Shown here piece after piece: positions 1 through 64,000 of a DNA stretch of 64,000 nucleotides; position 1 is the first letter of the stretch; each line of letters begins with the position of its first letter. The notes beneath the pieces are model-generated. The model saw only the letters and a list, made by a program, of their open reading frames with translations, was not told the DNA's origin and made no database searches. Source of the DNA: Thermoplasmata archaeon (GTDB lineage: Archaea; Thermoplasmatota; DTKX01; VGTL01); NCBI GenBank assembly GCA_038851035.1, contig JAWCLH010000001.1, positions 134,098-198,097 on the forward strand, given 5' to 3'. The translations under genes and the position numbers were made by a program.

Positions 1-137
1 CAGCATTTCTTGCACTTCGCAAGCTCGACAACGGGTCTGAAGGTCCTCCACGAGCCTGTCTTGAAAAAGCCCCGCGTGGTCTCGAAAGTGATCGGCCCGG
101 GAGGAAGGTCCTTGTAGCTCCTGAGCTCCCGTCTCAC
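1..137 (-). CDS. porD: 2-oxoacid:ferredoxin oxidoreductase delta subunit (ferredoxin-type), N-terminal part
   Basis: Partial gene cut by the window edge; 45 codons are visible. It starts with GTG overlapping the TGA of the gamma subunit gene (GTGA overlap), so the two are translationally coupled. The visible protein begins VRRELRSYKDLPPG and reaches CKKC at residues 42-45, the first cysteines of a 4Fe-4S motif. Delta subunits of pyruvate and related 2-oxoacid oxidoreductases carry two such clusters and pass electrons to ferredoxin. The assignment rests on the short lead-in, the cysteine motif and the position straight after the gamma gene. The substrate cannot be told from this piece. Confidence 0.75.
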   Translation of the reverse strand, partial: MRRELRSYKDLPPGPITFETTRGFFKTGSWRTFRPVVELAKCKKC

Positions 138-685
138 TCGACCACCGTCCTCTCGCTCGCCTCGAGGGCCGCGGCCGCGTTCTCCTCCGGCTTCAGGGGC
201 ACCGTGGCCTTTATGGCCTTGACGACCGAGTCCATGCGAACGATGCCTAGGAACCTGACCATCCCGCCCAGTATCGCCGTGTTGACTATTGGTGATGTCC
301 GGCTGCCCAGCCTGTGCTTCAGCGCAATCCCGGTGGCGTCCACAGTGGCAACGGTCTGCTTTATGCCGTCCCTGAACGCGGAAGGGGGTTTCGGAGAGTT
401 GATTAGTATCTTTCCCTGGGGCTTCAGGCCCTGAATCACATTGACATACTTCATCAGGAAAGTATCCAGAACCACCACTGCGTCTGGATCAGTTATCTCG
501 GAGCGAATTCGAATCGGCTTATCGTCCACCCTGAGGAAGGCGGTGACGGGCGCGCCCCTCCTCTCGACGCCGAAGTAGGGGAATGCCTGAACGTTCTTTC
601 CCTCCTCGAACAGAGCAGTCGCTAGAATTGTGGACGCCACCACCGCTCCCTGCCCGCCCCTTCCATGGAACCGAATCTCCAGCAC
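134..685 (-). CDS. porG: 2-oxoacid:ferredoxin oxidoreductase gamma subunit
   Basis: 183 residues, the usual length for a stand-alone gamma subunit of pyruvate/2-oxoacid:ferredoxin oxidoreductase, which oxidatively decarboxylates 2-oxoacids to acyl-CoA with reduction of ferredoxin. The N-terminus has the family motif GRGGQG (residues 8-13), and residues 35-52 contain FPYFGVERRGAPV, also typical. The start is GTG at 685. The delta subunit gene follows with a 4-base overlap, so this is the front of a por-type operon whose alpha and beta genes should lie beyond the left edge. Whether the substrate is pyruvate, 2-oxoisovalerate or another 2-oxoacid cannot be decided from gamma alone. Confidence 0.88.
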   Translation of the reverse strand: MLEIRFHGRGGQGAVVASTILATALFEEGKNVQAFPYFGVERRGAPVTAFLRVDDKPIRIRSEITDPDAVVVLDTFLMKYVNVIQGLKPQGKILINSPKPPSAFRDGIKQTVATVDATGIALKHRLGSRTSPIVNTAILGGMVRFLGIVRMDSVVKAIKATVPLKPEENAAAALEASERTVVE

Positions 686-716
686 CGGCCGCTACCCCCA
701 CCAGCGGTATCGAGTA

Positions 717-740
717 ATCAATAATAAATCTGTCTATAAA
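717..740 (-). promoter_or_regulatory. Putative promoter of the 2-oxoacid oxidoreductase operon
   Basis: An AT-rich island in GC-rich surroundings, 32-55 bases before the GTG of the gamma gene. On the minus strand it reads TTTATAGACA and then TTTATTATTG, either of which could serve as an archaeal TATA box. A G-rich stretch just before the start codon could be the ribosome binding site. Assigned by eye. Confidence 0.4.
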
Positions 741-916
741 CAGGCCCCGAGCCATCCCTATTCCACCCGCCCGAGCCTCTTCCGCGCGAGGGCGGAAGCG
801 GTTAATCCTTTGCTCTGCTGGACAATGCCCAAGAAGCGCCTGGCGCCTGAATTCCTTATCCGGAATTTACGTTCGTTGTGCTGAGAAAGCCAGGTGGAGA
901 CCCGTGCGGAACAAGG

Positions 917-925
917 GTTATATAG
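917..925 (+). promoter_or_regulatory. Putative TATA box for the KaiC-like gene
   Basis: GTTATATAG lies about 40 bases before the ATG at 960. A transcript starting about 26 bases downstream would begin near 948, after the upstream GTG at 894. This supports ATG 960 as the true start; a G-rich run (GGGGGGAGGG) sits just before that ATG. Confidence 0.5.
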
Positions 926-959
926 GTCGTTCCGAAATATCTTGTGGGGGGAGGGCCGT

Positions 960-1676
960 ATGCAAACCGAGGGTGAGGTGGAGCGAATTCCAACGCACAT
1001 CAAGGGCCTCGACGAGCGCATGGAAGGCGGAATTCCGGTGGGGCACATAGTGCTCCTTTGCGGACGCGCGGGGAGCATGAAATCCACCCTCGCCTTCAGC
1101 ATAGTATATAACGCGGCCAAATCGATGGGGAAGCGCTCTCTCTACATCTCTCTGGAGCAGAGGTCCGAGAGCCTGCTTCGACAGATGAGGAAATTCGGGA
1201 TGGACATCTCAGGCATGAACGAGCTGGTGATCATGGACCTGGGGAGGCTCAGGGGGGCCAAGGAGCTTTCAATATCGCCCCAGCAGCAGGACTGGATGCC
1301 TGCGATTCTGAGGGGAATTACCGCCTATAAGAACAACTTTGGCTGCGAGCTCGTTGTCATCGACTCCCTGGACGCCCTCTACACCCTTTCGTCGATGGAG
1401 AACCCGCGCGTGAAGCTCTACCATTTTGTCGAAGGCCTGCGGGACCTGGGTGTGACCGTGTTCCTTGTCTCTGAGATTCGCGAGAGCGAGACTCGCTTCG
1501 GCCAGTTCGGTGTGGAGTCATTCCTCTCCGATGGAATCATCCACATCGACCTGACGCGTGAGGGCAAGAACGTGGGCAGGTGGATAGGTATCGCGAAGAT
1601 GAGGGAGACGAACCACGTCCAAGGCTACTTCCCGCTGATTGTGGACAGGACGGGGTTCAGAATCGTCACAAAGTGA
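960..1676 (+). CDS. KaiC/RecA-superfamily ATPase (single domain)
   Basis: 238 residues when read from ATG 960. It is a single KaiC-like RecA-fold ATPase domain. The Walker A motif is GRAGSMKST (residues 35-43), with Met where the classical motif has Gly before the Lys. Walker B is ELVVIDS (130-136, Asp135), and SLEQ (64-67) supplies the acidic residue near the nucleotide. Archaeal genomes carry many such proteins, related to the archaellum ATPase FlaH and to GvpD, often in signalling or membrane-associated roles; the partner here is unknown. An in-frame GTG at 894 would add 22 residues but lies upstream of the likely promoter. The coiled-coil zinc-ribbon gene follows within 20 bases, so the two may be co-transcribed. 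Confidence 0.8.
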   Translation: MQTEGEVERIPTHIKGLDERMEGGIPVGHIVLLCGRAGSMKSTLAFSIVYNAAKSMGKRSLYISLEQRSESLLRQMRKFGMDISGMNELVIMDLGRLRGAKELSISPQQQDWMPAILRGITAYKNNFGCELVVIDSLDALYTLSSMENPRVKLYHFVEGLRDLGVTVFLVSEIRESETRFGQFGVESFLSDGIIHIDLTREGKNVGRWIGIAKMRETNHVQGYFPLIVDRTGFRIVTK

Positions 1677-1695
1677 GTGAGCCCGGGGATGCCCG

Positions 1696-2898
1696 ATGGG
1701 GGAGAGGAAAACGCGCCCGGAGATTCGTGGGAGGCGGAGAGGCAAGGCGGGGGCGCCAGCCGATTCGGTCGGGCGTGCTGCCGGTCCCGGCGCGAGCCCC
1801 CATGGAGGTACCCCTGAGACGACCAAGCTCCGTAAATTCTCCCCTCTCATCGGCCCCAGTCCGGCATTTCCGCGCGCGGCTGGTGCGGGCGCTCCAGCGT
1901 CCGGGCTTATAAGAGACGATGTGAGCGGGCTGCAGGCGCCACCCCCAGGGGTCTCGGGGCCGGCGAGCGGCGAGAAAGGAGTTCCCTCGGGGGAGGAACT
2001 GGGGGAGCCGCAGGGCTCCCCAAAGGCACAGCCCTCCGCCACTGAAGCCGCCCCGTTCGTCACCGTCGTTCCCGCGCCCGCGCCGCCCACACTTTCCCTG
2101 CAGGCGCCGCCTGAGGACACGGTAGGAAAATTGAAGAGGGAGGTCGAGCTCGAAAAGCGGGAGAGGGCGGTTGAGGAGAGAGAATTCCGGGTGGTGGAGG
2201 CGGAGAGGGAATTGGAGTTGAAGAGGAAGGAGATGGCGGAACGTGAGAGTGAAGTCGAGGCGAGAATGGGGAAGTTGGTGGAGGCGGAGAGGGAATTGGA
2301 GTTGAAGAGGAAGGAGATGGCGGAACGTGAGAGTGAAGTCGAGGCGAGAATGGGGAAGTTGGTGAAGGCGGAGAGAGGGAAGGAAATAGGGACCAAGAGG
2401 GTTGAGGAAGTGGAGAGCGCAATCAGAGAGAGGGCTGGGGAGAAGTTAAAGGAAATGGTGGTGGCGGAAGCCGAGGCGCCGGACGTGGGTTTGCAACCCC
2501 CGCCCCAGGCCCAGAGGGCTCCAACGATGGTGTGGGAACCAGGGCTACCTCCTCCTCGGCTCTCCCAGTCCCCAGCGCCTAGCGAGAGGGAGCCACCGCC
2601 CCCTCCTCCCGCTCCACAGTCTTTGCTCTGCAAGCAGCCCCCCACGCCTCCTCCTTTAACTCCACAATCTCTGCCTCTTGTGAGCCCTGAAGCCGCTACC
2701 GCCCCACACTCTCCGGTCCCATCTTTATCACCGCCTCCGTCCAGCGGCACGGCTGTTGACCGAGAAACGGCCCCAGTGGACAAACCCCTCCTCAAGGTCC
2801 GCTGCTCTTCATGCAAGAGCATAATTCCCATCTACACGCGAGAGAGACCGCTCAGGATAAAGTGCACCGGCTGCGGCAAGGAAGGGACGCTCAGGTGA
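1696..2898 (+). CDS. Coiled-coil protein with Pro-rich flanks and C-terminal zinc ribbon
   Basis: 400 residues, not a recognised family overall. Residues 1-135 are low-complexity Gly/Pro/Ala. Residues about 136-255 are a strongly charged Glu/Lys/Arg helix predicted to form a coiled coil, containing a perfectly duplicated 28-residue unit. Residues 256-365 are Pro/Ser-rich. The last 33 residues form a zinc ribbon with CSSC and CTGC knuckles, seen at the C-terminus of many Thermoplasmatota proteins. There is no signal peptide or membrane segment, so it should be cytoplasmic. It sits 19 bases after the KaiC-like ATPase gene and may be its partner; that is inference. The disordered flanks make the start codon uncertain. 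Confidence 0.6.
   Translation: MGERKTRPEIRGRRRGKAGAPADSVGRAAGPGASPHGGTPETTKLRKFSPLIGPSPAFPRAAGAGAPASGLIRDDVSGLQAPPPGVSGPASGEKGVPSGEELGEPQGSPKAQPSATEAAPFVTVVPAPAPPTLSLQAPPEDTVGKLKREVELEKRERAVEEREFRVVEAERELELKRKEMAERESEVEARMGKLVEAERELELKRKEMAERESEVEARMGKLVKAERGKEIGTKRVEEVESAIRERAGEKLKEMVVAEAEAPDVGLQPPPQAQRAPTMVWEPGLPPPRLSQSPAPSEREPPPPPPAPQSLLCKQPPTPPPLTPQSLPLVSPEAATAPHSPVPSLSPPPSSGTAVDRETAPVDKPLLKVRCSSCKSIIPIYTRERPLRIKCTGCGKEGTLR
2194..2361 (+). repeat. Perfect 84-bp tandem duplication (2 copies) inside a coding region
   Basis: Two adjacent 84-base copies (2194-2277 and 2278-2361) appear identical base for base, and a third partial copy begins at 2362 with one change (GTGAAG for GTGGAG). Each encodes 28 residues beginning VEAERELELKRKEMAE. 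28 residues equal four heptads, so the duplication keeps the coiled-coil register. Confidence 0.9.
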
Positions 2899-3081
2899 TT
2901 TCTCTCACCCCTGCTGGAAGTCGGTTTCGAGCTGGCCGGCCTGCCCAGGCCCTGTTCACCGACGAGGAGAATGGAGCGCGGGAAGCTGGAGAGAAGCCCT
3001 TTCCCATGGCCTGAGCGCGGGCCAAGCCGGGCCTGCAGAGCGCGCTGATAGTGAAGAGGGACATTTCGAGGGGCGCGGGCC

Positions 3082-3861
3082 TCATCTCCCGAAGCGCCTA
3101 TGCCTGCTCTGGTAGGCACGTATGGCTCTGAGAAAATCAACCTTCCTCAGGCCGGGCCAGTATACATCCGTAAAGTAGAGTTCCGAGTAGGCGAGCTGCC
3201 AGAGAAGGAAGTTCGATATCCTCTCTTCGCCGGAAGTCCTGAGAATCAGGTCCGGGTCGGGGAGGTCGTAGGTGTAGAGGTGCGACGAGACCATTTTCTC
3301 GTCTATCTCCTCCGGCTTCACCCTGCCCTCCGCAACCTCCCGAGCGATTTTTTGAATGGCGTGGATGATCTCCTCCCTGCCTCCGTAGGCGACGGCGATG
3401 TTGAAGAAGTACTGGTCGTAGTCCTTGGTTCTCTCCTCCGCGTAGCGAATCGCCTTCTGTACCCTCTCCGGAAGCAGGGATATCTGCCCTATCGCCCTAA
3501 CCCTGATCTTGTACTTGTGGGCCCTTTCGTCGTCACCGGCCTTCCTGAAGTTCATCTCGAAAAGATCCATGAGCGCCTTGACCTCCTCCGGGTTGCGCTT
3601 TAGGTTCTCGGTGGAGAATGCATAGACCGTGAGAATTCGGATGCCGACGTCGAGGCACCAGCCCACCAGCTCCTCGAGCTTCTCTCTTCCGGCGATGTGG
3701 CCAGAGACCGGGTCGAGGCCCATCTCCATCGCGAACCTCCTGTTCCCGTCCATTATTATCGCGACATGCCTCGGAATCGGCCCCGCCTTAACCTCTTTAA
3801 AGAGGGCATTTTCGTAGGCTTGGTAAGCGATGTCGCTGATGGCTTTCGATATCTCAGCCAT
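3082..3861 (-). CDS. uppS: Isoprenyl (polyprenyl) diphosphate synthase, cis type
   Basis: A cis-prenyltransferase of the UppS family, which condenses isopentenyl diphosphate units into the long polyprenyl diphosphate used as a lipid carrier for surface glycans and N-glycosylation. Family marks: HVAIIMDGNRRFA near the N-terminus (diphosphate-binding Asp), YAFSTENLKR, and DLPDPDLILRTSGEERISNF with LWQLAYSELYF at the C-terminus. The reading frame opens at ATG 3879, but an AT-rich element at 3898-3906 would place transcription start near 3876, so ATG 3861 (MAEISKAISD) is preferred. Length is about 259 residues, normal for the family. It is a single gene convergent with the coiled-coil gene. Confidence 0.92.
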   Translation of the reverse strand: MAEISKAISDIAYQAYENALFKEVKAGPIPRHVAIIMDGNRRFAMEMGLDPVSGHIAGREKLEELVGWCLDVGIRILTVYAFSTENLKRNPEEVKALMDLFEMNFRKAGDDERAHKYKIRVRAIGQISLLPERVQKAIRYAEERTKDYDQYFFNIAVAYGGREEIIHAIQKIAREVAEGRVKPEEIDEKMVSSHLYTYDLPDPDLILRTSGEERISNFLLWQLAYSELYFTDVYWPGLRKVDFLRAIRAYQSRHRRFGR

Positions 3862-3933
3862 CCCCCATCTCCGCCCCATCCTAAGCTCTCCCCACCTAAA
3901 AACCTTTTCCAGAGGGAGCGGATGGGAGCGAAA

Positions 3934-3941
3934 TCTTTAAA
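3934..3941 (+). promoter_or_regulatory. Putative TATA box for the DJ-1/PfpI gene
   Basis: TCTTTAAA, about 36 bases before the ATG at 3974. The sequence GGTGAGG just before the ATG could act as a ribosome binding site. Assigned by eye. Confidence 0.45.
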
Positions 3942-3973
3942 CCGTTGTGAAGGGATGATACGCCGGTGAGGCG

Positions 3974-4510
3974 ATGGCTGCAGCCGGAAAGAAAGTGTTG
4001 ATGGTTATAGCTCCGAAGGACTTCAGGGACGAGGAGCTCCTCGAGACGCGCAGGGAACTGGAGAGCGCTGGGGCGAGGGTCACGCTCGCGAGCACCACAC
4101 TCTCCGAGGTCAGGGCGATGTTCGGGGCACGCGCAAAGCCGGACATTCTCCTGAAGGACGCGAAGGCGAAGGACTACGACGCCGTGGTCTTCGTCGGTGG
4201 CAGTGGCTCTCAGGTATACTTCGGCGACCCCGTGGCACACTCCCTAGCGAGGGACGCGGCCTCGGCTGGAAAGGTCGTGGCCGCGATATGCATAGCGCCC
4301 TCGATACTAGCGAAGGCTGGGCTGCTGAAGGGAAAGAAGGCGACTGTTTGGGACGACAAAGGCGCCTCGGGCCCCTTCTCCGCCAATATCAAGAACGGCG
4401 GGGGCGTCCTTGTGGCCCAGGACGTCGTGCGCGACGGGAACATCATCACCGCCAACGGGCCCCAGGCGGCTCAGAAGTTCGGGAGGACCATTGTTGAGGC
4501 TCTCAGCTAG
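3974..4510 (+). CDS. DJ-1/PfpI family protein
   Basis: 178 residues spanning the whole DJ-1/PfpI fold. The nucleophile-elbow cysteine is visible in VAAICIAPSILA, where the family usually has AICHGP or AICAAP; the acidic partner is in PKDFRDEEL near the N-terminus. Members include proteases, chaperones and glyoxalase/deglycase-like enzymes that handle reactive aldehydes; sequence alone does not separate these. The variant after the Cys (Ile in place of His or Ala) is mild. It has its own promoter, and a secreted protein gene begins 19 bases after its stop. Confidence 0.88.
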   Translation: MAAAGKKVLMVIAPKDFRDEELLETRRELESAGARVTLASTTLSEVRAMFGARAKPDILLKDAKAKDYDAVVFVGGSGSQVYFGDPVAHSLARDAASAGKVVAAICIAPSILAKAGLLKGKKATVWDDKGASGPFSANIKNGGGVLVAQDVVRDGNIITANGPQAAQKFGRTIVEALS

Positions 4511-4529
4511 ACCGCCGGCATGGCATCTG

Positions 4530-5477
4530 GTGCGAGGGGCGCGGCTAGGCGAGTCACCGTCCCAGCGACCTCTTCGGGCCGCAGTCTTCATCGCCTTTTT
4601 GGGAATTTGTTTGGGCCAGTTCCCCTTCTCGAGTGCCCAAGGACTCGTGCCAGAGCTCACGCTCACGCTGGAGAAGACCGACCTCGAGGCCGAATCGCCC
4701 GGGAGCGCCTCCGTTCAGGGATGGCTCCATCTCGATGGGCTTCCGTTCATTCCGTACAGGGTGAACATGAGCGCAGAGTGCTCTGGCTGGAGCGCAGTCT
4801 GCGAGCCCGCCACTCTAATATTCACCGGCTCGGGGAACCAGAGCTTCAACGTCACTGTCTCCATACCAGCGGGCGAAGAGGGCGGGGAGACCCAGCAGCT
4901 AAACGTTACCGCTACCGTCACCGCCGCAGGAATTCCGGCGAGCAACGCAACCGCCTACGCAATTGTTACCGTGAGGCAGGTCTTCGGGGTCGACCTGAGC
5001 TCGGAGGTCTCGAACCTCGAGACTACCGCCGGGAGTCCAGTGAACTGGCCATTCCGGCTGACCAATACTGGGAACGGGCGCGATTCCTATTCGGTCTCGG
5101 TCGTGGACCTCCAGAGCTACACGAGCACCGGCTGGGCACTCAGGTTCAACAGGACGATAGTCTCTATTGACAACGGGAGCCAGGCAGACATCAGCCTGAA
5201 CATAACCCCACCGGCGAGCCACCCAGGAGGAGTGGTGGAGCTTTGCGTCCGGGCCTACTCGAGGAACGCCAACCTCAACAACAGGACCGTCGAGGATTTT
5301 CTCTCCCTCTACCTGACTGTCCAAAAGCGCCCGGCTGGGGGCGGCGGGGGAAAGCCGCCGCAGGAGCCCCGGAAGGTCCCGGGCTATGGCGCCGCTCCCC
5401 TGCTGGCGCTGCTGTTTATCGCCGCGTACGCGGGCCGCCTCAGGCGCGATGCTAACCGAAGGAAAGGGGGCGGCTGA
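4530..5477 (+). CDS. Secreted, C-terminally anchored beta-sandwich (NEW3/CARDB-like) protein
   Basis: About 315 residues from GTG 4530. The N-terminus is a signal peptide (AAVFIAFLGICLGQF...SSAQG). Residues about 40-150 and 155-275 look like two beta-sandwich domains; the second has the NEW3/CARDB pattern (FRLTNTGNGRDSYSVSV, VSIDNGSQADISLNI). Several N-glycosylation sequons (NVT, NAT, NRT, NGS) fit an exported archaeal protein. After a Gly/Pro linker the C-terminus has VPGYGAAPLLALLFIAAYAG followed by RLRR, which resembles a PGF-CTERM-type sorting signal with Tyr for Phe. The start is uncertain: GTG 4530 lies in frame just before the signal peptide, 19 bases after the preceding stop. Confidence 0.7.
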   Translation: MRGARLGESPSQRPLRAAVFIAFLGICLGQFPFSSAQGLVPELTLTLEKTDLEAESPGSASVQGWLHLDGLPFIPYRVNMSAECSGWSAVCEPATLIFTGSGNQSFNVTVSIPAGEEGGETQQLNVTATVTAAGIPASNATAYAIVTVRQVFGVDLSSEVSNLETTAGSPVNWPFRLTNTGNGRDSYSVSVVDLQSYTSTGWALRFNRTIVSIDNGSQADISLNITPPASHPGGVVELCVRAYSRNANLNNRTVEDFLSLYLTVQKRPAGGGGGKPPQEPRKVPGYGAAPLLALLFIAAYAGRLRRDANRRKGGG

Positions 5478-5534
5478 CCCGGCCAACCGGCGAGAGCCCA
5501 GCGGCGAGGCCTAGCCCCTGCTCGCAGGACGAAA

Positions 5535-5543
5535 AAATTAATC
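5535..5543 (+). promoter_or_regulatory. Putative TATA box for the deacetylase-family gene
   Basis: AAATTAATC in GC-rich surroundings, centred about 32 bases before ATG 5572, which would give a very short or absent leader. Assigned by eye. Confidence 0.45.
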
Positions 5544-5571
5544 ACGCCGAGCGCAATTCCCGGCGGGCCCG

Positions 5572-6588
5572 ATGACGCTCGTACACCACCCAAGATACCA
5601 CGCCCACAGGCAGACCGTCGGCCATCCGGAGTGCCCGGAGAGGCTCGATGCGATCGTCGCGCGCCTCAAAAGAGAGGGTCTATGGAATGACGTCCTCAAA
5701 CCGGAGCCCGTGGACCCCGCGCTGCTCAGAAAGGTCCACACGCCGGAGTACATCGAGAGCATCCGGGACTTTGGGGAGGGCTATATGGACCCCGACACCT
5801 ATGTCCGGCCCGAGACCTACGAAATCGCCCTGCTGGCGGCAGGGGGTGCAGTCCTCGCCGCCCGGACCGCTCTCGAGAGGGGCACCCCGAGCTTTGCGCT
5901 CGTCAGGCCCCCGGGACATCACGCCGGGAGCTACCACGGTGGGGGCTTTTGCTACTTCAACAACGCCGCGATAGCGACCGAGGCCGCGCTCGAGAAGGTC
6001 CGGAGGGTCGCCATCGTCGACATCGACCTACACCATGGGAACGGCTCGAGCGACATTTTCTACAAAAGGGACGACGTGCTCTACATCTCGACCCACCAGG
6101 GCGGAATCTACCCCGGCACCGGCATCCCGGAGGAGCTGGGCGAGGGAAGGGGCATGGGCTACAACCTGAACATCCCGCTACCAGGTGGCAGCGGAGACGC
6201 CACCTACAACTTGGCCCTGAGGCGAATAATAAAACCAGTGCTCCAGAGCTACCGCCCGGAGCTGATACTGGTGTCGCTCGGCGGCGACGCCCACTACATG
6301 GACCCGCTCGGGGGAATGGCGCTGACCTCGCCTGGGTACGTGGCCATTTCCGAGGAGCTCCTCGCGCTCGCCAGCTCCCTTTGCGGCGGCGCAATCGCCT
6401 TCACGCTTGAGGGCGGCTACCACACCGGCGCGCTGGCGGAGCTCGTGGCTGGTATCGTTGCCTCCTTCGATGGAAAGAAAGTCCAGTACGAGTTCGACCG
6501 CTCCTCGGACGAGACTGGCACGGGGGCCTACGCCGTTGCTCGAGCTGCCGCGGCGATGAGGAGGCACTGGCCATCGATAGAAGGCTAG
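5572..6588 (+). CDS. Histone deacetylase family (AcuC/HDAC-like) hydrolase
   Basis: 338 residues, a complete HDAC-superfamily domain. Motifs in order: HPECPERLDAI near the N-terminus, VRPPGHHA (catalytic His pair), VAIVDIDLHHGNGSSDIFY (zinc ligands Asp and His), SLGGDAHYMDPLGGM (second zinc Asp in the family) and LEGGYH at the C-terminus. Such zinc enzymes remove acetyl groups from lysines, polyamines or small molecules; in archaea the substrate is usually unknown (acetoin-utilisation-like proteins, Alba or histone deacetylation, and polyamine deacetylation have all been proposed for the family). It is a single gene whose stop codon overlaps that of the convergent CBS-domain gene. Confidence 0.92.
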   Translation: MTLVHHPRYHAHRQTVGHPECPERLDAIVARLKREGLWNDVLKPEPVDPALLRKVHTPEYIESIRDFGEGYMDPDTYVRPETYEIALLAAGGAVLAARTALERGTPSFALVRPPGHHAGSYHGGGFCYFNNAAIATEAALEKVRRVAIVDIDLHHGNGSSDIFYKRDDVLYISTHQGGIYPGTGIPEELGEGRGMGYNLNIPLPGGSGDATYNLALRRIIKPVLQSYRPELILVSLGGDAHYMDPLGGMALTSPGYVAISEELLALASSLCGGAIAFTLEGGYHTGALAELVAGIVASFDGKKVQYEFDRSSDETGTGAYAVARAAAAMRRHWPSIEG

Positions 6589-7739
6589 AATTTTCTCCCC
6601 CTGGGCTTCTCCTTGTCCAGCTCGCGCGCCCTCCTTATCTGCTTCTCTAGCTTCTTCATTGCGTCGTCCGTTGCGGCGAACAGGTCCCAAGCGTAGGTAT
6701 AGGCCCTGTAGATTCCCTTCCTCGTCGAGAGCCGGACGCGGAGGGAGTGCTTGTATACGTCCCCCCGCGTGTGGTGGCGGGCGATGTGCATCGTCAGGAC
6801 CCTCGGGGAGCAGAGGCTCGCCACGCGCTTCATGGCCCTCTCGATAATGGAATACAGCATGTCGTAGGTGTCCGGGTCCTCGTCCTCGAGGCCTGTAATG
6901 TTCACGTAGAGTCCCTCCTTCTCCTTGAGAGAGGTCAGGAGTTCGAGAATGTCGGACTGGGTTAGCACGCCGACGGGCCTGTCGTCCCTCGTCACCACCA
7001 CGGTGGAAACGTCCCTCTCGACCATCAGCTTCGCGGCCTCTGCGAGGGTCGCCTCCGGTGAGATCGCGATGGCCGGCGAGCTCATCACGCTCCCCACTGC
7101 GATTTCGAGGGGGACGCGCTCGCCCGGGGAGCGGGCGTGCCTCCCCTCCCTCTGGTCCTCCATGACCTGCACTATGTCCCTCGCCCCCACTACGCCGACG
7201 AGCCTGCCCTGGTCGTCCACTACGGGGACACTCCTCACGTCCAGCGACTTCATTCCCTGGCGCGCGCGCTCTAGGCTGTCGCGCTCCCTGACCACAACTG
7301 GGGAGGGGCTCATCACATCCTCCACCTTGACCGAGGAGAGCTCGTCGGCGCCGAGCAGGCCCCGAATCAGGTCCGACCTCGACACGATACCCACGACTCG
7401 GGAGCGGCGGACCACCGGGACCGCTCGCATATCGCTGGAGAGCAGAGCCTCCGCTATCGTGGCTGCGCTGGCGTCCTCAGGGACCGATGGTGCTGAGACC
7501 ATTACGCTCTTCGCCTCCGATGAGAGGGGGAACTGGCGCCTCTTTATTAGGACGTCATAGCTCACCATTCCCAGAAGATTCCCCCTCTCCACGACAGGGA
7601 GCTCGTAGACGTCGGCCTTCTTCATTTTTCCCAGGAGCTCCGAGAGCGGCTCCCCGGGCGATGCCGTCACGACCTGTCTGGTCATCAGCTCGCGCGCTCT
7701 CAGCTCGTTGACGCTGAACGGCTTGGCCACTTTCCCCAC
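6585..7739 (-). CDS. Four-CBS-domain protein with C-terminal ribosome-hibernation-factor-like domain
   Basis: About 384 residues from GTG 7739. Four CBS motifs follow in order, starting at ELMTRQVVTASPGEPL, SVMVSAPSVPEDA, DVMSPSPVVVRERD and SVMSSPAIAISPEAT; each has the VPVV...GVV(S/T)xxD pattern of adenine-nucleotide-binding Bateman modules. The last ~90 residues are not CBS: VYKHSLRVRLSTRKG...DLFAATDDAMKKLEKQIRR follows the strand-strand-helix end of HPF/YfiA ribosome hibernation factors. This suggests a nucleotide-sensing ribosome or RNA-binding regulator. The frame opens at ATG 7793, but an AT-rich box (TTAATAAC on the minus strand, about 7767-7774) favours GTG 7739 or 7730. The CTAG at 6585-6588 supplies stop codons for both this gene and its convergent neighbour. 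Confidence 0.82.
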   Translation of the reverse strand: MGKVAKPFSVNELRARELMTRQVVTASPGEPLSELLGKMKKADVYELPVVERGNLLGMVSYDVLIKRRQFPLSSEAKSVMVSAPSVPEDASAATIAEALLSSDMRAVPVVRRSRVVGIVSRSDLIRGLLGADELSSVKVEDVMSPSPVVVRERDSLERARQGMKSLDVRSVPVVDDQGRLVGVVGARDIVQVMEDQREGRHARSPGERVPLEIAVGSVMSSPAIAISPEATLAEAAKLMVERDVSTVVVTRDDRPVGVLTQSDILELLTSLKEKEGLYVNITGLEDEDPDTYDMLYSIIERAMKRVASLCSPRVLTMHIARHHTRGDVYKHSLRVRLSTRKGIYRAYTYAWDLFAATDDAMKKLEKQIRRARELDKEKPRGRKF

Positions 7740-7932
7740 CCCGCGCGCCCCTACAACACGCTCCCCGTTATTAAGTGTGAGCCCGCCGCCCATTGCTAAA
7801 CAATATCAATGAATATCAACGACCGCCCGGGAAGACCGCTCCCCCCACCCGCTCACAATCCCGCGGGCCGAGGGCAGAATCGCCAGCTCCCCTTGGGGAG
7901 AGGGGCCGGCGCGGGTTTAGCTCCAATAAAAA

Positions 7933-7940
7933 CTTATATC
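7933..7940 (+). promoter_or_regulatory. Putative TATA box for lonB
   Basis: CTTATATC within an AT-rich island, about 40-46 bases before ATG 7979. Assigned by eye. Confidence 0.5.
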
Positions 7941-7978
7941 TATTCTGTTATTAATAAGAGCTGGAGACGGTTCCGGAC

Positions 7979-9979
7979 ATGGCCGAAGGCGATGCTGTAT
8001 CGGGGAGGGAGCCCCTGAAGCCAATCGAGGAATGGGTGAGGGAGCAGCCCTTCCTGACCACCGCAGAAATCGAGATTCCGCCGAAGCTCGTGGACCAGGT
8101 CATAGGACAGGACGCCGCAGTCGAGGTCATCCAGAAGGCGGCGGCACAAAAGAGGCACGTGATGCTGATAGGCGAGCCGGGGACCGGCAAGTCCATGCTC
8201 GCCCGCGCCATGGCCGAGATTCTTCCAAGGGAGGAGCTGCAGGACATCCTCGTTTTCCACAACCCCGAGGACCCCAACAACCCGAGGGTAAGGGCTGTGC
8301 CCGCGGGCAAGGGCAAGGAGATCGTCGCCGCCCACAAGCTCGAGGCGCTCAAGAAGAAGAGCGAGAGGAACCAGTTCCTGACAATGATACTTGCATTCGT
8401 GGTCATAGTGGCGGCTGTGCTCTCCATAACGCCCGATGGGCGCGGAGGCGTCGCGATCAACCCGATGGTTCTCTTCTTCGGAATCATAGCCGCGGCAATG
8501 CTCCTGATGGCCTTCAGGTGGATGGGCCAGAAGCAGGAGAACGCCCTGATTCCCAAGCTGCTGATATCCCACTCCCCCGATGACAGCCCTCCATTCGTGG
8601 ACGCCACCGGTGCCCATGCCGGCGCGCTGCTCGGCGACGTCAGGCACGACCCGTTCCAGTCCGGCGGGCTTGAGACCCCCGCCCACGAGAGAGTCGAGGC
8701 CGGAGCTATACACAGGGCACACAAGGGCGTCCTGTTCATTGATGAGATCAACATCCTCAAACTGGAATCCCAGCAGTCACTCCTGACGGCCCTTCAGGAG
8801 AAGGAGTTCTCCATAGTGGGCCAGAGCGAGCGCAGCTCTGGGGCCATGGTCAGGACGGAGCCGGTTCCCTGCGACTTCGTGCTCGTCGCGGCCGGGAACC
8901 TGGACGCGGTCGAGGGGATGCACCCGGCCCTCCGCTCACGAATAAGGGGCTACGGGTACGAGATATACATGAAGAACTCGATGGAGGACACCCACGAGAA
9001 CCGCGAGAAGCTCGTGCGCTTCATTGCGCAGGAGGTGGCGAAAGACAAAAAGATTCCCCACTTCGACAAGAGCGCTGTCACCGTGGTTCTCCACGAGGCC
9101 CAGAGGAGGGCCGGGACGAGGGGGCACCTGACGCTGAGGCTTAGGGAGCTCGGGGGCCTAGTCAGGGTCGCGGGCGACATCGCCCGTGAGAGGAAGGCGC
9201 CTCTAGTGACGGCGGAGCACGTGCTCGCGGCGAAGAGAATCGCCCGGACGCTGGAGCAGCAGGTCGCAGACCAGCTCGTCGAGAAGAAGAAGGAGTACAA
9301 GAACTACCTGACCGAAGGGGCCGAGATAGGCAGGGTCAACGGTCTGGGGGTTCTGGGCGGAGAGAGCGGCGTGTCGGAGCACGCGGGCGTGGTCCTGCCA
9401 ATCGTGGCCGAGATGACGCCCGCGAGGTCTAGGTCGCAGGGCGAGATAATCGCCACTGGCAAGCTCGGTGAGATCGCGAAGGAGGCCGTACAGAACGTCT
9501 CAGCAATAATCAAGAAGTACACGGGCGAGGACATCAGCAACCACGACGTCCACATCCAATTCATCGGGACATATGAGGGAGTGGAGGGTGACTCCGCGTC
9601 CATATCGGTCGCGACCGCGGTCATTTCGGCGATGGAGGAGGTCCCGGTCAGCCAAAACGTCGCGATGACGGGCTCGCTGAGCGTTCGCGGCCAGGTCCTG
9701 CCGGTCGGGGCGATAACGGCCAAGTGCGAGGCCGCGGCCGAGGCCGGGATGAAGAGGGTCCTGATTCCCGCAGCCAACGCACGAGACGTGCTGCTGGAGG
9801 ACAAGTACAAGGACAAAATCGAGGTGGTGCTGGTCGAGGACATAATCGATGTTCTTAAGAACGCGCTGGCCCCGGGCCCGAAGAGGGACAGACTCATCGA
9901 GAAGCTGAGCGCGATAACTCCCAAGCCCTCGACGAGTCCTACGAAGCCACCGACCGGGCTGCCCGCGCCGCAGGGGTGA
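7979..9979 (+). CDS. lonB: Archaeal membrane-bound ATP-dependent Lon protease
   Basis: 666 residues, typical for archaeal LonB. AAA+ domain with Walker A GEPGTGKS (65-72), two transmembrane helices inserted within it (about 132-150 and 161-179), and Walker B VLFIDE (251-256). The C-terminal serine protease domain has the Ser-Lys dyad: Ser539 in EGDSAS and Lys582 in GAITAKCEAA. The 43-residue spacing matches the bacterial Lon dyad. It degrades misfolded and regulatory proteins at the inner face of the membrane. The last ~25 residues are a Pro/Thr/Ser-rich tail. A single gene with its own promoter; a small cysteine-rich reading frame follows immediately. Confidence 0.96.
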   Translation: MAEGDAVSGREPLKPIEEWVREQPFLTTAEIEIPPKLVDQVIGQDAAVEVIQKAAAQKRHVMLIGEPGTGKSMLARAMAEILPREELQDILVFHNPEDPNNPRVRAVPAGKGKEIVAAHKLEALKKKSERNQFLTMILAFVVIVAAVLSITPDGRGGVAINPMVLFFGIIAAAMLLMAFRWMGQKQENALIPKLLISHSPDDSPPFVDATGAHAGALLGDVRHDPFQSGGLETPAHERVEAGAIHRAHKGVLFIDEINILKLESQQSLLTALQEKEFSIVGQSERSSGAMVRTEPVPCDFVLVAAGNLDAVEGMHPALRSRIRGYGYEIYMKNSMEDTHENREKLVRFIAQEVAKDKKIPHFDKSAVTVVLHEAQRRAGTRGHLTLRLRELGGLVRVAGDIARERKAPLVTAEHVLAAKRIARTLEQQVADQLVEKKKEYKNYLTEGAEIGRVNGLGVLGGESGVSEHAGVVLPIVAEMTPARSRSQGEIIATGKLGEIAKEAVQNVSAIIKKYTGEDISNHDVHIQFIGTYEGVEGDSASISVATAVISAMEEVPVSQNVAMTGSLSVRGQVLPVGAITAKCEAAAEAGMKRVLIPAANARDVLLEDKYKDKIEVVLVEDIIDVLKNALAPGPKRDRLIEKLSAITPKPSTSPTKPPTGLPAPQG

Positions 9980-9983
9980 GCGT

Positions 9984-10247
9984 CTGTCGGCGAGGAGAAA
10001 AGCAGATTCCGAGGAGTTAACGGGCTTTCTCTACCGGGGTCTTGGCGAAAGCGGGGGAGGGGGCTCACCCGATGATGAATCGGAGGCCTATCTCCGTGAC
10101 CAGCCATGCTACGAATTCAACGACGCACTAGGGCCCGGAAGCGACGACCGCAGGTGCGTCCACTGCAGGAAGTTCCTCACGACATCGTGCGAGCATATTG
10201 AGAGGTTCCTTGACGAGGACGGCGACGTCGGCGGCATCGAGGAGTGA
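9984..10247 (+). CDS. Small Cys/His (putative zinc-binding) protein; start codon unclear
   Basis: Open frame of about 87 codons ending at TGA 10245-10247. The C-terminal half looks like real protein: CYEFNDALG, then RRCVHCRKFLTTSCEHIERF and an acidic tail ending GGIEE. The Cys/His spacing (CxxC, then CxH) suggests metal binding. The frame is open from an in-frame TAA at 9915-9917, but I find no ATG, GTG or TTG anywhere in it; CTG at 9984 is the only conventional-looking alternative. Either a rare start is used, a sequencing indel has displaced the true start, or the gene is decaying. It lies between lonB and nadM. Confidence 0.5.
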   Translation: MSARRKADSEELTGFLYRGLGESGGGGSPDDESEAYLRDQPCYEFNDALGPGSDDRRCVHCRKFLTTSCEHIERFLDEDGDVGGIEE

Positions 10248-10308
10248 ACGGATTGTCCCGGGAACATGGCCGAAGGCCCGCTGGTCGGGGGGCAGAAGGA
10301 GGGAGGCT

Positions 10309-10875
10309 ATGAGGCGGAATTCCGTGGCGAGGAGGGGCGAGCGAGGAGCTGACGGCACCGGGACGGGCAGGGCACTCTTCGTCGGCCGCTTCCAGCCGAT
10401 TCACCTGGGGCACATCAGGCTTCTGCGCTCCCTCAAATCGCGCTTTGGCTCGTTCATCATCGGCATCGGGAGCGCCCAGTACAGCCACACCCTCGAGAAC
10501 CCATTCACCGCGGGCGAGCGCGTCGAGATGGTGGCGGAGTCGCTGAGGAACGAGGGCTTCGCCGATTTTTACGTTATTCCAATAGACGACATAAACGAGC
10601 ATGGCCGCTGGGTGGCGCACGTGGAGAGCCTAGTCCCGCGTTTCGAAACGGCCGTGACCAACAACCCCCTGACCGCGCGTCTATTCAAGGAGAGGGGCTA
10701 CGAGGTCGTCGGGACCCGCCTCTACGACCGGAGGAGGTACTCCGGAACGGTGATAAGAAGACGAATGTTGCAGGGCCGGCGCTGGAGGCACCTAGTGCCC
10801 GCGCCCGCAGCACGCGTAATCGACAGAATTCATGGTGTCGAAAGAATTCGGGAGCTCGCCGGGAGTGATGAGTAG
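10309..10875 (+). CDS. nadM: Nicotinamide-nucleotide adenylyltransferase, archaeal type
   Basis: 188 residues from ATG 10309, which is preceded by AGGGAGG at the right distance for a ribosome binding site; the longer frame from 10198 overlaps the small Cys/His gene. The enzyme joins NMN and ATP to make NAD+. Motifs: GRFQPIHLGH (the nucleotidyltransferase HxGH), IGSAQYSHTLENPFTAGER, and YSGTVIRRRM at the C-terminus (the SGTxIR motif). The archaeal NadM family is short, as here. The first ~20 residues are a basic extension. Confidence 0.92.
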   Translation: MRRNSVARRGERGADGTGTGRALFVGRFQPIHLGHIRLLRSLKSRFGSFIIGIGSAQYSHTLENPFTAGERVEMVAESLRNEGFADFYVIPIDDINEHGRWVAHVESLVPRFETAVTNNPLTARLFKERGYEVVGTRLYDRRRYSGTVIRRRMLQGRRWRHLVPAPAARVIDRIHGVERIRELAGSDE

Positions 10876-11017
10876 CTCCCACCGGCAGGAGCGAGAGGGC
10901 GTTCCAGTGAGCCGTTGGTAAGTGTTGGAGTTTTGTCCTTGCGGGGTGCCCTCTTGGCCGCTCCTCCAGCACTCTTCCAGCAAAAGCCTTTTCTCCGCCA
11001 GACCCATCCGCGCCAGC

Positions 11018-12652
11018 GTGACTAAGGTCTTGCTCTACGCCCAGCCGCTCGAGGAAGGCCCGCGAATCAGCAGAATCGCCCTCCGCAAAGGAGAGTATAA
11101 GGAGGGAGGAGGGCTACTTGGCGGAATCGCTTTGACCGACGTCGGGGCCGCTGTGTGGGAGACATTGAAGAGAATATATCCCGAGCCCTCGCTGGATGCA
11201 ATAGAGCTTCCGATGGGGCAGTCGCGGTGGGCCCTGCGTTTGACGGTTTCCCAGCTGAGAATTCTGATGAGCCGGCGCCAAATTCGGGCGCTCGAGGGAG
11301 CTCCTGGTAGCTACATTGCACTCGAGCTCGATGGCGACAAGCACGCGATATCGAAGTTCCTCAGGACCTTTCTTAAGAACCTGCGCAGGCCCCCCTGGGA
11401 AATCGTCTTCAAGGCGGATTTCAAGCGCGCGACGGGAAAGAATTCGAAAGATGTGGCGGCAGACTGGGAGCCATTCGCCCGGGGCATCTCGCTTGAGCCC
11501 GTGGAGCCGCGGGCGGGAGGGGGTGTGGAAGGCGAGGTCGAGCGCCTGCGCACCGGAGCCGGCGAGGCGGTTATGGAGGGCGGGACGGCCGGGGCCGCGG
11601 ACGCAGAGAGCGCAGGCGGGAAGGGCCCGGCGGAAGGCGCAACAGCCGGAAAGGAGGCTCCCCCATCCCCGCTCGAGTTGTCCATGCGCTCCTCGCTCGA
11701 CTTTGATGGCTCGGGGCTCATCCTCAGGGTCAGGGCCGAGAACCGCTCAACCGTCTCGCTGGAGGATTTAACGGTCGAGGCGCGGGCCTTCGGCTCGGTT
11801 CAGTTCGACCGGCCCCTCAGTAGAATCTCGTACCTCAGGCCGGGCGAGGGCCTCACGATATCATTCACCATGAGGATGGAGGGTGGTGTAGGGGGAGTGG
11901 TGGGGATGAGCACCAGCGGGGGAGGGGTGGAAGGCTCCGGGAAGCCCGGAGGGGGCGGTGGGGCAACGGGCGGAGGAGCGGGGGCCGGGGAGCTCGGGGG
12001 CCTGGCGAACAAAGGAGTTGCTGGGGACAGCGCAGGTGCGGTTCCCAGCTCCGGGGGGGCCACGGGCTCCGGCGAGGGAGGCGCAAATGAGGAAGCGCTC
12101 GCGGGCAGCGTTTGGGCGGAAGCCACGTTTCGCGCCGGCGAGAGGAGCGGAAGGGCGAGAACCGAGCCCCGCGCACTCAGGGCCGCGCCGCCGTCGCTAA
12201 GACCCGTCAATATCGAACCGTCGGACTGGGCCGCCCGGACATCGGGACTGATCAAGAGGGACGAGGAGCTGGCGAGGGCCCCGGTCCCGGCCCCGGAGGC
12301 CTTCGACGCCCTTGTTGAGCGCCTGAAGGCCCTGGGCATGTTTCTGCTCGAGCCGGAGGTCGTGCGCGCGGGCACCGGATACCGTGGGCGCCTGAGGCTA
12401 TTCGGCGAGGACGCCCGTGGAAGGCCCCACGCGCTCGCCGTCGACTGCGCAGGGGACTACTCTGTCTCAAAAATCACGCTCCATTACTACGCGGAGAGCG
12501 CGGAGCTTGTCGTCGCGCTCAGGGAGCTCGCGATGGGCGCGCTTCAAAGCGGCGGGGGTGAGAACTCTGGCCGGAGGGGCGGCTTCGCTCTTGGCCACCG
12601 CGCTCATTCTGATAATGATTGTATCTATCGCCCTCCTGATGTCCTCGATTAA
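11018..12652 (+). CDS. Unrecognised protein with beta-sandwich region split by a Gly-rich insert
   Basis: About 544 residues from GTG 11018 (VTKVLLYAQPLEEGPRI); an in-frame GTG at 10922 is less likely because its extension looks non-coding. No family recognised. Residues 1-165 form a globular alpha/beta-like domain; residues 170-225 are Gly/Ala-rich. Residues 230-290 resemble one half of a CARDB/NEW3-like sandwich (LRVRAENRSTVSLEDLTVEA, then a Gly-Thr/Ser linker of about 75 residues), and the last strand (VWAEATFRAGERSGRARTEP) follows the linker. The final ~140 residues form another globular region (AFDALVERLKALGMFLLEPE). No signal peptide or membrane helix. The 3' end overlaps a hydrophobic reading frame. 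Confidence 0.6.
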   Translation: MTKVLLYAQPLEEGPRISRIALRKGEYKEGGGLLGGIALTDVGAAVWETLKRIYPEPSLDAIELPMGQSRWALRLTVSQLRILMSRRQIRALEGAPGSYIALELDGDKHAISKFLRTFLKNLRRPPWEIVFKADFKRATGKNSKDVAADWEPFARGISLEPVEPRAGGGVEGEVERLRTGAGEAVMEGGTAGAADAESAGGKGPAEGATAGKEAPPSPLELSMRSSLDFDGSGLILRVRAENRSTVSLEDLTVEARAFGSVQFDRPLSRISYLRPGEGLTISFTMRMEGGVGGVVGMSTSGGGVEGSGKPGGGGGATGGGAGAGELGGLANKGVAGDSAGAVPSSGGATGSGEGGANEEALAGSVWAEATFRAGERSGRARTEPRALRAAPPSLRPVNIEPSDWAARTSGLIKRDEELARAPVPAPEAFDALVERLKALGMFLLEPEVVRAGTGYRGRLRLFGEDARGRPHALAVDCAGDYSVSKITLHYYAESAELVVALRELAMGALQSGGGENSGRRGGFALGHRAHSDNDCIYRPPDVLD

Positions 12653-12900
12653 GGCCCACTTCGTGATATCCAACTACAAAATCGTCGTTGGAGCGCCGGC
12701 GCGGACAATGCTCAAGGTGCGCCTCGTGTTATTCCCTCGCATTATTCTATCCCAGGGACCTGGTCGTCAACAGGGAGAAAGAGAAAGAGCCAACTCGAGA
12801 CATAATAGACGATGCCACCCGAGCACGGGGCGTCAGGTTTACGGCCATCAAGCTCCGCAGGTTCTACTCGGGCGGGATGGCCGAAGAGCGAGGAAGCTGA
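12558..12900 (+). pseudogene. Small membrane protein frame, possibly frameshifted
   Basis: From GTG 12558 one frame encodes a clear transmembrane helix (LLATALILIMIVSIALLMSS) followed by IKAHFVISNYKIVVGAPA. After about 12,720 that frame turns into Arg/Gln/His-rich sequence with codons unlike its neighbours, while the +1 frame becomes normal-looking (FYPRDLVVNREKEKEPTRDI...) and ends at TGA 12898-12900. Joining the two needs a single-base shift near 12,700-12,740. It overlaps the end of the preceding gene by about 95 bases. It could be a sequencing indel, a true frameshift mutation, or two unrelated small frames; function unknown. Confidence 0.35.
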
Positions 12901-13023
12901 AAGAGGCTCCGGAGCTCGCACGAGCCCTCGAGCCGTAACTAGAGTGTGCGAGCGCTAGGATGTCCCGACATTCGGGCTTGGGGCAGCCAGTGCCGCACTA
13001 TAAAGGGCAAGCTGACGGGCGGC

Positions 13024-14919
13024 CTACCTCTTCCCGTAGCCTATGGTCCTGACAGCCTCCTCGAGCTCTCCCAGTATCGCCGGGTCGTCGATTGTCGACG
13101 GCACGCTGTACTCCACGCCGTCCGCTATCTTGCGTATCGTGCCCCTGAGTATCTTGCCGGAGCGCGTCTTCGGCAGGCGCTTCACGATCGCAACCTGCTT
13201 GAAATTCGCCACTGCACCGATCTTCTCCCTCACGCTCACCACGAGCTCTTTAACGATTTCGTCGTGTGGTCTCGTCACGCCCGCCTTGAGCACCACGAAC
13301 CCGACCGGCACCTGTCCCTTGAGCTCGTCGTGGGCCCCGACCACCGCGCACTCGGCCACGTCTGGGTGCTCGGCGAGAATCTCCTCCATCGCTCCCGTGG
13401 AGAGCCTGTGGCCCGCGACGTTGATGACGGTGTCTATCCTGTCCATAACGAATACATAGCCCTCCTCGTCGATGTACCCGCCGTCGCCGGTCAGGTAGTA
13501 ACCGGGGAAGGGGTCCATGTACGACTCTTTGAACTGCCTGTCGTTGTTCCACAGCGTCATGAAGCAGCCGGGCGGGAGGGGGAGCTTAACGACGATGATT
13601 CCGTGCTGGTTCGGCGGCAGCTCCTTTCCGTCCGAGTCGACCACCTTTACGTCGTAACCAGGGGAGGGCTTGTTTGCCGAGCCGGCCTTGGTCGGGAAGA
13701 GGCCTAGGCCGACGAAGTTCGCGGTGATGGCCCACGCAGTCTCGGTCTGCCACCAGTGGTCGATGACCGGTTTATTCAAAAGGGCGGAGGCCCAGTGGTA
13801 TGTGTCGGGGTCGGTCCTCTCGCCTGCGAGGAACAGCGCCCTGAATTTTGAGAGGTCGTACTTCTTAACGAACTCGCCTTTCGGGTCCTCCCTCTTTATC
13901 GCCCTGAAGGCGGTCGGGGCTGTGAACAGAACTTTGACCCCGTGCTGCGATATCACCCTCCAGAAAGCTCCCGCGTCCGGGGTTCCAACGGGCTTCCCCT
14001 CGTACATGACCGTTGTGCAGCCCGCGAGGAGGGGCCCGTAGACGATGTACGAGTGGCCCACGACCCAGCCGACGTCTGAGGCCGCCCAGTAGACATCGCC
14101 CGGCTCGACGCCATACACATACTTCATCGTCCAGCGCAGCGCAACCGCGTGGCCGCCGTTGTCCCTGACCACGCCCTTCGGAATTCCAGTTGTGCCGGAC
14201 GTGTAGAGGATGTACAGGGGGTCCGTGGAGCGCACGGTGACGCAGCCCACAGGTCTTGAGCTCGCCATTAACTGGGCGAAGTCGATGTCCCTACCTTCAA
14301 TCAGGTCCGCCTTCGCCTGCCTCCTCTGGACGATGATGCAGCGCTCGGGTTTGTGCCTCGCGAGCTGGAGGGCGGTGTCGACCAGCGGCTTGTAGGGGAT
14401 GACCTTTGAGCCCTCGATGCCGCAGGAGGCGGTGATCAGGAGTTTCGGTTTTGCATCGTCGATTCTTATGGCGAGCTCGCGGGGCGCGAAGCCCCCGAAG
14501 ACCACGGAGTGGATGGCGCCTATTCTGGCGCAGGCGAGCATCGCCACCATTACCTCGGGAATCATGGGCATGTAGATGATGACAGTGTCTCCCTTCCTGA
14601 CCCCGAGGGAGACCAACGCGCCCGCGAACCTGCTGACTAGGTCGAGAAGCTCTTTATAGGTGAATTTTTTAACAGTCCCCGTCACTGGGCTGTCGTATAT
14701 CAGCGCGGTCTGGCTCCCCCTGCCCCCCTCCACGTGCCGGTCGAGGGCGTTGTAGCAAGTGTTGAGCTCCGCGCCGACGAACCACCTGTAGAAAGGAGGA
14801 TTGGAGAAGTCAAGCACCCTGTCCCATCTCCTCTCCCAGTGAATCATCTCAGCAGCCTCGGCCCAGAACCCCTCCGGGTCCTTCAGGGACCTCCTGAACG
14901 CCTCCTCGTATCCCGACAT
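13024..14919 (-). CDS. prpE: Propionyl-CoA synthetase-like acyl-CoA synthetase (AMP-forming)
   Basis: 631 residues, full length for the acetyl-/propionyl-CoA synthetase family, which activates short-chain carboxylates with ATP and CoA via an acyl-adenylate. Motifs: YTSGTTGIPKG (ATP-binding A3), SDVGWVVGHSYIVYGPLLAG, DHWWQTETAW (A5), GYYLTGDGG, MDRIDTVINVAGHRL and the C-terminal PKTRSGKILRGTI, whose Lys is the adenylation-step residue. The ending PSTIDDPAILGELEEAV and the QRD/RDNGGHAVAL-type loop resemble PrpE (propionate) more than Acs (acetate), so propionyl-CoA synthetase is preferred; specificity is not proven. A TATA-like AACTTATAATC on the minus strand (14954-14964) and GGGGGGAGGGA before ATG 14919 support this start. 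Confidence 0.88.
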   Translation of the reverse strand: MSGYEEAFRRSLKDPEGFWAEAAEMIHWERRWDRVLDFSNPPFYRWFVGAELNTCYNALDRHVEGGRGSQTALIYDSPVTGTVKKFTYKELLDLVSRFAGALVSLGVRKGDTVIIYMPMIPEVMVAMLACARIGAIHSVVFGGFAPRELAIRIDDAKPKLLITASCGIEGSKVIPYKPLVDTALQLARHKPERCIIVQRRQAKADLIEGRDIDFAQLMASSRPVGCVTVRSTDPLYILYTSGTTGIPKGVVRDNGGHAVALRWTMKYVYGVEPGDVYWAASDVGWVVGHSYIVYGPLLAGCTTVMYEGKPVGTPDAGAFWRVISQHGVKVLFTAPTAFRAIKREDPKGEFVKKYDLSKFRALFLAGERTDPDTYHWASALLNKPVIDHWWQTETAWAITANFVGLGLFPTKAGSANKPSPGYDVKVVDSDGKELPPNQHGIIVVKLPLPPGCFMTLWNNDRQFKESYMDPFPGYYLTGDGGYIDEEGYVFVMDRIDTVINVAGHRLSTGAMEEILAEHPDVAECAVVGAHDELKGQVPVGFVVLKAGVTRPHDEIVKELVVSVREKIGAVANFKQVAIVKRLPKTRSGKILRGTIRKIADGVEYSVPSTIDDPAILGELEEAVRTIGYGKR

Positions 14920-15108
14920 TCCCTCCCCCCTCGGCGGCGGGTATGGCCGGCGCGATTATAAGTTTTATCTTGCCGTAGGGTAGCGCGGGGTTGGACCCCC
15001 GGGAGCGGAGGGGGAGCCGCCCTCCAGTCCGGCAGCCCTTGGGCATCGATAAGCGTCAGGGGGCGCCAGCTTCGCATCCTGTCGGCACCGACCCCGCGCG
15101 AGTTCGAG

Positions 15109-15822
15109 TTATCTGAAGGTGTAGGTATACGTGGCCCCCTCCACCGCAACCGTCGCGTCGGGCGCCCTCCTGAGGTCCGCGAGCCTCACGACCTCGGGGT
15201 TCAGGTCCGCGAGCATCCGGCGCAGGCCCTCGATGTGGCCGTCCCCGACCACCGCAACGATTCTCTCGAACCGCGTGCTAAGCTCTCGGATGCGAGAGGC
15301 CATATGCTCGTCCCTCTGGTCTATGAGCACCCTCTTCGCCGACGGGAACTCTCTGGAGAACTCCTCGATATACTCCGTCGGGCTCTCCTCGAACCTCGCT
15401 ACCTCCCTCTCGACGGTTTTCCTGCTCGTGAAGAGGCCGCCGAACGCGGCGAGGAGGAGCTTGACCCTCTCCTTGAGGCTCATCGACCTCCAGAACTCTT
15501 CAAAGACCTCTGAGGAGTTAAGGTCTATGAACGCCACCCCCGCCCTAAGCTCCCTAGCGGCCTCCGCCGCCGCTAGCATCTCGTCCCCGACCCCGGTCCC
15601 GTACTGCCTCGCTATGCTCTCCTGAAAGCGAGCCAGAAGGCGGTACATCAGGGGCGCGTCTGTGGCGTGGCTGCCCGAGCGCTCGAGGAGGGACTGGAAG
15701 CGCTCCCTGTCGAGCTCCAAGCAGACGAGCGTGGGGGAGCGTGCCAGAATCTCGGCCTTAAGCCTGCTCCTCAGGTCGAAGACGTGGCCGACGCCTATGA
15801 GCGTGAGCATTCCATTGGTCAT
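15109..15822 (-). CDS. TraB/GumN-family (pheromone-shutdown-like) protein
   Basis: 237 residues. The N-terminus LTLIGVGHVFDLRSRLKAEI carries the GxxH motif typical of TraB-domain proteins, and the C-terminal part has AVVGDGHIEGLRRML, the second conserved Gly-His element. A conserved Glu lies in LVCLELDRERF. Family members are metal-dependent-protease-like proteins named after enterococcal pheromone shutdown; archaeal homologues often have C-terminal membrane helices, but this one lacks them and is the short soluble form. Role in archaea unknown. The start could be ATG 15822 or the ATG four codons later. It is divergent from the primase gene. Confidence 0.8.
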   Translation of the reverse strand: MTNGMLTLIGVGHVFDLRSRLKAEILARSPTLVCLELDRERFQSLLERSGSHATDAPLMYRLLARFQESIARQYGTGVGDEMLAAAEAARELRAGVAFIDLNSSEVFEEFWRSMSLKERVKLLLAAFGGLFTSRKTVEREVARFEESPTEYIEEFSREFPSAKRVLIDQRDEHMASRIRELSTRFERIVAVVGDGHIEGLRRMLADLNPEVVRLADLRRAPDATVAVEGATYTYTFR

Positions 15823-15953
15823 AAAGCGCTCCGGGTAGAAAATTGTTGTTGGCGCCGGGCGGCCTACCTGCGTCTAACGGACCGCCTGGGAGCAACGAGT
15901 GGCCGTTCTCAGCCCCGCGCTCGCCCGGGCAGGAGGGTGGAGCGAGATGGAAA

Positions 15954-15961
15954 ATGTTTAT
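15954..15961 (+). promoter_or_regulatory. Putative TATA box for priL
   Basis: TGTTTATT about 25-30 bases before GTG 15985, giving a leaderless or nearly leaderless transcript and helping to choose that start. Assigned by eye. Confidence 0.4.
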
Positions 15962-15984
15962 TGGTGGCACGCCGATGCACGCGC

Positions 15985-17130
15985 GTGGAGCCGCGCCGGC
16001 TGGCTTTCTATCCATTCCTCCGCGGGGCGGCCGCGCTGGTCAGGGAGAAGGGGCCAGGCCTCTCGGAGCTTCTCAGCGACATCGCCTACGCGGAGGCCCG
16101 CCACATGGGCGTCGAGAGGCTCCGGATGGCCCTCGAGACCGGGGAGCTCCCGGCCCCGTCCTGCAGGACAGAGCCAGAGTGCCTGAGGGAGCTTCTGGCG
16201 TATGTCTGTGCCAGACTCATCGTTTCCGTCGCAGCGAGTCCGCACCTCATCCGCAGGTACGCGCTCGCGGAGGCGAGGAGGGCGAGCCGGCTAATGGAGG
16301 CCGGGAGCGTGGAGGAGCTTCTGGAGCTCTCGCAAGAGCTTGGACTGCCCACGAGGCTCGCAGACGGCGGAATTCTCGTGCATTTCACCCATTTCATCGC
16401 ATACAGCGCGGGCCTGAGGGCCCCGGACTGGAAGCTCGTCAACAGGGACATAGTCCGGGGTGAGGTCAGGGTCAGCGCTTCGGAGCTCTGCAGACTCCTC
16501 GAGGAGCTACTGAGGAGGAGGTTCGAGAATGAGCTTCCGCTCGAGGTCCCGGAGGAGGTGAGGCAAGCCTTTGGAGAGCAAGCGAGGGCGCTCAAAATGG
16601 AGGCCGAGGCCCGCCTCAGGCGATACCAGCCCACGGAGCTAGGCAAAATCAGGGTTACCTCCTTCCCGCCGTGCATGAGGCACCTACTCGCGATGGCCCA
16701 GTCGGGCGAGAACGTCCCCCACAGCGGGCGCTTCTCGCTCGTCGCCTTCCTCAACGCCGTCGGTGCGTCGCCCGAGGACATGATGAAGGCCTTCGCCGGC
16801 TCCCCTGATTTCAAGGAGGAAAAGACCCGCTATCAGGTCGAGCACATCACCGGCATCTCCTCGGGCACCGTCTATACGCCCCCGTCCTGCGACACAATGA
16901 AGACCTACAGCCTCTGTATCGAGCCCGACGAACTCTGCGCGAAGGAGTGGATGACGCACCCGCTTAAATATTACAGAGTGAAAACGGGGAGAGGGAGGAG
17001 GGGCGCCGGCGCAAAGGGCACTCCCGGGGGCGGACAGAGGGGCACGCACGACGCGGATGGGAGCGGCGGGGTTGGTGCCCGGGGCGGAGAGGAGAGTGGC
17101 GGGAGTGGCGGCCAGGGCGGACGGGAGTGA
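15985..17130 (+). CDS. priL: DNA primase large subunit
   Basis: 381 residues from GTG 15985 (VEPRRLAFYPFLRGAA); GTG 15964 is an alternative. PriL partners the catalytic small subunit PriS and helps start and measure RNA primers. The four cysteines that bind the 4Fe-4S cluster in archaeal/eukaryotic large subunits are in place: Cys230 (FPPCMRHLL), Cys302 (PSCDTMKTY), Cys311 (SLCIE) and Cys318 (ELCAKEWMTHPLKYY). The normal protein ends just after HPLKYY; here a further ~48 Gly/Arg/Ser-rich residues follow, encoded by G-rich repetitive DNA. The N-terminal helical domain is otherwise normal in length. Confidence 0.9.
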   Translation: MEPRRLAFYPFLRGAAALVREKGPGLSELLSDIAYAEARHMGVERLRMALETGELPAPSCRTEPECLRELLAYVCARLIVSVAASPHLIRRYALAEARRASRLMEAGSVEELLELSQELGLPTRLADGGILVHFTHFIAYSAGLRAPDWKLVNRDIVRGEVRVSASELCRLLEELLRRRFENELPLEVPEEVRQAFGEQARALKMEAEARLRRYQPTELGKIRVTSFPPCMRHLLAMAQSGENVPHSGRFSLVAFLNAVGASPEDMMKAFAGSPDFKEEKTRYQVEHITGISSGTVYTPPSCDTMKTYSLCIEPDELCAKEWMTHPLKYYRVKTGRGRRGAGAKGTPGGGQRGTHDADGSGGVGARGGEESGGSGGQGGRE

Positions 17131-17169
17131 CGGGGTTGGGGCCCGGGGCGGAGAGGAGAGCGGTGGGAG
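17067..17169 (+). repeat. G-rich direct repeat at the 3' end of priL
   Basis: A segment of about 40 bases beginning CGGGGTTGGTGCCCGGGG at 17067 recurs at 17131 with a few changes (period 64). The first copy encodes part of the Gly-rich tail of PriL; the second lies just after its stop codon. It appears to have arisen by local duplication. Confidence 0.6.
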
Positions 17170-17370
17170 TAAGGTCTGGGGCAGACGGGAGGGTGAAGGG
17201 GATGATGGGGTCCGTGGCTGAGAGGTGAGAGGCGATAGTGGCCTCATGGGCGGACAGATGGGGGGAGGGAAACCGCCGGCGGACCAGGAAGAGAGAGGCT
17301 GAGGAATTCGCGGGGTGCAAACGGCGGAAAGAGGTGCAGGGGCTGGTGGTCCCCACCACTAACCCCCAAT
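17170..17370. other. Intergenic purine-rich stretch, no gene seen
   Basis: Between priL and the cobalamin-binding protein gene. The plus strand is rich in G and A, resembling the low-complexity tails of neighbouring genes, but no convincing frame or RNA was seen. Confidence 0.5.
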
Positions 17371-17381
17371 AAATTTATTAA
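17368..17381 (+). promoter_or_regulatory. Putative promoter of the cobalamin-protein/ABC transporter operon
   Basis: AATAAATTTATTAA in GC-rich context, 44-57 bases before ATG 17425; GGGGGCGGGAGAG before the ATG could be the ribosome binding site. The sequence is also nearly palindromic (AATAAATTTATT), so it could double as a regulator site. Confidence 0.45.
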
Positions 17382-17424
17382 AACATCCATCTCGTTGGGG
17401 TCCATCCCTTTGGGGGCGGGAGAG

Positions 17425-18456
17425 ATGGCAGGTGAAGAGGGGCGCAGACCGATGTTGAGGCAGGGGCTCTACGAGCAGTTTCTGGGAATTCTGGAGGCCG
17501 AGGACCGAGAGGGGTGCGTGAGGTGGGTCCAGGAGAGGCTCAACTCCGGCGAGTTGGACATCGTGGCGCTCTATGAAGATATTCTGGCCCCATCGCTCAA
17601 TAAGATGGTCTGCAGGGACGAGGAAGCAAGGATATGTGTGTGGAGGGAGCACGTGCGCAGCTCGATAGTCAGGACCGTCATCGAGAGCTGCTATCTTTAT
17701 GTCCTCGAGGAGAGGGACAGGAGGATGGCCGCGCGCGGCGGGGCGGCGAGCGAGAGAGGACCGGAAGGCGCGGAATGGAGCGAGGCGGTGGAGAAAGTGA
17801 GGAAAATGGAGGGAGCGGGGGTGGATGAGGCTGGGAGGGTGGTGAGGGCGAAGGGAGTGGAAGCGAATGGGGCTGAAAGGGTGCTAAGAGGGGAGGGAGT
17901 GGAGGCGGATAATGTTGAAAGGGTGATGAGCGCGGAGGGACCGGGAGGGAATGGAGCTGGCGAAGGGAATGGGAGGGCTGGGGCGCGCAGCGCAGAGGCC
18001 CTCCGGGTGGGAGCGGTGCAAAAAGTGCCGGTCCGGGGGGCGGTGGGGAAGGGGGTGGAAGGGGGCATGAAGCGAGGGAGGGCGGCGAGGCGGGCGGCGG
18101 TCCTATGCCCCACGGAAGAGTACCACGAGCTCGGCGCGAGGATGGTCGCGGACTTCCTGACCATATGCGGCTACGACGTCACGTTCGTCGGAGCCAACAC
18201 TCCCCTCGAGGACTTCATCGCCGGCGTCCAGCTTGTCAGGCCGGAGGTGGTTGCGGTCAGCGTCACGAACCCCTACAGCCTCGTCGCAACGAGAAGAACC
18301 ATATCGGCGCTGAGGGCGGCGCTGAGGGAGGGCGCGAGGGTGGTCGTGGGGGGGAACGCCTTCCGAAGCAACCCCGGGCTCTTCAGGGAGACCGGCGCAG
18401 ACGCGCTCCTCCAGACATTCGCAGACATTGAAAAATTCGCAGGGGGCGGGGTCTGA
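17425..18456 (+). CDS. Cobalamin-binding-domain protein with long low-complexity linker
   Basis: 343 residues from ATG 17425. Residues 10-105 form a helical cap like the B12_binding_2 domain of methionine synthase or CarH-type proteins, including an EH pair (75-76) in VWREHVRSSIV. Residues about 110-215 are a Gly/Ala/Glu/Arg-rich linker with loosely repeated units (VEANGAERVLRGEGVEAD). Residues 222-343 are a Rossmann-like B12-binding domain: EYHELG replaces the usual DxHxxG but keeps the axial-ligand His (His234) and Gly237, and VVVGGNAF supplies the GG motif. No DNA-binding or catalytic domain is visible. The stop overlaps the start of an ABC permease (TGATG), so a sensor or corrinoid role tied to transport is plausible but inferred. 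Confidence 0.75.
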   Translation: MAGEEGRRPMLRQGLYEQFLGILEAEDREGCVRWVQERLNSGELDIVALYEDILAPSLNKMVCRDEEARICVWREHVRSSIVRTVIESCYLYVLEERDRRMAARGGAASERGPEGAEWSEAVEKVRKMEGAGVDEAGRVVRAKGVEANGAERVLRGEGVEADNVERVMSAEGPGGNGAGEGNGRAGARSAEALRVGAVQKVPVRGAVGKGVEGGMKRGRAARRAAVLCPTEEYHELGARMVADFLTICGYDVTFVGANTPLEDFIAGVQLVRPEVVAVSVTNPYSLVATRRTISALRAALREGARVVVGGNAFRSNPGLFRETGADALLQTFADIEKFAGGGV

Positions 18457-19619
18457 TGCTGCCGGCACGAATCGCGGCCCGCTTCCTGACCGCGACGAAG
18501 GGCCAGACCGCGCTCATCGTCTTCGGAATAGCGATGGGCGTGGCGGTTCAGGTTTTCGTCGGCGTCCTCATCACCAGCCTCCAGGCCACTCTCTTGGACA
18601 GGACGGTCGGGAGCTCGCCGCACATCACGATCCTCTCCGGAACCGACGAGCCCGTGATGGACGACTGGGAAAGGGTCGTGGCCGAGGCGGAGGCCACGCC
18701 GGGCGTGACGCGTGTCTCCCCCGCCGCCGACGGCTCGGTCTTCCTGATTCAGGGCAACCGGACCCTGCCGGTCGTCCTCCGCGGCCTCGAGCTCCAGAGG
18801 GCGGAGTGCATCTACAAACTCGGCTCCCGCATCTACGAGGGCCGCCTCCCCTCATCCGACTACGAGGTCATCATCGGCAGGGAGCTCAGCGAAGAGCTCA
18901 ACCTCCGGACCGGCGGTGCGCTCACCATCCAGACTTCAGCGGGCGCGAGGGCGACCCTGAACGTCACGGGCCTCTTCGACCTCAGGGTTGCGTCACTTAA
19001 CAGAGCATGGCTCCCGACGACCCTCCGGACTGCCCAGAGCATCCTCGGCTACGGCGCCGGGGTCACGTCTGTCGAGCTGCAGGTCGCGAGGGTGTTCGAG
19101 GCCGATAGAGTAGCGGGCGAGCTCAGGGACCGACTGGAGAGGAGCGGCTCCGGCGGCCTAGAAGTCCTCGACTGGAAGGGCCAGAACGCGCAGCTGCTCA
19201 GCGGCCTGCAGGCTCAGAGCCTCTCGAGCTACATGATTCAGTTCTTCGTGATCGTGTCCGTCGTGGTCGCCATTGCAAGCGTTCTCGCCATCAAGGTGGT
19301 CCAAAAGTCGAGGGAGATTGGAATTCTGAAGGCCATGGGGATAAGGGACGAGAGCGCGGGCCTCGTCTTCCTCTACCAAGGCGCGATGCTCGGAGGCGCG
19401 GGTGCGCTGCTCGGCATCTGTATCGGCGCCGGACTCCTGCTCGGATTCTACGCTGGCGCCTCTGGGGCGGGGGGCGGCGCCTCTGTCGACATCGTCATAG
19501 ACCCACTCTTCCTCCTCGGCTCGTGGCTCCTGGCGCTCCTCTCGTCCTGTTTAGCCTCTCTTATACCAGCCCGCAGGACCTCGCGGCTCAGCCCCATCGA
19601 GGTCATCAGGGGTGGCTGA
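18456..19619 (+). CDS. ABC transporter permease, FtsX/MacB family
   Basis: 387 residues. One N-terminal transmembrane helix (TALIVFGIAMGVAVQVFVGV), a large extracytoplasmic MacB-like region (about residues 45-245), and three C-terminal helices separated by short loops, with SLIPARRTSRLSPIEVIRGG at the end: the standard FtsX/MacB/LolC topology. Such permeases use ATP on the inside to drive conformational change outside, in export of peptides or lipoproteins or in control of envelope enzymes. It starts within the stop codon of the cobalamin-binding gene and is followed at once by the ATPase gene, so the three form a tight operon. Confidence 0.9.
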   Translation: MLPARIAARFLTATKGQTALIVFGIAMGVAVQVFVGVLITSLQATLLDRTVGSSPHITILSGTDEPVMDDWERVVAEAEATPGVTRVSPAADGSVFLIQGNRTLPVVLRGLELQRAECIYKLGSRIYEGRLPSSDYEVIIGRELSEELNLRTGGALTIQTSAGARATLNVTGLFDLRVASLNRAWLPTTLRTAQSILGYGAGVTSVELQVARVFEADRVAGELRDRLERSGSGGLEVLDWKGQNAQLLSGLQAQSLSSYMIQFFVIVSVVVAIASVLAIKVVQKSREIGILKAMGIRDESAGLVFLYQGAMLGGAGALLGICIGAGLLLGFYAGASGAGGGASVDIVIDPLFLLGSWLLALLSSCLASLIPARRTSRLSPIEVIRGG

Positions 19620-19620
19620 T

Positions 19621-20322
19621 ATGAACGGAGGCGAAACCGACGCGATTCGGCTGGAGGGCGTGAACAAGTCCTACGGCTCCGGGGAGTTGAGGACACAGGT
19701 GCTCTTCGACATCAACCTCTCATTTGCGAGGGGGACATTCAATTCCATAATCGGAGCGTCGGGGAGCGGAAAGACCACCCTGCTCAACATCATCGGCACT
19801 CTCGACAGGCCCGACAGCGGCGAGGTGGCTATTGATGGAAAAAGCACGTGGGGCATGGGGCGGCGCGAGCTCGCGGCTCTCAGGAACAGCACCATCGGCT
19901 TCATATTCCAGTACCACTACCTGCTGCCGGAGTTCACGGTCATTGAGAACGTGCTCATGCCCCGTCTCATCATGGGGGGCCCGGCGGAAGCGAGGGCCAG
20001 GGAGAGGGCGGAGGCCCTTCTTGAGCTCGTCGGGCTGGGCGCTGTGAAGGGCAAGCTCGCCTCAAAAATCTCGGGCGGCCAGCAGCAGAGGACCGCGATA
20101 GCGAGGGCGCTGATGAATGAGCCGAAAATAATCCTCGCGGACGAGCCGACCGGCAACCTCGACTCTGAGAACTCTGCGGCGGTCTATAGGCTCTTCAGGC
20201 GCATCAACCGTGAGCTGGGGACCACCTTCGTTATCGTTACCCACGACCGTAGAATCGCAGAGCAGACCGACAGGATAGTGGAGATTCGGGACGGCCGCAT
20301 AGGACTGGACATCAGGAAATGA
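19621..20322 (+). CDS. ABC transporter ATP-binding protein, MacB/LolD type
   Basis: 233 residues from ATG 19621, one base after the permease stop; GTG 19612 (three codons longer, overlapping the permease) is possible. Complete ABC ATPase: Walker A GASGSGKT, signature SGGQQQR, Walker B IILADEPTGNLDS and switch His in VTHD. The sequence VNKSYGSGELRTQVLFDINL at the N-terminus and the TGNLDS form are typical of the MacB/LolD/FtsE class that pairs with FtsX-type permeases. Its partner is the adjacent permease. Confidence 0.93.
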   Translation: MNGGETDAIRLEGVNKSYGSGELRTQVLFDINLSFARGTFNSIIGASGSGKTTLLNIIGTLDRPDSGEVAIDGKSTWGMGRRELAALRNSTIGFIFQYHYLLPEFTVIENVLMPRLIMGGPAEARARERAEALLELVGLGAVKGKLASKISGGQQQRTAIARALMNEPKIILADEPTGNLDSENSAAVYRLFRRINRELGTTFVIVTHDRRIAEQTDRIVEIRDGRIGLDIRK

Positions 20323-20544
20323 GCCGCGCGGCGGGACCCGGGCTCGCCGTCCCTTTCCCGAAATCGCACTCGGGTGAGGGAACCCAGGTGCGCGAGCCAC
20401 CCCTACCCTCCTGCCAGCCATTTCCTCGCAGGCCCCCGGCGGGCCGGAGGCATCATACCCTCCCAGAACATTCCCTTATAGACTTTCGAAAAGGGTTCTG
20501 TACCTCGGCCTCCGGAGTGGGTCGGCCCCACTCGGAGGGAAGAA
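20323..20544. other. Intergenic stretch without a recognised gene
   Basis: From the end of the ABC ATPase to the repeat tract upstream of the next gene. GC-rich, with no convincing frame or RNA. Confidence 0.5.
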
Positions 20545-20610
20545 GGCATAAGAGAGAGGCATAAGAGAAAGGCACAAAAGGGCACAAAAGGCATAAGAGG
20601 CATAAAAATC
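20545..20610 (+). repeat. Short imperfect direct repeats (GGCATAAGAG / GGCACAAAAG type)
   Basis: At least six imperfect copies of a 9-12-base A-rich unit in a row: GGCATAAGAGA, GGCATAAGAGAAA, GGCACAAAAG, GGCACAAAAG, GCATAAGAG and GCATAAAAATC. They lie immediately before the promoter of the membrane protein gene at 20649. The regularity suggests slippage or an array of regulator sites. Confidence 0.75.
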
Positions 20611-20616
20611 AATAAA

Positions 20617-20625
20617 GGTTTAATA
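20617..20625 (+). promoter_or_regulatory. Putative TATA box for the membrane protein at 20649
   Basis: GGTTTAATA centred about 28 bases before ATG 20649, which predicts a leaderless transcript. It directly follows the short-repeat tract. Confidence 0.5.
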
Positions 20626-20648
20626 GGTGCAATACATTCTGCGAATCG

Positions 20649-21401
20649 ATGAAAGCAGCCAGCGGATTTGCCCCCGCGCTCGCGCTGTCAATTCTATGCA
20701 TAGTTCTCGTCCCCGCGACCTCAATTGCCCAGGGTAGCGAGGAGAGGGTGGGGGACAGCTTCAATCAGGATCTCATGATATCGAGGGGTGAGTACAGGGC
20801 ATTCATCGTCCACCTCGTCGTCGGGGACAAAATGATGGTGACGGTTCAAGTCGGGAGCGAGAGCGAGATCGACCTCTACACGATGACGATGCGGGACTTC
20901 GAGGACTACAAGAGCACCGTGTCGGAGAACTTCGGCTACTTCCCAAGCTTCTCCAAGGAGATGATGAAGTATCTCGAGTACCCGAGGCCATTCTCGCCCG
21001 ACGTCGAGGACGACTATGTTATTCTCCTCGACAACGCGCCCAAGACCGCCACAGGCGCACCGGGCACCGCCGACGCCTTCTGCAGGCTGACGATCAAGGT
21101 GGAGCACAGGACTCCATTCCCATGGGCGCTTGTGCTCGGCGTCATTATTCTAATCGTGGTGGTCGTGGCTGTGGCCGTCGCAGCGGTCTCCTATAGGAGG
21201 AGGCTGGTGGCGATGCGGGAGGCCGAGGAGATTAGGAAGAGGGCCGAGGCAGCGAAGGTGAGGCCGATATACATCCAGCCCCAGGCCCCGGGCGCGGAGG
21301 GCGTCCCCCTGACGGCCCCTCCCCCCTCCTCGACTTGCAAGTCCTGCCCCCACATATACGACCCGACCTCGCCCAACTGCATTGCCTGCGAGTACAGGTG
21401 A
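20649..21401 (+). CDS. Single-pass membrane protein with extracellular sensor-like domain and zinc-ribbon tail
   Basis: 250 residues. Signal peptide (ALALSILCIVLVPATSIAQG), an extracellular beta-rich domain (about 27-155; GDSFNQDLMISRGEYRAFIV, then VTVQVGSESEIDLYTM) reminiscent of secreted PPC/GOLD-like folds, one transmembrane helix (PWALVLGVIILIVVVVAVAV), then a cytoplasmic part with a short charged helix and a C-terminal Cys cluster CKSC...CIAC that should bind zinc. No specific family recognised; the layout is common in Thermoplasmatota. It has its own promoter. Confidence 0.7.
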   Translation: MKAASGFAPALALSILCIVLVPATSIAQGSEERVGDSFNQDLMISRGEYRAFIVHLVVGDKMMVTVQVGSESEIDLYTMTMRDFEDYKSTVSENFGYFPSFSKEMMKYLEYPRPFSPDVEDDYVILLDNAPKTATGAPGTADAFCRLTIKVEHRTPFPWALVLGVIILIVVVVAVAVAAVSYRRRLVAMREAEEIRKRAEAAKVRPIYIQPQAPGAEGVPLTAPPPSSTCKSCPHIYDPTSPNCIACEYR

Positions 21402-21611
21402 GGAATCTAGAATAGGCGTGGGTTAGGCGCGGGCGGGCGCAATTGACGGCCTACTCAAGTCACCCTCCATCTCTACGCGTCAGGGGCGATTCCGAAAACT
21501 CGACCCGGTGGGCTGGGGCCCCGACCCAATTAATCGCCCCGGGCAGGCCTCTCCTCAGTGGTGAGTCTCGGGCAGCGAGCGCGAAATTCCGCAGGGGATG
21601 CCAACGGTTCC

Positions 21612-22103
21612 TCAAACCCTGTTTTGGCGCCCGGACGCCTTTCTGAAGCTCCGGACGGGTGCACCGCACACCGGGCACTCGGGCGCCTTTTTCCCGAGCT
21701 CCCTCTTGCAGCCCGTGCACCTGTAGCCCCACTTGAGAACCTCTCGAATTCCCTTCTGGACGACTGGCCTGTAGGGGATGCCCAGTATCTCGGCGAGGTT
21801 CTGGATGGAGTAATCGTCCGTCAGGATGGTCGCGCCGGTCTCAAGGGCTAGGGCGAGAACCTGCATGTCGGCGCCGGAGAGCCGGGCGTCGTCGCCCGTC
21901 CCTTCAGTCGCCCTCCGGACGGTCTCCATCGAGGCCGTGGAGGGCTGGACGACTCTCAGCCTGACCTCCTTTAAATAGGCCAGCTTTCGGCGCGCCCACG
22001 CGTGCCCCAGCTCCTTCTCCACTAGTGGGGGCATGAGAAGCTCCTCCGCGAGCGGCGGGTCAACTCCGGAAAGAATCGCGGAGGCGTCCAGAACCAGTTT
22101 CAC
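21612..22103 (-). CDS. nob1: Nob1-like PIN-domain endoribonuclease with zinc ribbon
   Basis: 163 residues. The N-terminal PIN nuclease domain shows the acidic residues in LVLDASAILSG, a conserved Glu in VEKELG, Asp in SGADMQVLALAL and DD in ILTDDYSIQNLA. After a short link (KGIREVLKWGYRCTGC) a zinc ribbon with two CxxC knuckles (CTGC, CPVC) completes the archaeal Nob1 plan. Nob1 makes the final 3' cut of 16S rRNA during small-subunit maturation. The start is GTG 22103. It is divergent from gyrB across an AT-rich promoter region. Confidence 0.9.
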   Translation of the reverse strand: MKLVLDASAILSGVDPPLAEELLMPPLVEKELGHAWARRKLAYLKEVRLRVVQPSTASMETVRRATEGTGDDARLSGADMQVLALALETGATILTDDYSIQNLAEILGIPYRPVVQKGIREVLKWGYRCTGCKRELGKKAPECPVCGAPVRSFRKASGRQNRV

Positions 22104-22112
22104 GGCACACGA

Positions 22113-22160
22113 AACCGGTTTATAAAGATTAAATTTATCTCTTGAAATAATATACCTATA
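22113..22160. promoter_or_regulatory. Divergent promoter region of nob1 and gyrB
   Basis: AT-rich island between divergent genes. For gyrB, TAATATAC at 22148-22155 precedes ATG 22195 by about 43 bases, with GGAAGAGG as a likely ribosome binding site. For nob1, minus-strand GATAAATTTAATC (22128-22140) and TTTATAAA (22119-22126) are candidate TATA boxes before GTG 22103. Confidence 0.55.
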
Positions 22161-22179
22161 CTAGTACATGGAAAGATAA

Positions 22180-24093
<1,914 letters not shown>

Positions 24094-24114
24094 TGTGGGA
24101 GGCGCGGTGCTGAC

Positions 24115-27100
24115 ATGGGCTTCATGAGAGCCGCGGTTGCTCTGGGGCTGGCGGCGCTCTTTCTGGTCCCCGCCGGAGGCCCCCTCTCCCCTGCGGGTCT
24201 CTCGCTCGCGAGGGTGGTGTCCTCATTCTCCAACGGCTCGGAGAGCGGGCTGCTCGAGCTCCGGCCTCCGGACGAGAACCGCGAGCTCTCGATATCCCTC
24301 CCAGAGCACTGCTACGTGGTCGATGCCTCCCTCTCCATCTCCACGGCCCTGTCCGACGGCGGGGGGTTCCCGGAGGCCCCGGTGCTCGACCTCGAGGGGG
24401 ACGGAAAGCCGGAGTGGGCCTTCTGCGCGACTGGCGCGGGCGCCTTCGGCCTCCAGACGGTGACGGCTACCGGCGGGAGGACCGTGGAGCTGAGGTTCCC
24501 CTCGGCCGGGAGCCAGAGCTTCAGCCTCCTGCTCCCGAGGGGCGCGCTCGTGACCGGTGCCTCGCTCAATGTATCGGGCAGATTGGATGGAATTCAATTC
24601 ACGAACGCCAGCATCTACGGTCGCGGGTCCTATGATATGCTCGGCCTCTCCGTCGCCGGCGGGGTCGACATCAACCGTGACGGCGTGGACGACGTGGTCA
24701 TTGGGGCCCCGGGCGCGGACACGAAGGGCATGACGGACAACGGCGCCGTCACGGTGCTCTACGGCCCGCTCGACGGCCCCCTCCCCGCGCCCGACAGTGT
24801 GGAGGGCACTGAGAGCGGGGAGCTGCTGGGGTTCTCAGTCGCCGCCGTCCGCGACTTCGATGGCGACGGCTTCGGCGAGGTTCTCGCCGGGGCCCCCAAC
24901 GCCACGCCGCGCGGGGCCGGGACGCCCACCCCGAACGCTGGCATCGCCCTCCTCCTCCCCTACGAGGCGTCGGCCGGGAGGCTCAGGTCCCTGCCCGCCC
25001 GGACGATTCCGGGCCTAACCGTGAACGGCCAGATGGGCTTCTCCGTCGCCGAGATTCCGGACTTCAACGGCGACGGCCGGAGGGACATAGCGGCTGGGGA
25101 GGTTCTGGCGAACAGGACGGTCCTCCAGCCCTACATCGGGAGGGTGGCCGCGCTGGGCAGCGGCGAGCTGGCCCCCGCGCCCGTAAACCTTTGGGGCGAG
25201 AGCCCCTACTCCCTCTTCGGCTTTTGCATCCTGAGGGGCCCGGACAACGACCTCAACCGCGACGGAAAGCCGGACCTCGCAATCGGCTCCCCCCTGGCCT
25301 CCCCCGGTGGGAAGGGCATGGTGGGGGCGGTCTACATCTTCACGAGCCCCGAGGAGCACTATTGGCTGGTGATTCAGGGCGAGCAGCCCTCCAGCAACTT
25401 CAGCGCCTCGCTCGCCGCGGGCGACTTCAACGGCGATGGAGTTGCCGACCTGGCGGTCGGGGCCCCGGCGATGAAGAATGAGGGGACCGAGACCGGCGCC
25501 GTGGTGGTCTACTTCGGGGGAGAGAGAGGAATCGATTCCTCGGTCAGTCCGGTGGTTCTCTGGGGCCCCCTCGAGAGGGCCCGCTACGGGGCCTCCATCG
25601 CCTGCCCGGGCGACCTCGACCTCGACGGTTGCGACGAGCTCCTTGTGGGCGCGCCGGGAGCGGCCAGGCCCGCGGGGGCGCAGAGGACGGGGGCGGTCGA
25701 GGTGCTCTTCCTAGGCAGGAACGAGAGCGTCTGGATATGGGGCGAGAGGCCGAACGAGAACTTCGGCTTCTCCCTCTCCGCCGCGGGCGATGTGAACGGG
25801 GACGGCCTAAGGGACTTCATCGTCGGCGCGCCGACCTCCACTGGGGGCAACCTCGAGGCCTGCGGCCGCGCGATCGTCTTCACGACGCGTCTGCTCGCGC
25901 CCCTGAACCCCTCCGTCTGCGTCGGCGGCCTCGGCGCCGACGACTGGTCCTTCAGGGGGTACTACACGCGAGACCTGAGAATTCCCGACTTCTCCTCGAA
26001 GCTCAACGGCCTCCTTCAGAACCCCCTGCGCGAGGTCGAGGACGAGTTCGGCAATGTGCTCGTCGAGATTCCCGTGGTGGTGCGCAGCGAGAGCCCCGGG
26101 ACGCTGGTTGTGCACGACATATCCATCGCCTATAAATGGACCGCTCTCGTGGACAGGAACCCCAGCGCGGGGAACCTGACGAACTCGCTCAACGCCCTCC
26201 TGAGCCACAGCGCGAGCGGCAACGCCACCAAAACCATCCCCCTCGTCCTCACCTCCGCGACGCCGGGGAGCGTCCGGGTCCACAGCCCGAGGATTGTGAT
26301 AGACGAGCCCCCGTCGTGCAGGGAAGATGTGGCGGTCGAGCTCCCGGAGGACACGAGGAACGAGCACCTCCTCGACCTCCGGAGCGTGTTCAGCGACGAC
26401 TTCGACAACGAGGAGCTGGTCTTTTCTCTGGAGGGATGGACAAACGCCTCGATAGTGTCGCTAGGAATTTCCGGGGGGAGGTGGCTCTCCGCCGACGCGC
26501 TCACCGGAGAGGCCAACGACAACTGGACCGGAGAGGTCGAGGCGGCCGTGTCCGCGATGGACCGCCGGAACCTGAGCCGCACGGCCCGCGTTCTGGTCTC
26601 AGTGGTCCCGGTCAACGACCCGCCCGTGTTCACGGGAGATGAGCCGCCGCACGAGGCCACCGTAGGCCTTCCGTACTTCTACAATCCCGCGGTCGTCGAC
26701 TCCGACGGCCCCTCTCTCTCTTTCTGGCTCGAGGGGGCTCCCGAGGGCATGAGCGTGAGCGAGGCCACGGGCGAGCTGCGCTGGACGCCGGGGCTGGCCC
26801 AGCTCAACCGGAGCTACACCGTGACGCTCTGGGTCTCCGACGGAGAGCTGGAGAACTCTCGATCCTGGCCGCTCAGGGTCGCGGGCCGGCTCATGGGCGT
26901 GAGGTTCAACAGCACCCCGCCCCGGACGGTATACGATGGAGAGACCTATTTTTACAGGCCGTCGGTCCTCACGGACGTGCCCGGCGCGAGCATCGCCCTC
27001 TCGCTATCCCGTTCGCCGGAGGGGATGAGGCTCGAGAACGGGACCGTCATCTGGAACCCCCCGCACATGAGCGGAATGATATTCGAGGCCGCGCTGAACG

Positions 27101-29013
27101 CCTCCGACGGCTTCTTCACCGCCGAGCAGAGCTGGAGAGTCATAGTTCTCAGCCGTGGCTGGCCCAACTCGAGCTTCGGTTGCATCTTCCACTTCCCTGA
27201 CAATGGCTCGAGAGTGTCGGGCATGGTCAGGGTCGGCGGGTCGTCTTGGGCGCTGGACGAGGTGATAGAAAGCGTCGAGCTCAGCGTGGACGGGGGTCGC
27301 TGGAGGAGGGCCCGGGGGGTGCAGGACTGGGAGTACTGGCTGGACACCTCGGAGCTGCCCAACGGGCCGCACACCATCAGCGCTCGCGCCTGCGCCGGCC
27401 CCAACTACTCCCCGCCGGTCTCCATCAACGTTATCGTGGACAACCCGCCCGAGACCCTCATAGAGAGGGTCGGCGACATCGGGCTCATCATCATCGGACT
27501 TCTCATCCTGCTCGCGGTGGCGGGCGCCTCCGCGGGATTGTACATGAAGAGAAAGAGGGCAGCTGGAGCCGCGCCGGCCTCCCCAGCCCCCCCAGCTCCG
27601 CCGGTGCCCCCGGCCCCAGGCCCGCACACTGGCGCGTCCCCCGCCGCCGGAGCGGCCGCCGCCGCGCCCGGGCCTCCCGCCGCTCCCGCGCCTCCGCTCT
27701 TGCCGGGCGAGGAGGAAGGGTTTGCGGTCGAGGACGTTTTCCTGGTCTACATCGACGGCCGCCTGATTCACCACTCGACGCGCAGGCTCGCGACAGGCGT
27801 GGACACCGAGATTCTATCGAGCATGCTGACCGCTCTCACCTCCTTCGTCCGCGACGCGCTCTCTAAAACGGGCGAGGCCACCGTCGGGAGCCTCGAGTAC
27901 GGGGGAAACAAGATAATCTTCGAGATGGGCAGGTGGGTCTATCTCGCGGTCGTGATAACGACTAGGCAGGAGCCCCCCGGCCTGAGGGAGGAGATGAGGC
28001 AGGCGGTCAGAAACGTCGAGTCAGAGTTCGGGGCCGTGCTTCCGGACTGGGACGGAAATATTGCCACGCTCGCGGGCGCGAGGAGGCTCCTGGCCCCCCT
28101 CACGTCCTTCACAGTCGCAAGACCCACCGCACGAGCGCCGCCGCCGGAGGTGGAAGTCAGCGTGCTGGGCGAGCTCGAGTTCTATCAGGGCTATGTGCGG
28201 CTGAAGGTGGCGGTGAAGAACAGCTCCCCGGCCTTCATCATGGACGCGGCGCTGAAGGTGATGTACAACGAGAGCGCCTTCAGGCTAGAGCGCATCGAGC
28301 CTGAATACCCGCTCAGCGGGAGGGAGATTCTGCTCGGGAACATCGGAATCAAAGAGAAGAAGACAGTGGCCCTCTACCTCGACCCGCAGATATGCACGGA
28401 GTCATACATCGACGCCACCCTGACCTTCAGGGACGCGCAGGGCAACCTCCACCACGCCGACATGAGGCGCAAGCTCGCCTCCGTTGTCTGTCCGATCATG
28501 CACACCGACGAGAACATCAACGTCGCCATGCTGCGCAGGATGCTCGAGGCGGAGCTGGACCAGAAGGACAGCAAGGTCTTCAGCCTACCCCAAGGGCTCT
28601 CGCCGGAAAAGGCCTTCGAGCTTTGCAAGCGCGCGGTGCAAAGCCACGACATAAGGCTGGTCAGGGAGTTCGAGGAGAGGAGCCCCTCCTACGTGGGCGA
28701 GGCCTGGTACTTCGGAAGGGTCAAGGGCAGGCCGGAGAGGCTCGTCGTCAGGGCCTCGGTCAGGGAGGACACATCGAGCGCGGAGTTCTATGTCGCGAGC
28801 GACAGCAAGCTCGTGCTCACGGGGCTACTCGCGGAGCTTAAGAACGACCTCAACAGGGAGTACAGGAAGGAGATGGCCTCCGAGAGGCAGATGGAGCCCG
28901 TGCTTGACCCGGCGAGGAGGGAGCGCGTGAGGAGAGAGAGGACCCTGCTGGATAGGCACGCGGAGGCCGAGGCGTCCGGCACGAACGGCCGGGGCCGGAG
29001 CGCGGGAGGATGA
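24115..29013 (+). CDS. Integrin-like seven-FG-GAP membrane protein with Ig-like domains and cytoplasmic module
   Basis: 1632 residues, starting 21 bases after gyrB. Signal peptide at 1-28. Residues about 165-590 hold seven FG-GAP repeats, each with a calcium-loop motif (DINRDGVDD, DFDGDGFGE, DFNGDGRRD, DLNRDGKPD, DFNGDGVAD, DLDLDGCDE, DVNGDGLRD): the number that forms the beta-propeller of integrin alpha chains. Then come cadherin/He_PIG-like Ig domains (about 725-1100; NDPPVFTGDEPPHEATVG, GELRWTPG). One transmembrane helix (about 1120-1143) precedes an Ala/Pro linker and a cytoplasmic part: an alpha/beta domain (VFLVYIDGRLIHHS..., perhaps roadblock/longin-like), a beta-sandwich and a final alpha/beta domain (about 1460-1600). 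Exported adhesion or sensing protein by architecture; function unknown. Confidence 0.85.
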   Translation: MGFMRAAVALGLAALFLVPAGGPLSPAGLSLARVVSSFSNGSESGLLELRPPDENRELSISLPEHCYVVDASLSISTALSDGGGFPEAPVLDLEGDGKPEWAFCATGAGAFGLQTVTATGGRTVELRFPSAGSQSFSLLLPRGALVTGASLNVSGRLDGIQFTNASIYGRGSYDMLGLSVAGGVDINRDGVDDVVIGAPGADTKGMTDNGAVTVLYGPLDGPLPAPDSVEGTESGELLGFSVAAVRDFDGDGFGEVLAGAPNATPRGAGTPTPNAGIALLLPYEASAGRLRSLPARTIPGLTVNGQMGFSVAEIPDFNGDGRRDIAAGEVLANRTVLQPYIGRVAALGSGELAPAPVNLWGESPYSLFGFCILRGPDNDLNRDGKPDLAIGSPLASPGGKGMVGAVYIFTSPEEHYWLVIQGEQPSSNFSASLAAGDFNGDGVADLAVGAPAMKNEGTETGAVVVYFGGERGIDSSVSPVVLWGPLERARYGASIACPGDLDLDGCDELLVGAPGAARPAGAQRTGAVEVLFLGRNESVWIWGERPNENFGFSLSAAGDVNGDGLRDFIVGAPTSTGGNLEACGRAIVFTTRLLAPLNPSVCVGGLGADDWSFRGYYTRDLRIPDFSSKLNGLLQNPLREVEDEFGNVLVEIPVVVRSESPGTLVVHDISIAYKWTALVDRNPSAGNLTNSLNALLSHSASGNATKTIPLVLTSATPGSVRVHSPRIVIDEPPSCREDVAVELPEDTRNEHLLDLRSVFSDDFDNEELVFSLEGWTNASIVSLGISGGRWLSADALTGEANDNWTGEVEAAVSAMDRRNLSRTARVLVSVVPVNDPPVFTGDEPPHEATVGLPYFYNPAVVDSDGPSLSFWLEGAPEGMSVSEATGELRWTPGLAQLNRSYTVTLWVSDGELENSRSWPLRVAGRLMGVRFNSTPPRTVYDGETYFYRPSVLTDVPGASIALSLSRSPEGMRLENGTVIWNPPHMSGMIFEAALNASDGFFTAEQSWRVIVLSRGWPNSSFGCIFHFPDNGSRVSGMVRVGGSSWALDEVIESVELSVDGGRWRRARGVQDWEYWLDTSELPNGPHTISARACAGPNYSPPVSINVIVDNPPETLIERVGDIGLIIIGLLILLAVAGASAGLYMKRKRAAGAAPASPAPPAPPVPPAPGPHTGASPAAGAAAAAPGPPAAPAPPLLPGEEEGFAVEDVFLVYIDGRLIHHSTRRLATGVDTEILSSMLTALTSFVRDALSKTGEATVGSLEYGGNKIIFEMGRWVYLAVVITTRQEPPGLREEMRQAVRNVESEFGAVLPDWDGNIATLAGARRLLAPLTSFTVARPTARAPPPEVEVSVLGELEFYQGYVRLKVAVKNSSPAFIMDAALKVMYNESAFRLERIEPEYPLSGREILLGNIGIKEKKTVALYLDPQICTESYIDATLTFRDAQGNLHHADMRRKLASVVCPIMHTDENINVAMLRRMLEAELDQKDSKVFSLPQGLSPEKAFELCKRAVQSHDIRLVREFEERSPSYVGEAWYFGRVKGRPERLVVRASVREDTSSAEFYVASDSKLVLTGLLAELKNDLNREYRKEMASERQMEPVLDPARRERVRRERTLLDRHAEAEASGTNGRGRSAGG

Positions 29014-29071
29014 GGGGGCGAGAAGGAGCTAGGGACCGGAGGGGCAGGAAGGAGTGCGGGGGCGATAGGGA

Positions 29072-31675
29072 ATGGAGAAGGAGGAACGAGATGGGGGCGC
29101 GGCCGGGGCCGCACCCGCGGGGCAAGTGATTCTTAGACCAATCGAGAAGGAAATGGAGAGCTCGTACATAGACTACGCGATGAGCGTTATTGTCGGCAGG
29201 GCCCTGCCCGACGCGCGCGACGGCCTGAAGCCTGTGCACAGGAGAATTCTGCACGCGATGAACGAGCTCGGCCTGACCCACGACAAACCATACAAGAAGT
29301 CGGCGCGCGTGGTCGGAGAGGTGCTGGGCAAGTACCATCCACACGGCGACACCGCGGTTTACGACACCATCGTGCGGATGGCTCAGGACTTCTCCCTGCG
29401 CTACCCGCTGATAGACGGGCAGGGAAACTTCGGCTCCATAGACGGCGACGCTCCGGCCGCGATGAGGTACACGGAGTGCAGGATGGCCGCGATCGCATCG
29501 GAGATGCTCGCGGACATAGAGAAGGACACGGTGGACTTCGTGGACAACTTCGACGCCACTCTGAAGGAGCCCTCGGTCCTCCCGGCTCTCCTGCCCAACC
29601 TGCTCGTCAACGGCTCGCAGGGAATCGCGGTAGGGATGACGACAAGCATCCCGCCCCACAACCTTGGAGAGGTCGTGGACGCCATTTGCCTCCTCCTCTC
29701 TAAGCCGGAGGCGGACATCGCGGAGCTAATGCAGCTCATCAAGGGCCCGGACTTCCCGACCGGCGGAATCATATACGGCATCGGCGGAATTCTCGACGCC
29801 TACAGGACAGGCAGGGGCTCGATAAAGGTCCGGGCGCGGACTAAGATAGAAGACAGGGGGCAGGGGAGGCAGCGCATCGTGGTCACCGAGCTTCCCTATA
29901 TGGTTAACAAAGCGGCCCTCGTCGAGTCGATCGCGGAGCTTGTCAGGGAGAAGAAGGTCGAGGGCATCGCGGACATCAGGGACGAGTCCGACCGCGAAGG
30001 GATGCGCATAGTGCTCGAGCTAAAGAAGGAGGCGCTGGCCGAGGTCGTGCTCAACCAGCTGTTCAAGCACACCTCTCTCGAGACAACCTTCGGCGCGGTC
30101 AATCTTGCGCTCGTGGACGGGAGGCCGGAGGTCCTCACGTTGAAGCGCCTGCTCCAGTGCTATATCGACCACAGAAGGAGCGTGGTCCGCAGGAGGACGG
30201 AGTTCGAGCTCAGGAGGGCCGAGGAGAGGGCCCATATCCTTCAAGGCCTTCTCGTGGCGCTAGACCACCTCGACGAGGTCATCAGCACCATCCGCTCCTC
30301 AAGGACGCCGGAGGAGGCTCGGGAGGCGCTAGTCGCGCGCTTCGGCTTCACGGAGCCCCAGGTGAGGGAGATTCTGGACACAAAGCTCCAGAGGCTCACG
30401 GGGATGGAGAGAGGGAAGGTCAGGGAGGAGTTCGAGGGCCTCGAGAGGGCCATACAGGACTATAGGGCGACGCTGGCCGACCCCAGCAGAATCGACGGAA
30501 TCATCCAGACCGAGCTCAGGGGGCTGAGGGAGAGGTACGCCGACCCGCGCAGGACCGAGATAGTTTACGAGAGCGCGGACCTCGACATCGAGGACCTGAT
30601 TCCCAATACCGAGATAATAGTCACCATCACGCAGAACGACTACATCAAGAGGATGCCGCTCGACGTCTACCGCCAGCAGAGGCGGGGCGGGAAGGGGCTC
30701 GTCGGCATAGAGACGAAGGAGGAGGACACGGTCGTGGACGTGTTCACCACCCGCGCCCACAACTACCTCCTCTTCTTCACCAGCAAAGGGAAGGTCCACT
30801 GGCTCAAGGCCTACAAGGTGCCGGAGGGCGCGAGGCACGCGCGGGGAAGGCCCCTGGTCAACCTACTCCCCGGCCTGGAGGAGGGCGAGACGATTCAGTT
30901 CACCGTCCCCGTGAGCGATTTCGACGAGAGGCTCTGGGTGGTGTTCGCGACCCGCCGCGGTATCATAAAGAAGACCGCGCTCTCTGCCTACGGTAACCCG
31001 CGGGCCTCGGGCATCATCGCGATTCTCCTCGAGGAGGGCGACAGCGTGGTCTCCGCGGCCCTCTCCGATGGAAGAAGGGAGCTCGTGCTGGCCACGCGCA
31101 GTGGGAAGGCGGTCAGGTTCAGCGAGGAGGACGTCAGGCCGACGGGGAGGGCCACGTACGGCGTCCGCGGAATCACGCTGGAGCCGGGCGATATGGTCGT
31201 CAGCATGGCGTCAGTGTCGCCGGACGACGTCCTTCTCACCGTCACCGAGAACGGCTACGGAAAGAGGACGCCGGTTCAGGACTACAGGCTCGTCCGGAGG
31301 GGCGCGAAGGGGGTCATAACCATAGACACCAACGAAAGGAACGGGCCCGTGGTCGCGGTCATCCCGGTGAGCGACACGGACGACCTGATTCTGACCAGCG
31401 AGAGGGGGATGATGATTCGAATTCCGGTCAGCGGAATTCCGGTGCAGGGAAGGGCCACGATGGGCGTCAGAATCATGAGGCTGGAGCCGGGGGACAAGGT
31501 GAGGGGCGTGGACAGAATCAGAGCCGAGAACGAGGGGCAGAGGGCGGGCGAAGGCGGGGCTGGCACGGAGAATGGTGCGGGGCCGGAGACAGAGGGGGCC
31601 GGAGCAACCCCGGAAAGTGCTGGTAGGGAGGAGGGCGGCGCAGGTGGGGATGGGGAGCGGGGGCCGGGCGGGTGA
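29072..31675 (+). CDS. gyrA: DNA gyrase subunit A
   Basis: 867 residues. Breakage-reunion domain with [20 protein letters not shown] and the DNA-cleaving Tyr133 in AMRYTECRM, a coiled coil (EEVISTIR...), and a C-terminal beta-pinwheel with the GyrA box QRRGGKG (536-542), which separates gyrase from topoisomerase IV and is needed to wrap DNA for negative supercoiling. The quinolone-pocket position equivalent to E. coli Ser83 is Thr. The last ~50 residues are a Gly/Glu/Ala-rich tail. It starts 59 bases after the FG-GAP gene, so gyrB, the membrane protein and gyrA may form one transcription unit. Confidence 0.97.
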
Positions 31676-31767
31676 TGGGCGCGGGGCCATGCCCGAGAGC
31701 TTATTAGAAGGGGCGATGACGGGATTTTGACACCGAGGGACACGGCACGCTGTGAGGGGCGAACCCC

Positions 31768-31784
31768 GGGGGGCGGTGCCCCCC
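31768..31784. terminator. GC-rich hairpin between convergent genes
   Basis: Perfect 7-base inverted repeat GGGGGGC - GGT - GCCCCCC, 93 bases after the gyrA stop and 166 bases past the stop of the opposing beta-helix gene. No T-run follows, so it is a candidate barrier or terminator only. Confidence 0.35.
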
Positions 31785-31949
31785 AATGGTGAACCGATGA
31801 ACCGCCTCTCCTGGTTTCGTCCTCCCTTCATCGCCCCTTGAGAGCCACACTCCCTTCGTTTCTACCCCATTAGCAGTCGCTGCCCACTCCTATCTCCGGC
31901 TCCTCACTAGCTCCTCTTGAGCCCTCCCCCAATATCCTCCCTACTACCC

Positions 31950-34900
31950 TCACTTGTTCCTCTCCACGAGGGTGTCCCCAGCCTCGCCCTCGGCCTCTAG
32001 CTCCTTGTCCTTAAGCCCCGCCTCGGCGGGCGGAGCGGGGGCCTCGGGCTTCCCAGCCTGCTCCGGCGCCGCCACGGGCGCGAGCCTAGTGGCTTGGTCT
32101 ATGTCCTCAGGCTTCGCCTCGCCCACGCCGCTCTTATCCTTCAGGCCAGCCTTGGCGGGCTGAGGCTCTGGAGCCTCGGGCGGCGGGGCCTCGGGGGGCT
32201 TCGGGGGCTCCTCGGGCTGCTTTTCGGGCTGCTTCTCGGGCGGTTTCGTGGGCGGTTTCGCGGGCTCCTTCGGCCTCTTCTTCATCACCCTCTCGACCCT
32301 CGGCATTGCCGCCCTGCGCGCCTCCAGCGCCTCCCTCTCCCTCCGCTCCGCCTCCGCGGCCTCGATTTCCGCAAGCACCCTCTTCCTTCTCTGGCTCCAG
32401 GAGGCGGTGACAAAATACGTAACTACCGGCAGGGCCAGTCCGATTCCTATCATTAGCCCCGCCAGGTTGAGCATCCAGCTCGTGTCCTCCCTCACCACCA
32501 CCGGCGGCTTCTCCTTCAGGACCACCCGCGACTCGGTGACGGTGTTGCCCGCGGCGTCCGTGCTCTTGATGGTAATTCTGTTCTCGCCGTCCTCGAGCAC
32601 GACAGGAACCGCGAATAGGCCGTCATGACCCACAACGACCACCTGCTCGGTGTTGATTATCAACCTGGCGAAGGGCTCGGTCTGGCCCGTGACGGTTATG
32701 ACCCTTTGCTTCACGGTAATTCCCTCCTCGGGGAAGACTAGAAGAATCGTGGGGGTGGTGGTGTCGAGGGTGACGGTCCTCGTCAGGACGACGGTGTTGC
32801 CGGCCTGGTCCGTGGCCGAGACCACGATTCTCTGCGTCCCGTCCTCTGGGAAGGCGAGGGTCTGGGTGAAGACGAAGTCCACGACCTGCACGAGCTCTCC
32901 ATTGATTCTGACCTCGGCGCCGAAGTCCACGGAGCCCACGACGGTGACGACTCTGGAGGCCAGAGCGAGGCCGTCCGCGGGCGAGGTGAGCACGAGGTCG
33001 GGGGGATGCGTGTCGAGATAGACGACCCTAGTCACGACCCTAGAGTTCCCCGCGGCGTCGGTGGCGACCGTGGTGATGGTGTTCGGGCCCTCGAGGAGCG
33101 TGAGGTATGTCTCGAAGAGCGTGCCGACGACGTTCGTGCTCTGGCCGTTGATGGTGACTGAGGCGCCCTGCTCGGTTGCGCCTGTGACGAGGATGCGCGA
33201 CTGGTTGGTCCAGAGTGCGTCCCTGGGTGCGAAGACGGTCAGGTCTGGCGGGGAGGTGTCGAGGTAGACCGTGAGGGTGCGCTCGACGCTGTTGCCGGCA
33301 GCGTCCCTCGCGGTGACCACAATCACGTTCACGCCCTCTGAGAGGGAGATAAGGGAGACGAAATTGGTGCCCGAGACGTGGGCGGGGAGGCCATTGACGC
33401 TGACGACGGCCGAGGGCTCAGTCCGGCCAATAAACGATATCACCTCCTGATTCAGGAAGGCGCCGTCAGCGGGGCTGGTGACCTCGAGCAGGGGTGGCTC
33501 CGTGTCGAGAGTCACGCGCACTTGTATCGTCTTAGAGTTCCCACTGGGGTCGGAGGCCGTGATGACTATCGTATTGGGGCCATCCTCGAGCGATATCTGG
33601 ATGCTGAAGTGCCTCTTCACGACCGGCGCGGGGAGGCCGTTCACCGTCACGAAGGCGCCCTCGTCGGTCACGCCGTGGACGGTTATCGTCCTCTCGCTGG
33701 TCGCGCTACCGTCCTTCGGGGTGAAGAGGAAGAGGGAGGGTGCGCTGGTGTCTATCGATATCTGCACCAGTATCCGGGCGGTGTTCCCGGCAACGTCCTG
33801 CGCACAGACCTTCGCGACATGGGTGCCGTCAGATAGGAGCCTGGTGTAGCTCCATCTCGTATCCTCAGAGACCGTGATCTCGCTCCAGCCCATATTGTCG
33901 ATGTTGATTGTCACAGCGCCCTCCCTGAGACCGGACTCCTCGTCCGAGGCTGTGCCAGAGAATGTCACGAGTAGTGTGTTTAGCTGGGCCCAGTTCGCCG
34001 GGAATCGAATTTTCAGCTCGGGCGGGGCATTGTCGACGAGAATCATCCGAACCGACGCTGGGCCGTCTAGCATCAGCATCTCGGTCGCGCTGACCCGGCC
34101 CTTGGAGACGCTCAGCCTATGGGGCGTGTACTTGATTGTCATGAAGTTATGGACCGTGTACTCCTTCACCAAAGCGTCCCGGGTGAGCCGCCCCCTCTCG
34201 TCCGTGACCCCGCTGAATACATACTCACCCATAGCGGTGCTTATTGTGACGTGGACGCCCGAGGCGGGGTAATCGTTCTGCCACGTCACCAGCAAGGTCA
34301 GCGGCCATGAGACATTGAGATAGGAGCCCCCGTCCAGCACCCTGAACGTGTTCTTGTTGTGGGTTGAGTTGTACACCTCGACGGTTGCGCTCCGATTGAG
34401 CTGAAACTCGATGTCGTGCAACAGCACCGAGTCCTGTATCGTCGCCCATGAGGCCGCGGCCCGCACCCCCATCGAGCCGGCCTCGCCCTTCAGCTCGCAC
34501 CGGAGCACGTAGGCCCTCGAGCCTTCGTCCAGATTGATGCTGACGGTCTGTACGCCGGTGATTCTGGTGTCAATGACTTCCACGGAACTGAAGTCTAGGG
34601 CCGAGACGCCGTAGTGCGGGTTCTGGACAGTGCAGTTGACCATTTTTATGTAGCTGCCGAGCTGGGCGACGGCGGCGTGGAAGGGGGGCTTTCCGCCGCC
34701 CGGGGCCGGCAACTTGAAGACGCAGTTTTCGACGTACGCGTCCGAGAGGGCCCCCGCCTGCAAGAGAACACTAGTGCTTGGTGTGCTGGGCGAGCCGCTC
34801 ATCTTGTACTCGAGCGTGTTGTCCCGAAGTTGAACGCCGGAGGCCTTGAGCGACAGGTTGAGCAGCACCAACGGCATCCGGCCGGTCCCCCTGCAGTCGA

Positions 34901-36392
34901 TGGTGAAAGTGTTGCCCTGAATCAGGCTGTCTGAGGACTGCATCAGCTCTATCGTGTACATCGCGTCGGCGAAGAACCAGAAAGTGCCTCCCGCGTAGTA
35001 CTGGTAGTCGTAGTACTGAACCGTGAGAGTGTTGTTGATGATTGCGGGCGAGGACCTCGTGCCCTTGATCGAATAGGCGGTCCTTGTGCCCATGAAGCAA
35101 TAGGAGTAGGTGCCGCCGCCGAGATAGTCGCTGAGCATCCTGTTGCCCGAGATGCAGGGGCTCGAGCGCACGAGGTCAATCAGAACGGCGGCGTTGTTGA
35201 TTGTGTTCCCGGTTATGTTCCCGTTCGAGCTCACCAGTCTGATGTTTGCGCCGTAGTACCAGGACATGCTCCGATTGTCTCCTGAAACGTAGTTCTGGTA
35301 GGGCTCGAAACCGTTTCTATCAAAGAGGTTTTCAGTGATATCCAGAGTGGAGTTCTCTGCGTGAAGACCAGTTCCATACACCCAGTTCGCTATATAGTAG
35401 TTATATTCGTACAAGTAGACCCAGAGCTCGTAGATGTCGTAGTACCCCTCCACTGTAGGGGAGACGGTTGTGGGTGTGCTGGCGGGCAGTGCATAGCCGT
35501 TCTTGGTTATTGTGTTATTGTGGATTGTGCAGCGGGAACCGCCTTCGAGCCGAATTCCTGTCCCGTAAACATTTGACATCCGGTTGCCGTAGTCGTACTG
35601 GTACCTGTAGTAATAATAAACATCTCTCGAAGAGTCATATGCCGGGCCGTAGTAGTACTTGTCGTCAATATTGAAGTAGCCCGGGTCGAGTGGGGGGCTG
35701 TAGGAGGAGTAGGACGCGTCGTACCAGGTGTGCAGGTAGCGGTTGTCCGTGATAATGTTGCCGCGGAAGGTAGTGGTTGTGTTGCGGGCGTAGATGCCGT
35801 AGCAGTATAGCGGGCTCTGGCCGTCCTGCCCATTGTACCGGATGACGTTGTCGTTGACGACGGGCGAGCAGTCGAAGATGCTGATTCCTCCAGTCTTGCC
35901 GTGCTCGATGGTGCTGTTCGTGACGCTCACTGAGTCGCTGTATATCTGGATGCCCCCAGCCCAGGACTCATTGTCGCCCCAGGTCTCCTGGACGGTGCAG
36001 GCATCGATGGTCGCCGAGCCCTTGATCACGAATTTGTAGTGGGCGCTGGAGTTGGTCGAAGAGACCAGGCACCCGTTCTTCATCGTCAGCGCTCCACCTG
36101 AGTCCACTTTCAGGGCGTATACGCCGTCCTCCATGATGTCGAAGAGGAGGGTGACGCCGCTCAGACTCAGGCTACCCCCGCTCTTGATGGTCAGGCTCCC
36201 GTTCACAATCGTTATGCTCACGCCGCTGTAGCTCCTGCTGTCCGTGACGGTCCAGTCGCCGTAGACCGTCCCGCCGCTCCCCGGCGGGTCGTTCGTGGCG
36301 AGCGCGCCTGGCAGCAGAAGAAACACGGCGAGTGCCGCAAAAGACGCGGTAAAACCACAGAGAAGCAGCCTACCGGTCCTCATCTCAGGCAC
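31950..36392 (-). CDS. Giant surface protein: right-handed beta-helix, about six Ig-like domains, membrane anchor, cytoplasmic tail
   Basis: 1480 residues. Signal peptide (LLLCGFTASFAALAVFLLLPGALA). Residues about 40-700 are a parallel beta-helix with short Asn/Ser/Thr-rich coils (GNIITDN, GIYARNTTTTFRGN, SVTNSTIEHGKTGGISI); 700-780 is a beta-sandwich; about 780-1290 contains six Ig-like domains, each opening with DT(x)PP- or DNAPP-like sequence and ending in a DAAGN motif. One transmembrane helix (about 1300-1325) is followed by a 150-residue cytoplasmic tail with a charged helix and Pro/Glu/Lys-rich repeats (AGLKDK twice). Beta-helix proteins often bind or cut polysaccharides, but no catalytic residues are evident. 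Its ATG lies 8 bases inside the end of the upstream giant gene, so both are translated from one operon. Confidence 0.82.
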   Translation of the reverse strand: MPEMRTGRLLLCGFTASFAALAVFLLLPGALATNDPPGSGGTVYGDWTVTDSRSYSGVSITIVNGSLTIKSGGSLSLSGVTLLFDIMEDGVYALKVDSGGALTMKNGCLVSSTNSSAHYKFVIKGSATIDACTVQETWGDNESWAGGIQIYSDSVSVTNSTIEHGKTGGISIFDCSPVVNDNVIRYNGQDGQSPLYCYGIYARNTTTTFRGNIITDNRYLHTWYDASYSSYSPPLDPGYFNIDDKYYYGPAYDSSRDVYYYYRYQYDYGNRMSNVYGTGIRLEGGSRCTIHNNTITKNGYALPASTPTTVSPTVEGYYDIYELWVYLYEYNYYIANWVYGTGLHAENSTLDITENLFDRNGFEPYQNYVSGDNRSMSWYYGANIRLVSSNGNITGNTINNAAVLIDLVRSSPCISGNRMLSDYLGGGTYSYCFMGTRTAYSIKGTRSSPAIINNTLTVQYYDYQYYAGGTFWFFADAMYTIELMQSSDSLIQGNTFTIDCRGTGRMPLVLLNLSLKASGVQLRDNTLEYKMSGSPSTPSTSVLLQAGALSDAYVENCVFKLPAPGGGKPPFHAAVAQLGSYIKMVNCTVQNPHYGVSALDFSSVEVIDTRITGVQTVSINLDEGSRAYVLRCELKGEAGSMGVRAAASWATIQDSVLLHDIEFQLNRSATVEVYNSTHNKNTFRVLDGGSYLNVSWPLTLLVTWQNDYPASGVHVTISTAMGEYVFSGVTDERGRLTRDALVKEYTVHNFMTIKYTPHRLSVSKGRVSATEMLMLDGPASVRMILVDNAPPELKIRFPANWAQLNTLLVTFSGTASDEESGLREGAVTINIDNMGWSEITVSEDTRWSYTRLLSDGTHVAKVCAQDVAGNTARILVQISIDTSAPSLFLFTPKDGSATSERTITVHGVTDEGAFVTVNGLPAPVVKRHFSIQISLEDGPNTIVITASDPSGNSKTIQVRVTLDTEPPLLEVTSPADGAFLNQEVISFIGRTEPSAVVSVNGLPAHVSGTNFVSLISLSEGVNVIVVTARDAAGNSVERTLTVYLDTSPPDLTVFAPRDALWTNQSRILVTGATEQGASVTINGQSTNVVGTLFETYLTLLEGPNTITTVATDAAGNSRVVTRVVYLDTHPPDLVLTSPADGLALASRVVTVVGSVDFGAEVRINGELVQVVDFVFTQTLAFPEDGTQRIVVSATDQAGNTVVLTRTVTLDTTTPTILLVFPEEGITVKQRVITVTGQTEPFARLIINTEQVVVVGHDGLFAVPVVLEDGENRITIKSTDAAGNTVTESRVVLKEKPPVVVREDTSWMLNLAGLMIGIGLALPVVTYFVTASWSQRRKRVLAEIEAAEAERREREALEARRAAMPRVERVMKKRPKEPAKPPTKPPEKQPEKQPEEPPKPPEAPPPEAPEPQPAKAGLKDKSGVGEAKPEDIDQATRLAPVAAPEQAGKPEAPAPPAEAGLKDKELEAEGEAGDTLVERNK

Positions 36393-39300
36393 CCCCCGTC
36401 TGCCGTCTGTGAATTCTCAGACCGATTGTGAGCAAAAGCGTGGTCAGAGGTATCATTATGCCAAGCGCCGCAAGCAGGCCGCTGGCCGTCCAGACCCAGC
36501 TCGTCTCCTCAGAGATTCCCGCAGGCTTCTCGACGACCTTCAGTTTCACGGTCCGGGTCACTTGGTTCCCCGCCCCGTCCATCGCGGTCACCGTCACGGT
36601 ATTCCCGCCCTTCCTCATCGTCTGGACGGTCGAGAATTTCCCTTCAGCATCCACAAGCACCGGGACGCCGTTGACGGTCACCCTCGCGCCTGGCTCTGTT
36701 ATGCCGCTGACCGTGACCGAGAGCTCGCTCGTCCTGAAGCCCTCCACGGGCTCGATGAGCTCGAGCGGGGGCGCCAGAGTGTCGACCAACACCCGTAGCT
36801 CCAAAGCGACGGTGTTGCCCGCGGCGTCGCTGCCCTCGACACGAATCACATTTGGACCGTCGGGGAGCTCCAGCTCGGATGTAAAGGTGCCGCCCGAGGT
36901 GTCCACCGCGGCACCGTTAAGGGCAAGTCTCATTCCGGCCTCGCAGGTGCCCCTGACCGTCACGCGGTGGCTCGGAATCAGCTGGCCTTCGTAGGGCTCC
37001 AGAATTATGACGAGCGGTCTTGTGGTGTCGAGCGTTATTATTCGAACCAGCTTTATTGTGTTGCCCGCCCTGTCGACGCCATCGAACAATAGCTCGTTCA
37101 CACCTTCCTGCAGCGTGCAGGTCAGGGAGAAGGAGCCGTCGGGGCCGATGGTGACGAGGCCGCCGTTCATCCTGAGCGACACATCCGTGTCCGTCGTCCC
37201 TTGAACGAGCAGGGTTATCTGGTTGGTAATGCTGTTGTTCTCGGGCGACGTCACGGTCAGGCGAATCTCGTTATCCAGCACCACCGTTCTCTTGATGATA
37301 GCGCGGTTCCCGACCCCGTCGCTCGAGACGACGGTGATCAGGTTGGGGCCTGGGGAAAGCCCGAGCTCGAACGAGAAGCTCCCGTCGGCTTCCAGCTCCC
37401 TCCGGACGTCGTTGACCATGAGGGAGGCGCCCGGCTCGGTCCTCCCGCTGACCAGAACCGAGGCCACCCGGGTCAGGAGGCCGTCCGGGGGGCTGGTGAG
37501 TCTCAGAACGGGAGGAGTTATGTCCAGATTGAGGACCCAGGAGGTGGAGTTGGTGTTGCCCGAGCGGTCCTTCGCGAAGAGGAAGTAGACGTTCCTCCCC
37601 TCCACCAGCCTGAGCGGGAAGGAGAAGCTCCCGTCCGCCCCGACGCTTGCGGGGAGGTAGTTGATGGTCAGGGTCGAGCCCGGCTCCACCCTACCGACCA
37701 GATTCACCGCGATTGAATTACCCCAGCTGTCGCAGGCGGGAGACTCAACGACGATGAAGGGCGGAGTCAGGTCTATGGTCACCCGGACCGATGCCGAGGC
37801 CTCGTTGCCGGCGATGTCCGTGACTTTGGCGGTGATGCTCCAGACGCCCTCGGGGACGTTCTCCATAATGTACAGCCAGCTCCCGGCGGGCAGGAGCTCG
37901 ACCCAGCTGACGCCGTCGTAGCTGAGGCTCAGTTTCTCCATTCCGGAGCCGATGTCGGAGGCGATGCCGACGAGGGTGACTGTGGTGAAGTTCTGGAAGG
38001 TGTCGTCGGCGGGCTCGAGTATCACCACCACGGGCAGGCTGTCGTCAACTATCACAACGGTGGCCTCCATCGTCCTGTCCACGACCACCTTCGTCTCGCC
38101 AGTGAAGCCCGCCTTGCTCGCGGTGAGGGTGTAGGGGGTGTAGTAGCGGGTCGCGAGCCTGGTCTGGGTGTACTCCACTACGGAGAACGGCGGCACCAGC
38201 CCGCTCTCGGTGCAGACGGTCCTGAGGACTTCTGTGCCGAAATTGTCCTTCGCGATCACATCGGCGGAGGGGACGGGCCGTCCGTTCTGCCACGTGACCT
38301 TTATGCCGAGCCACCAGTTGATGATCACAGTGCTCTTGTCGTCGAAGTAGGTCACGCGGGCCTTGTTAAATGTGGAGTTGAGGGACCACACCGTCGAGAC
38401 CCCCGAGAGCTGGAGGTCTGCGGTTGTCGCCTGAATCGAGCTGTCTATGAGGCTCACCCAGGACTCGTCGCTGACGTTGGCTCCGTACGCGCAGGAGGTT
38501 ATCGTGCATCCCTTCAGGGTTCCATTCCCAGAGCTTTCCGCGAGGAACCCGTAGGTGCAGTCCGTTATTTTGGAGGTCACCATGGGCCGGGAGAAATAGG
38601 TCGAGTAGATTGCCGCGTACAGGTGGCTGAAGCTGCAGTCCGTGATCTCGGGCCAGGAGACCATGTCGCAGTGGATGCCATAAGCCCTCCCGTTCCCGTT
38701 GCCAGCGACCGTGATGTTCTGAATTCTGCCTGCCGACCTCTCTAGTTTTACTCCAGTAAGGGCCATATCCGAGCCCGCGGGGGCGTTCAGAAATACCTTC
38801 ATGTCGCTGATTGTGATCCCCTTGACCCCGACCAAAAGCACTCCCGAGCATGGGAGGGTAGAGGGCTTCTCGAGGGTTAGGTTGAACTCCGAGTTGGAGA
38901 GGCTCAGGCTCTGAACCACGCCGGACTTCGTCAGGCCAAGGAGGCTGAGCTTACACTCCTCACGGGTAGCCGTCATCGAGAACTTGGAGCCGTGGACGAC
39001 AAGCTCGCCGAGGCTTGGTTCGGTGCCGCTGGTCGATTCGAAAGTGATGAAGGACTGGGTCGTGCCAGGGGCGTTGATTTTAAAGTCGACGCGTGAGTTG
39101 ATGAACGCGATCCGGCCCATCGGGCCGTCCTGATATATAAGGAACTGGGTCAGGGGCTCGTTGTCGTAGGTGATGTTGAGGGTGGTGTTGTTGAACTCAA
39201 GGACCTCGGTGCCGGGATAGGTCCTTATGAAGGAGAACGTGAGCGGGAAGGTGCCGGTGCCGCCGCCGTAATAGAAGTTGAAGACCGAGTCGTTGAGATA

Positions 39301-42300
39301 GAGCTGGGCCCCGGCCGCGAGGTAGCTCAGCCTCATTGATTTCAGGCCGTTCATGTTCCTGCACTCGAAGAAGCACTTGGAGACTATAAAGGTGGAGCTG
39401 CTGAACCCTCCCGTGTCGCCTCCGAGGAGCATGGGCCCGGACTGAATTCCTGCGGGGCTGTAGTCCCAGACCCGCACATTGCAGTTCTCCATGACGAAGG
39501 GCGTCCTGTCCGGGGAGCGGCCCGTGTAGTAGAACAGGTCGGAGTGCGTGAGGGTGCTCAGGATGTAGGTGTAGTTCAGGAAGAAGTTGCAGTTCTTGAC
39601 CAGGCCTCCGTACGAGCTGGTGGCATAGATGATTGTTACGTCGCGATAAGTGGTCATGTCAATTGTGGTGTTGTCCATGTACAGCTGGGTCGAGCTGACG
39701 TATATCGGCCTCAGGTTGGCGTTGTTGTAGTCCTTGTTGGAGAAGAAGAGGGTGGCGTTTGTAATGTTCACATAGTCGGTCGTGGCGCCTGTGCCGCTGG
39801 CGTAGACACCGTAGATGGTTCCTCCGAGCTCCACCGGCAGACTGAGCTTCATGTTGCGCAAATCGACTTGTTTGCAGCTGCTGGTACAGATAATGTAGAC
39901 TGTCGAGCTCGCGGGCAGCTTCCAGTTTTCCATTATTATGTCGATCGAGTTGAAGTCGAGGGTGAGGCTGGTCAGGCTCGAGGCGTAAATCGCATAAAAT
40001 TGATTGCCCGTGAAGTTCAAAGCGTATATCTTGAAATTGGAGGCGTAGAGATTGGAGTAGCTGGCCAGATATATTCCGTAGTAGATGTAGAATATGTTGT
40101 AGGTTGATGTCACGTCGTTGACACCGCAGTCAATGTAGCTAAGGTTCACATTCTTGAGATAGAGATCGCGGTAGTAATAAGCGTAAATTGGATAATAAAG
40201 ATAGAAGTAGGAGTAGGCGTACGAGGTGGTGTAGTACGAACAGGCTTTGAGGTTCCTGAAAGTGATGTTCGTGTTGTTGAAGTGGGTCTGGCCGTTGTAG
40301 TAGTGATAGCCGAGGGGATAGTAGAAGTAGATATACGCCGTAGAATAGGTCGTGCCCTGATACGCGCGGCAGTACATGTTGTAAAAGTTGAGAGACGAGT
40401 TGTCAAAGCTCATGTGCGAGTAGTAGGTGTAGTAGAGGTTGTAGATGTACATGTAAGCATAGCAATATTGCGAGGCGGCGTAGGCGATGTTGTTTATTTC
40501 CCGGATTGTGAAGTTAAGATTATTGAACGCTGTGTGGCTGTAGTAATAGAGATAGTAGAAGGAATAAATGTAAAGATATGAATATGTGTAATATGATGAT
40601 GCATAGGCTCTATTGTTTACCTTTTCTATCAGGATAGTTAAATTATTGTACAGGGCATTGCTGTAGTAGTACTGATAGTAAATCGGACCGTAGAAATAGA
40701 GGTATGAGTAGGCGTAGTAGGACGTGGAGGCGTAGGATGTGCTGTTGAGGTTGCTGACCCTTATGGTCATCTTCTCGACCGTTATCGGAGTGTAGTAATA
40801 CGGATAGATACCGTAGAAGTACAGGCGGGAGTAGATATAGTATGTCCTCGCTATTGCCTGAACATTTATATTATTGATATTGATATCTGTGTCGTTCAGA
40901 ATAATAGGGGAATAATAATAGGGATACAGCAGATAGAAATAGAAATAGGCGTAGCCATAGGAGCTGCCCGAAGTCCCCGCCGTGGCGTTGCAGTAGAAGT
41001 TCTGGATGTCCATCTTTGTGTAGTTCATCGAAGATGGGCAATAATAATAAAGGTAAACAGGATACATATACAGATATGCATATCCATAATAAGTGGTGGT
41101 GGTCAGGTTGCAGAAAATATCTGCGATAAAGATATCGTTGTAATTTATTCTCGAAAACTCATATGCATAATAGGGATAGAGCCCGTACACATACACATAC
41201 GAATAGGAAGGATACGAGCCCCCCGCCTGGTATGTCTGAGCGGTGATGTTCACGAACCTGATGTATGTGTAGTTCGTGAAGAGCGGGCTGTACTGCTGCG
41301 GGTAGACGCCGTAGAAGTAGACGTATGTGTAGCCGTAATAGAGGGTGGAGTAGGTGTAGGCGCGGACGTTCGTGAAGTTCATCCAGGTGTAGTCCATCGA
41401 GACCGGGCTGTAGTAGTAGGAGTAGACGCCGTAGATGTATATCCGCCCGCCGTATGAGTAGACCGTGGAGGTCTGAGTGGCGATGGAATCGATGCGCGTG
41501 GCGTCAATGGTGGTGTACCTCATCACCGTAGGGACGTAGTAGTAGCTGTAGACGCAGTATATGTAAACGATTGAGTAGCCCTGCTGGGTGATCGACTTTA
41601 TGTCCCTGAGATAGAAGTTGGTGAAGTTCATCTTTACCTCGCTGTAGAGGTAGTAGGGATAAATCAGATAGAGGTAGTTATAGGAGTAGTAGCTGGCGCC
41701 GCCCCGGGCCGAGCTCATGAAATCGGCGACTGTGATTGTGGTGTTGTCCAGCGTCATCGGGCTGTAGTTGTCCGTCCGAATTCCGTAGACGTAGAAGTTG
41801 GTGTTGTAAGTTGTAATCGTTGTGGTGTTGATGAAGCGAATCGTGAGCGTCGTGTACTGGAGCCTCACCGGGGAGTATGAGGTCCCCAAGATGCCGTAGA
41901 AGTTGAAGTTGCTCGTCGAGGAGGAGGGGTTCGAGACATTGGTGTCGATTAGGTTGAGCGTGGTGTAGCTGAGCGTTAGGGGGGAGTAGGAGGTGCCGTA
42001 TATCCCGTATATATTTAGGGTGGCGGAGTAGGCCGCCTGGGCCTTTGCGTCGCAGGAGGTGAAGTTGAGCGTGAGGTAGTTTGAGGTCACGGGGGATGTT
42101 GAGCCCGCGTAGACGCCGTAGATTGTCCGTGTTAGGGCGGCCGAGCTCGTGAGCACATCGAAGTTGATGAAGTCGATGGAGGTGCGGTTGATGAACACTG
42201 GGCTGTTGCCGGTCGCGTATATACCGTAGCTATCGTAGGTGCAGTCTTGGAGGACGATGATCGAATCGTCCACGCTCACAGGGGAGGAGGAGGCGTATAT

Positions 42301-43536
42301 CACGTATCCACCCACGTACCTGTTGTTAAAGAGGCAGCTGCTGACCTTCACCTCCGTCGACACTGCGTAGATGTTGTAGCGGATGTACGTTGACCCCGAG
42401 AGCTGGAAGTCGAATGTGCAGCCATAGAATGTGAGCTTCGAAGAGCTTGCGTAGACGGCGTAGTGGTTGTACTGGTTGTAGTTGTTGCTGAAGCGAACTC
42501 CCTCGAAGCTAAGGGTCGAGCTGGTAGCATAGACCCCGTAGGCCGTCACGCTCGCCCGCGCGTATGTGTAGATGCTCCCGCCGGTGATTTTCGGGGGCGA
42601 GGAGGACTCGGCGTAGATTCCGTACTGCCCGTAGTATAAAGAGTTGTCCTTCATGGTGGGTCTGGAGGAGGAGAGGTAAATCTGGTAGCCATAGGAGGAG
42701 CCGGTGGTGGAGAATCCGTTTCCGGAGAAGGTGTTGCCCAAAATCACATCATTAATGCCCTGTGAATCGCTCCTGAGACCATAGCCATAATACATAGAGC
42801 TTGTTGTATAATAATTGTTGCTAATCGTGTTGTATTGTATAAGCGAGCTGGTTGTCCCATCGCTGATCGCATAGATGCCGTAGGCGTACTTCTCGTTGCC
42901 CCCGAACCCGTTATTATATATATTGTTGTACTGTATCGTTGGTGAGCATCTGTTAATATAAATGCCGCCGGTCTTGCCGTAGGCGATGTAGCTGTTCTCG
43001 ATTTTGGCCGAGGAGGTCGAGTGGAGCTGGATGCCCCCCACCCACGAGGATGTGTCGCCCCACATATCGTAGACCTCGCTCTCGTTGATGTGCAGGGTAC
43101 CGTAGACCGTGAATTTGTAGTCGTAGGAGTCGTAGGAGGCGAGGAGGCTCTGGTAGAACAGGAGCTTCCCGCCGGAGGCCACGTTCAGGGTGTACTGGCC
43201 ATCGGAGCTTTGGTCTATGAAAATCTTAGAATTGTAGACGGTCAGGCTGCTCAAGATGTCGATTTTTCCCGTGACCACCAACGACTCCCCCGCCACAATC
43301 GTGGGGTCGTCTATAATCCAGTCGCCGGAGCCGGAGTAGGCGTCGCCGGACTGCCAGGCCGAGGCGTCCGGCGCGGACGCGATGAGCAGGCACGCGAGCG
43401 CCGCGAGGAACATTCCCAGCAGCCCCAGTCTGAGTGGGTCGGCGGAGGCCGGCGGGGCATGGGTCCGTGCATCCGCGTTGGAGGAATCGGTCAGAAATCC
43501 AATCACTATATCTGCGCGCGGACAACGGGCGGTCAT
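36385..43536 (-). CDS. Giant surface protein: tyrosine-rich beta-helix repeats, Ig-like domains, membrane anchor
   Basis: 2383 residues. Signal peptide at about 36-61 (LGLLGMFLAALACLLIASAP). Residues 65-465 are an ordinary right-handed beta-helix like that of its neighbour (GGIYINRCSPTIQYNNIYNN, GIYAESSSPPKITGGSIY). Residues about 465-1185 are roughly 18 imperfect repeats of 36-43 residues that become extremely rich in Tyr. More beta-helix follows to about 1700, then a short sandwich, about six Ig-like domains (1832-2340; DLTPPFIVVESP, DITPPVLRLTSP, DTTRPLVIILEP) and a C-terminal transmembrane helix (ASGLLAALGIMIPLTTLLLT) with a basic stop. Clearly exported; function unknown. The first ATG (43536) gives a long pre-signal segment, so a later start is possible. 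Confidence 0.82.
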   Translation of the reverse strand: MTARCPRADIVIGFLTDSSNADARTHAPPASADPLRLGLLGMFLAALACLLIASAPDASAWQSGDAYSGSGDWIIDDPTIVAGESLVVTGKIDILSSLTVYNSKIFIDQSSDGQYTLNVASGGKLLFYQSLLASYDSYDYKFTVYGTLHINESEVYDMWGDTSSWVGGIQLHSTSSAKIENSYIAYGKTGGIYINRCSPTIQYNNIYNNGFGGNEKYAYGIYAISDGTTSSLIQYNTISNNYYTTSSMYYGYGLRSDSQGINDVILGNTFSGNGFSTTGSSYGYQIYLSSSRPTMKDNSLYYGQYGIYAESSSPPKITGGSIYTYARASVTAYGVYATSSTLSFEGVRFSNNYNQYNHYAVYASSSKLTFYGCTFDFQLSGSTYIRYNIYAVSTEVKVSSCLFNNRYVGGYVIYASSSPVSVDDSIIVLQDCTYDSYGIYATGNSPVFINRTSIDFINFDVLTSSAALTRTIYGVYAGSTSPVTSNYLTLNFTSCDAKAQAAYSATLNIYGIYGTSYSPLTLSYTTLNLIDTNVSNPSSSTSNFNFYGILGTSYSPVRLQYTTLTIRFINTTTITTYNTNFYVYGIRTDNYSPMTLDNTTITVADFMSSARGGASYYSYNYLYLIYPYYLYSEVKMNFTNFYLRDIKSITQQGYSIVYIYCVYSYYYVPTVMRYTTIDATRIDSIATQTSTVYSYGGRIYIYGVYSYYYSPVSMDYTWMNFTNVRAYTYSTLYYGYTYVYFYGVYPQQYSPLFTNYTYIRFVNITAQTYQAGGSYPSYSYVYVYGLYPYYAYEFSRINYNDIFIADIFCNLTTTTYYGYAYLYMYPVYLYYYCPSSMNYTKMDIQNFYCNATAGTSGSSYGYAYFYFYLLYPYYYSPIILNDTDININNINVQAIARTYYIYSRLYFYGIYPYYYTPITVEKMTIRVSNLNSTSYASTSYYAYSYLYFYGPIYYQYYYSNALYNNLTILIEKVNNRAYASSYYTYSYLYIYSFYYLYYYSHTAFNNLNFTIREINNIAYAASQYCYAYMYIYNLYYTYYSHMSFDNSSLNFYNMYCRAYQGTTYSTAYIYFYYPLGYHYYNGQTHFNNTNITFRNLKACSYYTTSYAYSYFYLYYPIYAYYYRDLYLKNVNLSYIDCGVNDVTSTYNIFYIYYGIYLASYSNLYASNFKIYALNFTGNQFYAIYASSLTSLTLDFNSIDIIMENWKLPASSTVYIICTSSCKQVDLRNMKLSLPVELGGTIYGVYASGTGATTDYVNITNATLFFSNKDYNNANLRPIYVSSTQLYMDNTTIDMTTYRDVTIIYATSSYGGLVKNCNFFLNYTYILSTLTHSDLFYYTGRSPDRTPFVMENCNVRVWDYSPAGIQSGPMLLGGDTGGFSSSTFIVSKCFFECRNMNGLKSMRLSYLAAGAQLYLNDSVFNFYYGGGTGTFPLTFSFIRTYPGTEVLEFNNTTLNITYDNEPLTQFLIYQDGPMGRIAFINSRVDFKINAPGTTQSFITFESTSGTEPSLGELVVHGSKFSMTATREECKLSLLGLTKSGVVQSLSLSNSEFNLTLEKPSTLPCSGVLLVGVKGITISDMKVFLNAPAGSDMALTGVKLERSAGRIQNITVAGNGNGRAYGIHCDMVSWPEITDCSFSHLYAAIYSTYFSRPMVTSKITDCTYGFLAESSGNGTLKGCTITSCAYGANVSDESWVSLIDSSIQATTADLQLSGVSTVWSLNSTFNKARVTYFDDKSTVIINWWLGIKVTWQNGRPVPSADVIAKDNFGTEVLRTVCTESGLVPPFSVVEYTQTRLATRYYTPYTLTASKAGFTGETKVVVDRTMEATVVIVDDSLPVVVILEPADDTFQNFTTVTLVGIASDIGSGMEKLSLSYDGVSWVELLPAGSWLYIMENVPEGVWSITAKVTDIAGNEASASVRVTIDLTPPFIVVESPACDSWGNSIAVNLVGRVEPGSTLTINYLPASVGADGSFSFPLRLVEGRNVYFLFAKDRSGNTNSTSWVLNLDITPPVLRLTSPPDGLLTRVASVLVSGRTEPGASLMVNDVRRELEADGSFSFELGLSPGPNLITVVSSDGVGNRAIIKRTVVLDNEIRLTVTSPENNSITNQITLLVQGTTDTDVSLRMNGGLVTIGPDGSFSLTCTLQEGVNELLFDGVDRAGNTIKLVRIITLDTTRPLVIILEPYEGQLIPSHRVTVRGTCEAGMRLALNGAAVDTSGGTFTSELELPDGPNVIRVEGSDAAGNTVALELRVLVDTLAPPLELIEPVEGFRTSELSVTVSGITEPGARVTVNGVPVLVDAEGKFSTVQTMRKGGNTVTVTAMDGAGNQVTRTVKLKVVEKPAGISEETSWVWTASGLLAALGIMIPLTTLLLTIGLRIHRRQTGGA
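39980..42140 (-). repeat. Tyrosine-rich degenerate protein repeat array (~18 units of ~40 residues)
   Basis: Within the giant gene, units align on YGVYSYYYSPxxxxYTxxxF followed by a variable stretch and an alternating run such as SYAYSYLYF. The first three or four units are modest in Tyr; from about 41,730 leftwards every unit has 7-13 tyrosines (about 150 in about 600 residues, hand-counted). The DNA there is richer in TAT and ATA codons than the flanks. Nucleotide copies are clearly diverged, so the array is old. Confidence 0.85.
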
Positions 43537-43540
43537 CCAT

Positions 43541-43621
43541 TCACCGACGCTTCGTAATTAATATCGATATTTAATCATGTTGGTATATCAATCTAAAAGC
43601 TAAAAAACAGTTTAAAAACTG
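43541..43621 (-). promoter_or_regulatory. AT-rich promoter/operator region of the giant surface-protein operon
   Basis: A strikingly AT-rich ~80-base island. It contains two perfect inverted repeats: AATATCGATATT (43560-43571) and CAGTTT-AA-AAACTG (43608-43621). Minus-strand GATTAAATATCG is a candidate TATA element about 30 bases before ATG 43536, so the first palindrome overlaps the likely core promoter. Regulator binding is inference. Confidence 0.55.
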
Positions 43622-43711
43622 TCATGAGAAGTGCCCCCCGGTGACCCTCCCGGACAGCATCGGCCCAATGGGCACCGCCCGGGTTACATGATCATCGTTG
43701 CCCCGGCCGCC

Positions 43712-43730
43712 CCCGGAGTTACCCTCCGGG
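43712..43730. terminator. Inverted repeat downstream of rad50
   Basis: CCCGGAG - TTACC - CTCCGGG, a perfect 7-base stem 69-87 bases past the rad50 stop. No T-run follows on either strand; candidate only. Confidence 0.3.
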
Positions 43731-43798
43731 CTCCTCGATATGCCCCGCGGCCGGCTCCCCGGAGTGACGGGCCCGCGCGCCGTGGACAGGACCGGGCG

Positions 43799-46219
43799 CT
43801 ATCGCCCACCCCCCTCCACCCTCGACTCCCCGTTCTCCTTGACCACGCGGAATATGTGGTCTGCGAAGCCCTCGAGCTCGCGCTCGTGCGAGACGAGAAT
43901 CAGCTGCCTCGCGCCGAGCTCCCGAAGAACGTCCCTGACCCTCGTGAGCTGCTCGCTGCTGAAGCCGTCGGTCGGCTCATCCAGAATCAAGAGCTCGCCG
44001 CTCCCCGCGCCCAGAACCTCGCGGACCATATGGTTGAGAGCGAGCCTGTAGGCTAGAGCCACGGAGTTCTTCTCGCCGCCGGAAAGGGAGCGGATGTCCA
44101 GCTCGTAGCCGGCCTGGGTCGCGACTGGCGTGAAGCTCTCGTCTATCGAGACGTCGAGCTCGGTCCCCTCGGCGAGCATCCCGAACCACTTCCTGAAGTG
44201 TCTCTCGAAATCGGCGTTGATGCCAGCGAGAATGTGTACTTCAATCGACTCTAAAGCGGGGCAGAAGCACTCATTGAGCCATCTCGCGGCCTCCCTCAGG
44301 CGCTCCAGCTCGCGCGCCCTCGCCTCCCTCTCCGCCAGCTTCCTCGAGCCCCGTTCCAGCTCCGCCCTCGCCTCTTCCAGAGCCCTCTTTCTCTCCGACG
44401 CGGTCGCCCTGAGGGAGCCCAAGCGGCCCAGCGCCTCCTCCCTTCTGGCCCTGACCTCCCGGTGCAGCTCCTCGCTGTAGCGCGCCCTCAGCCCTTCCAG
44501 CTCCTGCCGGACCCTCCCGAGCTCCTCCAGAGCGCTCCCGAGCTCCCTCTTCTTCGTCTCGAAAACCGCCTCCCTGAGCGAGAGCTCCGCAACCCTCCCC
44601 TCGAGCACCGAGAGCTCCCTCCTCAGGGCCTGCCAGCGAGGCCTCATCGCCCGGAGGCCCTCCGCCTCGGCCTCCAGCCTCGCCACGTCCTCCCCACCTT
44701 CCAGCGCCCGAACTCTCTCGGCGAGCTCCTCCCTCTCGGCCACGAGCCTCTTCCTCTCCGCGATGGTCCTCCCGAGCTCCCTGAGCGCCTCCTCGACCCC
44801 CCTGAGCTCCCGAAACCTCTCCTCGAGCTCCCGGAGCCTCTCCCTGCACGCGCGCAGCCTCTCCTCCCTTCTCTCCAGTCTAGCAGCGAGCGCCATCCTC
44901 TCCTCAGCGAGCTCCTTGCTCCTCCCCTCGAGCTCGCCCAAAAGGGCCTTGAGGTGCTCTGGGGAGAGCTCCTGACCGCACCTGGGGCACCTGCCCCTGC
45001 CCTCCAGCTCCCCCAGCGAGCGCCTCTCCTCCCCGAGCTCCCGGAGCTTTTCATCGAGCACGCGAATTCTCTGCTGAATTCTCGCCTGCTCTGTCGTGTG
45101 GCCCTCGAGGCTGCTCTCAACCGAAGGCATCTGAGCCACCTCGGCCCGCAGCGCCTCCGCCCTCTCCTCGAGCCCCCGGCGCCTCCCCTCCTCGCCCTCC
45201 AGCGCGGCGATTCTCTCCTCACAACTCCTGAGCCTCTCCCGGAGGCGCGCGAGCTCCGCCTCGGCCCTCCGCGCCTCCCTCAGCCGGGCCTCGAGCTCCT
45301 CCAGCCTCCGCTCCAGCTCTGCGGCCCTCTCGGCCTCCGGCCTGAGCTCCCCGAGCCTCCGGGCCCCCTCGCGCATCGCCTCGAGTTCCGCCGACGCCTG
45401 TGAGAGCCACGCCTGAAGCTGGCCGACCCTCTCCCCTAGCCTCCCGGCGCTGGCCTCGAGCTCGTCCCTCCTCGCCCTGAGCCTCTCGAGTCCCTCGAGC
45501 TCGCTGTCGAGCGACCGGAGCTCGTCGGCGGCCATGGCAATTCGGCGGCCAAGCTCCTCGAGCTCTGCCGAGCTCCTCCTGACCGCCTCCTCCCTGGCGG
45601 AGAGCTCAATCCTGAGCCCCTCCAGCTCCCCCCTCACGGCCTCGAGCTCGCCGGACCTGATTCTGAGCTCACTCGCGGCCGCCCTCGCCCTCTCCCGAGC
45701 GACCCTATACTCCTCGACCCTGAAGGCCCTCCTAATGGTCTGGAGCCGCTCGTCCTTTTTCATCTCCAGAATTCTCTTCATCTCCTCCTGAGGCGTGAAG
45801 ACCGCGTAGCGGTAGATCACAGACTTCGCCTTCGACGACGGTGGCTCGTTGAACCCCAGGAGCCTCAGAACCTCCGCCTTCATCTCTTCAGCGCTGTAGT
45901 CCGTCCACGCGCCGTCCGAGCGAATTCGGCACTCGACAGTGCCCCCTCCCGAGCCAGAGCGCCTGAACCTCCTGTAGAAAGTGTACTCCCTCCCCCCCAG
46001 CTCGAGCTCGAGCCTCACCCACCCCTCCCTCTCTGAGCTCCTCAGGTAGAAATCAGTGCTCTCCTCCGCAAGCCCAAATAGCGCTAGCTCGATTGCATAG
46101 AGCAGCGTTGACTTGCCCGAGCCTATGTCGCCCTCGAAGAGGACCACGCCCTCCGGGAGCCTGAGCTCCGCCTCCCTGTAGCTCCTGATGTTCCCTAGGG
46201 CTATCGACCTGATTATCAT
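43799..46219 (-). CDS. rad50: DNA double-strand break repair ATPase Rad50
   Basis: 806 residues from ATG 46219 (MIIRSIALGNIRSYREAEL); an in-frame codon at 46255 would add 12 unlikely residues. SMC-like: Walker A GDIGSGKST near the N-terminus, two long coiled-coil arms, the zinc hook CPRC (Cys411, Cys414) between them, then the ABC signature LSGGEKNSVALAYRLALN and Walker B LLILDEPTDGFSSEQL. With Mre11 it tethers and processes broken DNA ends. The gene follows mre11 on the same strand after about 165 bases. Archaeal HerA and NurA, often linked, are not in this window. Confidence 0.93.
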   Translation of the reverse strand: MIIRSIALGNIRSYREAELRLPEGVVLFEGDIGSGKSTLLYAIELALFGLAEESTDFYLRSSEREGWVRLELELGGREYTFYRRFRRSGSGGGTVECRIRSDGAWTDYSAEEMKAEVLRLLGFNEPPSSKAKSVIYRYAVFTPQEEMKRILEMKKDERLQTIRRAFRVEEYRVARERARAAASELRIRSGELEAVRGELEGLRIELSAREEAVRRSSAELEELGRRIAMAADELRSLDSELEGLERLRARRDELEASAGRLGERVGQLQAWLSQASAELEAMREGARRLGELRPEAERAAELERRLEELEARLREARRAEAELARLRERLRSCEERIAALEGEEGRRRGLEERAEALRAEVAQMPSVESSLEGHTTEQARIQQRIRVLDEKLRELGEERRSLGELEGRGRCPRCGQELSPEHLKALLGELEGRSKELAEERMALAARLERREERLRACRERLRELEERFRELRGVEEALRELGRTIAERKRLVAEREELAERVRALEGGEDVARLEAEAEGLRAMRPRWQALRRELSVLEGRVAELSLREAVFETKKRELGSALEELGRVRQELEGLRARYSEELHREVRARREEALGRLGSLRATASERKRALEEARAELERGSRKLAEREARARELERLREAARWLNECFCPALESIEVHILAGINADFERHFRKWFGMLAEGTELDVSIDESFTPVATQAGYELDIRSLSGGEKNSVALAYRLALNHMVREVLGAGSGELLILDEPTDGFSSEQLTRVRDVLRELGARQLILVSHERELEGFADHIFRVVKENGESRVEGGGR

Positions 46220-46383
46220 CCCGGTATCGCCCCCGCTCTCTCCCGGGCCCCACACTTACCCCCACTGACCGCGCGGGGCCACGCTGCGCCACGACCGCCC
46301 GCGCGCTCCCGAGCGAATCCCGGCCCGATTCTCGGCAAGAGCAATTCCCGGGTTCCGCCGATGCTCAACCCCCGCACCTCCCC

Positions 46384-47940
46384 TCATTCTCCGAGCCTCG
46401 TCTGCCTCGTCCTCGCCAGACCCCTCCGGGAGGCCGCGGACGCGCCCGCGGGCGCGGCCCTGGAGGAGCTCGCCGGTCTCCCCTCACCCCTCTCCGCTAC
46501 CCTTTCCCGCTCCCCGACTCCAGCCCCCACCTCTCCCCGGAGCTCTGGAATAGCGCCCGGAGCTCCGGCCCCAGAAAAGGCCTCAGCGGCCCCGCGGGCC
46601 GCGCCGCCCTCCTCACGCCCGAGCGGTCCGAGGAGGACCCTCTCCACGAGCGCCGAGGCCTCCGCCCTCTGCTCCTCCTGCGTCCCGGTCATCTCGCCGC
46701 CGAGAGCGCGCAGTAGCTCCCTCGCGCGCACCAGAGCCTCCTCCGGGCGTAGCTCCGGGAGGGAGAAGACCCCGCGCGCCAGATGCTCCCTGAGAATTCT
46801 ATCCTCTGTCTCGGCCCTCGTGCGGCCCGGCTCGAACCTCGCCCCCGCCTGCTCCCTCGACTCAAGACCGCTCCGGCTAACATAGACGGTGTAGGCCCCG
46901 GTCTCCAAAAGCAGGGCGCGCGGGAGCTGCGTGTCCACCTCGGAGGCCTTCCCGGAGGCTAGCTGGCCCGATACCTTGATGAGCACTATCGCCCCCGCGG
47001 CGTCCGCCTCCCCAGCCCTCCCCCTGAGTTCTGCGCTCACGTCCTCGGGCCTGCGTCCCGAAGCGTCGGCCTCGATGACCACGATTCTGCGTGAGGGGAC
47101 CCTCCTGAACTCGAGCCTCGGCGCTCTCCCCCGCTCCAGCTCGACGATGTAGAACCCCCTCTCCTCGCGCGCCTCGAGATCCCTGTAGCCGTCGCCGAAG
47201 AGCGGGCCGGGGTAGGCGACCGTCCCGAGACCCGGGAGCTCGGCCCTCACCCTCTTGTGCACGTGGCCCCCGGCGTAGTAGTCGAACCCCGGCGGGAGCA
47301 GAGAGGCGGGCATCGATTCGATTTCGGAGAGCTCTCGGGGCTTCAGCTCACTGAGGGCCGCGTGGAAAGCGAAGATTCTCGGGGCCACGCTCCGCGCGCC
47401 CCCCTCGGCTCCTCCGCTCCTTCCGCTATCTCCGTCATCTCTGGCGCCATCGCCCCCCCCGCCGCCGTGGAGGCCGAGCGCCTCGGAGGCGTCGAGCCTC
47501 TCGTAGTATACCCTATCCAGACCGAGCCTCCTCCCCGGCAGGCCCGCTATGACAGTGCCCGTCCCGGGGTCCACGGTCGGCTCTATGACCACGCCCCCAT
47601 CCTCCGACGTTCGCGCCCTGGCCACCTTAACAAACACGCCCGCGCTGTGGAGCACATCCACCATCGACCTCTCCGTCGCGCTGAAGTCGTGGCTTCCGTA
47701 GACGATGTACACGGGCGTCCCGCCGTCGATGAGCCTGCGGAGCCGGGCCGTGGCCCTCTCGACCACGCCCATGTCGGGAAGGCTGTTGTGGAATAGGTCC
47801 CCGCAAATAAGGACGAAGTCCACGCGCTCCCTCTCGCAGATGTCCAGCGCGGACAGGAAGGCCTCCAGATTGGCCTCGCGCAGCGCGGGCTCCCTGAATG
47901 CGCCCAGATGAACGTCGGCCATGTGGGCGAAGCGAACCAC
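46384..47940 (-). CDS. mre11: DNA double-strand break repair nuclease Mre11
   Basis: 518 residues from GTG 47940 (VVRFAHMADVHLGAF), preceded by GGGGCAGGGA. Calcineurin-like phosphoesterase motifs in order: DVH, GDLFHNS, YGSHDFS (Ser where GNHD is usual), a lone conserved His in FHAAL, and GGHVHKR. These bind two Mn2+ ions for nuclease activity. A Gly/Asp-rich loop of about 30 residues (near 47,380-47,480) interrupts the core. The C-terminal ~100 residues are helical and then Ala/Gly/Arg/Glu-rich low complexity. The frame upstream of the GTG to 48294 is spurious. Confidence 0.9.
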   Translation of the reverse strand: MVRFAHMADVHLGAFREPALREANLEAFLSALDICERERVDFVLICGDLFHNSLPDMGVVERATARLRRLIDGGTPVYIVYGSHDFSATERSMVDVLHSAGVFVKVARARTSEDGGVVIEPTVDPGTGTVIAGLPGRRLGLDRVYYERLDASEALGLHGGGGGDGARDDGDSGRSGGAEGGARSVAPRIFAFHAALSELKPRELSEIESMPASLLPPGFDYYAGGHVHKRVRAELPGLGTVAYPGPLFGDGYRDLEAREERGFYIVELERGRAPRLEFRRVPSRRIVVIEADASGRRPEDVSAELRGRAGEADAAGAIVLIKVSGQLASGKASEVDTQLPRALLLETGAYTVYVSRSGLESREQAGARFEPGRTRAETEDRILREHLARGVFSLPELRPEEALVRARELLRALGGEMTGTQEEQRAEASALVERVLLGPLGREEGGAARGAAEAFSGAGAPGAIPELRGEVGAGVGERERVAERGEGRPASSSRAAPAGASAASRRGLARTRQTRLGE

Positions 47941-47970
47941 TCCCTGCCCCTCTGGGCGTATGTAATTCGT

Positions 47971-47979
47971 GATATAAAG
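47971..47979 (-). promoter_or_regulatory. Putative TATA box of the mre11-rad50 operon
   Basis: Minus-strand CTTTATATC, 31-39 bases before GTG 47940; predicts transcription start within about 10 bases of the start codon. Confidence 0.5.
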
Positions 47980-48294
47980 AGTTGGAGGGGGAATGGGTGA
48001 AAGAGGCGCGCCGGTCCGGCTCGGCGCCGCTCCCCGCCCCCCTCCGCAGCCGCGCGGGGAGGCGGGATACTGCAGAAAGGCTCCGTATCGCGCAGCGATC
48101 ACGCCTCTGCGACCCCGCCGCTCCCTCACTGTGGCGAGGATGGGGGGCTCACTGCGCGCGCCCCCAGGACGTCGGGAGGAACCGCCCGGATTTCCATGAC
48201 GGTGAGCCGCGCGAGCCTCAGCACCGCCGCTCAGTGCGCCCTCGCACTGAACCGCCCACCAGACGCCGGAGCCCCGGCCATCGCACCGGCCCAT
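47980..48294. other. Intergenic region upstream of mre11, no gene seen
   Basis: GC-rich sequence between the mre11 promoter and the decayed calcium-binding-repeat fragment. Long open frames exist on both strands because of high GC, but their composition (Arg/Pro/Ala/Gly) and the promoter position argue that they are not genes. Confidence 0.5.
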
Positions 48295-48500
48295 TCAGAC
48301 GCCGTCGTCGTCAGTGTCGCGCTTCAGAGCGTCCGTGAATCTGCGCTCCGGACCATTCCAGAGGCCGTCGCCGTCCGTGTCCGCGTTTGTCGGGTCGGAA
48401 ACGATGCCGCTCAGCATTGAAGAGCCCGTGGGCGTTTTGACCCGAATGGAGTATCCGCAGAGCTCGACGCCGTCGGGGGTTCCGTCACCATCAATTATTT
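48295..48500 (-). pseudogene. Remnant of a thrombospondin-type-3 (calcium-binding) repeat protein
   Basis: About 68 codons on the minus strand read IIDGDGTPDGVELCGYSI, then MLSGIVSDPTNADTDGDGLW, then ALKRDTDDDGV and TGA (48295-48297). This is the DxDGDG / DPTNADTDGDG pattern of TSP type-3 repeats found in large secreted proteins. The frame opens just after a TAA with no start codon, and the protein ends in mid-repeat. It is best explained as a fragment of a once larger surface-protein gene. Confidence 0.6.
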
Positions 48501-48905
48501 AAAGAGCTCAACAATTGCTCAATCGATTATCTGGGTGGTCCCGCACAACGGTTTGCGTCGCCTAATTTTGTGTCGGTGTTTTGTCCCAGTGGGATATTCC
48601 GGACTACCCGTCCATCCAGTGCGTCCTTTTTTGTCTCTGGAGATAGAATCTCCCAGCTCCACCTTTCACCCGCCCTTTTGACCCGAGAGAATATCCATTC
48701 GGCTAGAGAGAATTCCAAAATTATGATGGGGCTCTCGTTCTTAGAATATCAGGCGAAGAAATCAATCCTCTGCAACGGCTGGGATGCCCCCACCCCATCC
48801 CCGGCCCGAAGGCTGGGTGGTCCAGGACCCGAGAGCACTAAATCTTGCAGAGAATGACCCGCCCATCACATCGCCTGACCCCTTCGATACCTGTTCCCTC
48901 ATTAA
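48501..48905. other. Non-coding stretch, less GC-rich, perhaps more gene remnant
   Basis: About 400 bases with lower GC than the surroundings. On the minus strand around 48,540-48,620 a short frame contains LDGRVV...QNTDTKLGDANR, loosely like a degraded calcium-repeat segment, but no continuous frame joins it to the remnant at 48295-48500. No RNA gene seen. Confidence 0.4.
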
Positions 48906-49304
48906 TCAGTACTTCCCATCCACCGTCACGCGCCTCCCCCCGGAGAAACCGATGCCCAGCAGCCCCGCCTGAAGGAGGAGGAAGTGGCACCTCCTGAGCT
49001 CATCCTCCGCCATCGCCGAGGCCCCGAGGACCATGAAGCAGTGCCTCAAGGCCTCGAGCTTGGGCGTGGTGAACTCGTCCTCCTGAAGGCCGAGCGAGGC
49101 GACGCGGAGCATCGAGGCGAGTCTCCTGTGCGGGTCCGACTCCGGCCGCTTCTCGAGCTCGGCGCAGAGGGCCTCCATACTTTGCCTGAAGTCCTCGACG
49201 AAGGATGCGCGCAGCCCCGCGTCAAGGATATTCTTCTGGAGAGGGGCGAGCTTCTCTAGCAGGGCATCGGCATGGGCTGCGGCCGGCTTCCTGAACAGGG
49301 GCAT
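48906..49304 (-). CDS. Hypothetical small helical protein
   Basis: 132 residues, predicted mostly helical and soluble: MPLFRKPAAAHADALLEKL, then an acidic middle (EALCAELEKRPESDPHRRLA) and AEDELRRCHFLLLQAGLLGI, ending in a short beta-like tail GRRVTVDGKY. No family recognised; no signal peptide or metal motif. Its amino-acid balance and codon use look genuine. A minus-strand ATTTAAGC lies only ~15 bases before the ATG, which is close for a TATA box. Confidence 0.6.
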   Translation of the reverse strand: MPLFRKPAAAHADALLEKLAPLQKNILDAGLRASFVEDFRQSMEALCAELEKRPESDPHRRLASMLRVASLGLQEDEFTTPKLEALRHCFMVLGASAMAEDELRRCHFLLLQAGLLGIGFSGGRRVTVDGKY

Positions 49305-49611
49305 CGGTCTCTGGCTTAAATTGCCCGGAGGGAAGAAAATGATTTCTGTCCGGGCTGCACCTCACCACCCGCTTCCGTACGGAGGGCTCCTCGTTCTCCA
49401 TCGAGGAATTTTTTGAGAGAGAGGGACGGGCTTGCCGTCGATGGCTCGCCATCGAAGGAGCTCTAGCGGCCCGGCGCAGCATCCCCGGCGGCGGGCGCCT
49501 CGGCCCCTCCGCCCTCCGCCCTCCCGCCACTCTGCCCGGCGCTGCCGGACTGTGCGGCCTCGTCATCCTCCATTCCGGCGCAACGCGCCTGAGCGGATGA
49601 TGGACGCGCAT
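49305..49611. other. Intergenic stretch; possible very short frame only
   Basis: On the minus strand a GTG overlapping the stop of the membrane protein gene (GTGA) opens a ~50-codon frame (MNARPSSAQARCAGMEDDEA...) that is mostly Gly/Ala/Glu low complexity and ends near 49,460. It may be translated but cannot be supported. A 7-base inverted repeat CGATGGC-TC-GCCATCG lies at 49439-49454. Confidence 0.35.
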
Positions 49612-50010
49612 TCACGGCCTCTCCCGCTCCTCCGACTCACTCCCCCCTGCCTCCACCTCGACGGCCTCGACCTCGATCACCTCGCCCTCCGCCCTCCTCT
49701 TTATCAGGCGCATCGTCCGGAAGTTGCCGGCCAGAACGCCGATGCCGAGAAGGGTTAGGATGAGGAGGTTCCACGTGACCCAGAAGTCGCGCTGCCTGAG
49801 GCGGAGCCACTCGTAGCCCAGCCCGAGCGCCGCCCCCAGAATCAAAAGGCCGAGAATGAGAACGAGCCACCTTCCGCTCCTCATGTAGCCCTCGGCCCGG
49901 CCCTCCCGAATTCTCCTCTCGCCCGGAATCATCAGGACTGCGATGAGGCCGAGGAGAGCGGCCAGAAGGGTCACGATGAAGCGCGTCGCCTCTCCCCAGA
50001 TGAATGCCAT
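49612..50010 (-). CDS. Small integral membrane protein (three predicted helices)
   Basis: 132 residues. Predicted helices: FIVTLLAALLGLIAVLMI, WLVLILGLLILGAALGLGY, and TWNLLILTLLGIGVLAG, joined by short basic loops, then a cytoplasmic acidic tail (EGEVIEVEAVEVEAGGSESE). No family recognised. It is divergent from the membrane protein gene at 50077, and the two appear to share one AT-rich promoter element. Confidence 0.7.
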   Translation of the reverse strand: MAFIWGEATRFIVTLLAALLGLIAVLMIPGERRIREGRAEGYMRSGRWLVLILGLLILGAALGLGYEWLRLRQRDFWVTWNLLILTLLGIGVLAGNFRTMRLIKRRAEGEVIEVEAVEVEAGGSESEERERP

Positions 50011-50040
50011 TCGGACCGAGCCGGAGAGCGGCTGACAGGA

Positions 50041-50050
50041 TAATAATTTT
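50041..50050. promoter_or_regulatory. Shared TATA-like element of two divergent membrane-protein genes
   Basis: TAATAATTTT on the plus strand (AAAATTATTA on the minus) is the only AT-rich element in the 66-base gap. It lies about 31 bases before ATG 50077 and about 35 bases before ATG 50010, the right distance for both. Confidence 0.5.
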
Positions 50051-50076
50051 GTGGTCCAGTCCCCAGTGGAGAAATA

Positions 50077-51438
50077 ATGAAATACATCCGCGAGCTATCG
50101 ACGCGAGCGGAGGTCCGCGGGGTGTCCGAAAGGCGGTCGGGAAGAGGTGTTGGGGCAGAGCGCACGGAGCCTTCCTCCCACCGCCCTCCAAGCTGGCGGT
50201 CCGGGTCTGGTTTGCTCCGGGTCGCCGGAGCGGTTCTGGCCATCGCTTCCGCCGCCGTGATTCTAATCGCCGCCCTTCTGCCCTGGGCCGCCCTGAATGT
50301 CGACACAAGGCTCGGCCCCGTCCCCGTGAGTCTGAGGGCCGAGGTTTTCGAGTACGGCGTGAGCTACGAGGCGAATCTGGAGGGCGCGGGGCTGATCGGG
50401 GGAGGGGCCGTCCCCTCAAAAATCAAAGACAGCAAGGTCTTCCTGACGGGCCTCGGTGACTTTCAGGAGACCATCGGCTTCGTCAAGGGGACGGTGAAGG
50501 AAAAGGTCAACTACGTAACATCCTACACATGGCCCCCGCCCCAGAACGGGACGGCTGAGACCAGGCTCACGACCTTCGTCCGGACAATTCCGTGGTGGCC
50601 GGTGGGAATCGAGCAGGAGGCGGGGGTGAGGGTCGAGCTCCTCTCCGCTTCGAATGTCTCGGAGCTCGTCATCGAGAGGGTCTGGCTCGAGCTCCGCAGG
50701 ACGGAGGGCGGCCGAGAGCTCTCGAGGGTCGTCTGGAGCGCCTCGCCGAGCGACGCGCTGAGGAGGCCCGGGGACGGGAGGAGTTACTCCGCCGGCGTTG
50801 CCGTGGACGGCGACTACGGCGAGTTCCGGCTCGTCGCGGGCGTCCACCTCCACCTGCGCGACAGCTTCAACAACTCGAACAGGCTGGGCGAGGGAGTCTA
50901 TAGGGAGCTGGCCTCGCCCCCGAGGAATATAACCCTGTGGACCATGGGCACCTCCACGACGCTGAGAATCGGCCTGATGCTGATTGCCCTCCCGCTGAGC
51001 GTCGCCGCGGCGGCGCTCGTCGCCGCCTCCATCGCCCCCCTCTATCTGAAAAAGCGATGGGCGTGGAAGCTCTGCGCGGCCGGCTCCGCACTGGCCCTCC
51101 TCGCCGTGGTTTTCTACGTCCTCGGCGTTCAGGCGCTCATCGAGCTGACGGGCTACGGGAGGTGGTTCTCGTGGTCGCCGGCCTTCTGGCTGGCGGCGGC
51201 TGGTTCCGTTCTGACGATTCCTCCCGCCGCGCTCCTCTTCGTCACAAGAGCGGCGGGGGCCGAGAAGACAGGCATAGGGAGGGAGGGGGCGGAGCGCGGG
51301 GAGAAGAACAGTCATGGAGCGAAAGGGGGGCCCGGCGATGCCCCGGCGGGTATGAAGAGGGACGGGGCGGAGGGAGACGCAAGGAGGGAGGAGGGGAGGG
51401 GGGGCAGAGCTGGGAGAGAGGGAGGGAAAGGCGGCTAG
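50077..51438 (+). CDS. Multi-pass membrane protein with large extracellular domain
   Basis: 453 residues. A basic, disordered N-terminus is followed by one helix (VAGAVLAIASAAVILIAALL, about 50-70), a beta-rich extracellular domain of ~220 residues (SLRAEVFEYGVSYEANLEG; sequons NGT, NVS, NNS, NIT), then three helices (LRIGLMLIALPLSVAAAALV; LCAAGSALALLAVVFYVLGV; FWLAAAGSVLTIPPAALLFV). The last ~65 residues are Gly/Glu/Arg/Lys low complexity. Four-helix topology with a loop between helices 1 and 2 recalls claudin-like or SUR7-type proteins, but no motif supports that. Leaderless start predicted. Confidence 0.7.
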   Translation: MKYIRELSTRAEVRGVSERRSGRGVGAERTEPSSHRPPSWRSGSGLLRVAGAVLAIASAAVILIAALLPWAALNVDTRLGPVPVSLRAEVFEYGVSYEANLEGAGLIGGGAVPSKIKDSKVFLTGLGDFQETIGFVKGTVKEKVNYVTSYTWPPPQNGTAETRLTTFVRTIPWWPVGIEQEAGVRVELLSASNVSELVIERVWLELRRTEGGRELSRVVWSASPSDALRRPGDGRSYSAGVAVDGDYGEFRLVAGVHLHLRDSFNNSNRLGEGVYRELASPPRNITLWTMGTSTTLRIGLMLIALPLSVAAAALVAASIAPLYLKKRWAWKLCAAGSALALLAVVFYVLGVQALIELTGYGRWFSWSPAFWLAAAGSVLTIPPAALLFVTRAAGAEKTGIGREGAERGEKNSHGAKGGPGDAPAGMKRDGAEGDARREEGRGGRAGREGGKGG

Positions 51439-51702
51439 TGGAGTGAGGGTGTGGAGAGGTGGCGGAGGGGTTGGGGAAGAGAGTGCACGCGAGGATAAGA
51501 CGGATGGGTCAGGAGAAGGCGGGGCTCCCGGAGCTTCAGGCGGAAATCACTGGCGAATGCGTAAATATTAGGGCTCATCCAATGTAAAACCCGCGGCTTT
51601 CCAGCCTTTCCCTTGCGAATCGACGAGCCGGCCCTCGCTTGGAGTTATTTATGCCCCCGGCGGCTAGACCGCCCCACCAACAAAGTTAATAAGGACGAGC
51701 GG

Positions 51703-51710
51703 GTTTAAAA
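51703..51710 (+). promoter_or_regulatory. Putative TATA box for the secreted protein at 51737
   Basis: GTTTAAAA centred 30 bases before TTG 51737, the only start-like codon that gives a full signal peptide; supports a leaderless transcript beginning with TTG. Confidence 0.5.
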
Positions 51711-51736
51711 GGCGGGGTGATAGGGCGGAAGCGTCC

Positions 51737-53548
51737 TTGAAATCGGTGCTGGGGGCGCTCGCGGTCTGCGCGCTACTCTTCAACACCGCCTATGCCTACA
51801 CGAAGCTCGGTGCTGGGGGCGGGGGCTGGCTCGGCGCCGGGAGCGGCGATGGAGAGGAGGACTTGGGGAACCTGACGGTCACAGTCCCGCAGCCACGCCT
51901 CTACGACCTCATCACCTACGAGTACAGGGTCTACGCCCAGCTCTACTGGAGGAACGAGAGCTCCGGCGAGTGGGAGGACTACGAGCTGACAGTGAGGGGC
52001 CAGCTCAGGAGGGCTTGGGCCGGTGTGAAGGAGGCGAGGGACGGCTTCTGGGAGCTCCACTCGGCGGCGGAATACGACATTGACACCTCCGGGACGTTCC
52101 AGCTATACACCGCCTCCAGCGGCGGCGAGCCCCTGACAATAGGGGGGAGCCTCGATGCGAAGAGGAAGGAGTTCCACGAGCTCAACACCCGCAGAATCAT
52201 CAACTCCTACACAACCGGCTCGGTCGAGATCGACCGCCTGCCGAGGTACAACGTACCCCTGAGCTTCAGGGGGAAGGCCGATGCCTACCCGGACCCGAAC
52301 AGGGAGCTCGAGGAGACGGTGGACGAGAAGCTCTTCGCCCGCGGCCAGACGCTCCGGCGGGGCGACAGCGGCACATTCACGATCGACACCTATTATGAAG
52401 AGTACAACTTCACCATCGGCACGAGGTACAACTGGTCCGTGCCCTCCGCTCAGAGAATCGCGGGCCTTAAGGCCCTGAGAATCGACGTCTGCGCGGACCT
52501 ATTCGGGCAGGAGGCGGGGAACAGCAGCGAGAGCTTCTTCTGGTTCAACGAGAGCATATGGATATCCAGCGAGTGCCCATTCCCGGTTAAGAGGCACAGC
52601 CTGAGCAACCAGACTTGGTACGACAGGGACCAGCAGGGCAACGTCTATATGACTCGCTTCGTGCTCGAGACCGAGAACACGATGGCTCGCGGGGGATACA
52701 CCGCCGGCACCGTGCCGATTCCGTGGGGAGAGCCAGCGGAGACGGTTTTTGCGAAGCGGCACCCGAGGGGCGAGTTCTCAGTTTGGCAGACCGCTCCCCT
52801 CGACGGCGTCGGCATCACCTCCAGCAGCTTCGACTTCGGCATCGAGGAGGCGATTGAGGAGGCGAAGAAGAATTCGACGGGTCTGCAGGACTTCCTGAAC
52901 AGGTACAGCTACCCGGGGAGGAGGGTCTTCGTCTCGGGCGCGCAGTACAACGCCTCTCTGGACCCGACAGACGTAAACAATAAAGCCGGCACCTACAGGT
53001 GGAACCTGACCTTCAGCTTCCAGCCCACGAGGGCGGAGTACCAGGCCGCGCGCGAGAGGGGCGAGAGCAACTTCAGCTATAGCATCGTCGTCATAAAAAA
53101 CGTGACCAGAAGGCTCGTCGGTCTCAAGACGGTCTACACGGAGCTTGTCCAGATAGAGCACGACTGGGGCCTGAGGAGGGGGACCTCTCAGCTCCCGCGC
53201 GAGAGGATGGCGCCCGAGGGCTGCACGCTGGCCTCGGGCGAGGACATAATGCTCCTTCACCCAGAGGTCAGGGCGAGGGTCCTAAGCTCCAGAACGGGCG
53301 AGATCGACTGGAAGGACAACAACTACTATCTGGGCGTAGCGGGGCTCGGGGGAGGCGGCGCGGGCTACCAGCTCATCGAGACCCTGACCGGCATCCAGTT
53401 CCCGAGCGCGGACTACGCCTGGTTCGTCCAGACGAACTCGCTCTACAGGGAGGGCAGCACATTCGGCGCCGCCGTGGACGTCGAGACCGGCCAGCTGGTC
53501 TACGTTCTGGACGTCGAGGGGACCGCCCTCCTCGGGATATTCGGCTGA
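51737..53548 (+). CDS. Large secreted protein of unknown family
   Basis: 603 residues from TTG 51737. Signal peptide KSVLGALAVCALLFNTAYA, then a Gly-rich linker and a long beta-rich protein with repeated Tyr/Trp/Asn (VPQPRLYDLITYEYRVYAQL; YDIDTSGTFQLYTA; FTIGTRYNWSVPSAQRIAG). Many N-glycosylation sequons. No transmembrane helix or sorting motif at the C-terminus (ALLGIFG), so it is either released or held by partners. I do not recognise the family. The region upstream (51,439-51,700) is non-coding. Start choice rests on the signal peptide and the promoter distance. Confidence 0.7.
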   Translation: MKSVLGALAVCALLFNTAYAYTKLGAGGGGWLGAGSGDGEEDLGNLTVTVPQPRLYDLITYEYRVYAQLYWRNESSGEWEDYELTVRGQLRRAWAGVKEARDGFWELHSAAEYDIDTSGTFQLYTASSGGEPLTIGGSLDAKRKEFHELNTRRIINSYTTGSVEIDRLPRYNVPLSFRGKADAYPDPNRELEETVDEKLFARGQTLRRGDSGTFTIDTYYEEYNFTIGTRYNWSVPSAQRIAGLKALRIDVCADLFGQEAGNSSESFFWFNESIWISSECPFPVKRHSLSNQTWYDRDQQGNVYMTRFVLETENTMARGGYTAGTVPIPWGEPAETVFAKRHPRGEFSVWQTAPLDGVGITSSSFDFGIEEAIEEAKKNSTGLQDFLNRYSYPGRRVFVSGAQYNASLDPTDVNNKAGTYRWNLTFSFQPTRAEYQAARERGESNFSYSIVVIKNVTRRLVGLKTVYTELVQIEHDWGLRRGTSQLPRERMAPEGCTLASGEDIMLLHPEVRARVLSSRTGEIDWKDNNYYLGVAGLGGGGAGYQLIETLTGIQFPSADYAWFVQTNSLYREGSTFGAAVDVETGQLVYVLDVEGTALLGIFG

Positions 53549-53757
53549 TTTTTTCCGGCCCTTGCGAAAATGGTACGGGCGGCAGCGCATGGGGGGCCGC
53601 CTCTCCGGGAGGGCGATGGGGTATGGGGGTGTCCGGCGGAGGTTGCCTGCGCCCGCGCTGCAGCGGTGGGTATCGTGGCCGGAATTCCGGAGGACCCGGG
53701 CGGAAAGTAAATTATGGCCTCAGGTCGTTCCGGCGCCTCGCAGGGCGGGTGTGGGTG

Positions 53758-54441
53758 ATGGCGGAAAGGCCCTATGTAACCCTCAGGAATATCGACGAGC
53801 GGACGCGGGTCTGGAGGAGGGCGCTGGCGAGATACAGTAGGCATCCCTATTCCATCGAGCCGCAAGGAGCCGCGCTGCTCGTGATAGATATGCAGCGCTA
53901 CTTCACATCGCCTGAATCTCACGCGTACCTCCCGGCCTCAGAGGCGATTCTGCCGCGCCTGCTCGCACTCGTCGGCGAATTCAGGAGGAGGGGGGCGCCC
54001 GTCATATTCACCCGCCACGCCCACAGGAGGGGCGACGAGGGCCTCATGGGCGTCTGGTGGAGGGAGTGCATCTATGACACGGACCCGCTCAGCGAGCTCG
54101 ACCCAAGGCTCGAGAGCCGGGGCTCTCCGGTGGTGCGCAAGACGCGCTACTCGGCGTTTTTCGGAACCGGTCTGGAGCGCAGGCTCCGGCGGCTTGGGGT
54201 CGGGACCGTCTGCGTCTCCGGCGTCATGACGCACCTGTGCTGCGAGACCACAGCGCGAGACGCGTTCATGCGCGACTTTCAGGTCGTCTTCCTGATGGAC
54301 GCGACCGCGACCGAGGACGAGGCCCTGCACCTGTCGTCGCTGAGGACGCTAGCCGACGGCTTCGCCGAGGTCCTGAGCTGCGAGGAGCTGATGGAGAGGC
54401 TGGGGTGGACCGGGCGGGGGCGGAGGACAGGAGGTGGATGA
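53758..54441 (+). CDS. Isochorismatase-like cysteine hydrolase
   Basis: 227 residues from ATG 53758. The Asp-Lys-Cys triad of the family is visible: Asp44 (LLVIDMQRYF), Lys128 (VVRKTRYSAFFGT) and Cys161 (GVMTHLCCETTARDA). Residue 162 is also Cys, where Val is usual. Family members hydrolyse isochorismate, nicotinamide, N-carbamoyl compounds or related amides. The GVWWREC loop and the RKxRYSAFFGT form are more like isochorismatase/siderophore-type hydrolases than nicotinamidase, whose metal-binding His/Asp motif is missing. The substrate is unknown. The upstream in-frame region (53,623-53,757) looks non-coding. Confidence 0.87.
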   Translation: MAERPYVTLRNIDERTRVWRRALARYSRHPYSIEPQGAALLVIDMQRYFTSPESHAYLPASEAILPRLLALVGEFRRRGAPVIFTRHAHRRGDEGLMGVWWRECIYDTDPLSELDPRLESRGSPVVRKTRYSAFFGTGLERRLRRLGVGTVCVSGVMTHLCCETTARDAFMRDFQVVFLMDATATEDEALHLSSLRTLADGFAEVLSCEELMERLGWTGRGRRTGGG

Positions 54442-54769
54442 GAGCCCGGGAGGGACGGGGCGCGCACCGGGTGGTGTGGGGGAGAGCGGAGCGTGATGGA
54501 GGAGCGGCGGAAGGAGCGATGGGTGGCGTGGGAGGGGGGAACCGGGGAAGAAAATGGCGGCGGGAGCGGGGGAAATTCGGCGGGCAGAAATGGGGAGGGG
54601 GCCTGCGGAGTGCGGGGGCGGGGCGGGGGCGCCGGAGCCAAGCTCGAGGATGGGGGAGGGTAATGCGGCGGTGGAGAGGCGCCGGATGGGGGCCGGACGG
54701 GCGGGGGGGAGTGCGGCGGTGTGTGGGGGGAATCGGAATGCTGCGCCGGACGAGGGGAGGGCGACGGCC
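54442..54769. other. G-rich intergenic stretch, no gene supported
   Basis: Extremely G-rich plus strand between the isochorismatase-like and flavoprotein genes. Open frames are long only because of base composition and encode Gly/Arg/Glu low complexity. It may be a decayed or untranslated extension of the preceding gene. Confidence 0.45.
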
Positions 54770-55717
54770 GTGAGGCCCGCGCGCCGGAGCGCACGCGCGT
54801 TCCGGGCCCCGCGGAGCGAGATTCTCGACGCCATCGTCGTCGGCGCGGGCCCCGCCGGACTCGCCGCCGGGGTCCAGCTCGTCAGGAGCGGGCTGGGGGT
54901 GATCGCGATCGAGCGGGGCAGGCCCGGGGGCCAGCTCCACTCGGCCTCCCTGGTCGAGAACTACCCGGGCATTTCCCCGATGCCGGGACGCCGCCTCGCG
55001 CTGAGGCTCGCCGGCTGGGCGCGGGCCGCCGGTCTGCGAATTCTCAGGGACGAGGTCCTGCGCGTCAGCGGGAGGGGGCCGTTCACTGTCGAGACGCGGC
55101 GCGGCATGAGGCGCGCGAGGGTTGTGGTCGTGGCTGCGGGGGCGGGGCCGCGGGGCCCCGGGGAGCTCCCGTCGGTTTACGGACTCGAGAACCTCAGGAG
55201 ATACAGGGGGAGGCGCGTGGTGATTATCGGGGGCGGCGACGCCGCATTCGACTGCGCCCTGCGGCTGTGCCGGGTGGCCTCGCGGGTGAGCGTCGTCTGC
55301 CGCGGCAGGCCCTCGGCCCTGCCCCTGCTCGTCGAGAGGTGCAGGCGCGCCGGGGTCCTTCTCATCCAGTCCGCGCCCCTGAAGGGCGTCTCCCGGACCG
55401 CGAGGGGCTTCAGGGTGGAGACCGCGGCCGGGGAGCTGAGCGCCGACGATGTCCTCACGGCAACGGGTAAGGAGCCCAGAGAGGAGATTCTGCCCCTGCC
55501 CCTTTCGGAGCTCAGGCCCCACCCCCTGACCGGCAGGACGGGGGTTCCCGGCCTCTACGTCGTCGGCGACCTTTCCGCCGGCAGGTACAGGCAGGTCGCG
55601 GTTGCGGCGGGGATGGGCGTTGCGGCTGCGATGGACGCGGCGGAGTTCCTGGGCGCGGGAGGGGAGGGCTGGGGGAAGGAGGAGGCGAGGCGCGGACCGG
55701 GAGGAGGGAGGATTTGA
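54770..55717 (+). CDS. Thioredoxin-reductase-like FAD/NAD(P) oxidoreductase lacking the CxxC
   Basis: 315 residues from GTG 54770. FAD-binding DAIVVGAGPAGLAAG, RPGGQLHSASLVENYPG, second dinucleotide motif RVVIIGGGDAAFDCAL, and the closing GVPGLYVVGDLSAGRYRQVA: the full TrxR-type two-domain fold. The redox CxxC normally between the NAD(P) domain strands (CATC or similar) is absent, as in ferredoxin/flavodoxin-NADP reductases of the TrxR-like class, YpdA and similar proteins. So it probably passes electrons to an external acceptor and not through a disulfide. The C-terminus is a short Gly/Glu/Arg tail. The radical SAM gene begins 49 bases downstream. Confidence 0.83.
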   Translation: MRPARRSARAFRAPRSEILDAIVVGAGPAGLAAGVQLVRSGLGVIAIERGRPGGQLHSASLVENYPGISPMPGRRLALRLAGWARAAGLRILRDEVLRVSGRGPFTVETRRGMRRARVVVVAAGAGPRGPGELPSVYGLENLRRYRGRRVVIIGGGDAAFDCALRLCRVASRVSVVCRGRPSALPLLVERCRRAGVLLIQSAPLKGVSRTARGFRVETAAGELSADDVLTATGKEPREEILPLPLSELRPHPLTGRTGVPGLYVVGDLSAGRYRQVAVAAGMGVAAAMDAAEFLGAGGEGWGKEEARRGPGGGRI

Positions 55718-55766
55718 CCGGGAGGAGCAGGGACAGGGGAAGGGACCGGGAGAGGGGGAGCGGCGA

Positions 55767-56714
55767 ATGACGATGGAAGCCGGTGGAGGAGCGGCCGCGA
55801 TGATGGACATCATCCACGAAAACGGCAGGGAGGGTCTGGCGAGGGTCTTCGTCGCGCGCTTCAGGGGCGACGACCGCCTCCGGGCGGAGTTCGTCGACTC
55901 TCTCTCCGGGAGTCCCTCGATAGAAGAGAAGTGGGTTGCGATTCTCTCGTCGCAGTTCGGCTGCCCGGTCGGCTGCCGCTTCTGCGACGCCGGCCGCGCC
56001 TTCCACGGGAACCTTACTGCGGATGAAATTCTCGCCCAGCTCGACTTCCTGGTGGGGAGGCACTGGCCGGACATGCGGGTTCCGGCGAGGAAGTTCAAGG
56101 TCCAGTTCGCCAGAATGGGCGAGCCCGCGCTCAACCCGGCGGTGCTGGAGGCGATGGAGCGGATGGCCGGCAGGTACGGCCGCCCGGGGCTGATGCCCTG
56201 CGTCTCGACGGTCGCGCCGGCCTCCGCCGGCCTCTTCTTCGAGCGCCTCGCCGGGCTGAAGCACCGGCTCTTCGAGCGCTCCTTCCAGCTCCAGTTCTCG
56301 GTGCACAGCACCGACGAGCGCGTCCGGGACTGGCTGATTCCGGTGCGCAAATGGGGTCTGGAGAGAATCGCGGGCTACGGCGAGGATTTCCACGGGGGGA
56401 CCGGGAGGAGGGTGACGCTCAACTTCGCCCTCTCCCCCGGCCTGCCGGTCGACGCGGCCGAGATCGCCTCTCTCTTCGACCCCGCGCACTTCGCGGTCAA
56501 GCTCACGCCGGTCAACCCGACCGAGAGCGCGCTGGGAGCGGGCCTCGTGAGTCCTCTGGCGCCGGAGCACACGGACGGGACCCACCCGCTCGTCAGGGAG
56601 CTCCGGAGAGCGGGGTTCGAGGTCATCGTCAGCGTCGGCGAACTCGAGGAGAACGAAATCCGGAGCAATTGCGGGCAACTCGCGATCGCACCCCCTACAA
56701 AACGATATATCTAA
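55767..56714 (+). CDS. RlmN/Cfr-like radical SAM methyltransferase
   Basis: 315 residues from ATG 55767. The radical-SAM cluster motif is CPVGCRFC (Cys66, Cys70, Cys73; CxxxCxxC). FHGNLTADEILAQL, GEPALNPAVL, FSVHSTDERVRDWLIP and, at the C-terminus, ENEIRSNCGQL (Cys302) follow the RlmN pattern; that last Cys matches the methyl-carrying catalytic Cys in the CGQL motif. RlmN methylates A2503 of 23S rRNA and A37 of some tRNAs in bacteria. The N-terminal RNA-recognition domain (first ~80-100 residues of RlmN) is largely absent, so an archaeal offshoot with a different substrate is possible. It may be coexpressed with the upstream flavoprotein. Confidence 0.82.
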   Translation: MTMEAGGGAAAMMDIIHENGREGLARVFVARFRGDDRLRAEFVDSLSGSPSIEEKWVAILSSQFGCPVGCRFCDAGRAFHGNLTADEILAQLDFLVGRHWPDMRVPARKFKVQFARMGEPALNPAVLEAMERMAGRYGRPGLMPCVSTVAPASAGLFFERLAGLKHRLFERSFQLQFSVHSTDERVRDWLIPVRKWGLERIAGYGEDFHGGTGRRVTLNFALSPGLPVDAAEIASLFDPAHFAVKLTPVNPTESALGAGLVSPLAPEHTDGTHPLVRELRRAGFEVIVSVGELEENEIRSNCGQLAIAPPTKRYI

Positions 56715-56821
56715 CGGGACATTCATCACGATGCGCGCGGACCTGCGCTTACGAGGGCCCGGCGCTGGACCGGGGAAGGAGCAGGGCGCGCCGGCTTGGC
56801 TCCATATGGAGGTTGCCGGTG

Positions 56822-57277
56822 ATGACGGACAGGGGTGTCGCCGGGGAAGACGCTGTCGGCAGTAAAGAGGGGGTTTGGGAGCGGCTGGGGGCGGAGGAAT
56901 CAGGCGAGGGGCCGCGCGGGCCCCCGAGAATCTCAGAGGAGCGTCTCGCGGGGCTGGTGTTCCTCTTGTCGCTCCTCGTCTCCTTCGTTTGCCTTCTGAT
57001 TTTGACCACCGTCCACTACGGACCGCCCGGCCCAGTCGGAATCGCCGCGCTTCTCGTTGTCTCTGCGCTCATCGGATTCATGGGGCGAAGCTCGTTCATC
57101 CGGAGGCGCGCGATGGTCCGCCGGAGGCTCGGGCTCGAGAGGATACTGGAGATGAGGCGCGCGGAGAGGGAGCGCGGGCTCGGGAGACGTAAAGACGGGA
57201 GGCTGGCGGAGTCGGAAGGGGAGCGGCGGGGGCCGCGGGGCGGTCGGGAAGGGGGGAGGGGGGAGGGGCGTGAGTGA
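56822..57277 (+). CDS. Small two-helix membrane protein with basic tail
   Basis: 151 residues from ATG 56822 (GTG 56819 is adjacent). A disordered N-terminus, two helices (LAGLVFLLSLLVSFVCLLIL; GPVGIAALLVVSALIGFMG), then a strongly Arg/Glu-rich cytoplasmic region ending in Gly/Arg/Glu low complexity. No family recognised. A TATA-like CGATATATC overlaps the end of the preceding gene (about 56,703-56,711). Confidence 0.55.
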   Translation: MTDRGVAGEDAVGSKEGVWERLGAEESGEGPRGPPRISEERLAGLVFLLSLLVSFVCLLILTTVHYGPPGPVGIAALLVVSALIGFMGRSSFIRRRAMVRRRLGLERILEMRRAERERGLGRRKDGRLAESEGERRGPRGGREGGRGEGRE

Positions 57278-57374
57278 GCTCGCTCGGCCCCCGCGCGAGC
57301 GGAGCGATAGGGCTTGGCTGGACGCGAAGGCCGGCGGGAGCTCCCCTCACGGGCGCAAAGGCGCATGTAGAAAC

Positions 57375-57382
57375 ATTTATAG
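57375..57382 (+). promoter_or_regulatory. Putative TATA box for the RAM-domain gene
   Basis: ATTTATAG region (ACATTTATAG), about 35-41 bases before ATG 57416, with GGTGAGGG as ribosome binding site between. It favours ATG 57416 over ATG 57398. Confidence 0.5.
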
Positions 57383-57415
57383 CCACCGTCACGGTTCATG
57401 GGTGAAGGTGAGGGA

Positions 57416-57649
57416 ATGGCAATCGGCTTCGTTCTTATTAGCACCGCGCCGGCGAAGGAGCACGACGTCTACACGGAGCTGAGCAAGGTCAAGGAGATTG
57501 TCGAGCTCCACCCCCTGTTCGGGGAGTACGATCTGATTGCCAAGGTCGAGGCTGAGGACTTCAACCGCCTCGGCCAGATCGTCGTCGACAAAATTCGCTC
57601 GATACCTGGCGTCATAGACACCAAAACCCTGACCGGAATAAAGTTCTGA
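57416..57649 (+). CDS. Stand-alone Lrp/AsnC-type RAM (ligand-binding) domain protein
   Basis: 77 residues from ATG 57416 (MAIGFVLISTAPAKEHDVYT). It is a complete alpha/beta RAM/Lrp ligand-binding domain without a helix-turn-helix: HPLFGEYDLIAKVEAEDF and IRSIPGVIDTKTLTGIKF are typical. Such stand-alone domains form dimers or octamers, bind amino acids, and are thought to modulate full-length Lrp regulators. The gene is followed after 9 bases by a small membrane protein gene. Confidence 0.9.
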   Translation: MAIGFVLISTAPAKEHDVYTELSKVKEIVELHPLFGEYDLIAKVEAEDFNRLGQIVVDKIRSIPGVIDTKTLTGIKF

Positions 57650-57658
57650 GGTGCTGCC

Positions 57659-57976
57659 ATGGCCGACGTTGTGTTTCTCGACCTCTTCCTGAGCATGCTC
57701 GTTCTCGCGTTCGGAATATTCTCGATTCTCGCGGGGGCCTTTACCGCCTACTTTGGTACTGGAAGGAGCAGGTCAATAGGCGGGGGTCTGATAATTCTCG
57801 GATTGGTCGGCGTGATCATCCTGCTCTGGTTCTCGGGTCTCTTCGGAGCCTCGTCCAATCCGCCCATCGACTGGAATTCGGACCTCGTCATCGGCGGCTT
57901 TCTCGCGGTCGTGGGGGCGATAATCGGAGGCCTCGCGGCGCTCGGAATATTCCTGGTCGCGATAATGAAGTCGTGA
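57659..57976 (+). CDS. Small integral membrane protein (three helices)
   Basis: 105 residues. Helices: FLSMLVLAFGIFSILAGAFT, SIGGGLIILGLVGVIILLWF and LAVVGAIIGGLAALGIFLVA. Short, Gly-rich, no charged motifs; no family recognised. It lies 9 bases after the RAM-domain gene, so co-transcription is likely. Confidence 0.72.
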   Translation: MADVVFLDLFLSMLVLAFGIFSILAGAFTAYFGTGRSRSIGGGLIILGLVGVIILLWFSGLFGASSNPPIDWNSDLVIGGFLAVVGAIIGGLAALGIFLVAIMKS

Positions 57977-58155
57977 GGGCGGACGTCGCGGCGAGGGCCT
58001 CAGTCATGGGAGAGCCCGGGTGGAATTGGGGCGGGCCCGGCTGTGTGTCCTCGAGAGCGCCATTTGAAGGGAAGCGCGGGGGATGTTGGGTGGGACCTGT
58101 GGGTTTGGCGGCGCAGGGGACCTTTTTTAGCAGGGGGTGAGGGGGTCGGGTGAAC

Positions 58156-58662
58156 ATGCCCGGCGTCATGATACTCATCGGTAGCAGATCCGACCTCCCG
58201 GTGGCGAAAAGCGCCGCGGAGACCCTCGCCAAACTTGGAGTTCCCCATTCGGTCCACATCGCCTCTGCGCACAGGAGCCCGGAGCGCCTGAGGAGACTCG
58301 TCGAGAGCTCGGACGCCGAGGTCTTCATTGCGGTCGCCGGCCTCAGCGCGGCCCTGCCTGGCGCAGTCGCCTCACGCACGATTCGGCCCGTGATCGGAGT
58401 CCCCGTCAGCGGCAAGCTCGGCCTCGACGCGATTTTGTCCGTCGTCCAGATGCCGCCGGGAGTCCCGGTCGCGGCCGTCGGGCTCGACAGCGGTGCCAAC
58501 GCAGCCCTCCTCGCGGCCAGAATTCTCGCCCTCTCCGACCGACAGCTCGCCGCTAGACTCGAGGCCTCGATGCGCGAGATGGAGGAGGGGGTGGCGCGGG
58601 AATCGGAGGAGCTCGAGAGGGAGCTCGCGGGCGGGGGGGCTGGAGGGGGCGGCGGGGGCTAG
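58156..58662 (+). CDS. purE: AIR carboxylase / N5-CAIR mutase (PurE family)
   Basis: 168 residues from ATG 58156 (GTG 58150 is two codons earlier). Family motifs: MILIGSRSDLPVAKSA, SAHRSPERLRRLVES, FIAVAGLSAALPGAVAS and PVIGVPVSGKLGLDAI. PurE acts in de novo purine synthesis, converting AIR (or N5-CAIR) to CAIR. GLSAALPG replaces the bacterial GGAAHLPG, a variation common in archaeal or class II-like forms; the exact reaction cannot be assigned. The last ~12 residues are a Gly-rich tail. No other pur genes are nearby. Confidence 0.9.
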   Translation: MPGVMILIGSRSDLPVAKSAAETLAKLGVPHSVHIASAHRSPERLRRLVESSDAEVFIAVAGLSAALPGAVASRTIRPVIGVPVSGKLGLDAILSVVQMPPGVPVAAVGLDSGANAALLAARILALSDRQLAARLEASMREMEEGVARESEELERELAGGGAGGGGGG

Positions 58663-58806
58663 GATGGCGCTCGCAAGTACCATCGATTCAGGCCGCGCAC
58701 TGCGCCCCCTCTGGAAGCGCTCAAATGGCTCGAAAGTATGGGGCCTGTGGGACTCGGCCCGGGAGTGATTTAAGTCGGGGCCCCGCCCGCGCCCTGAAGC
58801 CCGGGA

Positions 58807-59763
58807 CTACTTCGCCCTCGGCGGCGGCGCGGTTGCCGAGAGGCCAGTGGGCGCGGGCTCCTTGCCGGGCGTGAATACCTGCGCCGAGGACGCGACCTCG
58901 GGCTTCGGGGCCGGCCTCGGGCCCGCGACGGCCATCAAGCCCTGGGCGTACTCCCTCCTCCCTCGAACGAGCGAGATTCCCACGGCCGCGAGGACGAAAA
59001 CAACGCCCTCGGCTATGGCGAGTCCGTAGACGGAATTCATCTCCGCGCTCTTACCGAACTGGACCGGGAAGGCCGCCTGCATGCCCATCTGGAGGCCCAC
59101 GATGCCCGCGGTTATGCAAACGATTACGATCAGCCAGACCATGCCCATCACTATGTACTGCCTGAGCACGTGGCCGTAATCGAAGTCCTTCAGGTTTTTT
59201 TCAATCGCCATCTCGCCTATCTCCCAGAACCTGCGAACGCCGTGCGTGTACTCGATGAAGAGGAGGAAGAAGATGGCGAACAGGAGGGACATGATGACCT
59301 CGACCTCGGTGATCGCCATCTCGCCAACGCTGAGCATGACGGGCCGGGCCGCCGCGCCCGCAACCATCAGAGAGACCGCGAGGATTGTGGTGATGTTGTT
59401 GAGCCTCCTGTTCCTCTGGTTGATGATGGCGATGAAGCCGCAGACGATGGCTCCAGCGGTGAGGCCGATTCCGACCACGGACTCAACAAAGAACCCGCCC
59501 GAGGCGACGAAAGAGGTAAGGATGCTCATCGACGCGGCGATGAACATGAATATCAGGGCCAGAATTCTTATGGTCCCGATCTCCCTGTATCGCTCCGCGA
59601 CGTTGACCGGGGGCCTGCGGGCAGGTGCCTCGCCGGGCGGCGGCGCGGGCGCCGCGGGAGCGGTTGGCCTCGCCGGAGGCGCCTCTGGCGGTGGCGGCGG
59701 GCGCGCGGTGGGGGGCGCGGCCGCCGGGGGTCTCGGTGCGGGCGGTGGTGGTGGAGCTGCCAT
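58807..59763 (-). CDS. Multi-pass membrane protein with Pro/Ala-rich N-terminus (MoxR-DUF58 operon)
   Basis: 318 residues from ATG 59763 (GTG 59772 is in frame). The first ~55 residues are almost all Pro/Ala; five or six transmembrane helices follow (IRILALIFMFIAASMSILTS; VVGIGLTAGAIVCGFIAII; ILAVSLMVAGAAARPVML; VIMSLLFAIFFLLFIEY; MGMVWLIVIVCITAGIVG; GLAIAEGVVFVLAAVGISLV), then a Pro-rich C-terminal tail. No enzyme motif. It is the last gene of the operon and starts 11 bases after the DUF58 stop. Confidence 0.8.
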   Translation of the reverse strand: MAAPPPPPAPRPPAAAPPTARPPPPPEAPPARPTAPAAPAPPPGEAPARRPPVNVAERYREIGTIRILALIFMFIAASMSILTSFVASGGFFVESVVGIGLTAGAIVCGFIAIINQRNRRLNNITTILAVSLMVAGAAARPVMLSVGEMAITEVEVIMSLLFAIFFLLFIEYTHGVRRFWEIGEMAIEKNLKDFDYGHVLRQYIVMGMVWLIVIVCITAGIVGLQMGMQAAFPVQFGKSAEMNSVYGLAIAEGVVFVLAAVGISLVRGRREYAQGLMAVAGPRPAPKPEVASSAQVFTPGKEPAPTGLSATAPPPRAK

Positions 59764-59774
59764 CTGTCTCACCC

Positions 59775-61046
59775 TCAGATACGCTTGGTCTCTCTCAGCA
59801 CGGCCAGCAGGGGCGTCTTGGGGTCCCAGTCGATCACATTCGCGCCGTATCCCCTGAGGTCGGAGAGGAGAATCTCCCTCTCCAGCTTGAGAATCTCATA
59901 AGGCAGCGGGTCTCCGATGCCCTGCCGGGTCTTCGCCCGGGCCGCCATCTCGAACTCTATCGAGGAGGGGCAGATGATGATCACGGGGTACTCGAGCACC
60001 CTCAGGGTGCTGACGCCCTCCGCGAATGTGTCGTCGCCGTCGAGGCTCGAGATTATTAGTATCGGTGAGCGCTTGGGCAAGAAGGGCGCGGTATAGTCGA
60101 CCACGCCCTTGAACGGCAGGTTTCCCTCAGGCTTCGCGCCCGCGAGCGCAGTCAGGACCTCGAAGAGTTGCTTCTGGCCGCTGCCCTGCTTGATCGTGAG
60201 GAGCTTCTCACCGTAGACGATCAGCCCCACGCTGTCGCGCCTCTTGAGGAAGAAGTTCGTCAGTGTTGCGGCGGCCCTCGCGCCGTACATTATCGCGTTG
60301 TTGGCCTCGGTGCCGTATTTTGAGAACTCCCTGGAATCGAGGATTATCACCACGTCCGACACTGCCTCGACCTCGTGCTCGTTGACCAGAAGCTTCCTCT
60401 TGCTCGCGTACTGCTTCCAGTTGATGTTCTTGAACGGGTCGCCGGGGAGGTAGTCTCGGACCAGGAAGAACTCGGAGCCCGGCCCGGGCCTCTTCACGGG
60501 CGTTGCGCCGGGGTAGAGTTTGAGCGAGCGGGCTTTGATGGTGATGTCCTTGATCTCCTCGATACGCGGGAAGACGGTGATGTTCTGGACATCCTCAATG
60601 TTGACCTCTTCATAGAAGAGCGCATATACGTCTTGCGAGCGGAGGGAGACGGGGCCGATCTGGTAGATTCCCCTCAGGGGGGCGACTATCCTGTAGCTGA
60701 TGGTGGTCTTCTCCCCGCCCCTCAGGTCAACGATCAGGTAGTTGCTGCCGTCGCGGACGTCGAGCTGCTTGGGCACTTTGTCCCTGACCTCGAGGAAGCC
60801 GGTTCTCGTCAGGCTCTTGTTGTGTAGCGAGAGCTGCACGGTTATGTCGCCGTCCTCGAAGAGCTTCTCGCTCGAGAGCCTCCTCTGCGGTATGACCCTC
60901 GAGACTCTCACCAGAAAAAGGCTGACGAGGAGATAGGAGAGGAGCGCGACGCTCGTCATCTCGAGGGCGAGGTTCCTGAAAACGAGACCGAGGAAGGTCA
61001 GCGTGACTGCTAGTCCCAGCACCAGCACGCTCTTCTTGGTCCACAT
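59775..61046 (-). CDS. DUF58 domain (vWA-like) protein
   Basis: 423 residues. Two N-terminal helices (LVLGLAVTLTFLGLVFRN; LEMTSVALLSYLLVSLFLV), a beta-rich extracytoplasmic or interface region, and the DUF58 signature LVRDYLPGDPFKNINWKQYA with ASKRKLLVNEHEVE, followed by a vWA-like fold (VVIILDSREFSKYG). DUF58 proteins are nearly always encoded next to MoxR ATPases and are thought to be their substrates or partners in assembling membrane complexes. It lies 79 bases after moxR in the same operon. Confidence 0.92.
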   Translation of the reverse strand: MWTKKSVLVLGLAVTLTFLGLVFRNLALEMTSVALLSYLLVSLFLVRVSRVIPQRRLSSEKLFEDGDITVQLSLHNKSLTRTGFLEVRDKVPKQLDVRDGSNYLIVDLRGGEKTTISYRIVAPLRGIYQIGPVSLRSQDVYALFYEEVNIEDVQNITVFPRIEEIKDITIKARSLKLYPGATPVKRPGPGSEFFLVRDYLPGDPFKNINWKQYASKRKLLVNEHEVEAVSDVVIILDSREFSKYGTEANNAIMYGARAAATLTNFFLKRRDSVGLIVYGEKLLTIKQGSGQKQLFEVLTALAGAKPEGNLPFKGVVDYTAPFLPKRSPILIISSLDGDDTFAEGVSTLRVLEYPVIIICPSSIEFEMAARAKTRQGIGDPLPYEILKLEREILLSDLRGYGANVIDWDPKTPLLAVLRETKRI

Positions 61047-61125
61047 CTGAGTTCACATCCCTCTGTTTCCGCGCGCGGACTTTGGCGGGGGGCCGGGGCG
61101 GGCCGGCCCCCCCGGTCGGCCGCGA

Positions 61126-62289
61126 TTACACGGCCGGGACGGGCACTTCCGCCAATATCTTCTTGAGGATGTCCTCGGGCAGCACGCCGCGGATTCTGGG
61201 CTCGGGCTTCAGTATCAGCCTGTGCTGGAGCGCGACAACCGCGACGAACTTTATGTCGTCTGGTGTGATGTAGTCCCGTCCGTTGATGACGGCGAAGGCG
61301 CGGCCCAGCTTGAACAGGGCCAGCGAGCCCCTCGGGCTCGAGCCGACCAGAACCCTCGGGTCCTCTCTTGTCCTGGTCACGATCTCGACGATGTAGGTCA
61401 GCAGGGCCGGGTCGACATGGACCTTCTCGACCACCTGCTGCATCTCGATGACCTTCTTGGGGTTGGTGATGACCTCGAGGTCCACGTCGTCCTTGCGCCT
61501 GAGCTCCCTGCGAATCAGAATCTCCTTCTCCTCCTCGCGGTTGGGGTACCCGACCGACATCTTCACCATGAACCTGTCGACCTGAGCCTCGGGCAGGGGG
61601 TAGGTCCCCTCCTGCTCGATCGGGTTCTGGGTCGCCATGACGATGAATGGCCGGGGCAGCTTGTGGGTCACGCCCTCGATGGTGACCTGCTTCTCCTGCA
61701 TCGCCTCGAGCAGGGCGGCCTGCGTCTTCGGGGGCGCTCGGTTGATCTCGTCGGCGAGGAGGATGTTGGTGAATATCGGGCCGGGCCTGAACTTGAACTC
61801 GTTGTCCTTCTCGTCGTAGACGTACGTCCCCGTTATGTCTGCGGGGAGCAGGTCCGGCGTGAACTGGATGCGCTTGAAAGTGCACCCAAGCGCCTGTGCG
61901 AAGCAGTTCGCCATCAGCGTCTTGGCGAGCCCGGGGAAGTCCTCGAACAGCATGTGGCCGTTGGCGAGGATGGTGGTCGCGACCTTCAGGAGCACCTCGC
62001 TCTTCCCGATGATCGCCTTGGACACCTCGCCCATGAGGGCGCGGGCGGTCGTGGCGACCTCCTGTATCTCCGCCATCGTGGCTCCAGGAGCTCTCGGCAT
62101 CGCCGGCGCCATTCTGGCTGGCGGGGCCGCGGGCCTCGGCGGGGGCGGCGGTGCGCCCGCCGGGGGCCTCGGCGGAGGCGCTTTCGGAGCGGGTGCGGGC
62201 ATCGGTCTGGGTGCTCCCGGTGCTGGCCCGCTGGGGGCTGGCCCGGGACCCTGCGCGCTGGCTGGGTTTGGTGCCTGCGGGTTTATCAT
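61126..62289 (-). CDS. MoxR-type AAA+ ATPase with Pro/Ala-rich N-terminus
   Basis: 387 residues from ATG 62289 (MINPQAPNPAS), preceded by GGAAGTGAGG; an in-frame ATG at 62346 is possible. Residues 1-80 are Pro/Ala/Gly-rich and unusual for MoxR. The AAA+ core follows: degenerate Walker A in LFEDFPGLAKTL, Walker B NILLADEINRAPPKTQAALL, and ATQNPIEQEGTYPLPEAQVD (sensor 1), all typical of the APE2220/MRP-type MoxR group. It probably remodels or activates the DUF58 partner at the membrane. Pro-rich ends also occur in the operon's last gene, suggesting a shared assembly. Confidence 0.93.
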   Translation of the reverse strand: MINPQAPNPASAQGPGPAPSGPAPGAPRPMPAPAPKAPPPRPPAGAPPPPPRPAAPPARMAPAMPRAPGATMAEIQEVATTARALMGEVSKAIIGKSEVLLKVATTILANGHMLFEDFPGLAKTLMANCFAQALGCTFKRIQFTPDLLPADITGTYVYDEKDNEFKFRPGPIFTNILLADEINRAPPKTQAALLEAMQEKQVTIEGVTHKLPRPFIVMATQNPIEQEGTYPLPEAQVDRFMVKMSVGYPNREEEKEILIRRELRRKDDVDLEVITNPKKVIEMQQVVEKVHVDPALLTYIVEIVTRTREDPRVLVGSSPRGSLALFKLGRAFAVINGRDYITPDDIKFVAVVALQHRLILKPEPRIRGVLPEDILKKILAEVPVPAV

Positions 62290-62379
62290 TTTCCTCACTT
62301 CCTTTCCTGTCTCTCCTTCGTCAGCAATCCCTTGATTTCGGGACATTCAGTTATGCTTCTCCCCTCCTCGCCACATCGC

Positions 62380-63723
62380 CTATCCCTTCCCCCACGCTCT
62401 CAGCTTCGCAGTGAGGGCGCGAATCTCCTCCGGAGTATAGACCCTCTGCTCGTTCAGCAGAAGCTCGTTCAGGTCGTGGTCTCGAACCATCTGAGCGATC
62501 TGGGCGGGCTTGAGGGCCCTCAGCTCGTCTTGGGTGAGGCTGTGAGTCGCCCTGACCTTGTTCAGCAGCGCCTTGCGTAGCCTCTCGACCTGCTGGCTCC
62601 TCGTGTCCGGAAGGGTGGCGCGCCTGTATATCGAGGATATGTCGAACTTGTGTATCCAGCTCTCCTTGTCCTTCGCCCTGACCACCACCACGGAGAGAAT
62701 CAGCAGGATGCCTATGGACAGCAGGCCGGCCATCAGCGGGTCCGAGGTCACCACGGTGATCGCCTTCACGCTTCCGTAGACGGCCGAGGTGTAGCCCGAG
62801 GACTGCGGGTGCCGGCTCTCGTCGAAGAGTATCTTGCCACCGGCGGGGAGCATGTCATTCACGAGCGCCAGAATGAACTCCTGGTTGCTCCCGCTCATCA
62901 CATTGAGGTTGAAGCCCTTGTAGCTCTTGGTCCCCGGGGGCAGCTGCATCTTGGCCTCCAGGTCGCCGAGCCTGAGGAGGAGGTTGTTCTGGAATATCGC
63001 GGTGTCGGCCACGAAGACTATCCTCCCGCCCTTCTGGGCGTCGGGGTCGGTCAGGCGGTTGAGCTCGACCTTAACCACCGTCGGGATGTACTCGTGGGCG
63101 TCGCCGGGAGTGATCAGCCTGTCGCCGTCGCGGTCGACGTAGCTCTTCTCGCTCCCCCTTGCGATGAGAGTGTATATATATGGAGCCTTCGTCAGGTTCT
63201 CGTAGGAGAAATTCGCGAGCCCGGTGGGCTTGCTGAACATGAGCAGGTACTGGTTGAGCTTGAACTCGGCCAGAATGAGGGGGAAGCTGTTGTTCTCGAC
63301 ATATTTCTCATCGTACATCTGCTGCCCGTAGAATGTGACTCCGTACTCGTTAGAGAGCTCGTCGGCGTAGCCGAAGTCGTCGGCGATGATGACCCGGCCG
63401 CCCTGCCTGACGAACTCCCGAATCGTCTCCCTCTCCGCCTCCGTGTACTGGACCTCGACGCCGACGGCTATGTAGAGGGTCTTCTGGGGCTCCTTGATGT
63501 TCCTTAGGAGGGTCGGGCTCCCGACTATGCTCATGACCTCGAAGTTCTTGTCGCCCTGCAGAATCTTCTGGAGGCGGTCGCACTGGTTCCACCTGCCAGA
63601 CTTTTCTGGGAAGGCCTGGAGTTGTGACTCGTGTTTGGCGGCCGGCGCCAGCGCGGGCGCGATGACATAGCCCAGGACGACGCCGAGAAGCAGGAGCAGC
63701 GCCACTATCCTCTGCAGCCTCAT
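62380..63723 (-). CDS. DUF4350-type membrane-anchored protein
   Basis: 447 residues. An N-terminal helix (IVALLLLLGVVLGYVIAPAL) anchors an extracytoplasmic alpha/beta domain that includes IREFVRQGGRVIIADDFGYA, the DUF4350 core typical of genes next to MoxR and DUF58. A second helix (MAGLLSIGILLILSVVVV) leads to a cytoplasmic helical tail (ERLRKALLNKVRATHSLTQ). The domain resembles a glutamine-amidotransferase-like fold but no catalytic set is evident. It is the first complete gene of the operon here, with a TATA element at leaderless distance. Confidence 0.85.
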   Translation of the reverse strand: MRLQRIVALLLLLGVVLGYVIAPALAPAAKHESQLQAFPEKSGRWNQCDRLQKILQGDKNFEVMSIVGSPTLLRNIKEPQKTLYIAVGVEVQYTEAERETIREFVRQGGRVIIADDFGYADELSNEYGVTFYGQQMYDEKYVENNSFPLILAEFKLNQYLLMFSKPTGLANFSYENLTKAPYIYTLIARGSEKSYVDRDGDRLITPGDAHEYIPTVVKVELNRLTDPDAQKGGRIVFVADTAIFQNNLLLRLGDLEAKMQLPPGTKSYKGFNLNVMSGSNQEFILALVNDMLPAGGKILFDESRHPQSSGYTSAVYGSVKAITVVTSDPLMAGLLSIGILLILSVVVVRAKDKESWIHKFDISSIYRRATLPDTRSQQVERLRKALLNKVRATHSLTQDELRALKPAQIAQMVRDHDLNELLLNEQRVYTPEEIRALTAKLRAWGKG

Positions 63724-63746
63724 TCGCCCACCCTTAAAGCGATTTT

Positions 63747-63757
63747 ACTATATAACC
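63747..63757 (-). promoter_or_regulatory. Putative TATA box of the DUF4350-MoxR-DUF58 operon
   Basis: Minus-strand GGTTATATAGT centred about 28 bases before ATG 63723, the clearest leaderless promoter in the window. Confidence 0.6.
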
Positions 63758-63800
63758 TTTTAAAGCTCACTCCCGGTCTCACCCCTTCCTGCGCTCCGGG

Positions 63801-64000
63801 CTATCTCCCTTCCCCCCCTCCCCCTTCCTTCCTCTCCTGCGCCCCGGGGCCGCCCTTCTGGGCCTCGCCGGGCCCACCCGGCGGCTCCACGGGCGTCCCC
63901 TCGACGAGCGGGATATCGATGTCCTCGGCCTTCTTCAGGCCCTCCTCGCTCTGGATGTATATGTCGGGCTCTGCCTCCTCGGGCAGCGCCTCGGCCTTGT
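63801..64000 (-). CDS. C-terminal part of an acidic protein (cut by window edge)
   Basis: Last 66 codons of a minus-strand gene ending at TAG 63801-63803. It reads KAEALPEEAEPDIYIQSEEG, then LKKAEDIDIPLVEGTPVEPP and a Gly/Glu/Lys tail. Good codon use in one frame supports it. Nothing identifies its function; it lies upstream of the DUF4350 gene but is separated from it by that gene's own promoter. Confidence 0.55.
   Translation of the reverse strand, partial: KAEALPEEAEPDIYIQSEEGLKKAEDIDIPLVEGTPVEPPGGPGEAQKGGPGAQERKEGGGGEGR

Follow-up and report, generated by a model that had tools for sequence, protein, structure and literature searches.

Inserted between gyrB and gyrA in a Thermoplasmata archaeon is a gene for an integrin-like protein, which we read, with moderate confidence, as a surface receptor or adhesin that spans the membrane once, belongs to a modular archaeal family and works with Ras-like GTPases, and as having reached the gyrase locus through one ancestral insertion. 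By sequence comparison the receptor belongs to a modular family in which a conserved tail is shared by paralogues with differing heads. Integrin-type heads, longin domains, adaptor appendages and Ras-like GTPases are already known in prokaryotes, each singly; what appears to be new is the predicted longin–ear–platform tail under integrin-type and other heads in Thermoplasmatota, and a search of open-licence papers (longin, adaptin, small GTPases, archaea) found no description of this receptor type. Taken alone, the position between the gyrase genes is of little interest.

Architecture and the integrin-type head

The open reading frame (24115–29013, + strand) is intact, with 1632 codons and zero internal stops. 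Its features and those of the surrounding gyrase genes, in coordinates of the window (the whole 64,000-nucleotide stretch of DNA analysed), are:

22119..22126, + strand: TATA-like TTTATAAA ahead of gyrB, where the promoter of the unit probably lies
22195..24093, + strand: gyrB, full Pfam domain set
24086..24094, + strand: AT run ATATATAAT, a possible internal TATA box some 25 bp ahead of the receptor ATG
24115..29013, + strand: gene for the integrin-like transmembrane receptor/adhesin (1632 aa), lying between gyrB and gyrA
24115..24198, + strand: signal peptide (hydropathy)
24589..25914, + strand: seven-bladed FG-GAP propeller with a Ca-binding loop in each blade
26320..27444, + strand: Ig/cadherin-like stalk domains (Pfam He_PIG, Big_9, Big_7)
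27469..27543, + strand: single transmembrane helix (hydropathy; residues about 1119–1143)
27544..27711, + strand: Pro/Ala-rich juxtamembrane linker (sequence), differing between orthologues
27724..28119, + strand: predicted longin-fold domain, cytoplasmic (predicted structure; Sec22b, VAMP7 and AP sigma subunit matches)
28135..28500, + strand: predicted Ig-like beta-sandwich, adaptin-ear-like (predicted structure and structure search)
28507..28881, + strand: predicted alpha/beta platform, like an adaptor appendage platform (predicted structure; AP-4 beta appendage match)
29072..31675, + strand: gyrA, full Pfam domain set, with the AMRYTE catalytic-tyrosine motif and the QRRGGKG GyrA box in its sequence

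The original prediction had described an exported protein with exactly seven FG-GAP/calcium-loop repeats, Ig-like domains, one membrane helix and a folded cytoplasmic part, and each of these elements was recovered. The signal peptide and the single helix are clear in hydropathy, with an N-terminal beta domain lying between the signal peptide and the propeller; seven DxxxDG-type loops were counted, at residues 185, 247, 316, 379, 437, 500 and 559 (Pfam FG-GAP E 1.9e-48); the Pfam Ig-like matches are to He_PIG (residues 837–911) and, weakly, to Big_7 (residues 1028–1090); and the cytoplasmic part, from residue 1200 to about 1590, was modelled over residues 1200–1590 with a mean pLDDT of 82.

The predicted likeness to integrin alpha chains holds by sequence as well as by fold. 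A phmmer comparison of the receptor with PDB sequences found integrins at E 3e-14, the best stretches falling within residues 299–585. When an AlphaFold2 model of the head (residues 30–740, from four sequences; pLDDT 79, pTM 0.68) was compared with the PDB, integrin alpha chains ranked above everything else and all of the top 50 matches were integrins (Foldseek E 9e-19). Overall, these matches have a VIA Z of about 39 with about 385 residues aligned at 21–27% identity, and they include integrin alpha6 (VIA Z 39.4, 383 residues, rmsd 3.3) and alphaV (VIA Z 38–39, 26% identity). Like metazoan integrin alpha, the receptor combines a seven-bladed FG-GAP head with Ig-like leg domains and a single membrane helix, but it has Ca loops in all seven blades and lacks the KXGFFXR motif, which was sought after the membrane helix, where the sequence is YMKRKRAAGAAPA; and where metazoan integrin alpha ends in a short tail, the receptor carries a large folded cytoplasmic module. 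Bacteria, too, have proteins with seven FG-GAP repeats in a row that bear the integrin motif, and the integrin-type propeller sequences retrieved there are reported to be without a membrane helix (Chouhan et al. 2011, PMC3192720). The receptor has the same seven repeats and adds a membrane helix and the cytoplasmic module.

The cytoplasmic tail and its family

The same gene occurs in an independent MAG of another genus (G001), at 57% identity over the full length; a genome contig scan with the full-length protein gave VGTL01000035.1, of Euryarchaeota MAG M_DeepCast_200m_m1_298, as the relative with the same gene. Comparing the two orthologues gives identities of 52% for the ectodomain, 30% for the membrane helix and 76% for the tail, the last being near the value for gyrA (73%) and below that for gyrB (84%) in the same genome pair. 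For this tail we found no Pfam family and no PDB sequence relative, and a Pfam match to SbcD_C, below cut-off and 30 residues long, was rejected as chance.

The tail model (mean pLDDT 82, pTM 0.51) comprises three domains. Residues 5–136 of the model adopt a longin fold, with the beta-beta-alpha-beta-beta-beta-alpha-alpha order of elements, and match Sec22b (Z 13.9, 127 aligned, rmsd 2.8), VAMP7 (Z 13.0), Fuzzy (Z 12.6) and AP sigma (Z 12.3). Residues 142–263 form an Ig-like sandwich and residues 266–390 an alpha/beta platform resembling the AP-4 beta appendage (Z 11.8, 115 aligned, rmsd 2.9), such that an Ig-like ear is followed directly by an alpha/beta platform in the order and with the folds of an adaptor appendage. 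The top eight Foldseek matches of the tail model are a COPI chain and AP2 alpha appendages (E 9e-9 to 1e-7). Superposition of the whole appendage is poor (rmsd about 15–16) and, given also the pTM of 0.51, the angle and relation between ear and platform are unreliable in the model. With fair to good confidence, the tail is predicted to begin with a longin domain and to continue as the ear and platform of an adaptor appendage of the clathrin/COPI type.

Among AP, COPI and BBSome assemblies, the ear and platform are among the best structural matches to the tail, as are the longin domains of AP and COPI; the receptor differs from all three in that its propeller is extracellular and all parts stand on one membrane protein. 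At the sequence level, AP and COPI coats give no match to the tail, the Pfam adaptin and coatomer models returning zero matches at E <= 1 to 14 members of the tail module. Also comparable are the archaeal adaptin-appendage proteins of ESCRT systems, which have an ear and a TBP-like platform (PMC11188069 / PMC10936438, 2024); in Methanobacteriales a membrane linker joins the appendage to a GOLD domain, in Asgard archaea appendage domains occur with longin and Vps28-C, and reductive ESCRT evolution has been described for Thermoplasmata/Thermoplasmatota (PMC11188069). The receptor family differs from these in belonging to Thermoplasmatota, in its longin–ear–platform order, and in its integrin, Kelch and PKD heads; no Snf7-type ESCRT-III was found in the receptor's genome.

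This genome encodes three intact proteins with full-length tails plus a split copy; G001 encodes six such proteins and G002, a genome of the same class, at least six. The module also stands under Kelch-propeller, PKD/CARDB, He_PIG/cadherin-like and fn3 ectodomains. A tree of 14 tails recovers the two gyrase-locus genes as orthologues and puts them with Kelch-headed paralogues from the same family (98/96 support). The receptor paralogues that were looked at lie elsewhere in the genomes, and several adjoin other large exported proteins. The longin domain may be part of soluble proteins as well as surface ones: a 933-aa protein (L142, 4779–7577, − strand) whose start appears HEAT-repeat-like by eye has the same longin domain at its C-terminal end.

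Association with Ras-like GTPases

This genome encodes at least seven strong Ras-family GTPases (E 1e-28 to 1e-39). Across 292 Thermoplasmatota genomes, the longin/tail domain is found in 34, Ras-like GTPases in 36 and both in 30, a co-occurrence with a Fisher p of 1e-30 that is inflated by kinship; counted by family, 15 are shared of 17 and 17 (p 1e-7). The two are also neighbours in the genome, as 15 of 95 longin matches lie within 3 kb of a listed Ras gene where 1.3 would be expected (about 12 times chance), two of the 15 being second matches in one gene, which leaves 13 distinct gene pairs. One such pair (G250, locus L140) is a tandem on one strand, in which the first gene encodes a small longin protein with a membrane anchor and the second a Ras-like protein extended at its C-terminus. 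In another (G280, L141), a Ras gene and the gene for a large protein ending in a longin domain converge. The neighbouring pairs involve longin-bearing proteins encoded in other genomes, of which G003 and G004 belong to the same class, while the full-tail genes of this genome lie on contigs that carry none of the listed Ras genes. On one contig (L137, − strand) a Ras-like GTPase gene (5823–6380) directly precedes a gene for a V4R-like protein (4815–5819), which from its sequence may be TRAPP/Bet3-related. The same contig has two Ras genes about 1 kb apart, likewise paired in G001 (C40).

Longin and roadblock domains are part of GTPase platforms elsewhere (TRAPP, Mon1–Ccz1, CPLANE; MglB–MglA; Asgard, PMC10933270), which have in common with the receptor the longin fold and the association with GTPase genes, but in the receptor the longin domain is fused to a large transmembrane surface protein. 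In the Asgard strain MK-D1 a longin–GTPase gene neighbourhood is not general (PMC10933270), whereas in Thermoplasmatota longin matches near GTPase genes are frequent.

From this genomic association, which is confounded by kinship, we infer that the receptor tail may be coupled to Ras-like GTPases. The longin domain would bind or regulate Ras-like GTPases of the same cell and the ear and platform would recruit cytoplasmic partners, so that the receptor would couple outside contact by its head to a GTPase-controlled membrane or cortex process inside; alternatively, it may be a sorting adaptor fused to its own head. Weighing against this reading, many proteins have Ig-like or TBP-like folds, the tail lacks a Pfam adaptin match and its model has a pTM of 0.51. 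The same evidence would be accommodated if the protein were a plain structural adhesin whose module only anchors it to a cortical scaffold or dimerises, the longin–Ras association then concerning other proteins; the ectodomain is of typical adhesin build, no full-module gene in this genome stands beside a listed Ras gene, and longin and ear folds often act as protein–protein scaffolds. Longin domains can also serve without GTPases, as in SNAREs. We nevertheless think such an adhesin unlikely, as the module is the most conserved part of the protein and recurs under unrelated heads, and longin domains as a class are strongly tied to Ras-like GTPases by both co-occurrence and neighbourhood.

If the GTPase link is real, the receptor family would offer a directly testable archaeal system for wiring surface contact to small GTPases and adaptor modules, and such wiring would exist outside eukaryotes and outside the Asgard group. 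More tentatively, a non-Asgard lineage would possess a family of integrin-, Kelch- and cadherin-headed receptors whose longin and appendage tail works with several Ras-like GTPases in outside-in signalling or receptor sorting, built from components that eukaryotes later employed for small-GTPase signalling and vesicle coats.

A probable insertion at the gyrase locus

The gaps between gyrB and the receptor gene (21 bp) and between the receptor gene and gyrA (58 bp), taken from gene coordinates, bear out the tight spacing first noted. In 45 genomes of the phylum gyrB and gyrA share a contig, and in 43 of these, among them the sister family G003/G004 of the same class, they adjoin each other (match ends −22 to 82 bp apart); they are separated only here (4981 bp) and in G001 (4941 bp), which represent two genera of the same family. 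G002 is outside this count, as contig ends fall within its gyrB and at the beginning of its gyrA. An assembly artefact is ruled out by the gyrB–receptor–gyrA arrangement shared by two independent MAGs, and a phylum-wide conserved member of the gyrase operon by the presence of the insert in only 2 of 45 genomes. A 2022 survey of archaeal gyrases describes gyrBA operons as well as splits into distant loci, and a word search of it turned up no insertion (PMC9348778).

Of the two explanations originally offered, a gyrase operon broken by insertion is thus the better supported, given the adjacency in 43 of 45 genomes elsewhere, while conservation of the gyrB–FG-GAP–gyrA order across related Thermoplasmatota did not hold, the order being confined to two genomes of one family. 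It had further been supposed that relatives with adjacent gyrase genes and this gene elsewhere would mark it as an isolated insertion; relatives with adjacent gyrase genes exist, but the insertion is not isolated because two genera share the insert. The claim that nothing in the spacing suggests separate promoters survives in part: the gap before gyrA has no TATA-like element, but the receptor is preceded by the AT run ATATATAAT, which could be an archaeal TATA box and a private receptor promoter in this genome, and for which no counterpart was found in G001. TATA-like runs cluster upstream of gyrB, and together with the spacing this TATA-rich region makes co-transcription of the receptor with gyrase plausible.

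The wider locus is colinear with G001 through genes for a 250-aa membrane protein, a Nob1-like PIN protein, gyrB, the receptor, gyrA, and Rad50-like and Mre11-like proteins. Two giant surface genes (31950–36392 and 36385–43536) lie between gyrA and rad50 here and are missing in G001, suggesting that surface genes come and go at the gyrase locus while the receptor stayed. Such turnover favours a neutral insertion with read-through transcription and no special reason to stay, which we regard as a fairly probable account of the location and one compatible with the preferred reading of the protein, although the gene is intact and its tail strongly conserved since the split of the two genera. A functional link between cell surface and supercoiling, the other explanation originally raised, would place the genes in one operon because receptor and gyrase levels must match or because surface signals modulate gyrase; the spacing fits a single transcript, and the order was kept in two genera with gyrB 84% identical as other genes of the locus came and went. 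No evidence for this link was found, however, and with the arrangement in one family only, same-module paralogues lying elsewhere and a possible private promoter in this genome, we judge it very improbable. In our preferred reading a paralogue was inserted once in an ancestor of this family, and the receptor probably rides on the gyrase transcript and would have no role in supercoiling.

The gene at 36385–43536 (− strand) encodes a giant 2383-aa surface protein with long tyrosine-rich repeats (YYTYSYLYIYSFYY...), across which local GC falls to 0.46–0.51 with strong skew, and the gene beside it (31950–36392) encodes a 1480-aa beta-helix/Ig surface protein. On the other side of the locus, the window region 17395–20322 contains B12-binding-like, FtsX/MacB permease and ABC ATPase genes with no match in the colinear G001 locus. 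G002 offers a further case of a surface gene next to gyrase, as a gene for a 1425-aa exported protein with zero Pfam matches (L080, 2584–6861, + strand) follows gyrA there on the same strand after about 65 bp.

Follow-up and report, generated by a model that had tools for sequence, protein, structure and literature searches.

What does an archaeal surface protein do with a long stretch in which about one residue in four is tyrosine, and what structure could such a stretch build? This question is raised by a gene in the window, i.e. the 64,000 nucleotides of a Thermoplasmata archaeon contig analysed here. The gene (positions 36385–43536, minus strand, as are all parts of it given below) is one open frame for a surface protein of 2383 aa, which was divided with the help of Pfam; its possible start codons were inspected. 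The start codon is uncertain, and the signal sequence of a relative suggests a start closer to the hydrophobic stretch. This stretch is signal-like and ends the N-terminal leader (aa 1–60, 43357–43536), where it is followed by WQSG in the alignment with the relatives at locus L022 of genome G001. Next comes an ordinary right-handed beta-helix (aa 61–437, 42226–43356) with 46–53% identity to the G001 relatives and an AlphaFold2 pLDDT of mostly 80–94. The Pfam family Beta_helix (PF13229) matches in four stretches, best at aa 289–449 (E 6.7e-22, 78.2 bits, cut-off 25.9); it is this flanking helix and not the dense array that is matched. The tyrosine array itself spans aa 438–1186 (39979–42225) and consists of 19 units of 33–43 aa, the dense part being units 5–18 (aa 585–1153, 40078–41784) with nine Tyr columns per unit. 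The remaining beta-helix, from aa 1187 to about 1740 (38317–39978), has an ordinary Tyr content. An Ig-like stalk (36517–38316) with Big_13, five Glucodextran_B and Big_6 domains, on which the Ca_tandemer adhesin repeat scores too, leads to a membrane helix at the C terminus, followed by a tail that is short and basic (36418–36489), as predicted from the sequence. The initial annotation had spoken of a giant archaeal surface protein; the Ig-like repeats and the membrane helix agree with this, as does the assignment of the relative to a Euryarchaeota archaeon.

Downstream follows a paralogue of 1480 aa (31950–36392, minus strand), which shares the architecture of the array protein and carries Tyr-rich insertions. 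Because the two genes overlap by 8 bases and are alike in architecture, they probably form a single operon. YYYYRYQYDYG is found among the Tyr-rich insertions of the paralogue, which also carries Glucodextran_B six times and has a cytoplasmic tail rich in Pro and Glu. Directly upstream of the surface gene pair lie Rad50/SbcC-like and Mre11-like genes (43799–48294, minus strand). Elsewhere in the window, a further surface protein with FG-GAP and Ig domains (24115–29013, plus strand, 1632 aa) is found between gyrB (22195–24093) and gyrA (29072–31675), and a protein with a histone deacetylase domain (Pfam, 292 bits) is encoded at 5572–6588 on the plus strand.

The span aa 466–1186 contains 165 Tyr in 721 residues (22.9%) and a single Trp. 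For aa 601–1165 the value is 147 of 565 (26%), hence the hand count of about 150 Tyr in about 600 residues in the initial annotation was right within counting error, and the best 300 aa reach 27.7%. The repeats are equally clear. About 18 repeats of some 40 aa, about 15 of them extreme, had been counted at first; aa 438–1186 divide into 19 units with nothing left over, and units 6–18 hold 8–13 Tyr apiece. Tyr autocorrelation peaks at 41–42 and at 83 residues, and with leave-one-out profiles 18 of the 19 units score far above 200 shuffles of themselves, unit 19 barely so. Tyr pairs at a distance of two residues number 66, well above the 38.1 ± 4.5 of shuffles that keep the composition (z 6.2). 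The frame remains unbroken over all 2383 codons, the array contains no stops and third positions are GC-rich throughout, with a GC fraction of 0.71 for the dense part and 0.79–0.85 elsewhere in the gene. Together with the Tyr-alternating strands in the homologous gene of a related genome, this makes a frame or assembly artefact unlikely.

Within units 5–18 the nine near-constant Tyr columns are occupied by Tyr in 110 of 123 filled cells. Five of these columns alternate along the main strand, where one parity has Tyr in 61 of 67 cells and the other in 0 of 54 (Fisher p 5e-28); the places in between are taken by Ser, Ala, Gly, Ile, Leu, Phe and Val, never by Tyr. Four further columns follow at the turn after the main strand (YYY-S-P). 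The parity shifts between the fifth column and the first Tyr of the turn (G-I-Y), therefore only five columns are claimed for the Tyr face. The columns were taken from an alignment which is prone to line up Tyr, whereas the excess at a distance of two residues is independent of it. The nine aligned columns support the initial proposal that Tyr takes equivalent positions in successive coils. Phe occurs in none of the 123 Tyr-column cells but in 19 of 98 core-column cells (p 7e-8). At buried aromatic positions Tyr and Phe normally interchange, and the strict lack of Phe agrees with a face exposed to water or with a need for the hydroxyl. Since Phe is excluded from the Tyr columns yet present in the core columns, we infer an outward orientation of the Tyr side chains, which would also be stacked.

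Along the second strand of the unit, one parity is taken by Ile, Phe, Leu, Val and Met, the other by Asn, Thr, Asp and Arg. N-glycosylation sequons are enriched (22, compared with 12.4 ± 3.0 in shuffles), and 21 of the 22 are located on this strand or its turn. As the genome also has a match to the oligosaccharyltransferase STT3, the polar face opposite the Tyr face is probably glycosylated. The STT3 match (G000:C1:71915–72631, minus strand, locus L052) sits within an open frame of 2377 codons, which is unusually long for an oligosaccharyltransferase.

How such units might fold was modelled with AlphaFold2 in two ways. In a long model of aa 60–1259, aligned with ten relatives, the pLDDT is about 90 in the preceding helix, about 80 in units 1–5 and 50–65 in units 6–18. 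Units 11–14 (40564–41061) were in addition modelled alone as four coils, with an alignment made of three in-register blocks from the same protein; here the mean pLDDT is 85.7 and the pTM 0.78, and each 40 residues form two long strands, joined by short turns. For the long model, Foldseek matched parallel beta-helices (pertactin, Ag43, NosD, alginate lyases), polysaccharide lyases and tailspikes among them, with weak E-values (best 1.5e-3). Those of the four-unit model, with FapC, beta-helix adhesins and lyases among them, are still weaker (best E 2.3e-2), and the comparison with viral models gave nothing firm. The models of the dense array contain regularly repeated strands. We therefore predict a solenoid, on evidence that is good though not decisive, and with E-values this weak the fold class remains a prediction for the dense part. 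The membership in the beta-helix family which had been suggested at the outset is borne out, at the level of prediction, by the Pfam match of the flank and the repeated strands of the models.

The repeats are not young. Between units the median identity is 46% at the DNA level and 28% at the protein level, and at 681 aligned Tyr pairs the two Tyr codons (TAT/TAC) agree in 51%, where 53% is expected at random. Because the codons are randomised in this way, the units appear as old duplicates in which Tyr was retained rather than as fresh copies; recent tandem duplication is rejected, and recent slippage is disfavoured.

The family has just one further genome, G001 (contig VGTL01000048, Euryarchaeota archaeon M_DeepCast_200m_m1_298), whose name points to a deep lake sample, presumably from Lake Tanganyika. 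Its locus L022 (G001:C48:5000–23039) has three tandem beta-helix/Ig genes compared with two genes here, a difference in gene order which suggests that one copy was duplicated or lost. Gene A of this locus has about 61 aa where the array protein has about 690. Gene B is the closest relative, with 53% identity in the first helix and two YxYxYxYxY coils. Two other members of the class, G003 and G004, have one such coil each, again in beta-helix/Ig genes. A class-level family of beta-helix/Ig/TM proteins, comprising the paralogue at 31950–36392, L022 in G001, L025 in G004 and L063 in G003, has the architecture in common and bears YxYxYxYxY-type strands in single coils. No relative seen has more than two such coils, and among 390 genomes of the phylum the long array occurs here alone.

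Searches of 390 genomes of the phylum, both with the profile of the repeat and with the array in full, matched this genome only. Neither viral contigs nor phages and plasmids yielded the array, hence a viral or plasmid origin is unsupported. The YxYxYxYxY pattern at the DNA level occurs eight times in this high-GC genome, seven times in the array gene and once in its neighbour; as judged by a reversed-pattern control, the phylum-wide search for this pattern is noisy in AT-rich genomes and informative for high-GC class members only. A weak likeness between the G001 gene and the unit profile is hidden by the composition correction of HMMER. Without the correction its best coil reaches 16 bits, which is not above shuffled units; therefore this likeness rests on the YxYxYxYxY pattern. 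A different type of Tyr alternation, unrelated to the array, was seen at locus L065 (G001:C14, 1453–2379, plus strand), where a protein has a YGYGYGYSYPYPY low-complexity stretch next to membrane helices.

Among described systems, surface proteins with a right-handed parallel beta-helix (PF13229; NosD, pertactin, Ag43) resemble the array protein by the Pfam match of its flank and the Foldseek matches of the long model, and the adhesin-type architecture with a membrane anchor is common to both. Unlike them, the array has 40-residue coils of about one quarter Tyr, and its dense units match no family. The C-terminal Ig-like repeats pass the cut-off of the Ca2+-stabilized adhesin repeat (NF033510, NCBIfam; 82.3 bits against 50), but only the stalk is matched; the head would be a Tyr solenoid and adhesion is putative. 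Ice-nucleation proteins such as InaZ and PbINP are solenoids with a Tyr ladder, for which a role as dimer interface has been proposed (PMC9418140, PMC10727499). Both they and the array have Tyr at an equal position of successive coils, with one Tyr per 16-residue coil there and nine per 40-residue coil here. Nevertheless, the array is not a relative of these proteins: the organism is another one, no sequence relation was seen and the coil length differs. The repeats of ice-nucleation proteins are 16 residues long, carry TxT and have Tyr as their third residue, whereas the units here have 33–43 residues and no TxT column. By analogy, the ice-nucleation ladder is the nearest precedent for how a Tyr face would work; the Tyr parity and the absence of Phe are consistent with an outward stack, and a role as protein-protein interface is putative. 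The claim that no described family has this pattern stands in so far as the dense units have no match in Pfam, NCBIfam or, by sequence, in the PDB, nor the array in the other genomes searched, but it has to be narrowed, as single Tyr ladders are known from ice-nucleation proteins. On solenoids, an aromatic ladder usually consists of a single column. A multi-column Tyr face appears to be new; its novelty lies in how many columns there are and how dense Tyr is.

Judging from this anatomy, we give about an even chance to a function in self-association or adhesion, exerted by an outward Tyr face of a membrane-anchored solenoid on an adhesin-like stalk. The outer part of the protein would be a long right-handed beta-solenoid borne on the Ig-like stalk domains and anchored in the membrane. 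In about 14 of its coils the main strand would have grown longer, with Tyr taking over the side that faces outward, to give five stacked columns plus four at the adjoining turn, and the opposite sheet, polar and rich in sequons, would be glycosylated and face the water. The Tyr face would form a flat, uncharged, hydroxyl-bearing and sticky surface. Either the Tyr ladders of neighbouring solenoids would zip together, or the face would dock on the envelope of another cell.

The same face might bind carbohydrate or mineral, its rings stacking on the sugar rings of a polysaccharide or docking on a particle. In favour of this, the beta-helix proteins found similar by Foldseek include polysaccharide lyases and tailspikes, and the commonest Pfam match of the stalk is the Ig domain B of glucodextranase, though this family is a general Ig-like repeat. 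But carbohydrate-binding platforms usually include Trp, of which there is just one in 721 residues, the face is unbroken and not a groove, and Pfam matched no catalytic domain in the array protein; we consider this reading unlikely. Less probable again is a neutral or near-neutral expansion of low complexity, in which a permissive outer face drifted to Tyr and no function is specific to Tyr. The short gene A of G001 shows the region to be dispensable in the family, and other paralogues carry Tyr-rich insertions as well. However, nine Tyr columns were kept over 14 units despite randomised codons and 46% DNA identity, with strict parity and not one Phe, whereas drift would often yield Phe, Ser, Asn or His.

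Three further readings concern the chemistry of the rings or of the water around them. In a coat cross-linked by di-tyrosine, oxidised neighbouring Tyr would bond covalently and harden the envelope, and the density and stacking would bring many rings within reach. Di-tyrosine cross-linking was considered in the initial annotation, and for an enzymatic route the genome gives no support: it has no multicopper oxidase domain in a search whose control was positive in 8 genomes, and a tyrosinase search, which had no working positive control, was empty too. We regard such a coat as improbable. That the array conducts electrons or holes, or acts as a sacrificial buffer of radicals, is very hard to uphold. 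The coil spacing of a beta-helix is about 4.8 Å, and Tyr columns at this distance could in principle pass holes. Charge hopping, likewise raised at first, gets no support from the genome, in which neither a Paired_CXXCH domain nor a pair of CxxCH motifs within 15–45 bases was found, so that nothing points to an extracellular cytochrome as partner; moreover, there is almost no Trp and the Ig stalk separates the array far from the membrane. Finally, an ice- or water-ordering surface as in ice-nucleation and antifreeze solenoids may recall the outward Tyr ladder of the former, likewise solenoids, and the Tyr-rich site of a midge antifreeze protein, as cited in PMC9418140. The TxT water-organising motif is missing, the coil has 40 and not 16 residues, and the name of the relative G001 reads as lake water, with no link to cold known; this reading is scarcely credible.

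Beyond the preferred role in self-association or adhesion, a bolder view would see in the array a continuous aromatic sheet of five stacked Tyr columns over about 14 coils, with chemically important hydroxyls. Along the surface of the cell it would carry holes or radicals, or else it would build an archaeal coat as a zipper made purely of aromatic rings. We hold it to be a long shot, and to our knowledge a multi-column Tyr face has so far been described neither for carrying holes or radicals nor for building a coat. With five or more Tyr columns, Phe excluded and about 14 diverged coils, the array is a compact test case for what stacked and exposed Tyr do, whether they serve lateral assembly or adhesion, or else cross-linking or the transfer of charge. 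It is also a natural scaffold for the design of aromatic protein surfaces. For the archaea themselves, it offers a handle on the function of a large class of uncharacterised beta-helix/Ig surface proteins in uncultured lineages.
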